Source of the DNA: Onchocerca volvulus
Lineage: Eukaryota > Nematoda > Chromadorea > Rhabditida > Onchocercidae
Length of the DNA stretch: 64,000 bases
Assembly (NCBI GenBank): GCA_000499405.2
Contig: HG738137.1
Span: 3,720,001 to 3,784,000 of the forward strand
Direction of reading: 5' to 3'
The notes under the pieces are model-generated. The model saw nothing but the letters and a program-made list of their open reading frames with translations. It was not told the DNA's origin and did no database searches. Position 1 is the stretch's first letter, and every line of letters starts with the position of its first letter. This document shows, in pieces, positions 1 through 64,000 of the stretch. Position numbers and translations under genes: made by a program.

Positions 1-290
1 TTTTACTTGAAATTCGTTAAAATCCATTTTTTAATCCATAAAACATTATTTCTATTCAATGGCTTTTACAATTTAATCTATTGCATCCTACTGCACTTTC
101 AATGTCTACTGCATCCATATATTTAATACGGTCTAATTATCTCTCTTGCATACATTTTTTTAATTCAGACTTTTTTTGTCCTTAAATTAAAAAGTTTGCA
201 CATAAAATACTTCTTTCGATTACATTAGAAATATGGGAACAAAAAAGCACTAAGTAATCAAAATAATAAAGAGCTCACATTTATACCTAC

Positions 291-1026
291 ATCGGATTCA
301 GGGCTGCTACGAAATTCATATACATCATCGGATGGAAATGTCTGAGCTGTTATAATGGCAGAGCCTGCAACTGTAGAGATACCTCGTCCTCGTCTTCGAC
401 CTCTACAACAATCAAAAGATGTGATAAAATCAACAGAAAAAAAAAAATTTTACTGATAATAAAAAAAATCAGCAAATTCAAACTCAAATCCAGAATAGAA
501 ATATCTACTAATAAGATGTTGAATGAATGCTAGAAAATAATGCAGATTGATCAAATTAATTATAGCAAAATGAATGGAGGAAAAGTTCAATAAAACTTAT
601 AAAATATAGCTTGAGTTTTCAAGATAAAACGATCAGAAAAATATACCTCTGCTTACGCTTTTCATTATAGATTGATTTCTGGGATGTGTATTGAGGAGAA
701 AAACGTTCAGTGCATGTTGCTGTGCCACGTGTACGTCCAAGATGACGAATTTCCGCTTCTGATTCGCTGTTTATTCCAAAGGAAGTATTCTCAAATGAAA
801 CAAGCGATGATGTTAAATCGGCATCATATTCGTAGGCGGAAGAACCAGTATGCGATCTAACACTTTTCAGTGTATTATTTCTTTCTTCAGACCATAATGA
901 ACGATGCATGGAAAATGAGGGATCGCTGCAAACAAAACTTCTTCCAGTATAAATTATGGCTTACTTTCGCGAGATACTCAAATAACAACTAATCCCAAAG
1001 TTCTAATAAATATGTTTAAAGTCAGT

Positions 1027-1061
<35 letters not shown>

Positions 1062-4000
1062 CTTCAAAGATCTACCAAACATATTTAAAATTGTTAAACA
1101 CATATAAAAATAAACATTAATTACTAACATGTCAAAATTATGATGAATTCCGGCTTTCATTTCTTCATCTTTTAATATCATATTGCCAAAATCATGGGTC
1201 TAAAAATCAAATCATTAAATTATAACTTAATTGCCTATACTTGATTTTTGGAAACAATTAGTCCTTATTTCTACTTTTATTTAAACTAATCGCATTAAAA
1301 AAAAAGCAAGGAAATGATTCAATAAAAAAAAAGGTGATGAAACATTAAACCTTTATGTTTCTATCGGTATCCTCATTCATCGGTTGACTACACGACTCTA
1401 AAAAAGTGTTGAAGGCAAATAATGAAAGATCTATTCATGAGTGTCAGAGAAAAGACAGTTCGTATCTATTTTTCCGATAATAAACAGCAGTATTCGAGCA
1501 CATGAAAAAACTTGCTAACTAGAAAAAAAATTCATAGTCGGCACTCAAACAATATATCGATCTATCACTTTATAAGCATCAGTGTTGACTATTGAATAGT
1601 TAGGCATATCTCAGTATATTTACTTTTGCACCCGAAATTATAGAAAGGCAGTAGAGTAAATATTATTAAATAAATATAAAACAACAAGTGTACAAGTCAA
1701 TCAAACAATTTAACTTAAGTTGTACAGGTCTAAACTTCAATATTTCCTCTATTAATTAGTCTTATCGATCATTCAAGATATAAAAATAAGCACATTCAAC
1801 TCTAAAACGATGTTTGACGAAATCGTCTAATAGATTTCTTCACAAGATAAGTTTATCAATTACCTTGGGATTGTATTCGCAGCTCTTTACTGGTTCCTGT
1901 GTTCTTTTCTCTCGACAAAGTTTCTGTACTGGCTACAGAATCATCATTGTTTGGTGATGTTAAGTGTTTTTCTGAAGTGAGCTGTACTACACTTAACGTG
2001 AGCATCTGAGAAGAACTTTGCTGAAACTTTTATGTATGTGCAAATAAGATCAACTGACATACTTATCCAATTCATAAAAAAAAAGAAAAAAAAAAAACAA
2101 CATGTTCTCAAATTATTCGGACAAGAACTTGAAATTTATTCCTTATCAAGACTTCTTTAAATTCTTTTTTCTCATCTTCTAAAATATCTCCATATACTAT
2201 TATCTTTTACCACTAAAACAAAAAGGAAACATAGCAGCCATATCTTTTTATCTTATATCAAAATACTTCAATTTATATACTTCCGTCATTTTATATGTTA
2301 ATGAAGTACCAACTTGCATCAAACTACTGTTAAGCAGTAATTCTGCGCATATCTTCCAGCTATCTCAAAATTACGCTCCAACTTTCAAAGATTTACTGAA
2401 TTTGTCTAATCATTTCAAATTGAGGGAATGTCAACCGTTAAGAAATTTCTCACCATGTGATTTGGGCTAGACGGACTCAAGGAAGGTGACTCGTCGATCG
2501 GATACAATTCCGAAATGGTAGCACTGGTGAGAAGATCTCTAATTCCACTATGCTCTGAGTGACAAATATCAATCGGCTTTTTTCCATCACTATCAACGCG
2601 ATCACGAATTGCACCCGCATGTAACAGCAACCAGACCAACTGTAAATGAAATATTTCTTATTAAAAATAAGAAAAATGAACAAAGACCTGCAGTAAAACG
2701 CAATGTTGAAGCAGAAAAAATAAATTTCAAACTAGAAATCACTAATTTCCATTCAAAAACTGTAAAGACTAAAATTTACTTTTTCGTTTCCACTCGCGAC
2801 AGCATCATGTAAGGGAGTATCATCACAGTCTGACTGTGCATTAACATTTGCATCGCAACTGGAAAATGCCAAAAGTTACTCACTTTATATTCTAATGAGT
2901 TACACAGAATTCTTACAATGAAACACTAGCATACCTAAGAAGAAGTTTAGCAACTTTGAAATGTCCATGATAACATGCTTCATGTAAGGGAGTCCATCCC
3001 GCATAATCTCGAGCATTGATAAGTGCACCTTCCTCGATCAACTTCCTGCATAATCGGTGTTCTCCTTTACGTGCTGCTACATGCAACGGTGTCTCTCCAC
3101 GCTCATTCTTTTTATGAACCTTCAAAATATTGCGATAAATATAACTGATCAATTCATTGCGATCGTTACAACTGACAACATGGAATACATAAAACAAAAT
3201 ACCTTCGAAATACGTTTTTTTGATAAGCCCGGTGAAGCATTGTTTGTTTGAGGTAATGGTGAGCTGATAGAGGAGGAATCCACAGCTATTTGTATTGGTT
3301 GTTCCATCTGAAAAAAAAAAAGCAAAAGATATTAAAATTGCATCCATTCACAAAACCATTTTATGCAAAAAAGCAATAATTCTACACTTTCTTTTTTTTT
3401 TTTAATCAAAATTTTATGGATTTTTCATATTTTATAGTGCAATGAGTTACTATTTAAATTTAGACTATTCAAAGTATTAGGAAGCATCTTTCAAATGTAC
3501 AATTTATTTTTCCCTCCCCCCCAAAAAAAAAAAAAGTAGACAAATGATAAATTAAATATTAAAAGTAGAAATACATCAAAATGTCAGAGAACCAATCTGC
3601 AAATTACGTTTACTTAAAAATTGTAGTTACAAAACAAAGAATAAAATGCAGATATGGACTTCATTTTTCGGAGGCATAAGATTAAATTTAGGAAATATAA
3701 TAAAAATTATATTACTGAAAACTAAGAGCTTAAAATGGAAATAGTCAAAACAACTGCGAATTGAAAAAATCGGAAAAATGTCAATAGCAGATAAGTTTTT
3801 AAGATGATAAGGAGACACTTAATGATTTTTCGAGTTTTGAAAAGAAAATATCTCCTATTTCTACATCTACTAGATTTTAATTGACAAAAATCATTCGAAA
3901 AAAGAATGACTTCTACTAAAGAGTACATATCATTTGGTGATCTTCATAACTTATTCATCTTTTTCATCTTCTTACTCTTTTTATCAGAATGTTTTTCAAT

Positions 4001-5944
4001 AAAAAATTTTATGAATTAAACACATCATACAAAAAATTATAGCACATTCATTATAAAAAGGAGTCCATGATGAAGGAAATCTTAAAGAAATTTGTAAAAA
4101 GTCAAAGAATTTGATCGGCTGAGAAAAAATCAAAAACAAAAGGAGTGTAGAGGTGGAGCAGCGAAAAAAGCGGAAAAGAATGCAGAGAGTGGAGGAGAAT
4201 ATATGAGTTGAAACTGCAGCAATGGCTAGTCATACTAATCGAAATACGGATGAAGTGAAGACACTAGTCGCATTTCTCATCGCTTAACAAATTGAATGGA
4301 CATTGAATCATTTCAAAGTATAAACTCTAGATGTATTGTATGAACGAATTTGCTTATGAGATTTGCATTAAAAGGGCACTAACAGTCCTCTAGAAGAGAA
4401 CTGATACCACTGGAACGCTTTTTGGAATCGATTACATTGGCCATTAGTGATCGGTTAGCGAAAAAAAACCAGAAGAAAATTTTACTAATAGGGTGGAAGA
4501 GGTGGGGAAAAAAAAAGAAATGTTTCATAAAAATTTTTCTGCATAGCGGATGGTTAATTCAATAACGAGAAAAGTCAGCAAAAATATTTAAAAATTTCAA
4601 GTGAAAATACTAGTGTCATTAAGTGGTGAATGATTGTAAATCAAATCATGCCTTAAATAGATGAATAAAAATTCTCAATTTAATATTTAAAACCAAAAAA
4701 GAATGAAAGGAAATGCAATTCATAAATAAAATTATAAAGCAAAACTCCCCAACATCAATTTTTAACAATACTGCTTGCTTAGTAATTGAGGTGATATATG
4801 GCAACGGAATTTTATTCCAGTCGCAGTTATATGACTCATTACTTTTCGAAATTTTCTCTCACTTAAAAAGTTGCAATTAATTTCATTTTGATTGAACTGA
4901 GCAACTTTTTTTTTTCTTAAATTAAATAAATTGATTGATTAACTGATAATTTAGCCAAGTTCTCAAAAAAATATAACATTTTTATAATGAAAATTAGTTT
5001 CACTTGAAAAAGTTCTCCATATCCTATTGACATAGCTTTTTCAATAAAAAAGTAATCAGCAAACAAATAAAAAGTTTATTTGCATGCAATTAAACAAAGA
5101 TGCGAAAAGAGATGTTACCAGTTTTTTAAAGAAAAAAATAAGTAAGGTAGTGAACAATTAAACCTGTTTTATGATAGCCAGTTGTTGGCGTATGCTTACT
5201 GGATAAGCTGGTAACGGTGAGCTGTGGGCTCGTTGTAATCCATTACTGCCAGTGGATGAAGGAATTTGTATAGATGTTGTTGATGGTCCTTGCCGCTGTC
5301 TGGTTCCTGATGTTCGACATCGTCCAGAACATGAAACTAAACATGATTGTAAGAGAAGAAAAAAATTCTATGTACATTTTTTGAAAAACATTCCTAAGGA
5401 AATTAATAGAAACGAATCAACTAATATTCCCTACCTACACTTATTTTAACAGTAAATCATATTGGTGTGTGAGCTAGCTTGATTCTGAAAATTACAAAAC
5501 TAATTCTGAAAACTTTCCTTATAGGACAGGAGATCAAAGCGACCGTATGATTTTCGACTGATTAATGTCTTATGAAGATCCCATTACTTCTCTCAACATA
5601 TTCACAACAACACATAAATTCTAGTATTTTGGCATTTCTTTTTAATGAATGAAAAAGCATATTTTAGAAATTAAAAAGCAAATGCCGCGAATAATCTAGA
5701 AAAAACTAGAAAACAGTGATTTTATTTGACAATTTCTTTCAGAGTAAAGATCTCTACTAAAAATTTCGGATTTATTAAATCGATATTAAGAACTGAAAAT
5801 AACACTATATAGCATGGGTAAATTAATACCTTGCCGCTTTTCAGATTCACTGGTCACCGACGAAGAGCCATCATCGGACAATTCCAAATCACATAAAGGA
5901 TACTGCTGCATCTGCTGTGCAGCATTCAATCCATCAAACGACAT
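291..5944 (-). CDS. ANKRD11/ANKRD12-like ankyrin-repeat protein, 5' part (runs off the left edge)
   Basis: Eleven coding exons read on the minus strand: 5944-5830, 5336-5164, 3307-3203, 3119-2935, 2858-2780, 2639-2454, 2020-1864, 1397-1351, 1199-1129, 925-647, 402-291. All splice phases agree, giving 503 residues before the edge, and the last exon ends on a donor. The start ATG at 5944 opens with MSFDGLNAA. A Ser/Gln-rich N-terminal region of about 130 residues precedes roughly four ankyrin repeats (about 136-260) with NERGETPLH, AGWTPLHEAC and DDTPLHD. These motifs fit the vertebrate ANKRD11/12 repeats, which belong to nuclear co-regulators that bind p160 coactivators and histone deacetylases. 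Residues after 270 are low-complexity and Ser-rich, with a basic GRRRGRG stretch near 466. A nuclear role is inferred from the family. The C-terminal region is outside the window, so assignment rests on the ankyrin block. A 1.86-kb intron separates exons 2 and 3. Confidence 0.85.
1031..1058. repeat. (TA)14 microsatellite
   Basis: Fourteen uninterrupted TA units lie in an intron of the ankyrin gene, between the exons at 647-925 and 1129-1199. It is likely length-polymorphic; no function is implied. Confidence 0.95.
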
Positions 5945-7982
5945 TTAATGCAAAATCCCTTGACGTTTCCAAAATTCCACAGTTTTCTAAATGCAAAACC
6001 TTGCAATTCACATCACAATTAAATAAACTAAAATTATTATCTATTGATCAAACCTTTAATATAGAAATGAGGCTAAATATAAATTCCACAAAACACTAAT
6101 GAACCTTAAGTAATCATAAAATCGAAAGATTAGTTCTTTAACCTACACTAGTGCCTAATTTTTTAAAACATCAGAAAGAATAAAGAGCAGAAAAAAAAAA
6201 TGAAACTCACTTTTTCCTTGAAATACATCCAATCTGCAAAAACTTCTTATTGTACAAATGGATATACTACAAATGGATACATAAATAAATCAGCTGAATA
6301 TGTTCCATCAAGTAATATCAAGTAATATCAAAAAAGGATAACATGTTTTTTGATCTGATTCTTTTGCAATTCGAAATCAAATCTACAAGTAAAATGAAGA
6401 CTTCCCGTTAGCACTATCCATTTACTCACAAATGAATCTCTAATAGTGAAAGGTAGTACCTTGATGCATTAGAATAATTTTAGTATAAACAGAAAAAACA
6501 TCACATAAAAGTAAAACGTAACACAAGCAAACCTTTTAAGAACTGCAAAACAATAGTTAACCAATTTATAAAGACAGACAGCACAAGCACAAGAATAAAA
6601 CATACACAAAGCAAACAGTGTGCATTAAAAAATGCATCAAAAAGAAACTTTGGAACTGATATGAAAGCATAGGAAAACAGATAATGGAATAAATGCTGCA
6701 AATAAAAGAGTATAAGAAAACAGTGCGTGAAAAAATCTGAGCGTGAAAAAAATCAAATAAAAATTAAACAGTACAGGCAGATTATTTAATCTACTTTATC
6801 AGCAAATAAATTAATATTCTAACACGGAAAATGACAAAAACCCGGTAAATTGGAATAAAAAAGTAACTTTAGTGAGTAATGAAATACTACATAAAAAAAG
6901 CGGGATTTAAAATTACAAATTGAACAAAAAATGCACAGCTTCCGAAAAAAATTCCATCACTAGAAAAGAATTTATCAAAAACATTCCGAATTATATAGGA
7001 TGAAAAGTTTAGGGAGAATAAATCATTTTCAGGGATGGAAGCATGCAAAATCATCAGCATAATATTAAATGAATTTGGAAAATTTTGGCATGATGTCAAA
7101 CTGCGCAACAACAAATATTGGAATAAAGCGTTTCAACATGATGTTGGAACAATATAATTTCTGCTATAAGTAATGAGAGAAGTTGTCAACAGATCTAACA
7201 AATTAAAATTTCATACACTGATTTCAGAACTTGAGAGCATTAACACAAAGTAAAAAAAGAATACGAAATATGTGTATTATGTGTATTGTCTCATTATTGT
7301 TGCTAAATATTTCAGAAATAGAAAGATAAACTATGGAAGAATAAAACAATGAAACAAGTGAAAAAGATAACTGAATTCTACCCGATTTAAATAATTTCTC
7401 TAGACAAGATTTTTATGTATCTAATAAAATTGTCTGTTTACCATTCACAATTTTAAGCAAAATTGTGACAATATTCAATTGACTCTCGCTTACGAATATA
7501 AAAATTTCTGATCGTATTGAATAATTGATGAAAATGACTAAATTCTCCGATTTTTTAATCTAAATAAAAAACAATCTAAATATAGTAGTATCATTATGCA
7601 TGAAATTCAACTAAGTTAACGTAAGAATAGACCATAATACCATAAGCATAAGCATTAGATCTCAACAATATACCTATGTAAGCTCAAAAAAAAAAAAAAA
7701 AAAAAAGAAAAAGAAAAAAAATTTTCTTTAATATGTTATAAAGGTACAATTGAAAAATCCAAACGGAAAATTCCAGAATTTCCCATTTGGATCTTTTTAC
7801 TATCTCAGTATTATTCATAACTGCAAGCTGATAATCCAACTTGCGCGTTTTTATACACATGCAAACCCAAGAAAAAAAAAACATAACAACAGATAATTTT
7901 GAATAAGAATCCTGATGTTATTATTACATTTTGAAATCTTTAGTTCGGCAATACGACCTAATTTTATCTACGACTGAAGGAA
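5945..7982. other. Intergenic, no gene seen
   Basis: This stretch lies upstream of the ankyrin-gene start and downstream of the SNX27 stop. It is AT-rich with homopolymer A runs, including one at about 7686-7705. Short open frames here lack splice context and family similarity. It must hold the ankyrin-gene promoter and the SNX27 3' UTR, but I could not place either precisely. Confidence 0.6.
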
Positions 7983-10900
7983 TCAACAGCTTTCTTTCAA
8001 AAAATTCATTCCAGCGCGTCTTTCACGTTCCTCTAATATTCGTGAAAAGCAAAAATTCATATATATCGCCTGCAAAAACTATTATCAACAGTTAAACCTG
8101 AGATGTGATGCAATAACAGACTGAAAATGTCTCGAAACATTATCTGCATATCAATGATTTGGAACTTTTCTACTATTAAAAAACAGATTAGTTAATTTTG
8201 AAGATTCGTGAGCCATTTTAATTACAATAAGTATTTTTGTAAATTACAATAAAGGTCTAGTACTGGTGTACATTTTTTCATAGAAATACGAGAAAGAATT
8301 AGATTACTTTTTTACACGTACTGATATCATCTAAACTGAATGTTACAAAATGTAATTGAGAAGATTAGAAAATCTTGATTTCGGCATGGAAAAACTTACA
8401 AATTGAGTACTTAATTTGACTGATTTAGGCTTCTTTTGTGAACGAGCATATTCAAAGGCAAATATAGCACCATTATCAACAACATTGTATTCCAGAATGT
8501 CAGACCAATCAAATATAAGCTCTTCTTCCTGAATGTATTACTTACACTGTTTAAAAATTATTATCTGCAATTAAATATTGAAAAAACAAACTCCATATCA
8601 TTTTTCTAAACTGTAAAATGATTCAGAGAGCGAAAATTTGATACGATTTAATGTCTTTTTATAAAATAAACTTAATTTCGTAATGAATGATTAATGAAAA
8701 ACCAAACCTGTAGATTACCCTCATAATCGCATGCTCGTATTGTCAGCTGAGAAAATTCAACTGCTAATATAATATCACCATCTTTACGACTGCTACAACC
8801 ACAATGCGGGAAAACAATTCTGTTATAACCATCCATTGCACGCACCATAGTCAAATACTATAAAAATAATCCATTTGAATAAAGTTTTAAACGGACTTTT
8901 GAATATCATCATAATAAAAGCACAGACAGTCAAATTTTGATTCCGACTGTATGTGTCTCAACATTGCATTTATGCACCATGATTTCATATACAAACTCTG
9001 TTTTAAAAAGTTTAAACATCATAAATCAATTTTAAGTTTTAGATAAATATATACATTAATTCAAAATCGGGTCTAAACTTCTCTGAAATATTACAGGTTT
9101 TCTCACGCAAAAATCAGTGAAAAAAAAAGTACTTTGTCAGCTCTTTCAATACTCTGTAATGCTTTTAACTGAAACATTTTTTCCTTGGCAGATACGAGGC
9201 CACCATTAACACCCGCAACTGCTTGCCAGAAACATAATTCTTTGAATAATTTATCCCTGAAATATATATATTAATCTAATTTCGCTATATATATATAATT
9301 AAACATTAAATTAAACAGTTTCGCTATATATATATATAGCGAAACTAGATTAATTACAAGAAAGCAAAAAAATAAAATAAAATGACTATGAATAAAACCA
9401 TGCATTTAATCAATGATTTTTCAAGACATACTAGTGTTGAAAGACAAAAATAGGGACAAAGTGTTAAGCTTTTTTTATCATCAGAAATGGAAATGTATAA
9501 AATTTTGCCAAGATCTGTTAATATGAATTAAAACTCCAACCGAAGATTCCCATATGTGGACTCATGATGTTACTTAGATACATTTTTAGGACAGCACAAC
9601 TATTCTAGATTCCTTTGTCATATATTATTATGCCCTTGAATAAAGATAAGAAAAAAATACCGTTTACAAACTTCAATTTCTCTATCATTATCAAAAATCC
9701 ATTTTCGAAGTAGAATGCAAGATGATGCTGCAGACGAATAATTTTGTATATAAAGAGCATGTGGATACTCATCATCTGCTAACTTCCGTTCTATAATTAA
9801 AGAAAAAAAAATCAATTCCTAAAAGAATTTAGTATCTTAGTTTGCATCTGGAAGATATCTAAAACTTTTAGGAATTTTTTTCCTTTTTCTTCCATTTTAA
9901 TATACCGAATTTAACTTAGAAAACATCCAAGCAGCTTGTACAAAATCAGGCTAATGCAATGAAAAGTTAATTTACACCGAAAATAATAAAATAAAGTACC
10001 GAATCCGCATTCAGTCATTTCAAACAGTGCGCAGTATCTACTTGCCTCCGGAGACATATTCAAACGTTTCTGGGTCGCCTAAATAAGAAGAAATGCAGAT
10101 AATTTTCCCAAACAATTATTTTATTGTAAATATGTTCGCCAGGTCAAATTCATCGAGCTAAAAAAAAACTTATTAAAAAAGCTCTTCTCCCTTAACTGGA
10201 AACTGTCTATGATAAACTCATTAATGCATGCAAGAAAAAATAGAGAAAGAAAGAGCTTTTTAGCATATATATATATCTTATAAAGTAAGAAAATTGTCAT
10301 TAGAAACGGACCAAAATATAAAACAAGATCTAAGTAAGAATACTTGAAATTACACCAAACAGTGAATGAAAAAGACGGTGGGACGTTAGGCAAATAAAAA
10401 TAAAAAATTACCATATATAATTGTATTGCTGTGCAGTGTCGCTTAATATTCAACAATAAAGAATTTCCATCTGGTAATAATATACGAATGTGCACATCAG
10501 CAACTGCACATTCCGACAATGAGTCTTCCATCAAAAATTCCTGGGATATAAATAAATTCAGTACAAGCTCGTCATATTTCAACTCACATTTGCGTTCCAT
10601 TGATAAGCATTAATTCAGTTATTAGCGGTATAACTAACTTTCAAAACGAACTTACTGATTACTTCCTCAATTATCACGGAAATATCAAGAAGTGATGCGC
10701 AACTAAGTTTGCTGAATTATTTCTTGTTTTACCAAAGGGAACACTTACTTGCATAATATCCGAATCGGCTATAACTCTAACAGCACAAATCTTTTCTAAA
10801 TACGATTCCAGTCCTCGCCGACGAGCATCCAATTGTTGTTCCGATAATGAAAATGGCCATTTACTAGGCAATTTTGGAAAGTCGAAATCAACAAATTCAT

Positions 10901-11932
10901 GCTTCAGTAAATTATGCAATTGAACAAATTCATTATAACGTCGTGATCCAAGATGTCGACCAGCCATATGCACATTGTAAGCAACAAAACGTTCTCCATT
11001 TGCTGTTATCGTCTGATAACTTGGAATAGTTATGGGCAATGATCGTTTCTCAGAATAATCATATCTGTAATGAAAATACATTTCTAATCAAAAAAGCATT
11101 TCAGTTTTTTACAGAAAAGCGAAAATATCATTATCTTCACATTTGTAAAAATATGTTTTCAATAATTGCCTGCATGATGCACAACTTTCCTCAGTGAGAC
11201 CATTTTCAAAACGCTCTGCATCAACAGCATCCACAGAAATCACAACTAGCGATAACTTATCACCACCATCTTTTATGAGTTCCACAACTTGTTTATGTGT
11301 AGCTCCTTCCACGTCAACACCATTTCTGCAACACATAATAAATATTACAGAATTAACCGCAAACCACAACATTAAAAACAAAAATTTGTAAGCTATGTTA
11401 CAATAAAATAAGTGAAAATATTAATTTTGATATAATGCATACAATGTAACAAATACTAAGATATAGTATAGAATTACACTTGCAAAATGCGATCTCCCTT
11501 CAATAATCCAGCTTTTGCAGCTGCACCTCCACGAAGCACCGCGCTTACATGTTGCAGAGGAGCATACAGTTCACCGTTGATACTTCGTAACTGACCGCCT
11601 TCACTTACTTGCCCCTTGACATTGAAACCAAAGCCTGCACAAAAATGAAATGGAGGAAGGCTATTCGCTGTTCATCTTATAGAAAAGAATGGACAGTAAG
11701 TGAACACTAATTAAAATAGAAAAGCAAAATGGATTTTAAAACAATGACTGAAACAAAATATATCGAGACTAAAGCCACTTACTTAAACTGGACAGAAAAG
11801 ATCAAAAAGCAGACGAGAAAATATATTACCGGTATCGGATTTAACAATTGTAACAAGATGCGGTTTGGGGTTGAAGTTGTGTCGTGTTGATACCACAAAA
11901 TAATCTTCGCTGGAGTCACTTTCATCACCCAT
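7983..11932 (-). CDS. snx-27: Sorting nexin 27 (PDZ-PX-FERM-like)
   Basis: Eleven exons: 11932-11830, 11634-11478, 11325-11170, 11064-10749, 10540-10412, 10078-10000, 9790-9661, 9256-9133, 8857-8708, 8528-8400, 8069-7983. They make 519 residues, ending in TGA at 7985-7983 (human SNX27 is about 540). The PDZ domain (about 26-120) carries the GFGFNVKG carboxylate loop and [14 protein letters not shown]. The PX domain (about 145-250) carries [35 protein letters not shown] and ADSDIMQ. The rest is the FERM-like region, with [14 protein letters not shown] and [13 protein letters not shown]27 binds PI3P on early endosomes through PX and couples PDZ-ligand cargo to retromer for recycling to the plasma membrane; this is family knowledge. 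Most junctions are phase-consistent. The junction after exon 3 has two solutions: a GC donor at 11170/11169, or GT after 11180ish joined to an acceptor near 11085. The gene is head-to-head with the LIM gene. Confidence 0.95.
9271..9352. repeat. Inverted repeat with a perfect 30-bp palindrome
   Basis: 9317-9346 is a perfect 30-bp palindrome (AGTTTCGC, TA tract, GCGAAACT). It is flanked on the left by a second copy of one arm at 9271-9297, with TTAATCTA next to TTTCGC, matched by TAGATTAA on the right. The whole lies in the SNX27 intron between exons 7 and 8. It could form a cruciform or be a small terminal-inverted-repeat element remnant. Confidence 0.8.
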
Positions 11933-11952
11933 TATGCAATATCAGCCATCAT
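11932..11952 (-). promoter_or_regulatory. Possible uORF overlapping the SNX27 start
   Basis: On the minus strand two consecutive ATGs (11952 and 11949) open a six-codon frame whose TAA (11934-11932) shares its last A with the SNX27 ATG, giving TAATG. If the mRNA leader includes this stretch, the arrangement would favour termination-reinitiation. The transcript 5' end is unknown, so this is tentative. Confidence 0.35.
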
Positions 11953-12280
11953 ACCATTTGACTTCCTTATTATATTGATGTCTAAAAATTGTTTTTTCCA
12001 CATAATACTACAACATTCTCACACTTGCCGAAACAAACCACTTATGATTAACCCATCAACCTGTCACCTGCAGACTGCAGAATAGCTCGAGAAAGTTGGT
12101 CGATGTGCAAACTAAGAGACCAAGCAAAAATGGCAGATATGTTGGGATTTTAGTGATATAGATAGATGGAATAGGTGAGGTATTTTAGTTTAGAACGAAT
12201 ATTATATTTTTTTTTTGCTCGATCGATCATTCATCAGTGTTGGTAACATCCGTTATTTAAAGTGATTGTGAAATTTGAAG
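11933..12280. promoter_or_regulatory. Divergent promoter region between SNX27 and the LIM gene
   Basis: 348 bp separate the SNX27 start codon (minus) from the LIM-protein start codon (plus). Both promoters must fit here or overlap the neighbouring gene. I see no clear TATA box. The segment around 12040-12110 is less AT-rich than its surroundings. Confidence 0.55.
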
Positions 12281-13035
12281 ATGTTTCGAAGAGGTCGCTG
12301 TTCGAAATGCGCAGAGTCATTTGTGAACGAGGAAGCGATCCTGGTTTGTGGACAATTGTACCACGTAAACCATTTATGCTGCAACTATTGTAATATGCGG
12401 ATATATTACATCGAGGAAGGCTCCATCGTCAATGATAAAATCGCGTGTACTCGTTGTTTTGACCAACTAAACCCCAAATGTCATAAATGCAAAAGATCCA
12501 TTGTCAATGAATATGTCATAAACGGTTTGTCCCTTCCATTCATGTTTTTGTTACTTTCTCTAGTTAAAAACTTCGAGAGCATTTCTTTCAATGATCTAAC
12601 AGCTAACTAATAGCCGATATTTTTTTCAAACAATTCATCTGTAGTCATATCATATGTCCAAGCACATCGCTTTCACAAAATCAAATTCCATATGACAGGA
12701 CTTGAAAACTTTGTTTCCTCCATTCTGTCACTTATCAAAATTAAGAATCTAGTCTTAAAATTTTTAGCTTTTAGTGTTGATTTTAGATCTTTTTCGGATT
12801 TCATAATTCTGAAAGTCCAGAAAAAGATCTACGTTTTTCGTAAATTTAATTGGACATTGCAGATGGCCGTTTATATCACCTTAATTGTTTTAAATGCGCC
12901 CGTTGTCATCGCGTTCTGGATGTGGAATATTTTGAAGATGAAAATGGTCGTTCGTTAGACAGAGACTGCCTTTGGGGGGAAATGCTTATGGATCACATTA
13001 TTCGTGATATTGATAATATTGTTCCTTCTAAATAG
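12281..13035 (+). CDS. Small two-LIM-domain protein
   Basis: Two exons, 12281-12524 and 12863-13035, join in phase 1 to give 138 residues ending in TAG. The first true ATG is at 12281. LIM1 has zinc ligands C7, C10, H28, H31, C34, C37, C56, C59. LIM2 has C67, C70, H87, C90, C93, C96 and C117. The exon junction rebuilds the LIM2 spacing exactly (VIN joined to DGRLYH), which supports the model. The usual eighth ligand of LIM2, three residues after C117, is Gly120, so the second zinc site may use a later residue such as D125 or H126, or be weak. LIM domains bind proteins, not substrates. The protein is almost only LIM, as in LMO- or CRIP-type adaptors, but I cannot assign a subfamily. It is divergent from SNX27 and convergent with NDPK. 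Confidence 0.88.
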
Positions 13036-13314
13036 TGATGTACTGTATGGATCATAAATGAAACAATATAGCATGGTTGTCTTTTAATCATCCTAATCAT
13101 TATAGAATCTTGAAAGTTTCGATCTCCTATTTCTTCCTGGATTATCTGTAAATCGAAGAGATACGAAATTTAGAATCTTCTTGATTTTTAAAAGTGAGTT
13201 TGACACGAAAAATTCAGTTTCATTTGCATTTTTATATTCTTAAGAAATTGCACAACATAAAATTAATTAGAACAATGTTAATCTCTACAGCTACTTTAAA
13301 AAATCTTATCATTT

Positions 13315-14241
13315 TTATTCATACACCCAAGTTGTTGTTGCCGAATTCCACTCACATAATTCTTCTGATTTAAACCAGTGAGCGATTTCACGTTCTGCTG
13401 AAGGTAATGAATCTGAACCATGTACTATATTTCGTCCTGTTTGTATTGAAAAATCACCACGAATAGTACCTGAAATAAAAATTTTTTGATGAAACAAAGA
13501 AAATGCTCAAATTTATCAGAACAATTATTTAATGAAAGAGAATGATACAATTTGATGAGTGTTATTTCATTTCGCATTTCATTATGTTATATTTTCCTAT
13601 CAAATAAAGCCTGTAAAACTAAAAAGTTTTCAAAAAGTTTAAAAAAAGTTTTTCCCTTTTATAGCACTAATTCCTTACTGACTAATCTTCAAACATCAAA
13701 GTACGACAAATAAAAATTAATGCGGAGACAATAAATCCTGACCTGGCATTGAATTTAGAGGATTTGTAGCGCCAAGCATTTGTCGTCCCTGTTTAACCAC
13801 ATCAAGGCCTTCCCATACCATGGCAACCACAGGTCCGGATGACATGTAATCCACTAAATCCTTGAAAAACGGCTTCCCTTGTAATTCTTGATAATGTATC
13901 TGAAATTAAAATTTCCACTGATGAAATTTTACTCATTTTTATATGCTCATAGTAAGTAAACTTTTTCGTTTTGCCACTTCTAAATCAAGGAATTTTGAGA
14001 TCAGATGTGCATTATCTGAACAGTATCGAAATCTGTTCCATCAATACGCAGAGATATGAAAGGAGGAAAAATATCTCATATATGGACTTACTTCCCAATG
14101 TCCTTTTGTAGCTTTCACCATTTTCATAGCAACTAATTTGTATCCTCGTTGTTCGAATCGCTCAATAATTTTTCCAATCAAGCCACGCTGTACGGCATCT
14201 GGTTTGATACATATAAATGTTCGTTCCTTTGTAGCTGACAT
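13315..14241 (-). CDS. Nucleoside diphosphate kinase (NM23 family, group I)
   Basis: Three exons, 14241-14092, 13899-13743 and 13469-13315, give 153 residues, the usual length for this family. The enzyme moves the gamma phosphate from NTPs, mainly ATP, to NDPs through a phospho-histidine; it is normally a cytosolic hexamer. Visible family features: [18 protein letters not shown] at the N terminus with K13, Y53, F61, R89, T95, R106, N116, the catalytic H119 in NIVHGSDS, and the C-terminal WVYE. Every catalytic position is present. The stop TAA is itself part of an AATAAA hexamer (13318-13313), which may act as the poly(A) signal. A 3' splice site lies 29 bases upstream of the ATG. Confidence 0.97.
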
Positions 14242-14269
14242 TTGGCAATCGAACTCCTTTTCTTTGCTC

Positions 14270-14273
14270 TCTG
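14270..14273 (-). promoter_or_regulatory. Likely spliced-leader trans-splice acceptor of NDPK
   Basis: On the minus strand TTGTTTTCAG ends at 14271, 29 bases before the NDPK ATG, with no in-frame upstream exon. This matches a nematode trans-splice site and a short leader. A non-coding 5' exon is the alternative. Confidence 0.55.
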
Positions 14274-17200
14274 AAAACAAGACAGTCCAGAGAATTTCGT
14301 TTTCTTTTGAAATTATACATCGATTATGCAAATTATATCCAGTACCCTGAAATTCTCCGACGGCTAAATCATCCTTTGTTGAAAAATGATGCAATGTAAA
14401 GAACTGTCAAATGTTTTAGAAAATAAGTAGAAGAAAAGGTTTTTATAATTGAGAAGTTCTATCGAGATTATTGTCAACGTTCCGTGTTATATCAGAAAAG
14501 AATTTAGTGACCAATTTCTCATAATTAATGAATTTCGGAACACTTTCTTTAACAAAAATAATAATTACATTAAATAATTCGTATCTAGCATGGGAAATTC
14601 CTAGGTATTTTGGAAGAGAAATAGAACTTGATAGACAGACTATTGATGGCTAGGACTATTGTTCAACACGCATATACATTACCAATGACATATGCAGAAG
14701 GAACAGTGAAACTGTGTAGGGATAAAAATAAGACAATTATTTCACAGCACAACTTCAACTTTTCTTCGTTTAAGTATGAGGCATGTACACTTTATATTGA
14801 ATATCTTAACGGAGAACAGTATGTAGAAAAATATTGGCCAGATCTATGAGTAAACTATTTCCACTATCAGCAGCTCGGAAATTTCATTTCATTCATAAAA
14901 GGATGAAAATTCCAATCTTATGTTATGTCATCTTAACACCGGAAGATAAGGCGTAATGATTTGATGTTGACATAAAGAGATAGTGTCAAGACAAACGATG
15001 TATTAAGAGAACCAATGGTTCTAAATATTTTTACTCCAGTGATTTAAGGTTGAAACAATTCTGAAACACAATAAAACAAATGATACATTTTTGATATTTC
15101 AAACTCGACTTTCAACCATGAAGAACCTTTGTTTGAATCTACCGCTGCAATCTGCAAATCCTAACGAAAGTTTCAATATCAATATGATGGATATAGAAAA
15201 CCACATTAATAGAGTGAATTCGCATGAACTTAAAGAAGAGTATTGATAGTGCTATACATGAAGAGTGAAAGAATAAGGCAAAAATGTATATATTGAAATG
15301 CACGAATGATTACTAGAATAAAGGAGTACCATTCATAGATGGACAAGTGTCAATCGATATTTCAAGTTCCTGCAGTGTTATCTTCGCACAAAACAGAATC
15401 AAGCATAAATGGATCGGAATAAATACCATTATTTTGTCATAAAGCGAATGAATTACACAATACCAACAAAATGCACTGCCACAACCTTAATCACATTTCT
15501 TCAACTCAGTCTCCACGTATTCATTTCCAAATGCGATTATTTCTTTCCCTTGTATAAAACTCTCGGCATAATTCAAATTAACAACTACGTAAAGACAAAG
15601 AGAGCTCGACGAATTCTTGTTACCATAGAAACCAGTGCTAACATTCAACATGAAATAAGTCTTGATCACGTAATTCAATGAAAGGAATTACTACTTTATA
15701 TTCGTCTTTTCACAATATCAAATTTCATTGAGAAAAAAAATGAAAACAAAAGGAAGCAAAAGGAAGCGATAACGATTTGGCTCTTCGAAATCTTTGAAAC
15801 ACTAATAGAAAATATAAGAATTATTTTAAACTTTTACATCATATCTTCCGTCTGGAATTTTTACTCCATCGCTTTAATAATTTAAAACCATACAGTAATT
15901 TATAATTTGATAGCCATATGACAAAGTAATTAATATGAATAAGAAAAATTGTTTCTTCATTCTGGATCAATTAATGTTATTCGCATTTTTGAAAAAAGTA
16001 GACGAAAATGAACAAAAATAAGTTATACAGTAATATGATACGAACATAAAATTAAGCACAACTTCATAAAATCATTGAGTTATTGCAAATATTTATCATA
16101 TCCGCATTCCTTAATGCTCCAAGAGAAATGACACAAAAACCTTAAGCGAATTTAGAAAAAAAGGGACTTTCAAATCATTAGAAAATGATAACAATTTCAT
16201 CAAAAAAAAAATATGTAGATAAATACAACGATACATTTGAATTAATTCACAACAATAAATAACTGCAAAAAATTTGAATAATTATGACTAGCTAAATTCT
16301 TGAGGAATAAAAAACATCTAGGACAATCCATAAAGTAGTAATGATAAAAACTATCATGAACGAGCACGCTACAAGATGAAGGATAATCGGAAATGTCTAA
16401 GCTAATCCGGAGTGTTAAAAAAATGAGTTCCTTTGAAGTCAAACAATGAAAAATCATTGCAGTTCGCTTATTTTCATTTGCAGAACCTTAAGAAACCTTA
16501 CAAATGTGGAGACCGAATAACAGAAGTAAACATTCGAAATATAAACAAAATACTTACCTAAAACAGAGGGTGTTTGGATGCGATAAGTGGCAAACATCGC
16601 ATGGTGGAAATGGTGATAAGAGAACGACCTTAAAATCACCAGGCAACTAAAATAAGGCGCAATCCTTTACTTTTGATTAATACTGCAATTCATTCAGTCG
16701 TGCTAAAATGACTACCCTTACCTAGCAATTTATTGATAAATATAATCTCACTACACTGAAGAGAAGTTCTAAGGCATCATTAGCTCCTGATATTTTTATA
16801 GAAAAATTGTATTTCAAATAAAGTTAAATATTTTCCCCTCAGAAATAGGAAACCATGTCTGCTATTGTCCATTATGTCTGCGTAATTACTAAATTTTAAT
16901 ATAAGAAAAAGATCCTAAATTTCGATCAAAAATTCTTTCATTGGTGGAATTTTGAATACTGCATTATTTAATAATATCTTACATTATGTGCAATTATAGT
17001 CGTGATATGTATGTAAGCTCTATAAATGTAGAATAAGATTATCAAATTTCAGCCAACTAACCCGCCAAGGTTATTTTTCAAGTCTTGAACCAGTAAAACA
17101 TGTGCCTCATAAATGAACTTGCGAAGAAATTTGTTCTTGCAAAAATTGTTTGAAAATGGTTGGTAGTAAACAAAGTAAGAAAGAAACAAATAACAATAAG

Positions 17201-20200
17201 TAGGCAACAGAGAAGATCGAAAAAAGTATGAACTTCCCTTCTCAAAGAAAAACACTGTTATCTGTCTTAGCATCTATCTACTTATCAAGACAGATAATAT
17301 ATCTATCTGTTTTTTGATATGTTATCTTAACAAGCAGTTAATTTGCAATCAAACAGAAGACAAGAAATTTTCAGGTAAGCTATCCTATCAGTCAACATGA
17401 AATGCTCCTAGAAATAGCTCCCAAAAATTTTCATATGATTTGGGTGCTTAATAGTAAATTATGCGTATCGAGAATCTCTTACCTCACCAAAGTACAGAGG
17501 TCACTAAGTTCGAGAGTTCGATAGCCTATTAGACTTGACTGTCTAATAGGATTTAAAATTTAGAAAATAAGACTACATCATTGTACTGCTGGAAGATGCA
17601 ACTTTAAGTTTGACGAGCTAAGCTGACGGTTTTGGACTGAATTGCTACACACCATCCAATCCAGTCCAGAAAGCTATAAATTACTAAACAGCGTTCGCAA
17701 CTGACAATTTAGAATTATAAAAACTATAAGAAAGGTTTCTTTTATGAATATTAGGAATTTTGATGAAACTAATGATGGCACTTAACAAAGTAAATACATT
17801 TAAGAGTGAGACTACAATTAACCAACATAACTAAATGAAGAAGAATAATGTGAATGTATTAATGTCTTTCACCACTAAGATTAATACATGGATGAAAGAT
17901 TAAATGACTCGCCGTTAGTAGCGCTTTCATGGAGATTTGATAAGAGCGTAACTCAATTATCCAACCAAAATTCATTCCGAACAACAAAAATTCTAACCGT
18001 AAACATAAAGGGGTTGAGAAAAAATGTAAAGTAGCGAGTATAACTGGGATAGTTAACCTTTAACCTTCCCCATGTCTAAATACTCCGTGAGCCTAAACTA
18101 ACGCATTGGTAAAGTTTAAACGGTCACGAGTAGCATTATGAAAATCGAATGGTTCTGAAAATGAAAGAAATGGAGGAGCAGGTGGAATAAGGTGACAGTA
18201 AAGATTTCAAAGAAATGTGACAGATGAAAAGCTGCGGGCTGATAGAAGAAAATAAAATTATCATTTGGGTAATCTATTTCTTGATTGTGAATGTTGAAGC
18301 GGGCATTCTAAACTCATGAATTCAGGTTACTCTTCTCAGAAAAGTTATTGAAATGAAATGAAATTATAGATATTCATGGCGTTGATAGCATTTATCTCTT
18401 TCCAATTTTCCATCAGAATGTATCATACTCAAAAAACATAAACATACTGACTTCTCATTTTTACATTACTTTATCGTATTTCTTACTAATTATGCATTTT
18501 GTTGGAAATACTTTTAAGATATTTCCAAAATTTCTGATTTAATGTTATCCTGTATTTCGTTTCGACTTTGGTCGGCATAGTTAACAGTTATGAACCAATG
18601 CAGGTAGATGAAAGATCGATATTTCTGGATTATGCCTTTCAGGATATTGGAAATGTTGGCTTCTTGCTTTAGGCGGATGTAATTCTCAACTATTTCTCTT
18701 CTAGTATCTTGGTTGTATATCAGCTTCTAGGATGCTTGCAGTGTTCGTTATCTCTAGTTCTGTTATTTCGATCTTCATATCACCCTTCCAGCTTCTCGTT
18801 CAACTTTCACAAGCAAGTGTGATTCGCACGAACTGTTGTCTCATCCATGATGTAAAAATGGTTTATTATTGGTGTCACTTTGGAAATATTGTCATTTTGA
18901 GAAAGAGAGTGCAAATTTTTATGTGATGTCTTTCTTGAAATGGCTTGGAGATGAATGCATGATGTTTGATCAACAAACTTATATTAAATTCCTCAACTTT
19001 TGGTTTCTCAGCAGGATCTTCAAGCTCAGAGTCACATGCATGCTATCGAGCATTTTTGAATATCGACAAACAGCATTGGTTAAAAGCATTCTGATGTTCT
19101 TTTGTTCATAATAATAGCTGAAAGCAAACATATGGTTCATAGTACTGCGATTCTATCTAAATCTTTGCAGTTGCTATTCATTGAAACGACGACTATGCGA
19201 GAATTTTTAAATTCCCAAGTACCTTAGAAATACGGAAAGCTGCAAAGCCACTGTATTTTTCAAGACTGCTACACATGCATGCCTAAATGTAATTCATTTT
19301 CTTCAACTGAAAGCAACTTTGCCTGAAGTCTGAAATAAGATAGTCTTTTTATTAGACAGCATAGTCCTTTTTTATCTTTGGCTGGGCATAGTTGTCCGAG
19401 TTAATTCTAATAACGAAGATTTTCATGTTTTATATTTTCTGCGTTTGAGAGATCATTGCTAATGTCATCAATACAAACATCTTTTCAGTATCTCATCTTA
19501 AAGCAACAGTACTGTTTAATTAAAATTTTGAGGATGAAATAGTAGGAAATCAAAACGTGAAATGAACCGACTCTTTTAGATTTTTTCGCAAATTTTTTTC
19601 CAACTATGTTTAATAAATTATCATTGATAAAATCAACAGCAACATGTATCTAAATCAGAATTCTTCTGAAACTTTTTTTTGCATCGATATGTCACAGAAA
19701 TTCCATAGACATAGCAAATGTGCATAAACTAATTGTGAATTGTATTGATGCTTTATGCATCTTTTTTTTGTTAGAACTGATTTTGGGTTAGTTTTTATAG
19801 CTGATATTAGAGCTTATCATTCCATCATTATTGAGATACTGAAGAGCGTAAAGGGATGAAGTCGGAGATAAAACTCATGTCATTTAACGAAATAATAGTT
19901 GTCAATAATAGTTATCGATAATCAACAATAATTAGCAATAATCAGTGATCATGGCAGATGAGGATACTGCTTGCATGATAATTAACCCACAACGATGATA
20001 ATTATTAAATCTGAATGGCTTTTTTTTCTACTGCTGGCCCTTCTCTATTTCCCTCTTCCACGTCACTATTGAAAAGGCTTTTTAAAAAAAGATCAGATTT
20101 TGGCTATTATTTACACTATTAGGCACTCTTTAAAAGGCCTATCATTCACACAACGATAAACAATTTTTTTTTTTCTTCTATGAATTATAATCCATTCTTT

Positions 20201-21725
20201 GCATAAGCAAAAATGGTTGGGAAGACAGATCTGTTCGGATAAATAAACTACAAAGTAATTTATGATTTCCATAGCAGATGATAAGATAAGGCACTTAATG
20301 AACTTATCATAGTTGACTATAGGAAATTGTATTTTTCTCTCTTGTTTGGTGCAAACCGATTAAAATATATGATAGGAGAAAAAAAGAAGCTCTAGAAGTT
20401 GCATTTAATCACTCATTGAAGTTTCTGAGATAGAATTATCAACGAATCAGGCCGTCTGTGATTGATTTTGCTGTCTGAGAAAGCGATTGGTTGGCCTCAT
20501 TTTATGTTTCCATACACTTGCATTGCCTTCAGGCATGTTTTCTCATTCAGACTTTCACATGCAGTCTGTTTAAGGCCTGTTTTTCTCGACAAGTCTCCAT
20601 TAGTCAGGCCTGAGAAAGATTCAGAGAAACGGATAGAAGTCAGAAAAATCGTATTTACTTTTGCACCATTTCCATTTTCTATATTCTTCTCAAAAGCTGC
20701 ATTCTATCCAAGCACTAAACAACTCTGTCTCATTTTAAAAGCATTCTTGCTCTTTATTCATTCATTCCTGACTAGGCCAAAGTACTTTCAAGCCTAATAT
20801 ATCCATAAATGTTGTTTTTACTTCTTCCTTTATCTCTTCAATTTTTACTTCTTGCATGTTTGTACCACCTACAAGAGATCGCTTAAATATTAGGTGCCAC
20901 TTATCGATTATTCTTCTTTCTAACAATATCTTTAAGTGCTGGATATTCAAATGCAAAAAAAAAGTGATTTGACAGTCAATATATGACGTCAATGAGGTGT
21001 TTGCTTGCCATTTTTCTAAAATTAATAATGCAATCATTTATTCCGCTTGCCGTCCATTCTATCAGTCTTCTTTTTGTAGTATCAGTTTTCTATGAATACG
21101 ATGATATGATAGCAAACTTACTCATTCGATTCGTTTCTGGAAGCTTTTGAGATCACTTCATTAGGCCAATAAGCATTCAAAATTGTCTTCCTTACTACAC
21201 TCTTAAGCATTTTATTCATACTTTAGAGTATTACTTATATAGAAAACAATTTTGCTTAGACAATTCCACGAATCTCTTTTCCTCTTTTCTCTCATTTATT
21301 TACTTATTTTTTTTTAAATTATAAAAAATTTCATAAATTTATTCTATGATTAAAATTCGATAAAGACATCTATTGAATCGTTTTCTCAAATTAAACTGGC
21401 AAGTTGTTTGTTTCTAGACGCATAACAGAACCAACTTATCACTTATCAATTGCTAAGATTTTTCACTTGTTTTTGACGAGTTTTATTATATTTCAGATCT
21501 TGCTTCATTAAGCATTAATTAATAATCTGACTTTTCTGTATATAATTTATCTATTTATAATTAAAAGAGCAGAAATGATAGAAATAATATTTAATTTAGA
21601 TTAAATTGTCATTTATTTATCTGTTGTGATTGAGTCCAGTTTTCTTGAGTGAATTCTATATATTAGCAATGAAGTGAATTCTTTTTCCAGTTTTTTAACT
21701 ATCCAATCTATTTTGTATTTTCATC
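14274..21725. other. Large region without a recognisable gene
   Basis: About 7.4 kb of AT-rich DNA. Open frames up to about 110 codons occur (for example 15409-15681 + and 20462-20797 +), but none shows a family motif, steady amino-acid composition or matching splice sites. Two strong minus-strand donor-like sites sit near 16555 (TTTTAG/GTAAGT) and 16722 (GCTAG/GTAAGG) and could mark unseen 5' non-coding exons. A perfect stem-loop lies at 17525-17550. AGGCCTG words recur around 20445-20620. GATA-like words cluster at 17285-17335 and 19900-20310. Confidence 0.5.
17525..17550. repeat. Perfect 10-bp stem-loop
   Basis: CCTATTAGAC, six-base loop TTGACT, GTCTAATAGG. The pairing is perfect over 10 bp and does not extend into the flanks, so it is too short for a typical microRNA precursor. 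It stands alone in a gene-free region. Confidence 0.75.
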
Positions 21726-21727
21726 AG
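21720..21727 (+). promoter_or_regulatory. Likely spliced-leader acceptor of the cysteine-module gene
   Basis: A T-rich tract ending in TTTCATCAG closes at 21727, ten bases before the first ATG. No upstream coding exon is apparent, so a trans-splice acceptor is the simplest reading. Confidence 0.5.
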
Positions 21728-21737
21728 GTTGTTCGGA

Positions 21738-24700
21738 ATGATGCATCCACGTTTTTTTTCATTTTCATCAACAACAAAAGGTCATCCAGTATTACGATTA
21801 TGGCTAAACGTATTGCTTACTGTATGTTTGCTACCACTTTGTAACGCCGTGAAATGTTTGGATTGTGTCGGCAAGGATTGTATGGGAACATTTTGCGAAG
21901 GTGACTATTGCATTCTCGGGACATATGCTCCGCGATGGGGCACTGTGGAATGGGGAGAACCACGTACGGTCAAAGGTTGCGTGAGTGGACGAATGATGGA
22001 AAAAAATGTCAGAAGTCACTGCGAGACTGCCGATGGAGACGACGAGGTTCTGTCTTCTTTTTCTAATTTCCATTTAGTCATTTTTCATAATGCAAGAGAA
22101 TGAATTGCAATTTGAAGCGTGAAAGCATTGATAATAAATGACTTCAGTTCAAGAGATATTTATCCAGCAAATTACATATCAAAAAACATATTTCCATAGC
22201 AGAAAATAGAAAAGCTAATGGAAATAAGAAAGATAGCAGGCAGAAAAAATTGTTTTTCTTGAAATCTTCTTTATCTATTTCTTCCTCTTAGGAATCTGAA
22301 GCATTCTTTTTCGCATTTTATTTAGAGCATTAAAATAACTTGTCAATTTTGCTTCTTCTTACCATAATTTTACAATAAAATAAATGCGAATGATTTTACA
22401 GATATTGAATGACGAATGATTTAATTTGTAATGCTAAATCTCATTTTATATTTTGAAATCATCCAAGGGAATTATAAAAACACAAAGATTAGGAAGATGT
22501 TATAAATTTCATCGTGTCTAATGGTAGATTGCTCAGAAAAGAATCACCGTTGGAAATACTGCGGTTTTTATAGCCATTTTGGAGAATCTATAGTTTGCTA
22601 ACAGTGCTTAGAACACTTAGGAATTCAATACAAGTTACTTTTTTAACGAAATTTTACGTCTTATTTGATACGATGAAATATAAAGCAAAAACAAAATGAA
22701 AAAGAGATGATACACAGCTCGGCTAATCTTCCTACTAACTGAAGCAACAAATATTACGGTGAAATTACTTGGAATTAAAAGACTAATTAATTAATTGATT
22801 AATTAAAATAAAAACTGGTGATTCTGAAGAATTCAGAGCCTCGAATCTAGAAATGATGAGCAATTATCAAGTACCTTACAGGAGCCATTTACTTGCTTTT
22901 GTGATAAAGACTACTGTAACAACGACAAAGCGATCCGACGATTGGAGACCGTATCAGTACCACTTATCACATGCGTGTGTAAAGGAGTTCATTGTGAAAG
23001 TAAAACCTGTATTGGTGAGATGTGCTCTTATGTAGTCAACCATCGCACTAAAAAGACTGAACAGGTCATTTCCTTGTTTACACTATCTTAAATCCTCAAA
23101 AATGGCTGACTTTTAAATTGAAAACAAAAGTATGGAAGATGAACTGAACTTCTTTTTTATCTAAATTTCAATGTCTATTAAAAGATATCGAAGCATTGTT
23201 GGCTTATTCGGGAAAGATGAGAATTTCATTGCAATAGCTAAATCCATCTGCGAGACACACTGCATTTTTCAGAAAAGTCAAGCACTTTTTTTGTGTTCTT
23301 TCTAACGAAAGCTAAGCTGTCCAACTGTGAAATATTTATCATATAAAAATTTTGTTAGTTATGACAAGCTTCTAAGAGTGTCAACCATTAGAGCATTCTT
23401 TCTGTTTCCTTCATGTGAAGTGAAGCTTCTGAAACGTGAAATGAAACTTCTGAAGTATGAAGCTAGCGAAAATGTAAAATGTTATTTAGGGATGCGTGAA
23501 TGCTTCAGTGCCCTTAATCGAGAGAAGATCGGCAGATTCCTGCATGATTCCACCTATTACTGGTGCCATGCATCATACAGTTTCCAAGGATCCACATGAA
23601 TTACTAGCGACGGAATCATGTGTATGCATGACTGATTACTGTAACACTGAGAAGCCGGAAATTACGCAACCAGAAAGAATGAAGTGTCAGACGTTCGTTA
23701 CACTGGAAGCAATGGGCACTAAGGTAATAAATAGTCTGCAAATAATTGGAATTACTATGCAGAGCTTATTTTCTTACTTAGAGTGGTAAGTAGACTTTAA
23801 TAAGACGTCCTGCCACATTCTAATTTGATTATCAGGGCAAACTTCGTGAGGAATGGAGTGATAAAAGTGAAATGTTGGATTTTCTCTTCTTTTAATATGT
23901 CCATGAAACGGGGAAATAATTGAATGCACCATTCAACCAGACAGGCTAAGTTTCTGGATTCATTAGATTGGCTATAAAATATTTTTCAGTTAATAAATGT
24001 CATTGAAGAATATCAATATTGATGACAACTTCATTCACACTCGATTACTTTAACACAGTTTTGTAGGTAACATCACGAAATACAACATGCACCGGTGAAT
24101 TTTGTTTTAAAGCTTCCATCAAAAGTAAGTTGGGCCATATGACAGAATATAAAACGATGGGTTGTGCATCATTTCTAGATGGAGCTGAACTTGCTGAAGA
24201 ACTGCAGCCGACGGGTTGTGCACGATTCGAATCTGAAAAAGTGGAAGTTGAGTCTTGCTTTCAGGTAATTTCTTTGTTTATATATTTGATAGACAATCGC
24301 AATAAATTTTCAAGAAAACACAAGACTCAACTTGTGATAAATGATTTCGATGATACTGAATAATGCACTAGCAATAAATTTGCAGATGACAGCTAATTAA
24401 TACTTAAAGTTTTTAATTGTTATCAGTTCCGACGTTATAACATTTCTTACTAAAAAATACAATTTAGACTAATGACAGACGCGCCATAGCAAGAGCTCGA
24501 GCAAATCAGGAAACCGTTTTACCGAGAGGGAAAAGTAAAGAATCCAAATTCAGGAAAACAATGAAGTAAATTCACATCAAATCCATCTCTTTTTTTTTCG
24601 AAATATGTAAACTGATTAATATACTTAATGGATGGTAATAATTTCAATAATTTTAGGAAACCGCCTAAAATGGAGCTAGATTATGAAGATGAAGATAACA

Positions 24701-26464
24701 AAGAAGAAGAAAAAGGGAAGAAGGGGGTAGAAGAGGAAGAATCGAGAAAAAAACAAAAAGTTACAAGTAAGTGCCTTTCTTAAATCTTTTGCTTTTTTGA
24801 AATCAAATTGATATATCTATTTACAAAATTAGCATGATAAATTTATTTAAAAAGAGCTCTTGAAGTTTATTATTGCCTTTAGAATTCTACTGCATTAACT
24901 GCAAAATCTGTTTCAACGGCGTCAGCTATAAATATCTTCATAATATATAAATATAGCATGCAATTTTTTTTCTTCCTTCCAACATCGTGCCCAATATCTA
25001 AAGTTTTAACTTATGAATCAATGTAATGGTTTTGAACACTGAACAAACAAATCTTATTTTGACAGGAAAAATTCTTCCTAATCTCAACTTCAAACTATTT
25101 GATTTGAACGAAAAGTGAGAAAGAAAAAGTGTGAGTAACGTACCAAACTTTGGCGTATTCTTTCATTTTACTGTTTACTGAAGCCGATAGCTGAGTTTAT
25201 AGGTATAAAATTATACTCTCCATTTCCGCAATATCTAAGATTTTCAAATCTTTGAGGTGTTTGAGATGTCAAATAATAAATGGACAAAAAAGGCAATATG
25301 AATTTCTCAGAAAACTGTCAGTCGATACTTCACTGTTTCACCAAGCATACTCGATTTTCTAAATATAATTGCAATCGATCATGTTGAACATCTCTTATTT
25401 CATGAAGAACCTCTAGTTTATCTTGAAAGGATTTGGAAAACCAAAAGAAACATTGAGTTTTTCCAAAAATCCGCTAATATATAAAAAATCATAGCAAATA
25501 GTATGAATAAATATTTGAACTATTTATTTCAAAATTCCTCCATTTCTGATTCTTGTGCATAGGAACAAAAATTCCTTGTTACCGAAGGATTTAATAACTG
25601 TTTCACGAAAAAATGATTTTTATGCTTATTGATTGATTAGAGCAAAAGCACAACATAATTTCTACGGAAAGACTATTAAATAAAGGAAATCTTTGAAATT
25701 TGAGCTTTTTGGAATAAATCTGGAACAAATTATCTTGCAAAAGTTCTATTCGATCTAATTTGTGATTAGTAATTCAGGTCAAACCTATAAAGAAGGAAGA
25801 AGAAAAGAAGACAGGAAAGAAGAGGAAGACGAAATTGAAGAAGAAATAGGAGAATATGAAGAAGGAGAGAAAATGGATGGTAAAAAGGAGAAAAACAAAG
25901 AAAGTGCAGGAAGTAAAGATGACGAGGAGTATGAAGAGGAAGAAGAAGAGGAAGAAAAAGAAAATAAGGAACAAAATGAAGGGAAAGTTAAGCAAACTGA
26001 CGGAAAGGTGAAGTTTTTTTTCTACTTTTTATGCTTCATTCGCCTGATTTGATGGCTCTAAAATGAAAAAGGATCGGTAAAACTGATCTGATCTACTGAT
26101 TCTCAATATTATGTTTTTGATCAGATAAAAGAGTTTGAAATAAATCGAGAATTATTTCAGGAAAGAATTAATTTATATTTTGATGGATTGTTTTAATAAT
26201 TTTCATTCATCAAATTGTTCTTTTTTTTTTTTGACTTTTCTCCCTAATATCCTTTTAATAACTTATGTTTATTTTTAGACAACAACAGCAATGTTTATAT
26301 TTGAGAAGCCAACAGAACCACCGATTCCGGATGATTCGAATATAACACTGATAACGGTATTCATTTTAATTATGGTACTGATAGTAATGTCCGGTGCCGT
26401 GTGGAAACTTCAACTACACAAGCGATTATTTCGCGCGAACTACGACACTGTAGCGGGCGGTTAA
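21738..26464 (+). CDS. Type I membrane protein with three ET-like cysteine modules
   Basis: Eight exons: 21738-22046, 22882-23064, 23490-23723, 24067-24264, 24468-24565, 24657-24766, 25778-26007, 26279-26464. All phases agree, giving 515 residues to TAA. A signal peptide (LWLNVLLTVCLLPLCNA) precedes module 1: KCLDC, KDC, GTFC, DYC, GC, HC, then CFCDKDYCN. Module 2 repeats the plan (CVCKGVHC, KTC, GEMC, GC, SC, CVCMTDYCN). Module 3 is shorter (TTCTGEFC, MGC, TGC, ESC) and lacks the final CxC..D.CN. The 8-10 cysteine layout fits the nematode ET module; Ly6/activin-receptor three-finger domains end alike and are the alternative. Exons 6 and 7 encode a Lys/Glu-rich linker. One helix near residue 475 (ITVFILIMVLIVMSGAVW) leads to a short basic tail. 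A cell-surface or shed role is inferred; no ligand is known. Confidence 0.85.
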
Positions 26465-29400
26465 TCTGTTCTGCTAATCCATTTCATCTTATGTAGGCTT
26501 TTCACTTGAAATAATAAGAAATTGAACAATTTTTTTGTTTAATAGAAAGCATTATGAAAGATTACTGCAAATTGATCAAGGAAAGTTTTGATTCTGTTCA
26601 ATTCCCCACTTTTTTTTTTTTTAGAATTTAAATTTCTTCCATTTCCATGACATTGATAAAGTGATGACATTTTCCTATGGTAAATTATTACCGTTCACAT
26701 ATTATCTTCATTTAATTGTTTTATGAAATGAAATCTTTTTTTTTTGATTTATAACTAAGCTGTCATTTATAGCATTTAATAGTCTCACCATTTCTATATA
26801 TAACATAGTAATAGATAATACAGATATTATCATACGAATACTTTTAAAACAGAACAGCCACATTGCTCTATAGAATGATTTCTTTTTTGAAATGACCGAG
26901 CCCGTCAATGGTTCAAATCTAACTGAGGGAAGTAAAAATATCAACACTAATCGAACTTCTCAATGAATATATTGTCAAGTTTAAAATTTTTCATGTATTT
27001 TGGATTGAATTGCTTTTATGTTGCTTGTTATTATGTAGTTTATATAATTGTTAATTTAGGGCAATATCTTTTGAAGTAGCTTATCTATAATAATAAATCA
27101 CAAATAAATTGTCTTGAGTTATCAAATTCCTCACATCAGTTTGTAAATTCATTGAATCTGATTCCCAATCAAAACCAATCACGGAAGCGAATTTTTAAAA
27201 GGGATTTTTCAGATTTTTAAATTTCATGTTCAGATTTGTTGCAGATTCCTAGAAAAATAATAAGCAAATATTGTTAATTATACATAATATTGTATTAATG
27301 ATCTCTGCATAGAATATTATTAAAACATTTCTTTCGCTGCAAAGAGTGAATTATGTCTGATGTATTAATTTTAAATTAAATATAATCATGATCTAGTTTC
27401 GTTAGACATATGGTTTCACAATGACGGATTCTAACCTTGTTTCAGTGATTGTTATGGTCGCTCCAGTAATATTATCAGCTGCAAAGCGACATCAATGAAC
27501 ATTAGGAATAATAATGATATGAATAAATAATTTGCCCACGAATTTGAATTTAATTTTCCTTTATGCGAGTTTAGAGCAGAAGCATTCGCTGGCTCTGATA
27601 CGCTTTTCGTTAGAGAAAGAAATTTGAAAGTTTGCTATATAATGATAATAAAAGCTTGTTTCAGAGTCCTTCTCTTAAGTTGAAATTTAAGGTTGTAAAA
27701 GTTTGCAGCCGTGAAAGAATCATATGAAACAATTTTAGCCATTCACCGAGTGGGGACGAGATTTTATATCAGATCTCACCGCAATCAAATTATAGAATGA
27801 ATTCACAAATCAGCATAAAGCTTAGTGATTGACTTGATCAGGAGCAACCAAAGACAGTTAAAGCAATGACATAGACTGGGCCCAAAATCCAGTTCAATAA
27901 TTCCAGAAATTACAATTTATTCATCATTCATATTCTCATTCCCCTTTGTTTTTCAATTACATTTATAGTAGAAAAAAAGGCAGGTTTGTGGATGCTACAT
28001 GTTCTAATACTCATAAACTAATTATGAAGATAATTCTTTTTTGATTATTGATCAGTGACCACGAAAAGTAATAATAATCAAAGTATAAACGTTCATAACA
28101 ATATGGAACTACTGAATATTCTGTCTTATAAAACTTTTTCTTAAAAGAATAAATCTTGCTTATTATCTTCGTGCCATTATATGGCACTGCTTCTGTTATT
28201 TCCCAATCCAGTCGTCCATAGCCATCTCCCTACTTGCTTCTGGACAGATTTAAGCATGATGGTCCTTCTTCCTTTTTTTTAATCTTTGAGAAAACTATGT
28301 TTCTTAATAATTCAGACTATTCCTATTCAAACTATTCTTTCAAAAGTTTTAAACTTTTGAAGTAAAAAAAAAATTACAAAATTAAATTCGAACGAAACAC
28401 ATAAAAATACTACTCATCGGAAAAATCATTACCTCTCCCAAAACTGATTAACACTGTATAAAATTTCCTGTTCTGAAGATAATGGATGTCACAACACAAT
28501 TTTATAAATTTATCTCCAAAATATCAGTGGTTCAGCATAATTAAAAATCAAAAGCAAAGACACTAATTGTTCATCTTGTATGAAATTTTGCTATCAATTC
28601 TGTAGTTCTACAAAATAAAAGAGATTTATTAAAGCAAAAATGATAAACATGCTGATAACGAGGAATGATAAAAGGTAATATTAATGAAAAAATAGGAATT
28701 TTTATATTAAACAATGGTGAGTTTTATTGAATAGTTAAAACATAATTTAAAAAAATCAGTTTTTAGTACTAAGCAATGTGAGACATAAGTTAATGTGATG
28801 CATTTTGACACCAGAATTTTGGCTTAAAAAAAAAGATAAGAGAAATAGTTTCAAAGAACAGTTCCAAAAATGAAACTATCTTTAATTTTTGGGAATCAAA
28901 AATTCAAGGAATTATGTATTTGAAACAGGAATATAGTTCCGAAAACAGAGAATGATGGATTATAAAATTGATAAAGAAAGAAAATTTACAGAACAAAATT
29001 CAATTCTTGACTAAAAACGAGACAATCCACCCAGTAATAAAATTTTGATAGTAATTTGACGACACTGAAAAAAAAATGTACAGAAGTTTAAAAAACTTCA
29101 AATCTGTGGAGCTTCCGAGATCTTTGCTGTACTCGAAACATATCAACAAGTTTAAAGATAAAAAACTGAAGTGAAACTCAATATCACAGAATAATAATGT
29201 GAAAATAGCAAAGAAGAAAATGAGGAATCAATAAGCAGGCGATTACTTTTAAACTGTTTGCAACTAAAACCTCAGAGCACATCATTTGCAAGGAAGAGCA
29301 ATAGGAATACTCCTGCAAGCACGAGGGGTATTGCTTGAATATTCAATAAAGCATGTTTCCCATATGCAAAGCACCGATTAGAATTATTTCAGGCATTCGT

Positions 29401-29782
29401 TGATTAATAGAAAGAACATATAACACTAAATTGGAAAGTAAGGCATCTATGAGATATTTATCACTTAATAATAGCCAACACATGAAGTGAGGTAAATAAT
29501 ATGTAAGAATAGTTTTGGACAGATAATTATCTAAAGATATATGAAAGCCCCATAACGTTAAGAAAATAGTTGAATTGCCTAATTTTTCTACATCTGACAA
29601 AGGAAAACACAATTCATGATTTCTGTCTTTAATATTCCACTCTATGAATCCCAAGAGATACTTTTAAAAAAAGTTTTGAGAGCCAAGGTTGAATGTATTT
29701 TTTTTTGTACTAAAAAAAATCGAGAATTTTAGTGGAAAGTAAGATAAATAAAATCTTGAACTTCCAAAAACATCTGAATGAG
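26465..29782. other. Intergenic, no gene seen
   Basis: About 3.3 kb between the stop codons of two convergent genes (cysteine-module gene + and IP3 3-kinase -). A 103-codon minus-strand frame at 29343-29654 has no recognisable motif or splice context. I found no repeat or RNA gene I could defend. Confidence 0.55.
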
Positions 29783-31824
29783 TCACAACAATACCAATTC
29801 TTCCATAATCTGAAAGATGCAATAATTGTAATTTTGTAAGAAAAAATCTTTCGAATCGAAAACTATATTAGGTAAGGACTATGTACAATACTTACAGTTT
29901 ACAAAAATGAGCAAAATGGTACTTAGACGGTCTTCTTATTAAATAAGAAGTATCGTTTTTCATAAATATTAGGAATTTAAAGATCTGTTAGAATCAAAAC
30001 ACCTGGATAAGATTGTCGAGTCCTACAAAATATCCATCTTCATGATTACCAAAAATCCAATCTCGCCTATGGTTTATTGAGTCTATTTCAACTGGAACCG
30101 ATTTCGCAAAATCAATCATCCATACATTAGCATATGTTGCATCATACATCAGTAGTAGTGAACTGCCTATAACCTGCAATGATATACTAATTTTCAAAAA
30201 AAAAAAAAAAAATTACTAGTATCATAAACAAGTTTCGGAATCTGCGATCAAGGCACTAATCACGACTTTTCGAATCTTATTTTGAAAATATCCCTTCAGG
30301 TGCAAAAGCAAAACTAATAAATGTAAAAATTCCTCACTTCATGAGTTCGAAAAAACAATGATTTCTGAACAGCTTCCCGTAATTTTTTTAGGCGTTGTAA
30401 AATATGAAAACCAGTTGTTGATGTATATTGGCCAAAAAATGCCAGTAATGTTCCACTGATATCTTCATGTGTTTTCACTTTCTTGAAGTTTTTTTGCAAA
30501 ACTCCACCTGGCATCTGAAAGATGACATACCACTTAAAACAAATTTGTAAATTGTGAAATATTTCTTCTATTCTTTTTATTTCCTAAAAATTCATGAAAT
30601 ACCCCATCACTTCAGCACAAACTAACTTCAGCACCCTCAATTCTGTAGCCTAATGTTGCAGTAGAGCTTTTCTTTTCTCGAAACTGCATGTAACGCATTT
30701 TCGTTATAGCTTTAGCAGCATGTTCTTCCTCTGTAGGTTCGTAAGGATCCAATGAAACCATTTTTTCATATAAATCGTTTCGTACGGTTGTACTGTTAAC
30801 CTCAGATTCCAAAAAAGTTCTGGAAGAATTTTGTTAAGGAAATATACTATTCAAAAAACTTCGAAAGTATAGTTATGAAGAAAAATTTACGATCGCTCTC
30901 AACATTTCACCTGGTTCCCATTTTAATATCCATTATTGCGGGGTCATCGAACGACGCTGTGAGATCTTCGATTTCGATGAAAGCTGCAATATCATTTGTA
31001 TAATGGACAAAAAAATCATTCCGAAAGCAGTAAAAATTTCATAAGCATACTTGGCAAAAATCGAATCAATCTGTTGTACGTCAAATATCTCACTGTCAAA
31101 TATTTTCCACTTATAAGAAAAAAAAAAAAAAAAAAAAACTTATTTCAGACGATCTATTGAAAATTACTATCATAATTGCAATAATGAGAAAGTAAAAGTA
31201 TAATTAAATTCGAAAATCAGTGACTCAACACAAATTTATCAACTATCGTCCTGCACTTAAATACACAATATGTTCTTCTCAATTAAAAAGAAAAAAAGAT
31301 GAATGAAAACATCTACAAACTAACAATCATTTTCATTTTCGATTTCTCCATAATATTGAGGTACGAAAGTTTGCAATGCGGGATCATTCATTAGCGCTCG
31401 ATATGCATTACCTTCGTTACAATTACTGCACGATTGTCTTTTCCATAGCGTTTTGTCAGTCGCAGGAACTATTGTTCCTGAAATATTCCACGAATCGGAA
31501 TGGCATGATATTGACTGAACAATAAAGAAGATCAAAAGAGGGTAATAGGAGAATGGATGTGATAAACGAGTAAAATAATCTGGACAATATTGGAATGTAG
31601 AGAGATAACAGTATGACAAAGAGAGGCATTAAGGAAAGTAAGTAGTAAGAAAGAAACACATAATAGTACGGTAATCGCTTAAGATGATGTAAAATAGTGA
31701 TAGTAGTTGGCAAGGAAGATGGAAAGAAAGGAGAGAGAAGAGAACCTTCGTGTCCGGATAGCTGCACCCATTTCTTTCGACGCTCCTTCAGCCAGCAATC
31801 CAACGGAACGGCTGTTATTGCCAT
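29783..31824 (-). CDS. lfe-2: Inositol-1,4,5-trisphosphate 3-kinase (IPK family; C. elegans LFE-2 type)
   Basis: Seven exons: 31824-31746, 31477-31325, 30983-30911, 30819-30627, 30514-30338, 30173-30003, 29809-29783, about 290 residues, all in phase. The enzyme phosphorylates Ins(1,4,5)P3 to Ins(1,3,4,5)P4 and so damps calcium release. Seen: WVQLSGHEG and [12 protein letters not shown] near the N terminus, the IPK signature P-x3-D-x-K-x-G as PAIMDIKMG (92-100), SSLLLMYD, the metal-binding [11 protein letters not shown], and [15 protein letters not shown] near the C terminus. The last exon supplies only eight residues (IMEELVLL) and was placed because its phase and helix match the family C terminus. 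The start at 31824 follows a TTTAG acceptor-like site, but a longer N terminus is possible, since many relatives have extensions. The symbol is by similarity only. Confidence 0.88.
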
Positions 31825-32590
31825 CGTATCCACCGTACCGACTCCTAAACCGAACTCTTCATCTCAGATCTCGTCGAAACGTCATACGCCCGAATCATCC
31901 CACTCATTTCTTCGTAAGTCGCAAATCGAATGCCTACCAGATACGACCATTCCTGATCCCCTACATCTCTGCTACTATGTTCTTTCGCGAGATCTGTGAA
32001 TTTTCGCTTCTCCCCGAAAAACAGCGCTATTTCTCGCGCTAAATTAGAGTACTGCTTACAATACATCTCTTTTTTATCTTCCTGAATTCGTTGCAGACTT
32101 TAAACACGAATAGACTTTTTGAATTTAACGATAGGCTGTTTAATAAATGAGCGAGAAGTATTAATGCATTTGCTTGGTACCTGCACTTTTGGAGATCATT
32201 ACGATAATGGTCATTATTACTGAAAGAGTGAACAGAAATCTAGAAAAAATCGGTGAACAAGAATTAAAAGCTTAAAATATTTTCAGAAAATTTAGTCCTA
32301 TACTTTCCTTTATGCAATCATATATAATATAATGTGTTCATTTTTTAATTTTTATTAACCCTTCAATCGAAGTTGTCCTGATTGTAATGATTATTCAGCA
32401 ACCGATCTATTTGATTTACTGGATCGAAATGCAATCTTTAATTTCATTCTTCTTTGCTCTATTCTATGCGAATCATTATTGAAGACATGAAAATTACAAG
32501 TGTCATGTGATGTATTTATATATGTATTTATTCATTCGTTTATTATGCATTTAGTCCAGTTTGTCTATTTATTTATTCATTTATTTATTT
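31825..32590. other. Upstream region of the IP3 3-kinase
   Basis: 31825-32060 is clearly richer in G, C and CpG than its surroundings and is open in several frames on both strands, typical of a less AT-rich promoter or 5' region, not of coding on both strands. A 73-codon minus frame (32066-31845) ends in TAG in another phase from the kinase exon. The rest to 32590 is AT-rich with ATTTATTTATT tracts. Confidence 0.4.
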
Positions 32591-32591
32591 A

Positions 32592-32606
32592 CCACGCTTC
32601 GCGTGT
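32592..32606 (-). repeat. Helitron-like 3' hairpin
   Basis: Five-base stem CACGC/GCGTG with a three-base loop, in an otherwise AT-only stretch. It lies on the same strand as the helicase remnant and about 770 bp beyond its stop. Confidence 0.5.
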
Positions 32607-32804
32607 CCGGCTCCAGCTAATTTAAATAAATAAAAACATCAATGTTCGTTTGTTTAAAATCTTGAACCTCCGGAAGTTCTTAAACACGCGCCTTATCCAT
32701 ATTAATTTAAAATCTTAGATATCGTAAAGTCCTTTCCTATAAGTCCTTTGCTTTGAAATTTTGACACAACGCTGCATTCGAATACGCTCATGTTTTTATA
32801 CCGC

Positions 32805-32832
32805 GTTGCTGTAGCTCAGTTTGGTTAGGTGG
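32805..32832 (+). other. tRNA-like 5' fragment (A-box)
   Basis: GTAGCTCAGTTTGGTTAG is close to the D-arm of many tRNAs and contains a good A-box. No anticodon arm, B-box or 3' acceptor follows, so it is a tRNA fragment, perhaps from a tRNA-derived SINE, not a working tRNA gene. Confidence 0.4.
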
Positions 32833-33171
32833 AAAAAAGAAAAGCGCATGTTTCTAGTGTTGGAAAAAAAATTCATACTTCGTAATTTGATTTGTAGTTT
32901 AGTTGGATTGGACATTGATCCTTGCTGTTGTGATTAGGCTAGGTCAGTAATGAGTGTGAAGAGGTTTTTTGTGTCTTGTGTGACAAAGATGAATGCTGTT
33001 GTGAAATGTTTTATTGATTAATGAAGATGTTTCTTCATAAAAAACAATTATCATAGATGATCCCGGCAAATTAGTCACTATTCTTTGCTTTGTCAATAAT
33101 AGAGAAGAATAAAGTGAACTATCCAAGTAAATTATCCGTTTATTGCTACTGTTGTGTCGCTTTGAACTGCC

Positions 33172-33226
33172 GAATTGGAACTCTTGGAACTTCGAACTGT
33201 TGCTGTTGCTACGTCGATCTTTGTGG
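33172..33226. repeat. Diverged repeat, copy A
   Basis: This segment, with GAATTGGAACTC and TGTTGCTGTTGCTACGTCGA, aligns by eye at roughly 70% with 37717-37766 in the same orientation. Read on the minus strand both give a DRRSNS or IRRSNS Ser-rich peptide. It may be a shred of a retroelement or of the Helitron family. Confidence 0.4.
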
Positions 33227-33372
33227 TTTATCTGTGAATTAGAGCGTTTTGTTGGTAAACTATGTTGAAACTATGTCGCGTCACTTGATCTTTAGTATTT
33301 CTTGTTTACAATTATTGTCATGGCGTTATTTGACATCTTTCAGGTTTTCGCCCACATCTAATATGTTTAATT

Positions 33373-33662
33373 TCATAATACTTGTGAGTATGCAATATTT
33401 TTTATTTTCCCGTTGTCTGTGTAGACATAGAGATTATCTGGTTTGCCGACTCTAGAACACGGAACAATATAATTGTCCATGTGAGAAGCAATCCATCTCT
33501 AGATCTAAATTGCACAATTCTAAAGATTGACCCTGAACTTTGCTGATGGTGAGCGTAAACGCTAATCGAATTGGGAATGGTAATCTCTTAAACTGAAATG
33601 GCAATCCATTGGAATCATAGGAATGCGAGAATAAGGACATCTTCACCTTTGAAAAATCCTGT
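33373..33662 (-). pseudogene. PIF1-like Helitron helicase C-terminal remnant
   Basis: Translation in shifting frames gives the late motifs of Helitron helicases in order: FFKGEDV, then FKRLPFPIRLAF, TISKVQGQSLE, DCFSHGQLY, then RVGKPDNLYVYTDNGKIK and a stop at 33373-33375. At least two frameshifts break it, one near 33640 and one near 33450 where an in-frame TAG appears. The ATPase half upstream was not recognised. It is clearly non-functional and was probably deposited long ago. Confidence 0.8.
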
Positions 33663-36600
33663 CAAAACCATCCTTATTCAGCTGTCTATTTAAAAGAACG
33701 CAGCATAATTTTGGAAATGCTTTTATTTTGCTATCATTGTCGATATTCGATGAAAGTTCAGATGTTAAGGATAACATGGAAATGAGAAATAACGATTTAT
33801 CTGAATTGAGTTTCTAATTACTTCTTCCCTAAACTTCTATTTTTCGTTTGGAATATCGCCTGCTTAAATACTTGCTTGATTATATCTCCTGAGTGGCAGT
33901 CACTGATGGAATAAAATATAAATTCATACGAAATTTTCAGATATGAAATTATTTAACTTCACAATTCTAGTCAGACTAAAAGAGATTGATTTGGAAAATG
34001 CGAATATACGAAGCAGTTATTGGATTCATCGTTATGAATCTTCTTAATATAATTCGCTGATTTTTCATTTTGCTGTCACTGTTCAAAATTCGAAGTCATT
34101 GAATCTTCCAATAAATTCATTAATGCCGAAGAATTCGATATTTTTTTATATTTTAAAAATTTCTTCAATTTAACTTCTCGAATATTTTTGAAAAAGCATG
34201 CGTTCAGATGTTGTGAATCTATTCTAAAAAAGTCATCTATGTATTGATTTCCAAATATTTCAGTTTCGGTCTAAAACTTTAATCAGTCAAAACACTCTGT
34301 CATTAATTGCTAACTGCAATATTTTTTCTTTCCAGATTTGCTCTTAAAATTCTGAAGGCATCAAATTCAGCTGCAATAAGTATTTTTTTTTGATATAATA
34401 ATTTTGTTTATATTTTTTATTCTTGTCGCAGATTGTAGGAGATGGTAGTTGATTCGTAGAAATTATTGAAACTTTGTTCATGTCGATGGAGTCGCAAGGC
34501 ATTGGCACTTATTTCATCTGCTCGGCTATGACCAGTTTCTATTTAATCTAAAATTATGGTTCATTTTACCAATAATTACTAATATATGCAAACTGGGTCG
34601 ATAACACATGATTATCTGAAAAAAAATCTCTCGGTACTTTTGTAGCAATCAAATAATTTTAACGTTATCTAACGCAATGTACATCTGTTTTGTAATAATC
34701 TTTCTAGGTTCATATGACAGTTGTATGGGTTGCTTATGTTGAAACTCACTAATTTAGACTAGTAACTGTATGTTTTATCTAAATTTGAGTATTGACTAAC
34801 GAATTTGAAGCGACATTTCCTTGTTCGACTGAAATTCTGAGGTGTTAATTGTGATGTAGATATTTCACTTTTCAAACATTTGCCATTCCTATATTACGAT
34901 TCATACCGTATTTCTCGGACACAAAGAGTAGCAATTAATTTTTGCAAAACAAATATTTATTGAACAGCAATAAATCTACACATTTGAAAATCATTATTTC
35001 GTGGATGTTAATTGAAATGAAGATTGAAATCAACGAATGATTTTGGACTATGAGATGAATTTTTTGGAAAATATTAACTGCATTTTATATATGAGCAACT
35101 ATCGTTACAGATATCAATTATTTATTGCTATTTATATCATTCAGACTTCTACATTAAATTTTCAACATCACATCGTCCCATCCTTGCATTACTTTTATTT
35201 TGTTTGTACAGATCGTACAGGCAAATAAATGATTTCGAATTACAGCAGTAACAATTGCTATTGTTTTGATCACGTGTTTCTTGCATAATATTATTCGGAG
35301 AGGATGTCCGAATTTTTCGATTAATCACTTGTTTCACACATCATTCGTTTTCGTTTGTTCATCCACTTTTAAAAGTAATAAAACTAGAAATGGTACAGAT
35401 GAATATTTCCTTTTGTCGAAACAAAATGGAATTTTTGAAATGATAATTTAAAAATGAAATATTAATTTTGTTTGGGGCAATTTTTTTGGATCATGTCTTC
35501 TTTATTTGCACCAGAATTGAATGAAGAATTGAAATGCAAGAATTAAGATGAGGTAAGGAGTTGACGAATGACAAAAAAGATTGGTCAAAGATAATTGAAG
35601 AAAAAATGAAATGACTAGAAAGTGCTTCGAAGAAAGATCATTTGCCAATGAAGATGATCACTTTTAATGCTCAGAAAAAGACCATTGGACAAAAGAATGA
35701 AGTTGATCACTTTTTCTGCGCATTAAAACTTAAAGAAAAATGGCATTTCTAGTCGATAAATTTTTGTAACTGTAGAATTGTAGGAAGCACATCAAAAGTT
35801 AGTGAAAAAGACGTTGAAGAGATTTTAAGAAAATAGTGGGAAATTAAAAAAAAATAACTTTAATAAAGTGTTGAGAAATGCTTCGAAGAAAACTGTAAAA
35901 AAAATAATATAAATTTACTTTTTGGGCCAGTTCCATGCTATAAAAATGTCATTAAGAATTTGCTTTTTTCAAAAACTTATTTTCGGTATAGAGCAGGCCA
36001 AAAAGTGAATAATAGTAATGATGGTGATTCTGGTCCATTTGTTAGGACTGAATTCTGCAAAATATTTTCTCGGTTCTGATTCATCACATATTTGAATTAT
36101 ATAAGATCAAGAATTGTTTGAAGAATTTCAATATATTACTTATATTAAAAAAACAAGTAGATGTGAGTTATAAATAGTTGAAATAAGAATTCAAAAAATG
36201 GCGATATCCATGGAACTATATCAATTAATTTTTTAATGATAAAAATTATTCTGAAATATCTAAATTTAATTTCTAATTTACTGTGAAACAAGCAGAAAGA
36301 AGAAATGAAAGAGCTCAATATTACTATAGGGAAATGATATTCGAATAAGATGGATGCTTGTAAGTTTAATATTTTCTTACGTAAAAAATTAATATCAAAA
36401 CTCGGTCAAAAATGAAAGTTAATCAAAAAACACTGTAATTAGTGATTTATGATGAGCCAATGAAAAATGTGAAATGAAAACGAGGAATGGATACTATTTG
36501 CTTTTTTCCGTTGCTTTGCGGTTCTCATATCTCTTTTCAAAATGCTAAATGACATCATCACACTATGATTATTTTACAATTTCGGCAATAATTTCCTGTA

Positions 36601-37409
36601 AAATTATTTTTCTAAATATTCCAAAATATCGCATAAATTACAGTACATACCGCCTAATACAAACAGAACATAAGCTCTGGTTGCTTTGACAGTCTTCACA
36701 GAAATGTAACAGCACAACAAGAATCATTGTTGACCATCAAACTCATCAAACTAAGAAATTTCCTGTACAATGTTTCTCTCTCCAGTTTTCTCGCGTGTTG
36801 TCTTGGACGATAAGTCACTCCTTGGTTAAATCAAAAGGCATGAAGATTTCAGAAGGAAAGGAAAAGAAGGCAACCGCAGAGGAACTTTGCAGATAGACAA
36901 ATTTAAAAAAAAAAAAAAAAAAAAAATAAAAAGTTTGTTGTCATCCGTGTTCATTTTGATATCGAAGAAACGAGCTAAATTTGATGACATTTTACATTGA
37001 TGAATACCTGTACGCTGTATACTTATATTTATGTACCCGTAGTTCACTATGTAATAATAGATATATCTGTGTAATTGGCGTATTATCTTTTGCAAATAAA
37101 AGTAAAAATTTAAAGTCGAAAAAAAATCTGTAAGTGCAGTGTCGATTCCACCAATATTTTGTAATACTTTTAAACTGGTTTAAAAATTTTATTCAAATTA
37201 TCAAAATTTTCCATAAAATTCTTTTTATGTGCTGAATACAAAATATCCTCAAGACTTTGCAATCATGGATGATTGAATTTATATGTTTTTGCTGGCTTGA
37301 TAAAGTCGTAACAATCTTAGTAACAAAATCTGAGAGCCTACAAAGTATTTTGCCATTCTCTGGAAAACATATGACCGATGCATATTTAATTCGCTAAAAT
37401 ATTTGTGTC
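33663..37409. other. Intergenic between the Helitron and SNW1 remnants
   Basis: About 3.7 kb, AT-rich, with only short open frames and no family motif I can name. Some of it may be further Helitron sequence upstream of the helicase remnant that has decayed past recognition. A poly(A) run lies at about 36904-36925. Confidence 0.45.
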
Positions 37410-37658
37410 TCAAGTTCCCTTCAGATATTGTTGAAGATGATCAGCTATTACCATGAACTTTTCGTCGAAAAGTTCTATCATGTTTCGGTTGCGACAGAGA
37501 CGAATATCTTTAGTAAAAAGTTTTATTGATTGAGGGTAGAGTGGTTCCTTTTTTACGATACAAACAATTATTTGAGAACATCCAAATAAAACCTTGATCA
37601 CTGGATTATTCTTTCCTTTGTCGTTCGCAGAGAAGAATGGAACTCCTTGATTGTCCAT
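37410..37658 (-). other. Unrecognised open frame, 82 codons
   Basis: A frame with fairly normal protein composition, holding VKKEPLYPQSIKLFTKDIR, RNRNMIELFDEKFM and DHLQQYLKGT. It has no flanking splice sites that extend it and lies just downstream of the SNW1 pseudogene, next to a Ser-rich repeat. It may be a remnant of another processed gene. I do not recognise the family. Confidence 0.25.
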
Positions 37659-37716
37659 TTGCTGCCACTGCTGCGTCGATCATTGTCATTGTAAAACTAT
37701 TGTTGTACCCGTGTAA

Positions 37717-37766
37717 GAATTCCGAACTAGAACTCGAGCTGCTGTTGCTGCGTCGAATTTCCTTGG
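37717..37766. repeat. Diverged repeat, copy B
   Basis: Partner of 33172-33226, same orientation. A third partial echo, CTGCCACTGCTGCGTCGATC, lies at about 37660-37682. Confidence 0.4.
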
Positions 37767-38705
37767 TGTAGAAACTCAGAACCGAACTGATCTGCTCCAA
37801 ATCTGAATTTTTTAAATCAACATGATCTCAAGGCGCCACAAATTAGGAATCTGCAATTATTGTCGATATAACCGCAAAGGCAAACAATATATATACTGTA
37901 ACTTACACATGTGAATCAAGATATGCATTTCACCGACGCTTCTTAGATGATGATGAATTTTCATCAATTGCTTTCTTCTTCTTCAACTTTTTACTCGATT
38001 CTTTGGCTGATTGCAGCAACTAGCCGATACTGAAGATATCCTCTTCCTCCTTTTCGAAGTCAGCAGGTCCAACATTGCGCACTGCTCCAGATTCGGCAGC
38101 ACTGAATCCCTTATCAGGAACGAATCGATTGGTACTAATTATACTACCAAAACATCACCGTAAAGATCTTTATCAAGATTTTTATTCGGTTGATTAAATA
38201 TGTTTTTAAATATGAGCACACCACGGTTTATTGTATGCACTATATGTTTTTTCAGCAATATCACCACTACCTAATCCTTTCGACTGATCAAATTGCGTCT
38301 CATGATACCTTGTTCGCACATCCGGTAAACCAAATACGATTTTCTCGCTAATATCCCTTTCCCAACCCTTCTTAAACCTATCTAATTTATTTGAATTGTC
38401 TCGAGCAATATTCTTTAACGACGATGTTCACTCAGACGACCACGCCTAATTTGATCACGTTCACGAGCTTCTTGGCTTATTGAATCATTTTCATGTACTT
38501 TGAGTACAATATGTTCTTGTCTAACTTTAGAAGCCACAGCCCTCATCTTCTTTTCCTTCCCAACCTTCTTGTTTTGAGCGTCACGACGTTCCATCTGTGC
38601 ACGCGTTTTGACAGCTTCACAAGCTATGTGATCAGCCAAATATAATGATTCCGCTAACTTGGCAAATTTTTCATTGATAAATTTGATATAATTGATATAA
38701 TTTCC

Positions 38706-38807
38706 TATCCATTCATCACTTGTTTCAACTATCGATGCAACCTCATCGTTAAACAATACCTTTTTTGATAAGTAAGATCCAGTACTCAACATGAAACTTT
38801 TATTCAA
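38706..38807 (-). pseudogene. fabH: fabH 5' fragment, probable Wolbachia origin
   Basis: 34 codons from a TTG (38807) read LNKSFML, then STGSYLSKKVLFNDE, then VETSDEWI. This is the N terminus of bacterial beta-ketoacyl-ACP synthase III, where TGSYLP-KVLTN and TSDEWI are hallmarks. The match stops abruptly after DEWI, before the RTGI motif and the catalytic Cys. It directly follows a plsX tail on the same strand, as in the plsX-fabH operon of Rickettsiales. It is inserted in the SNW1 pseudogene and cannot make the enzyme. Wolbachia is inferred from the nematode host; no database search was possible. Confidence 0.8.
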
Positions 38808-38813
38808 TGTGAC

Positions 38814-38909
38814 CTACCTCACTAACTTTTTTTGGTTTAAATTTTCATTAATAACACTCACTGCAAATTTTATAGCGTGGGCAAAAGAAATAGCATCTGA
38901 ATTTCCGTG
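38814..38909 (-). pseudogene. plsX: plsX 3' tail, probable Wolbachia origin
   Basis: 31 codons starting HGNSDAISFAHAIKFAV and ending in TAG (38816-38814) match the C terminus of PlsX, the phosphate acyltransferase, where an SHG-DA-FA-AI motif is conserved. The frame is intact to its own stop. Six bases separate that stop from the fabH TTG, so a bacterial gene junction is preserved. The left break joins the SNW1 pseudogene at a shared CA(T)CA. Confidence 0.75.
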
Positions 38910-39015
38910 ATGTACCTACTGTAAGCCTCTGCCATCAGCAGCCAGTCGTTTATCCAGTACAATAGTGAATTCTTTTGGATTCTTCCAATTCAATATGCAT
39001 GGCAGAATTATGCCC

Positions 39016-39733
39016 AACAAATGCGTCACATAGATTTGCAATTGTTGAAATCAATTTTGCATAATATTTCATTGAAATTACTTTTGCATAACAGTTCTTA
39101 TTAAATAGTACTTACCCCTAATTAAACAAATCATGCGAATTTATTAAGAAACACAAAAAACTAACATAACACATCATTATGACTGATAGATGTTCTGTCA
39201 TATATTATCACCAAAATATATATCCGTATTGAGCTTCAATTAATAAGAACAGAGTGTACATAGAAACAAGTCAACAACGAATGGCATTTTTGAAGCAAGA
39301 AAAGAAATAAATAAATGAGAGAAAATAATTACAATCATTTTTCAAACAAGTGAAGAAGTATTGGCCTTCCTGGAGCAGCCTTAAAATATATATATAACTC
39401 ATTAGAACATTATTTTGTAGAATTCTCTTTTCTGTAAAAGAAGAGAAGTGCTGATTGAATGTTGATTTTTATTGATATTTATAGTGGACACATGGACAGT
39501 TCGAAAAACTTCTGAGATTATTTTTCTTTTGGCAATATCAGAACAAGTAAATCAATTTACAACGAAAATTGAATAATATCGGCGTCTCAGCATCTTAATA
39601 TTTAGATCTACAGATGCAAACTGTAATTATTAGTGATTTCGGAGCATTTACATAATCTCAGTTGTTTTGATAATTAAATTCACCTAAACAGGTTTGCTAA
39701 TCATTGCTATGTTTCATTATGATTCTCTGGCCA
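39016..39733. other. Intergenic, no gene seen
   Basis: About 700 AT-rich bases between the truncated end of the SNW1 pseudogene and the GOPC stop. It holds the GOPC 3' UTR; I could not place a clear AATAAA signal. Confidence 0.5.
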
Positions 39734-42700
39734 TCATCGTTCTCGGACAGTGTCGTTTTCAGCAGCCAAATTGTTGTTATCGCTATGATGAGATGCAGAT
39801 GATGAGCAGCTGCTTGTCGTTTGCTCCAGCGTGCTCAAGCTTGCCATCTGATGCTTACGATCCGTAAATGGTTCATAGAGATTGAACCTAATCAGAGATA
39901 TTTTTAAGTACACGTGAGTGAGTAAATCTGTATATTATTAAGAGATGATGCATATAAATACAAACACTGATTCCTCTCAAAAATGAACAAATGCAAAAAA
40001 AATAATAATTACAAAAAGCCGCCTTGTGTTTCAACCATTACGTCGCCATCATCATCACTATCTTGATCTGGAGCCACGTAAACCACTTTTAAATTTAATT
40101 CGCCTTCCTAAAATTGTGCTAAACATGTAAAAATTGAAAATCATCAAATGAAAAGCTAAGAATTTTCTGTGTTAATATCTAGTAACATTAAGCAGCGAGA
40201 AAAATTAATTGTCTTTGATGACTTTGAAGACAATGTGAGTGGTGATATTATTCTGCAAAAGAAATATTTCAATTCCAGGCCAATTAATGGATAAGACAAA
40301 GCGGTTAATAATATTATTCAGCGCTTCAAGACCAATCAATGAAATGAAAGCAAATTCTCTTTAGATATTTCAGGACTCACGAAACTTATATAAATGGGGT
40401 GAACAAAAATTAGAGTTCTTCAAAAGTACTAAATTTTTTTTTTTTTTTTTTCAATTATTCGTCATAACAATCAGTCTTGATCATTTTGATGTGCTATAAT
40501 TTTAGTTAATTTACGAATTTAAATGTTTGGGATAAGAAACTATGACAAAAGATAAAGATTAGAAGCAAAAGTGCATAAAAAATTTAAGAAAGCGATATGC
40601 ACAAGCAGTAACCTCAAACCTGTTCGGAAAGTATGTGTACAGCTTCGTTGTGCTTCGCAGTACGCAAATCAATGCCATTGACGGACAATATGGCATCACC
40701 GACGAACAAATTGCCACATCGTTCAGCAGGTTGTTTGGGATGGATTTCCGAGATTAGAATTGGCACACCGTGCTCTTTCCCACCCTAAAATAAATTATCT
40801 CTTCTTGAATTAATTTCTCAAAACCGATACGCAAATGTGCAAGGTGGTTCAAAGAGATTTTTCAAATTTTGCATAGGCTCATTTCGCAGTCCTATTGATT
40901 TGAATTCAATGATACTAGAATTACTTGATTCATGTCAACTACATCGGGACTAACCGTATTAAGCCCAAGAAAATACTGCTGGCCTGAGACGGATAATAAC
41001 GAATGTAAACACCCGAAATATGTCTCTTTAATCACAGCATAAGTTGTCTAGATGAAAACGAATAAGGCGAAAGGCCTCATCTGAATCTGGACAGAAAATC
41101 ACCATTTAATTTAAGATGGAGTACAAATAGCACCGTAATGGATATGCCGAGACCTTCGTGTGAAGCCTTGACAAGTTTGACGCTGCGAATTTCTCCCACA
41201 CCTTTCTGTTTCCGTAAGCTTCTGTAATCATGATGAGGTGGTGTTGGCAAATGCTTCTGGCTACTTCTTCTTCCTCTGTAAAAACTTCACTTTTAGAAGT
41301 CCACTTTAACTAAATACATCAATATTCAGATTTTCAAGATCATAATTAGTATACCTGCATGCTCGAATGACAGTTTTATGACGATGAAGATGAATTTCGG
41401 CTTCCAGTTGGTTCCATAATCGATCATGTTCAGCGCCACGCATATCCCTGCCAAGCAGTTGAATTTGCTGAATTCTAAAATTAATAAGGAATTAAGATCA
41501 GTGATTTAATTTTATGAAGAAATTGTATATTATTTTTGTACGCTTCTCGCAAGTGCAAAAGATGCACAGAAATAATATATAGTTTAATTAATAATTAAAT
41601 TGATTGAAACGGGGGAGGGTGTGAGGGAAGAGTGCTTTGGCATAATCGTAAATTCAGCAAGAAAGATTCCATGTTGAAAATGCCTCTTAAAAAAAGGTTA
41701 ATAACAGAAGCATTTGTTCACTAAGCTATTTAATATTTGAATTATTGACAAACCTTCCAGCAAGTTCCTTGTCCAAATATTTTGCAGCAAGTCGAGCACC
41801 ATAAACTTCATTTTGCATAGCCAGAATCATTTGTCGATATTTCTTGTTTTCTTTGCGAAGAAGTTCCACTTCCGAACGAAGTTTTGAAGGAGGTCGAATT
41901 TCGGATCGAAAGTTTAATATCTCTTGCTCCTAATTTTTAATTGAAAGTTAAACTGTGAAAATCGAGAAACAATTCATCTGATTGTCTTCATTTCATTGTG
42001 AGTTACTTTTCTAAGTGCGCTAGACAAAAATACTGCCTAATGAATTAACATATTAATAGTGAAATATATGGAGAAATTGCTCAAATCTTGCCATTTTTTC
42101 TAACAAGTTAATTGAAATAAAAAAATTAAATGGCTGGTAAAATTGCGAGTCTTTATTTGATCTTTGGCCACCTCTAACGAAAAACTGCTGATATAAACTA
42201 TTTCGGGCTGATGTAAAATTCGAAACTTAGGAATTTCATCTGTGCTATAAGAAATAAGCTAAATTATTTCTCTTAGAATAATATTATTGCTCATAGTCTG
42301 AAATGTATTACCATTCAACAGTAATCAGAATTACACTAATGCCTACCAAGTTTTGCAAATATTACAAATAAACTCATTAATTGTTTAATCTGTCACTGGT
42401 TTCATTGAGCGGTTAAATCATATTTCACATTGACAAAATTTGAATGTTTTGTCTATCTATATACTTTACTTTACAACTTTTTGTTAGGTACTATGCAATA
42501 ATAATAATAATCAAATAGTTGATATTATTGTGAGTCCTAAATAAATAAATTCATCCATTTATTCGATCGTACTTTAACAAATTTGGAATTTTCGTGTTGT
42601 ATAAAATTTTTGGAAAAAGATATTATATTTTAATCTATCACTCTGATTTTAAAAGATCCTTGAAAGAGTAGAAATTAGAATTTAAAATCTGTTATAAATA

Positions 42701-43716
42701 GTGTTGAAAAATACATGTCATACCAGTTTTTTCTTGATCATGTCTGATTCATGTGGAGCAGTTTTGGAGTGTACTTGACAATGCAAGCTGTGCACCTGAA
42801 GATTTTCGAGATTCCACATAAATTTCACCAATAAAAAGGATAATTTCGATTTTCCCTTAGAAATTTTTTCAATGAAAATACAACCTGAAGCATGAGTTGC
42901 TGAGATTCACGTTCAAGTTCATAATGAGCGGATCGTGATAAGCATAAATCTTCCCTAAGTTGTACCAATTCTGCCTGTAATATCAAGTTGGACATAATTG
43001 ATTTGAGGGGAAAATCGTTATGTTTTAATAGTTATACGAAAGAACAAAAATAATCAATTCTGATTTCGCTCAACAGAAAGATTTTCATCGTAATAATAGA
43101 ACCACAAACGACCTCTTGGCGCAAATTGCACTGGAAAATTGTTTGCGCTTTGTGGACAAGCTGAGCGAACGCCCCACTGAGCGCAGTCATCTTTTGACGG
43201 CTCTCAAACATTATATCTGCCTGGAAAGCCAAAAAATTTTTCAGTTTCAAAAATATCGGCCAAATTATTTAGTCCAGGTCGATTAAAAAAAAAAAAAACA
43301 TTTAAGAGCGACAATCGAAACTTCTTAAATACTATCATTTCAGTTTTGTAGATTTGATTTCAAATATGGAATGGTCCATGAAAATGAGAGAAGATGAATG
43401 AGTTTATCCGACATAAATTCATCGCATTAATATTTATGTTACTGTTCACACTAACATTCATTGAAGATCGAAATTATGAAACTTATGAAAGAAGCATTTG
43501 GAAAATTTCAATTAAATTCGATGAAATCAGTTCTCTTAGTAAAATCAAAATAGTTAGTGTTAAAAACAGATTGAAGTAGAAAATTTGTACTTGATCAGAA
43601 TCAATTTCGCCCAACAATAAATCCAAGTCAACAAATGCTTTGTCGAAATCTTTCTCTAGAGCATCGAGCCAGACTAACATTGGACCAGCAACCGGACGTT
43701 CGACCAATGCTGTCAT
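39734..43716 (-). CDS. gopc-1: GOPC (CAL/PIST/FIG): Golgi PDZ and coiled-coil protein
   Basis: Ten exons: 43716-43591, 43220-43113, 42974-42885, 42795-42724, 41929-41754, 41474-41355, 41275-41134, 40784-40620, 40107-40013, 39887-39734. They make 415 residues (human about 455-462) with every phase consistent. The N terminus has [19 protein letters not shown] and SRQKMTALS. Long coiled coil (about 40-230) includes [19 protein letters not shown] and [20 protein letters not shown]. The PDZ domain (about 253-345) has the GLGISIT loop, [16 protein letters not shown] and [10 protein letters not shown]. The tail is Ser/Asp-rich. GOPC sits at the trans-Golgi and binds Golgi proteins by its coiled coil and cargo C termini by PDZ, steering receptors and channels toward the surface or lysosome. 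A TTACAG acceptor ends one base before the ATG, so trans-splicing with almost no leader is likely. The symbol is by similarity. Confidence 0.95.
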
Positions 43717-44474
43717 TCTGTAACACATTTCGGATTTACACCTGATCAATATCCATAAGAATGCAAAATAAGCATTTGTATAGAATTGAAATAAATGATT
43801 TTTGGACGAATAATTTGTAGACAATAAAATGAACGCTTTTATCGAGCATTAACTTCAGTGCAGAATATTAAATTAAGCTTTTGAAAAGTCTCATTTCTTA
43901 TTAACAATAGACATTTCATTCAGTTAAATTACATTTTAAAAGAAAACTTTTAAATTAATGTCTAAAAAAATTACCAAAAGCGTGCGGAAAATTGTTTCAG
44001 TTAAAAAGTTCTATAATTTTATTTACTGAAAGGAGAGTAAAGTGCACGAAAAACAAGATTTTAAATTTGAAAATAGCCACAATGAGTCTAAACCATATTG
44101 TATGAATGGAAATTTGGAAACAATCAATTGTATGCAAATTATTGCTTATTCCTATGAAAGACATTTGTTTATCACTTTAATTGAACTTTTGATACTAGCA
44201 ATAGATATATTTAAAATGTGCTTGAATATGTTTATCTAGAAATTGTGAAAGAGAAAATGAATATATCATTCTAACGAGAAAGAAATTCAAATGAAACCAC
44301 CGAAAACATTATAGATGACACGAAAAGCAATAATAAGATAGATTAATTGTATTATAATTACTAACAACAATCTGAAAAAATCCAACAAAAAACTTTTCGT
44401 TATTTCAAAATTTGATCTCTTTTCTGAATAGGCTATCTACAATTGTTTTAATACTAAACTACAAATATCCTGAA

Positions 44475-44514
44475 AGAATGAGGGATAATGAGGAAGAATG
44501 AGGAAAAATGAGGA
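44475..44514. repeat. Four-copy 10-bp tandem repeat
   Basis: Four consecutive imperfect copies of (A)GAATGAGGA-type units (GAATGAGG, GATAATGAGG, AAGAATGAGG, AAAAATGAGG). It is a small minisatellite with no evident role. Confidence 0.7.
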
Positions 44515-47500
44515 AACGATTGTAATCAAGCCGCAAAGGTTCATAGATCAAAGTTTTCCAAACAGCTGAACAATACAATTTTAGCCAGTTCATTTCTAAA
44601 TCTCAATTTATCATTTATCTTGCTCGTTCGAAATTTGTTTAAAGTTATCTGTTCATACAGCCAAGAAAAGCATATTGGAAAGCTTTGAAAATGAAAAGAA
44701 TTGCTTGCAAAAAGTACACAAAATAAAAGTTATCGTAAGCTCAGTTCTTGCAGCAGAAAGAGTTGATATATTTAAGAAAAAGCAAGCAGATGTGCAGAAA
44801 AATCGACCGACCTCGTGGATGCTTTATTTAAACAATATGTTTTTAATGATAGGTAACTAAATTGTTCGTTAAATGTTTCGAAATTAATTTACGTATTCTA
44901 TTGGAAAGAATTTTTGACATTTCTAAATTATCATTCCGTCTTGTTTTGTTCATGATAAGTTATTAAGAATGGGGTCTCTAATCGGAGATATTAGTGGTGT
45001 TTCAACTTGAATTTTGAATTTTATACCTATCAAGCTTACTCATCGAGAAACTTTTATGTTCCTGCTTAACATAACTTTTTCTAAAATCATATTAGGAAGC
45101 TCGTTGTGCCCTTGTAGTTGAAACAAATCGAGATCATTACTTAATCTCATTCTCGAAATTGCATCAAATATTTTCTGGCATCATTTCCTTATCAAAAAAC
45201 TATCTTGTGAATAAGAAAGACAAGAATTTCACAAATTTGATGCGATCAGTGCTGCAAGTCGTGTTAAATATATGCAATACTATGACATACAATCCATTCA
45301 TCAAACGGTAGAGAAGTTTTGGAAGGCTAAAAAATGAGTAAAACTACGAAGGTGAAAGGAACAAATAGAGTTGTCTATTTGAAAATCTGAAATGCTTCAA
45401 TGGCCATTATTTTTCGTTCCTCAACCCATTCAAAAAGACGATAATCCCGAAGGGAATGCTAAATTCACTCGTCCTATATATATATATATATCAATGAAAT
45501 TTAAATACATGGGAACTTTCCTTTTCTTCCAATCTTAACTTCCACAAAGAATGTCCAAAAGTCCTCCAATTTTTTCACATTTTTTTTAAAACTACTACTA
45601 AAAAGTAATATATCTTCTTGAATGGTTCGGTGGATAAATTATACACTTAGCTAAGTTTCATCAAGCGAGAATGAAGGAAAAGGCTCGTCATTTCACAGCT
45701 CTTTCACTTTGTTTCTGAAAATTGACATCATGCAATTTCTGCATTCTTTGCTTAACAAATTTTTGCCAAAAGATGAATCATTGCGAGTTTTTCCTTCTAT
45801 CTGAAAAATTTGAATCTTCATCATTTTTCAAATTATTAAATAAAAATATCTAAATTAGCATAAACTTGTTAAGCACATTCAATTTATATTCGCAAATAAA
45901 ATGATGCATCATTCATTCCTCATTTTGTTTTAAAATTAAATAAAGTTTTCGAATGAGCTTTTTTGTATACATGGAGAGAATTATTCTTCCTCTTGCATTT
46001 TCGAGTTAGTTCGTCATCCTTATTAACAGGCACTTCAGCCATGAAGCAATTATTATATAATAGTTTTTTCCTATTTCAACTGGAATTTTCTCCAGTTATT
46101 GTTGTATTATCATTTCAAAAAGCAGCTTGGAATATTTCGATAGAAGTTCAAAAAAATTGTGAATGATTTCTAAATGGTTTTTTGGCTTAAAATAGGAAAA
46201 ACCTTTTGCTCAATTCTTCGTATCTTTCTTACTGAATATAATTATAACAGTAGTTAAATAAAAAAAAAAAAAAAAAAAAGAGAACTGATGAAAATTTGGA
46301 AATCAAAAATAAAAATTTGGGAATTCAATATTTCTCGCCATTTAACACATTCACTGGAAAATGAAATTGAAGTAAAATAAATCAAAAATAAAGTAAATCT
46401 CGAATAACTGATATCTTCTATCATAATGTTTAGCAATGTGGTGTGGTTCGAAGTGGATTTTCCAAAATTAACGAAATGTTTGCAACAGAAGGAATCCGAA
46501 ATAAAAGCAACAGGAATAGTGGTTGCTTCATGAAACTTCTGCATCACTCTGCTCACTTTGAAATGAAACAAATACAAAATTAAATAGCATTCAAATGCTC
46601 AAGACAAGCAATTGTACCACGGAGAAGTAATTTCCTCATCTCAGCAACAATCGACTCCAATAAAACTTTGCTGGGCGCGCCTTTCTTTCTTCCCTACATC
46701 TATCAAAAAATGACAAAAATATTGGAGCTGCGATAAAATTCGATTATTTTCCTTCGAAAATTCTATTATCCACTCATCACTGCTACTCTTTTAACTTAAG
46801 GTATGCTTAAAACTAAGCTGAATGTTCATGAATAAGATTTTTAGCAAAACGTAACAAAATTTAGGTTGGCTCTCCATGGATAACTTGAAAATGAGAATAG
46901 ATTTCGCTAAAGAAACAAATTGTTACGATGAATATTTCTTCTAAAGAATGAAATTATTTGACGAGAAGAATAAAAAAGTAAATAGCTCGATGTACACTGC
47001 CTAATCAGTTCATGTCAATTAAAAATGATGATAGTATTTTCGTTCAAGATAAATCATATTGAATTCCCTACTAGTTCGGAATTCCGTTCGAAAAAAATCG
47101 TACTATTCAAAATTCTCTATCAAAAGAAATAAAAGAGGCAACAAGCAGTATTAGGAAAGATATTCTGAGCGATACATTACTAAGCCTTATGAAGCGAGGA
47201 ATTGAGTCAAAACTTGATGACAATATTGGTTTTGGACTGGAATATTGGAAAGAAAAATAAAGGAAACTTTTTCTGCAAAACAAAAAAATTGAATGGCGGA
47301 ATCAATGGAATTCGTTCAAATAATTTGCCTGTATTGGTGGATAAAGGTTGTTGGTTGGTTGATATCACTATCAATTAACTGATATGTACTCTTCGTTTTT
47401 GCTATTTAACATGAAACAATTCATTTCAGTGAATATGTTGTTGTATCAGCGATTGTAATCAAAACAAAACACTTATCAGAGCTGAACAAATCATTATATT

Positions 47501-47858
47501 AACGTAGCTTTTGTTGCAATCTTCGCAGCTTCTGCTATTTAGAGGGATATTTATTATTTATTTATTTATTTTTTTTGAAATGAAGTACCATTAAATAAAC
47601 GAATGAAATAAGTCTATTTCATCATATTTAATCAAAAAATTTTGCATATAAGAATTAGTTGACACAAACAATGGATTCACTGTAGAATCAGAAGACAGAA
47701 TAATCGAACAGCTTCAAGAATTAGTGACACAAACAAAACTTCGAAATATTTCGATGCATTAAAATTGAGTTATTTTGTGAAGATTAGAATTACATTAAAG
47801 CGTCCAAGAAAGTAAAGTTAAATAGCTCATTATATTGCAAAAAGGAAGCTACACCTCC

Positions 47859-48005
47859 GGATATTCGCATACATAGATAATAAATGATAATTAATGTCGC
47901 GAGATATAAAAGAAATATTATAGAAAAGAAATATTCCGCAACATTAATTAGCATTAATTATCTATGTATGCAAATGAATGATAATTAATGTGGCGGAATA
48001 TAAAC
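47859..48005. repeat. Long inverted repeat with an extra direct copy
   Basis: The left arm 47859-47907 and the right arm 47931-47979 are reverse complements over about 45 bases with roughly six mismatches, sharing GCATACATAGATAAT and TAATTAATGT. The spacer is only about 23 bases. Part of the left-arm unit (AATGATAATTAATGT-GCG) recurs in direct orientation at 47976-48000. It could be a foldback or MITE-type element or give a long RNA hairpin. Confidence 0.75.
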
Positions 48006-49024
48006 AAATTAAACAAATAATTTCGATTCTTAAATTCTTGTGAAAAGTAATAAAAATTGGAAAATTCGAAAAAATTTCAATAAAAACTGAATCAAAGAAC
48101 TATTTAGTATTTTCTGATGAATTTTCTTTAGAAACTAATTTTGAGATGTAAATAAAAAGGCTTTCTTCTGTTCATGGCATAAAGATGCAGACATATAAGT
48201 GTCCAAACAGTTCTTGACAATCTTTTATAATTTAAAAATAAAAGATATTTCGTTTTAAAACAACATTTGCTCAAATGTTTGAAAACAGCTTTATTTTTGT
48301 TAGAAAAACGAAGGGGTAAATAACTTGTGATTATATCTTAAATCAATGAAACAATACAACCATGAGTAGTATATTGCTACAGGATATCAGGTGTAACGTG
48401 ACAATAATTTAATAGTTACAGGAAAAGAAATTACCTAACTCTCGAAACTGATAATTGCCATGTTAAGGCAAAGAAAGATAACAATATCAGAACTTATCAT
48501 AAAATAATGCATATTGTATATATTCAGACATGCTACTTTGATCGTCTAATTACAGATATTTGAGCTGATTATCAGTATGTCATTGTAGCATTATATCAGG
48601 AGTTATCAGAATCAAAGTACACAAAGAAATAGTGATATTAATCAGACCATTTGTATGCATGTAATTTGCAGCATTAATTTGTAGTTACTTTATGGTTGTG
48701 TCATTAACCGATTAAAGGGATTAACGATTCTAAAGGGCAATAAAGATCTATAAACCTGCTTATTCTAAATTTAGATATTGATCAGTCTCGTTCTTGATTG
48801 CATAGATCATATTCTTGCATAATGCAAATGTAAATTTCCTGACTGTAATTTGTAAAATAAATTCTTCAAATAAAACTTCTTGAAATGACAATAACTGGAG
48901 AATCAATGAAGTGAACATCCATCGATTCGATCGGGAAACAATGTAAATTGAAATGAATCATTTTTTTTAACAAATGAATTTCAATGTGGAAGAAAGGGAA
49001 GACCGTTTGGTTAAGAAATTTGTT

Positions 49025-49388
49025 TTAAAAGAGGGCGAAGGAGAAGCCTACTTTACACTGATAATTCCCTGAGGGTGATTGCTGCCATTGCTCAGGCTTT
49101 AGCCAACTCTTACTGAAAGAAGCCTTTTTGATAATCCGTCTAATAAGCCTATCTCTACACAGAGCCAATCCCTCTCCACCACAGTTCTGCACAAAATTTC
49201 GTTATTTTGTTAGCCTTCCACTCATCGCTTCCATTGCAACTATTGTCTTCTTGCAAAATCAATAGCATAATTAATTGGAGTGTATCGCTCGAGGCACTGA
49301 TTCCTTTCTCCCCACTTGAAACGAACATTCGACGGATTCAGAATCCCTATGAATACAGAATCTTTACTTGGTGTTCCATGCCATGATG
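49025..49388 (-). CDS. Unrecognised coding-like island, possibly two exons or a broken gene
   Basis: Two adjacent minus-strand frames follow plausible acceptors. The first, 49388-49240, after TTCTATAG, reads SWHGTPSKDSVFIGILN, then FKWGERNQCLERYTPINY, ending at TAG. The second, 49186-49025, after TTTTGTGCAG, reads NCGGEGLALCRDRLIRRI and WLKPEQWQQSPSGNYQC, ending at TAA. Base composition is less AT-rich than the surroundings and the peptides look protein-like, with few homopolymers. No clean GT donor joins them, so this may be a decayed gene, or exons of a gene whose other parts I missed. I recognise no family. Confidence 0.3.
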
Positions 49389-50637
49389 CTATAGAACATA
49401 AAGAAAATTTCAGTAATCGAGCAAAAAAATACTTTGTTCATCAGTAAAAAATTTAAGCAAAATCAGATAAAAAGCAGAGATAAAAATGAAAATTACGTAA
49501 CACTGAAGTAACTTACTTGTATAAAAAGTGGAATATGGCTTTCCCGGTTTCATTATACACTTCTTTGAATTCGAAAAAAAAATGAAGAAAAGAGAGATCA
49601 GATATGATTTAAAATTTCGAAAATAAGAAAATCGAATCTGCAGAAAGTGTAAAAACATTGTATATTTAAAGAAATATCAGCATGATCACAGTTTAGTTGA
49701 AGTCAGAAAAAAATTTTGCATTCTGAATTGTTTTCGATTCATTCGCTTTGCATAAATCGAATATCTACCTATTTTTAGTTCCAACTTCATATGAGAGTAA
49801 GAGGCTGAGCGCATTAATCCATGATTATCTGATAATCATAAAATCAAAAGTTTAAATGAAAACATTATGAAATCACTTTACGAGCGAGAAAATGAAGCTC
49901 ATTTACATCATTTTATTACATTCTGCTAAAAAATTGGTGAAAATATTTTCAGCTATAAAAAGTCTTTTCTTCTTTTCTGGAAAGGAATATTTAATCTGAA
50001 ATCGACCAAAAAATATAAATTTTTGAAGTATTTCTGATAAATTCATCCACCCATTTTATAAATTTATATTTAACTTCTCCAACATTACTGATTTTGCATT
50101 TCAATACGCTTTAGTGATCATTCTTCCCGGCAAGCAAAGAACTTTTTCACTGAATTTGGATTTTCCATTCATAGTAATGAGAAAGAGAATTTGATCGAAA
50201 ATTTCTCATCAAAAAAGATAGCTCACATGAAAAAATTATCATCAATTTTGGGTCCAAATCTCAAAATTATCAACATAGTCAAAATTACTCAAGAAAAAAA
50301 ATCTAACAAATGTAATATATATTAAGTAAAGATTCACAGAAACAGATGGAGTTCAAACCTGCAGCACAGGAATTATGTCTTGGCGAAAGTTTTCAGAATG
50401 TCGAAAAGACAAAATACGGGAAAAATATGTAAAATGCATTTTCATTCAAAAAATTGCCATGCTCATAGCTTTATCAGTCGATTGGTGTGATAATAGATAA
50501 TGATAACAGATATGAACGAAAGATTTTTCTCAGCATTGTCATGGCCGATGTTCTATCAGCAATTATAAATAGCAACGAAATCTATAATAATCGAAAAAAA
50601 AAAATCTGGAAGTCTCAAGCATAAAGCACAATTCATG

Positions 50638-50671
50638 GTGCATGATGGGATTCGAACTCATGTGCTCCAGG
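50638..50671 (-). other. tRNA-like 3' fragment (T-arm)
   Basis: On the minus strand GAGTTCGAATCCC resembles a tRNA T-loop and B-box, preceded by a short hairpin AGGCA...TGCCT that could be an anticodon-arm relic. No matching acceptor stem or D-arm is present, so it is at best a decayed tRNA or tRNA-derived repeat. Confidence 0.2.
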
Positions 50672-51032
50672 CAATATTCAGTGCCTTCAAACAAACATGA
50701 TAACATGATAACAACAAATTGTGTTTGCAAAATAGAGCACAGGTTGGAAAAAGCTGATAACAAAAAATGCAAGAGTGATAACTGCAAGATTGGTCTGCGT
50801 TACAAGGTCTGCGTTACAAGACAAACGAAGACTTTTAATCTGGATAAGAGAAAAGAAATGTTATTGGAGACAAAAGTGAATATCTATTCTGGAAAGACGA
50901 ACGAATGAAACTGAAATACGTGAATTGGTACCTGTATCAGAAACTATGTTTTTTCATATTAAGCCATTCTGATAACAGTGAAATGATTTTGAAGTGATTA
51001 CGACAATATCGATTACTTCTACATATTACTTC

Positions 51033-51056
51033 TATATATATATATATATATATATA
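51033..51056. repeat. (TA)12 microsatellite
   Basis: Twelve uninterrupted TA units in gene-free DNA. Confidence 0.95.
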
Positions 51057-53353
51057 GTGTTATCAAGCAGTTCAAGTCTTAAATCATCATCAAGACAATT
51101 CTGTTATCAGTTCAGACATCGGTATTTTTAAGACTGCTGCACAGATATTCCAAGTTTGTTTCTTTCCAGTTTTCTCTTCGTCTTCTGCGTATTTTTGAAG
51201 GAAGATATTAGGCTGATCGTTTTTCCTTACGACCCATTCAAACTTTTTGATGCTTCAGCCAACATTTTCATTGTCTTCACATCTTGCATGCACTTCTGTG
51301 ATCCATTGGTGCTCTTATCTTTGCAATCCACTTTTTAAACAGTTTAAATTACTCGGCGATCCCTGTATTATAATCATTAATGTCCTATTTTGCATTATAA
51401 AGAGAAATAATACTTCGTTCCATTTATAAGATATTTTATTCTAAAAATCTGTAAAAAAAAATGGCCTAAATCAAAGGTAAAATTTCCAGAAGCCTCATTC
51501 ATTCTACCACTCATTTTACGGTGAAAATTTCTATACATAAAGATGAAAAACAGTTTGCGTATTTTTAATCCTTCTATAAAAAATTTATCTGCATCAGTTA
51601 GCAATAATCAGAATTTTTCCAAAAAAAATTCAAATGTTTATTTAGAATCAGTACAGCTAATATATTTAACCAATTTGAAGGACGGAAGTTTTCTGTGAGA
51701 TATTAAATAATGCCTGACAAATTGATTCCATGAAATAAAAAAAGAAAAAAGATTGCAAAATTTATAAGATATCCTTTCAAATAAGCCTCAGCAGTATTGA
51801 GGAGTCCATTATACAGCATTTGCCATTATTTTGAGACTATATATCTTTTAGGGCATATTTCATTGGAGCAAAATAGATAAAAGATTGAATTGGATCAGAC
51901 CGAGCATACTAACCGAAAAAATATATTGCCAATTCATTTCTTTTCTATTATACTATCAGTTTACAACAAATGCCTAAAATACCAGTTGTTAATATATCCT
52001 GTGAAAAAAATAGATTGTAATACATTTCATTAAAATCAATTGAACTGAGCATTTCTTAATTATAAATAATTATAATACTCATAACTCTATTGCTTTTATT
52101 GATCACTCCCATCTCTACAACATTCCACAATATATTCATCTTTAAAAAGCAAATTTACACAGGAAAAGTCGGAAGATCATATGTACTGATGGTAATGCTG
52201 AGTAGAAATCTGATCAAATCTGCGATGATTTTAGTTTTGCCTGCCCATTTTTATCATAAGTTACTGACTAATTTTTTCTTGACAACTAATTACTGATGAA
52301 AATGATAAAAATGATAAGAAAGGATAGTGAAATCTTCGAACAGCTGAAATTTCTTACAACATGTTAGATTGCGATGAGAGTAAAAATAACTCGTACTGAA
52401 AAGTTGAAACAATTATATCTTCGCATTATCAATACCGATGGATCTTTTCATTAAATTCTTGAGTGCACAAACTACATTTTAATAACAAAGGAAAAAGGCC
52501 ATTTTCAGTTCGCTACTCAAAGCTTTTTTTAATGATTAATTCGGGAAAAACGACAACATATAACATCCATTCGTGCCAAGACATTTTCAGTTTTCTCTAG
52601 GCTATTTCCCCATTTAACTGGGACATGCCTAATATTTGACCAAAGAAATTATGAACAATATATTGTTTCATTTCTCCTTTTCTGTTCCTAATTTTTCCTG
52701 TTGAATCTATAAAAAATGACTTTATTGCTACAATAAAAACAATCAGATATTGCTTCCTTTTGTTTGTTGATCTCTCAGTCAAAGTGAAATATGGTCAAAG
52801 AACTCGAAACGAGAATCGAAAGATTTGAAATAATGAAAGTGTGAAATATGAAGCATTAAGAATTGTTATTATTCATTTAAGAAATTTACATATATTTCAG
52901 CAAAGTGAAGAATGAAGAGACAAATAAGGAAATTACAATGAAAACGAAAGGCATATTAAAAAAATATGCAGTACACAACCTTATATGAAGCCAAGTGAAA
53001 AATAATATATAAGCGGCCAAGAAAAAATATTAACAAAAAAAAAAATAACGATATGTCGTAATTTTAGATGATTTCGAAACAATGCAACGAATTTTAAAAC
53101 TATAAATCAAAAAATGTATTCGTTTTGGCAAAAATATATTATCTAAAAAATATTTATTACAACAATAAATATCCGGAAATCTCAATTTTCAGTAGATTTC
53201 ACGTCCAATTTTGCAATTGTAGCCCATAGTTGACAAAAATATAATAGGAAAGTCTGAAAATGTGGAATGAAAATAAAATTCTAAAACAACAGTAATAAAT
53301 ATATGCGATAATAGCGTTAATAATAACAGTGCTAATAATAACAACAGTGATAA

Positions 53354-53427
53354 TAGTAATAATGAAAACAATGACTTCTGCTCAACAAAAGCCTACTGGG
53401 TAGAATTCATTGTTTTCATTATTGCTA
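53354..53427. repeat. 21-bp inverted repeat
   Basis: 53354-53374 (TAGTAATAATGAAAACAATG...) and 53407-53427 are reverse complements with one mismatch, separated by 32 bases. A transcript would fold into a 21-bp hairpin. Confidence 0.8.
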
Positions 53428-55399
53428 TACAGATTTTTCTGATGCCTAATGCAATATCAACAAAGTTTGGACCAACCAAAAATTTTATATTAATATTTCC
53501 TTTCGAAATGAGCTTTTTAAAATCATCGTTTTATTTTGAATTACTCATTTCTATCTCATATAATATTATAATTAATTAAACGAAAACACTAAACACCAAT
53601 TATTAACAGTGATACAGTAGAGGTAAAAATATTTTAAAAAAATATATACGACTTTAAAAAACTCGTCTCGACTTCGACAAAAAGTAATAGCATGAAATAT
53701 TTCATCGCTTTTAAAATAAAACTTGGTTTTATTGAATGTTATAGTTAGAATCCAAAAAGCCTGAACTTTCTTCTAATTTCAGAAATCATTATTATTTTGC
53801 CGCTTCAAAAATGAACCTGAAAATTTAGTGAAAATGCGAAATAAGTCCGCATTTTATTAAGAAGACAATGCTTGAGTAATAAAAATAAATCGAGGGAAAT
53901 AATTCTATAAATTCATAAGATTGAAAAACAAAAATTATATTTAGAAAAAAATTCGGCAGAGACCAAAACAATTAAAGAATATGTTGAGAAGAAATGTTAC
54001 TGAAAATTCAAAGGGAGAATGCAATCAGAAAAGTAAGAGCATGAATTAAAATGTTTATGCATGACACTATACTAATCATTCTCTGATCCCAAATCATTAT
54101 ATGAAAATAAAATTGTATTTTTTTACTTCTCTCTAACTTTCTCTCAGTAGATTTCCGGAAGTTTTAGATCCTAAGATCCATGACAAGTTATTATTGCATT
54201 CGTTAAAAAACGACAATTAAATACAACTTATAAAAGTCAGAACATTAAAATATATAGCTGCATTAGAATTCGATAAAGTAGCTGCAACTGAATTCGATAA
54301 AGTAATAATTATGAGTAAAATATTTTTCTAACGAAGAAAAAAAACTGTTATTTTCAATAATAATGTAGAACTGACAATCGAATACAATCTGAAAAAGCTA
54401 GAAAATGAGATGGAGCGGTTCAACGTAACTAAAGCAGGATCTGATAAAGTTAACAATAATAATATCGAATAAATCAGAAACTGAGCATTTAAATAAGACT
54501 GACTGTAAACCATTGATATAATAATATGATAAGTTTCCGAATATTAACAGCAAAAATCTTTAAAATAATTCAAGTAATATATGGCATAAAAAGAATTAAA
54601 GAAAAATTTTACTCGATAATCTTCTGCGAAGAATGTCTCATTTTTTTTGATAAAAAGTGCTAAAAATAAAAAATCAAGAGAATGGAAAGAGCGAAGCAAC
54701 AACAGATTTTATCTCAATAATGAATCGAAAAAAAAAAAAAAAAGGCGCCAGAGGACTAACCTTTACTGCTAGAAAAGTAAAGTACGGAAAAATTATCCAT
54801 ACAGAAAAAAATTATTATAACTTTACCGTGAAAACGTTAGATAACTACTGCCTACAACTATTTATAAGATCAGATTTATAGGCACATGGAAAAAGCGAAA
54901 TTAGTGAAATGGTCATTTCCGACATAAGATAAAAATTAAATAATTTAAATAATGAAATGTGGAAGAAAATGAATGCATTACCTTCAAAATTATGCAGTAT
55001 AAGAACAAATAATACACTATCAAAGGAATACTTTCAGCACAAGAAAAATTCTTCGGAAAACTGGTAATTTTTTAAATTAATCTGGAAATTTTTTAAAAAG
55101 AAATTGAAAAACAATTTCGAGCAATTCTGAAAACATCAATCAAAAGGATTTATAAAAGACTTCATCGAGACATCCCTACGTCAGGATTTAACTCTAAAAC
55201 TTTCCAGTGAATAACAATACTTACTTCTTTATCTACGATAGTTTTATATTCTATAAAATCAAATGAGAAATTGAAGAACAAAAAAATGGAAAAGAATTTG
55301 ATATTGCAATTAAATGAATACCATTTAACACTTATAAAAGTTAATTTCTGAAATATATACTTTTAATTACGATAGTTCTGCCGAACCGTATCTTTTTAT

Positions 55400-58300
55400 T
55401 TAGCAAATTCGCAAATCATCCATTATGTTTATCTCTCCATTTTGAAAAAGAAGTATTTGAGTTGGCGGACACCAACGTGACATTTCCCATACAGATGTTG
55501 GCTAAAATATTTAATCTTTGAGAAAAAACTGAATATTTGAAATGCTCGTCCTTTCTAAGAACAAAAAACAAAAGATATGCAAAATACTTCAACTCACCTC
55601 TTCTCCCCAAGTTTGATATTTGTTAATTAGTTCTCGCAATGATTGTACTAGATAGTGGTTCGCAAATTCTACCATATTTGAACTAGCATATGAAAAGAAC
55701 ATCTTTTATTCAAAAATTTGCAAGAAGGAACCATAAAACTATGCTTCGTTTGTTTCTTCAAAAAAAAAAAAAAAAAAAAAAAATAATCTAAATAAAGAAT
55801 ATTGAAAACAAAATATACTTTTTTGGATCAAGAAGCTTGCAATCTTTAATCCTTTGACAAATGATCCTGTTCAAATGCTCATCAAATAATGGAACACCAA
55901 AAATACAGTCAAGTACTGTGTAATCTGCATATGTTTCATCGTCCCGCAAATGAACTCGAAGGTTCGCGATTTTTCTATAAATTTAAGATCTGATAAATTT
56001 TAAACAAAACCTATTAACACCAAGTTCTGCCTATTTGATACCTTGATTAGTGCTTCCTACGAGCTAAATCACATAACTTTACATACTGTTTTTACTTTAT
56101 AGTAAATGATTATGGAATTGTTATCTTGTTTGCACTGATTATCAAATAAGAAAGTTTGTAACCTTTTCCTGGGAAGAATATAGCGACACATCGAAAAATT
56201 AATATTAGTACACAATTATAGTAACAGAATGATTTATTTTGATTTTTACTAGCATTTTTAGTTTTGATTCCTCTGCTAAAAATTTTATCGTGGCTGAGAT
56301 TAAAAATCACAATACTTGAAATACATGGCAGAACATCGATAATAATACTAAAAATTAAAGAAAAAATTAAGACCTTGGGTCTTTGTTGACCGTCGTGCTA
56401 TTACTTTTTCTATTCTTCTGCGCCTGTTCTTCCCATTCAGCAGACTTCTTTTTGCACAACAACGTTAAATAACCACATAAAGAATTTAGTCCCAACTTTT
56501 CTCGGAGTTTTAGTACTGAAGGGTGTGATGAAAAATGACCTTAAAAAAATCCAAAAAAACTAATGTGAAAATAAAACTTTTAGCTTATGTAAATAACATA
56601 AAAATAAACAGTTAAAGTCAAGATATACTGAGTAGCTCATTATTTTTGTGTATAAATTTTTCTCAGTATTCTAATCCGATATCAAAGATGCGAAAATCAC
56701 CATTTATTAAGCTGGACTCAGTAAATGGGAAAGGGACACTTACAACCTCCGAGTCATCAATCACAGCACTGTATTCCTGAAAGCAAAGCATATTTTCAAA
56801 AAAATTTTATATTACAGAAATTTGAATGTTATTAAAATTTCAAATTACAAATTGTGAACAAGAGTCCTAATTCTCTTCATTGATATTACGAATTCTCAGT
56901 AATGAAAAGAAGAAAAAGAAACAAAACTAATAGCTCTCTTTGAATAACGAATTAAATACTACGCGATTCTAATATTTTAAGATTATCAGTTTCCTAAATT
57001 CCACAAGAAATAATATCGGATACACTACGAAAAATTGAAAAAACCTAAAAAGAATGAAAGTATTCTATAAAATAAAGTCTTAAAGTTGCCTAAACTTCAA
57101 TATCTTCGACATCGTTTGATTCTCTAGATGAAAATAATATTAGTACAAAAGTGTACTTGTACAAATATTGCATGCATTTGAAGCATGTCATTCAGTTGAA
57201 TTAAACAGTTATCTACTGGAACGATGACAGGTTCATGAGAAGCAGTAGTAATTAGTAAATGTTTGCATCTGCGTAGAGCACAAGGAATAATTGGGACGCG
57301 CGAGCCCTTGGGAATGAACAGCGAAACTGGTCCATCACCTGAGGTACAATACAAAAACAATCGAAACCATGACGAAACCACCTGCAACTATGCTATTACG
57401 AAATAATTTCTGATGATACAGAACGATTATATACAAATATTCCCCTTTTCTGGAAGATTTTTTCTGCCGATTATCGATAAATACTCTCTGAGTTAATCCA
57501 GTTTTTGGAAAAATCCAATTAAAATTGACATACTTCTGGAATAACGGTTCCCAAATGAGGAATAGATGGCACTGACAATGGACATGCTTCCCCGCTTAAC
57601 GGAGCCATTGAAACCAAACACCTTAATTTCAATTTCAAGTGAGAAAAATTGATTTAATAATCATGAATCTATTTTCGCGAAAATAATCATTAACTAAATT
57701 TGAAAAAAACAAAGGTATAAGTTATCAGAGGAAAAGTTCCTTATAGGATTTGCCGGGGGACAATGGACAATAGTTTCATAAGGTAGAACCAATAAGACTT
57801 TCCACAAAGCGCTGAATTTTTGTTCCTTAAAATTAGAAAAAATAATTGAACAAATAACAGAAGCAACGATTATTTATCTAACGAAACGAATAGAGTATGG
57901 AGTGGACGTTATTCAGCTATTTGATAGTAATGCTGGCATCCTTTCAGAAAAATAGAATGTTTAGGAATTCAGAAAATTATGTACTCTCCATATGCGAGGA
58001 ACCTTTAGTTTCAATAGACTTTGTACACAACCTTACAGTGCAATTGTAGACTTATCCCTCAAGTTACATCTTGCTTTTTTTTCTAACCTGTATGTTTTGT
58101 TGATGAGGCGCAGACGTGTAGGTTGATCCAACGATAATAAACTTTCACCTCTAATTAAATCCAATTCAGAACTACTTCGCAATGAAATAATCGTTAATAA
58201 CAATGTCTGAGCATGTTCTGAATATTTCTGTGCTTCACCTTCCATAAACAGCTTCACCTGAATCAGCAACATTAACAAAAATGGTACATCTCCTTTGAGT

Positions 58301-61300
58301 CTTCAACAACCATATCTGTTATTACAATCATGAGAAATGAACAACAATTTCACTTTTAAATATTGAAAAGATTTAAATGAAAAAGGACACTAACTTACAT
58401 TTTGCAACTCTTCCACAAAACTATCCAACGATTCATCACTTAATTTTCCCACTTCAAATAATGTTACCGCATGATTTTTCAAGCTCTACAAAGAAAAAAT
58501 ACTTGAAATGAAAATTTTATGCGATAAGTAATCAACAAAATTCTGAACACCATTACACACTTGGATTTTTAGAAACAGCAGCAGCTTGTATTCGGCATTA
58601 GATTGAATTATCATTTATTATTTATCTTCTTCCTGATTCCTTTTTATTTAAAAAAAAAAAGAAAAAAAAAACTTACGACTGATAAATTCCCCATCATAAG
58701 AAAAGCAGTCAATGATGAATCAAAAAGAAATGCGATTCGTTTTGCAGCCTCGTTTCCACTACTGGGAGTAGGTGCTAACGATAATGACTGAAAGACGTGT
58801 AGCTCATCAACTAAAATAGATAAAATAATGAAATTTTAGATCTCATTTACGGCTTGAATTACTGGAAAATGTACTAGTACCGTGCACGACGCTATAAGCA
58901 CATCCTGGTTAGTGACTAATCCATCTGCACCGGATTCATTTTCGTCATCTTCATCTGCACCGCCTGGAGAAACCAATGCCGTGGAAAAGTCTGAGAGATC
59001 CGCTGTGATTGCTGCAGTCGAATCTTCATCCACTCTATTAAAAGTTAAAAATGAATACTGCATCTTAAAAATTATGCAAAAAGCAAAAAAAAAAAAAGCT
59101 TAATGAGAAAACTAAAGTTCGTGAACCTACCGAAGCTATTCAAAAATACTGGTTGTTGATTAATGTAATTTTATTAACAACTAATACAGAAACTTTCACA
59201 GAAATAAATACAAAATTAAATAATTAGCACAAAGGCATAAATTGATACTAAAAAAAATATTAATAAGTAATGAATAAAGCATAGAATTTCCATGAAATAA
59301 CAAAACAAAAAAAAACAAAAAATAGAAATTAATAAAAATTAAACGCATTATCTGCCAAAGCAAAAATGCTGTTGCTATGACAAATGGGAGTGAGAATTTG
59401 TAATCACAAATGTTACAAATGTTATTCGCGGTCAAATTATATTAAGGAAACAAACAGACGATACAAAGGATTTTAAGATTACAAAAGAAAACAAAATCTG
59501 ATACGTGAAATATTAACTACCACCAAATCATGATATAATACTCATCGAAAACGTCACTGACAAGTGAAAGTCAGGATAATTGAATGAGAGCGCAGTGAAG
59601 GTATACTCATTGGAGATAGTCATATTTCATTACCAAGCGGAAATTTAAACTACTTTGAAAATTATAGTACTTACTCTGGAATGATCATATGACTTGCCCA
59701 TGTTACGTGCAATGCAAGATTTTCTAGTCCAGTAATACGCTTCTTCGCAAAGCCCAGTCGACAAAAGACTGAGATAGCATTTTTTACCAATTGCAAATCG
59801 ATATTCAAAGTTTCCGATAGCTAAAATTATTAAAAGTAGTAGAATACTGAAAACAGTGAAAGTAACAGACTTCATATTAACTGACAAAAAATCTTATTAA
59901 AAAACTCCACTAAATTTTTGGGAATTGCTTTCTTATGTCGAATAATTTTGAAAGTGGAAAGCTTAAGTGAAAAATGAAAAATCCAAATAATTCAGAATGC
60001 ACCTCCCGTACAGTTGTTTGCTCGTCGATGGCTATAAATATCTGATACAGCAAATTTTCAAAATAATCTCCTAGAACTCGATTCATAACAAAACCATCCA
60101 AAGTTGGTACTGCAAGAAAAGTGGCTATAAATTGTGCATTAGTTGGGAGGAGGAGGATGAAGGGAATTATTGAAATTGGCAATTTTTATTTCTGTTTAAT
60201 GTCTAGTTTATATTTCTTCCAGATGTTTTGAGCTAAATTTAGCATTTTCACTATCTGATTCTACGAAAGTTAGTGAAGTGCCTTTCTAAACATACGAGAA
60301 ATAACTAAATAATTTCAGATGAAAAAGAGAAGAAACGAAGTAAAAAAAAAAAAAAAAAAAACAGCTGTTACCAATACTTCAAGCTATTCCTGCACCTAAA
60401 ACAAAAAATCTGGAAAGAGCCTCTCATTCACTCTTCGAATACTGCTAAATAGTTAGTCATTATTATTATTTATAATTCGATTATAACAGCAAATAAAAGT
60501 TTAATGTTTTCTCTTCTTAATTAGTTTCAAATCGGTGCATAAAAACAAAAAAAAAATGATTGTTTTGTTTGACAGCTGAATAACAAACAGCAAAATACAG
60601 AAACAATACCGTATATATAATCGTCATCGTTGACTGGCACTTCTAAATAAGCTAGGCCACGATTATAAAGTTTTTGCACCAGCTTTGCATCAAGAGTGCC
60701 AACTAACTGAGCACCTTCATCAATAAGCATATCTAATAAATCTTTTTCATCCTTGTTCAGTAACTGCAATACTTTAAATGTTCTCACCAAGTAAAATTTC
60801 CAAGTTCTCAAACAGGTAAATTATTATCAGCCATATAAGGCCATAAAAACAAACTATTTGCAAGATATAAAACTATTATAACTGTAATTAACTGCTATAG
60901 CAAAGTGGAAGTAAAAAAACATGGAATCCAAAAGCCTGTACGAATTAGCTTTTTTATGAAGGAAACAAGAACTGATCTACTTAAGAAGCAAAAAAAAAAT
61001 TGCACTGTTAAATTACTAAATGAATAATTTACAAACAAAATCTTGATATATATCATTCTGAATGATTAAATGAAAAACAAAAATTTACCTTAACATCACT
61101 TTCTAGAATACTGCCCGGTGCGATTAACCACCAAGGTTCAATGTTGATTGCAACAGGTTTTGCCGGTAATAATTCACGCAATGATCTATTCTTTCGAAAT
61201 AATTTTCGATTACAGCGGTTTTGATTCATTAACTCGATGTATTGATTTCTGCCAATTCCCAACAGTCTCATTGCATCGGCAGCAGTAAAATTTGGCAATG

Positions 61301-62064
61301 AATCGTAACTTTTTTCGGCATTCATAAGATTCTAAAAACTATTTCTTTCTCAATACCAAAATATTTCGGGAAATTTTTTTGAAGTAAAGTTGGGTATCTG
61401 GAATGAATAAGGAATGGATCAGCGAAAATCAGCAACATTAAAATGAGGTTGCCACAGAATATGTTCATGAAAAGTTGATATTTTTTAATTTACAAAGATT
61501 CAAAAATGTTACCGTCATGATGTTAATGTAATAACTAAATGGTGTCATTCGAAGTTCGCGTACAACAATATTTGACAAATGGTACGGATAAAGCATAAGA
61601 TGAGTTTCGCTGTATTTCAGAAGAATATCATAATAAGTTTCCTCATTTTTCTTAACATATTTCACTAAAATAATCATACATGAAAATCAAAAAGCATTAA
61701 ACGAAAGAGAATTGTCTTCTACCCAACAGTGAAAAATGGCTGAATTTGTGGAATTGTTCCGGAATCGGAAAAGACAGCAATCATACAGAAGGATCTAAGC
61801 AAATTAAGAATTCTGAAAAATTAGACTGAAGCATAGATGGGCCTATGAAATCTTAGAATCAAAGAGGAATCTTCATTAATTTTATAAACAGAAAAGGAAC
61901 ACACCTATATTACCCTTATACCTCAATTGATTTTTGATTGAATATTCGAGTACGAGCTTATCATATTCTCTCTGTGAGTTGCCCAAGACAATTCGAATTT
62001 CTTGGGGCAATTTTGACCAAACAATATTCTGTCTGATGTACTGATCCACATCTTTATCCGTCAT
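55400..62064 (-). CDS. FAM91A1 family protein
   Basis: About seventeen exons: 62064-61905, 61664-61513, 61331-61089, 60763-60610, 60109-60003, 59820-59675, 59034-58881, 58787-58677, 58485-58399, 58257-58088, 57621-57534, 57381-57157, 56776-56740 (uncertain), 56539 or 56515-56374, 55974-55819, 55682-55598, 55501-55400; about 780 residues (human 838). Signature blocks in order: [145 protein letters not shown]91A1 is part of the TBC1D23-FAM91A1 bridge that lets trans-Golgi golgins capture endosome vesicles (family knowledge). The start at 62064 follows TTTATAG by five bases; 62085 is an alternative ATG. The junction around the 56.7-kb exon is phase-inconsistent with its best donor. AATAAA overlaps the stop. 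Confidence 0.92.
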
Positions 62065-62658
62065 ACAGTCTATAAAGTTTAGCATATCTTCTGTTTCCAC
62101 ATCTTTTCATGATGAGTTTTACGATGAGCATAGCGAGAGTTGTCAATTCAATAAATTTAATCCCATTTCGTATAAATTAAATCAAATTGGAATGAATTTG
62201 CGATATTGGAAATAGTAAAATAGAATTCAATACAATATCTGTCTAGTATAACAACCTCAAGCAACGAAATCACAAAAATATCCAAAATTTTTTATTTCCA
62301 ACAACAATTTTACATCAAAACTCAATTTTAGTAGCTTTTTAAATTACAAAACAATGATTTCACAAATAAATATAGTGTTCAAATGATTTAAAATAAATTA
62401 CAAATATTATTCTTCTCTCCAATAATTATTTTCAATGAAATAAAAACGATTCTGCCAGAAATTAACAAACATCGAACTGATAAAAAAGATATGTAAGAAT
62501 TGCCAGAAAACCGTAATACTCAGAAAATTCATCATAATCAAAACAATTCAACAACTGCAATTATGAAGAAAACCGGGAAACATGAAGCTGTAGAAACAAT
62601 TCCAGCTTCAACTGTTATAAAAACTAGTTTATACAAAATAACAAAAATAAAGAACATC
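62065..62658. other. Intergenic between the zinc-finger gene and FAM91A1
   Basis: 594 bases between two genes on the same strand. The spacing is wider than in a typical nematode operon but does not exclude one. The plus-strand open frame crossing 62500-63075 is antisense to the zinc-finger exons and is not a gene. Confidence 0.5.
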
Positions 62659-64000
62659 TTAGGTATTCAATTTTCCAGAAGTGATTATCGGTTCAAAATT
62701 ATGCGTTCGACGGCAGTGCAGAACAAAACGATCTTTTCTCCAGAATTTAGCTCTACAAAATTCTTCCGGACATTCAAATGGTTTCAGTTTCAGATGCTCT
62801 CTAAATATATGTGCATCCATATTTTTCTTATCTGCATATGTCGTCCCACACTTTTTACATGCATATGGTTTTTCACCTATAAATCAATTAAACTTCAAGA
62901 AAATCAAAATTTTATCATTCTGTACGATTTTTGTTCACTTGTACAAAATAGATTTTATTGGAAAACTGTTTCCGAAAATCAAATGACTCCTAATTGTAAT
63001 CCTGCATCAAAACTGAGAAATTTTCTTTCCATTGAGGAGAAATCGAAATCATCTCAAATAGAACAAAAACCATAAAAAATCAGTTGAAAAAAAAAAAATA
63101 AGAAGAAACCTGTATGGGCTCGAAGATGTCTGACAAGATTGCTCTGCACTTTAAAAGCTTGACTGCAATAACGACATTTATACGGAGTTTCCAAGGTATG
63201 TATACATCTGACATGTTTTTCAACCGCACTCTTCTCCTTTGTCCGATGATCACAAAATGGACATTTGAAAGGTTTTTCCATCATTACCTGAACTCAACTA
63301 AACTCCAGCAATTAAGAACAAATTTCGTTCCATGATATGCGAAAAAAGAACAAGATTATCTACCATTGTACAATAATGAAGTATATGACAACTTCAAAAG
63401 GACATTTATTGAGAAAAGAGAAATAATTAATAAAAATGAAATAATGTAAATAATCTGCTATATTCAAGAAAAATGCATGACAATATAAAAATACAATCTT
63501 AATCATTCTGCATCATGGTAATTTATAAGGAATACAAAAAAGGAAAATAAAAGGAATAAATACAAACCTCCTGATCACCGACTAATAAAGGCACAGTAAC
63601 ATCTTTAGGTGCAACAATCTCGGGTAAACCATAACCAAAACTGTCCAGTAAATGACGCTTTTTGGCATGTGGAATATACGACATTGTCACTGCAGAGACA
63701 GTTTCAAAATCATCATCTTGTATAGCATCATAACTGGATGATGCTTCCTCTATATCTAAAATTAACTTATTAATTTCTACTTTAAATAAAAAGATTAAGC
63801 ATTTAAATTATAAAAAAACTAAACAAATACGAATTCGTTCTCAAAACTTACTGTTGCATAGCAATATATCATTTTATACAGTTTAAACAACACATCCTAG
63901 CGCGATATTTTAATATATCTTATGCTAAAAATAAACTTACGAGAGAATTTTGTGTCTTTTTTCAACTGCAACATCAATCGCTTATGTCCATACGTGCCAC
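62659..64000 (-). CDS. C2H2 zinc-finger protein, 3' part (runs off the right edge)
   Basis: Four exons in the window: 64000-63941 (partial), 63755-63568, 63287-63110 and 62876-62659, with consistent phases and a TAA at 62661-62659. About 214 residues are seen. An acidic segment (IEEASSSYDAIQDDDFETV) and a linker precede four C2H2 fingers: FKCPFCDHRTKEKSAVEKH, YKCRYCSQAFKVQSNLVRH, YACKKCGTTYADKKNMDAH and FECPEEFCRAKFWRKDRF. The first finger ends H-x4-H, the last has a CPEEFC knuckle, and short GEKPY or LETPY links join fingers 1-3. A sequence-specific DNA-binding regulator in the nucleus is the likely role, but the upstream part is missing and no orthologue can be named. Confidence 0.85.

Follow-up and report, generated by a model that had tools for sequence, protein, structure and literature searches.

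How did the junction of two adjacent bacterial genes, plsX and fabH, come to lie inside a nematode pseudogene? The junction is found in the window, the whole 64-kb stretch of DNA analysed here (G000:C2:3720001-3784000, from the 94,684,704-bp Onchocerca volvulus assembly of 115 contigs). A first-pass annotation had placed about 204 bp of plsX-fabH on the minus strand at 38706..38909, between two blocks of an SNW1 copy, and had named Wolbachia as the natural donor. We find that the insert is 230 bp long and is a genuine nuclear Wolbachia transfer (nuwt) inside a processed SNW1 pseudogene. Across the window, only two stop-to-stop frames reach at least 150 aa, and Rfam (gathering cut-offs) and ARAGORN detected nothing. 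The features of the locus and the sequences related to it are listed in Table 1.

A seven-protein alignment of Wolbachia FabH was used to scan bacterial genomes and led to the matching locus (L010, NC_018267.1) in wOo, the Wolbachia of Onchocerca ochengi. By blastn, 38707-38909 of the window aligns on the minus strand with 2898-3101 of this locus at 90.2% identity over 204 columns with one gap. BLAST against Wolbachia thus returned a strong plsX-fabH match and not a blank, and both the donor and the extent of the Wolbachia part had been annotated correctly, the latter to about two bases. When 7 kb of wOo was searched against the whole worm genome, the piece scored E 1.1e-71, ruling out a chance match. 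At E<=1e-20 it is matched by 39 of 41 genomes of the genus Wolbachia; the two non-matching genomes, G003 and G018, gave best E values of 0.205 and 0.0648. In the wOo search and in this comparison across the genus, the best match of the insert is Wolbachia DNA.

Translated on the minus strand, 38707-38909 reads as a PlsX-like end followed by a FabH-like start. Both genes had been said to keep their family hallmarks; this is clear for the FabH half on the NCBIfam model TIGR00747 (E 1.5e-7), whereas the PlsX half alone is weak on TIGR00182 (E 0.029). Pfam gave no match for either short peptide. Although Pfam is silent and the PlsX profile weak, the DNA match to wOo settles the identity of the piece. 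In wOo, PlsX ends in ...GHIE and its TAA overlaps the TTG start of fabH within ATTGAATAAA. This string is the same in nine of 30 Wolbachia loci, the remaining 21 either not fitting the text pattern or lying in the opposite orientation. The insert is short of one base about 20 bases before the overlap. Because this deletion shifts the frame, the piece appears to carry a PlsX stop followed by a 6-base gap, and was so annotated; stop and gap are artefacts of the deletion, as the genes overlap in wOo. Restoring the frame gives the last 36 PlsX codons plus the stop, instead of 31, and about 33 FabH codons, close to the 34 first counted.

Table 1. Features of the insert, its surroundings and related Wolbachia-derived sequences in the O. 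volvulus genome
Feature	Position in window	Strand	Position in wOo	Remarks
Whole insert, 230 bp	38680..38909	minus		Absent from intronless SNW1 copies; placement ambiguous by 1 base (common T)
Wolbachia fragment	38707..38909	minus	L010 2898-3101	Last 36 plsX codons with 1-bp deletion, TAA overlapping fabH TTG, first ~33 fabH codons
25-bp filler GAAATTATATCAATTATATCAAATT	38680..38704	minus		Resembles repeats of host flank ATATCAAT; wOo alignment ends at 38707
SNW1 retrocopy, 5' part	38910..39009	minus		5' truncated, runs to GTACAT; 86% to C4 copy over 100 bp
SNW1 retrocopy, 3' part	37810..38679	minus		Intronless, small insertions/deletions; PF02731 E 3.2e-10; 80% to C4 copy (37908-38679), 74% to C5 copy (37810-38679)
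Chimeric nuwt	57703-58057			Two Wolbachia loci joined
Chimeric nuwt, part 1	57703-57953		375623-375882	251 bp, 90%
Chimeric nuwt, part 2	57950-58057		512383-512491, reverse	108 bp, 96%
Two old nuwt pieces	37180-37363		798101-798171; 109456-109542	28 bp apart; 83% and 78%
Decayed nuwt	56042-56163		843272-843374	76%
Weaker nuwt	51284-51333			86%, E 2.2e-7
L006			L010 2685-3371	687 bp, 95%
L007			L010 2916-3050	135 bp, 83%
L008			L010 2493-3125	633 bp, 72%
L009			L010 2954-3466	Three pieces, 72-76%

The insert has a host SNW1 retrocopy on both sides, inside a contig of 28,345,163 bp. The SNW1 context proposed for it holds, with the SKIP/SNW domain (PF02731) matched on either side of the insert (E 5e-11 and 3.2e-10) and intronless paralogues that are without exactly this insert. 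In the worm genome PF02731 has ten matches at five places. These are the intron-bearing gene on C3 (L158), intronless copies at C4:6590919 and C5:8704088, a pair on C4 at about 1.55 Mb, and the window. The C4:6590919 and C5:8704088 copies are uninterrupted at GTACA/TATCAATGAA, exactly where the window carries the insert. The minus-strand member of the C4 pair (~1.553 Mb) is more diverged and also runs through without it. Compared with this pre-insertion site no base has been lost, and the edges have at most one base, a T, in common. The full insert is made up of about 205 bp of Wolbachia DNA and 25 bp of filler, the latter overlooked in the first-pass annotation. As to the copies themselves, SNW1 has several without introns (L156, L157 and L159); the one near 6.59 Mb on C4 has a 332-codon open frame, and the two of the C4 pair at ~1.55 Mb lie in opposite orientations.

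The order of events can be read from the exon structure of the parent gene. The relevant L158 intron ends AAAG/GTACAT, and the window reads TAG/GTACAT, already spliced, with the insert 6 bp farther on. The insert aside, the exons of L158 are found joined in unbroken window sequence, and the parent introns are missing. Because the exon junction beside the insert was already spliced, retroposition preceded insertion. The 3' flank of the retrocopy has only a short A run, TTTAAAAAATTC. As the insert is separated by only 6 bp from a boundary between SNW1 exons, one might suppose that a mobile element brought it in or that it derives from retroposition of a chimeric transcript, the more so as PMC12693587 reports for O. 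volvulus an enrichment of nuwts in the vicinity of Pao LTRs and for Onchocerca an association of nuwts with the density of helitrons. We regard this as very improbable. A transposon-type target-site duplication is absent from the edges of the insert, and only Wolbachia sequence and filler lie between the two parts of the pseudogene. The exon junction next to the insert is intact, contrary to a retroposed chimera. The other four copies of the plsX-fabH junction in the worm genome differ in extent and have no flanks in common past the Wolbachia part (blastn, 6 kb). A chimera spliced exactly at the exon junction was also considered and rejected, the insert being 6 bp off and the junction intact.

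Among the 30 of 41 Wolbachia genomes compared base by base, wOo is nearest to the insert (184/203 bases), followed by G014 (179/203) and then by genomes at 170/203 or fewer. In a maximum-likelihood tree built without the three most decayed nuwts, the insert forms a group with wOo and L006, one of the nuwts (support 91/62), that is nested in a cluster also containing G014 and G015 (97/97); the end branch of the insert is 0.082. With all five nuwts included, the fork holding the insert has a support of only 53/75. The branching order inside the wOo/G014/G015 cluster is thus weak (91/62). These comparisons establish the donor as a Wolbachia closely related to the symbiont of present-day Onchocerca.

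In the insert, wOo and G014, 171 of the 203 sites are identical in all three and one site has three states. The insert alone differs at 10 sites, G014 alone at 13 and wOo alone at eight. The 10 differences of the insert fall 4, 3 and 3 on codon positions 1, 2 and 3, while 14 of the 21 sites that differ in wOo or G014 only are at codon position 3. This spread is in the direction expected for decay without selection, though with such small numbers it is suggestive at most. The frameshifting 1-bp deletion points the same way. The insert probably has no function of its own and would have decayed as neutral DNA.

These distances also bear on whether the locus is real. wOv and wOo are 99.51% alike according to PMC5310847. 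As the insert is about 10% from wOo, the transfer is old and not recent contamination. Our analysis covers a single assembly, and to that extent leaves room for an assembly artefact, or for contamination by Wolbachia reads that were assembled into worm sequence. Such an origin is very unlikely indeed, because the two parts of one pseudogene meet at precisely the site that is uninterrupted in the paralogues. It also fits poorly with the divergence from wOo and the frameshift, given the likeness of wOv and wOo, and with the presence elsewhere in the assembly of four other copies that are from 95% to about 71% like wOo.

How the piece was joined to the pseudogene may be reflected in the filler. 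Similarity to Wolbachia ends at ~38705-38707, after which the minus strand reads GAAATTATATCAATTATATCAAATT and then host TATCAATGAA. The left join has no microhomology, and the right join is masked by the filler. The filler contains ATATCAAT and ATATCAAA, and ATATCAAT is also contained in the native site. With 40 bases of native site the filler has five 6-mers, three 7-mers and one 8-mer in common. Of 200,000 random 25-mers from the window, 946, 1,488 and 5,171 equal this sharing for 6-, 7- and 8-mers, respectively; if either orientation is counted, 2,527, 3,801 and 12,155 of 200,000 do so. When the bases of the filler are shuffled, 1,634, 2,176 and 9,762 of 200,000 permutations do as well. 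In direct orientation the sharing is therefore reached or exceeded by 0.5-2.6% of window 25-mers, with the boundary and the site both chosen post hoc, and the excess of flank words is a modest statistical one. At a lowered cut-off, TRF reports an array at 38674-38703 with a period of 9, 3.2 copies and 76% matches; its score of 37 falls short of the tool's default threshold of 50. The filler does not recur elsewhere in the window at three or fewer mismatches.

We think it probable that a full account of the locus consists of a retrocopy, the later capture of symbiont DNA at a germ-line break by theta-type alternative end joining, and neutral decay. An SNW1 mRNA was first copied back into the genome to give an intronless pseudogene, as the anatomy of the copy shows. 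At a later time a double-strand break may have occurred in this pseudogene in the germ line. The break would then have been joined through a scrap of Wolbachia DNA of ~205 bp, with the target neither lost nor duplicated. One join is direct, and the other gained ~25 bp, presumably by repeated copying of adjacent host sequence. Filler of this kind would correspond to the templated type left by polymerase-theta-type alternative end joining, and the insert may since have decayed as neutral DNA. We propose end joining because the filler holds flank-like words and because the chimeric nuwt of the window is joined at AAAT. In germ cells of C. elegans, experiments have established templated insertions next to breaks as a hallmark of POLQ (PMC4490562). 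The same paper gives for theta repair in this worm a typical loss of ~7-13 bp and single-base homology at most simple junctions. The insert has no microhomology at the left join and no target loss, and this counts against the theta reading. Since these two marks are missing, we liken the insert to a theta scar and do not class it as one.

The absence of left-join microhomology and of any lost target base would equally suit classical non-homologous end joining of the same nuwt, in which nucleotides were added at random or by slippage and the likeness of the filler to the flank arose later through replication slippage in an AT-rich stretch. The AT-rich filler and host flank do form the low-scoring period-9 array noted above, and slippage of an AT-rich run at a later date could yield the same repeat. 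Against this, flank words are in excess over both window 25-mers and base shuffles, and the flank repeat is not expanded in the C4 and C5 copies. We therefore see classical joining as possible but rather unlikely, and retain theta-type capture at a break as the probable route. Literature searches on Wolbachia or filarial transfers with microhomology or non-homologous end joining returned no title on filarial nuwt edges, and a search including fabH found no paper containing this gene; neither result is proof of absence. On the side of a theta-type route, the worm genome has family-A DNA polymerase exons (PF00476) at G000:C4:1378284-1381143, which may belong to either theta or mitochondrial gamma.

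We also examined the surroundings of the insert. Positions 5001-64000 (59 of the 64 kb) were compared with wOo and G014, with 40 of 76-132 candidates scored per search. Further nuwts were found (Table 1), including a chimera of two Wolbachia loci that have four bases, AAAT, in common at their join (57950-57953). The pair of old pieces at 37180-37363 sits about 450 bp past the 3' end of the SNW1 copy. In 5001-25000 the best E value among the matches listed was only 0.005. Chains of unrelated symbiont fragments would be the outcome expected of end joining of loose fragments.

Beyond the window, the plsX-fabH junction is present at four further places in the worm genome (L006-L009), making five in all. 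We initially suspected a single repeat family and dropped the idea, as the copies differ in their extents relative to wOo. Because of these different extents, L006-L009 are independent transfers, and they apparently differ in age. By blastn in 6 kb, the four copies have no flanks in common beyond the Wolbachia part, low-complexity sequence aside. Between the window and these four loci, blastn found only the 204-bp piece, short low-complexity matches and one match to L008. The last, of 98 bp (77%), pairs window 36217-36314 with L008 738-832 outside the Wolbachia part and is perhaps an interspersed repeat. In control wOo sequence, a depth of five is reached by three of 48,000 bases. The depth at the junction looks high, but this region was selected for having a nuwt, and where sequence is conserved old copies stay recognizable.

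The first-pass annotation had implied that such an insertion is rare. Together with the five copies of the junction, the published record, in which transfers of this sort are counted by the hundred, argues otherwise. Four stretches of wOo totalling 54,966 bp have 161 nuclear matches among those listed, 134 at E<=1e-15. Three control stretches, together 48,000 bp and not picked for a nuwt, have 135 among those listed, 115 at E<=1e-15; as queries of 16 kb each they had 40 of 41, 48 and 71 candidates scored. The unit of these densities is alignment pieces and not insertion events, conserved worm and mitochondrial genes are left in, and one or more duplicated pairs are counted, C3:14092733 and C3:14113543 among them. 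Scaled up to the whole wOo genome (957,990 bp), either set gives about 2,300, an approximate value with sources of error on either side. PMC5310847 and PMC12693587 give for O. volvulus 531 NUCMER matches and 576 gene-based regions, and an HMM set at E<1e-30 with 818 matches in 653 regions, 96% of them supergroup C. Although the methods behind ~2,300 and the 531-818 published matches differ, the comparison suggests that published nuwt counts for O. volvulus are conservative. The plsX and fabH parts of the insert, at ~100 bp each, could by our estimate fall near the per-gene cut-off of E<1e-30 used in one of these studies.

Tentatively, one may extend this to filarial chromosomes in general, with symbiont DNA entering mainly as filler of germ-line breaks through theta-type joining, often as chained scraps, and far oftener than has been catalogued; we put this forward as a conjecture that could well fail. 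Retrocopies of a known gene supplied the pre-insertion site here, which makes both edges legible and allows a repair route to be proposed. Applied to every nuwt that hit duplicated host sequence, this approach would reveal the way in which DNA of endosymbionts gets into animal genomes. If published counts are indeed conservative, this could also matter for assays of symbiont clearance based on Wolbachia genes.

Like the O. volvulus nuwts described in Cotton et al. 2016 (PMC5310847) and Vancaester et al. 2025 (PMC12693587), the insert is a short, mostly broken Wolbachia fragment in a nuclear chromosome. It differs from those published in that the uninterrupted target site is known and both edges are readable nearly to the base. 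With the polymerase-theta scars of C. elegans, as PMC4490562 presents them, it has in common a filler resembling break-adjacent sequence, those scars being small deletions (~7-13 bp) with mostly single-base homology and some templated inserts. Unlike them, it holds captured foreign symbiont DNA, has lost no target sequence, and would owe its joining to an enzyme that we infer. Numts and nupts are likewise cytoplasmic DNA captured at breaks, with chimeric inserts and neutral decay as here, but in this case the donor is an endosymbiotic bacterium. The insert is thus a known kind of transfer, ordinary as a single locus, with edges that are unusually well resolved.
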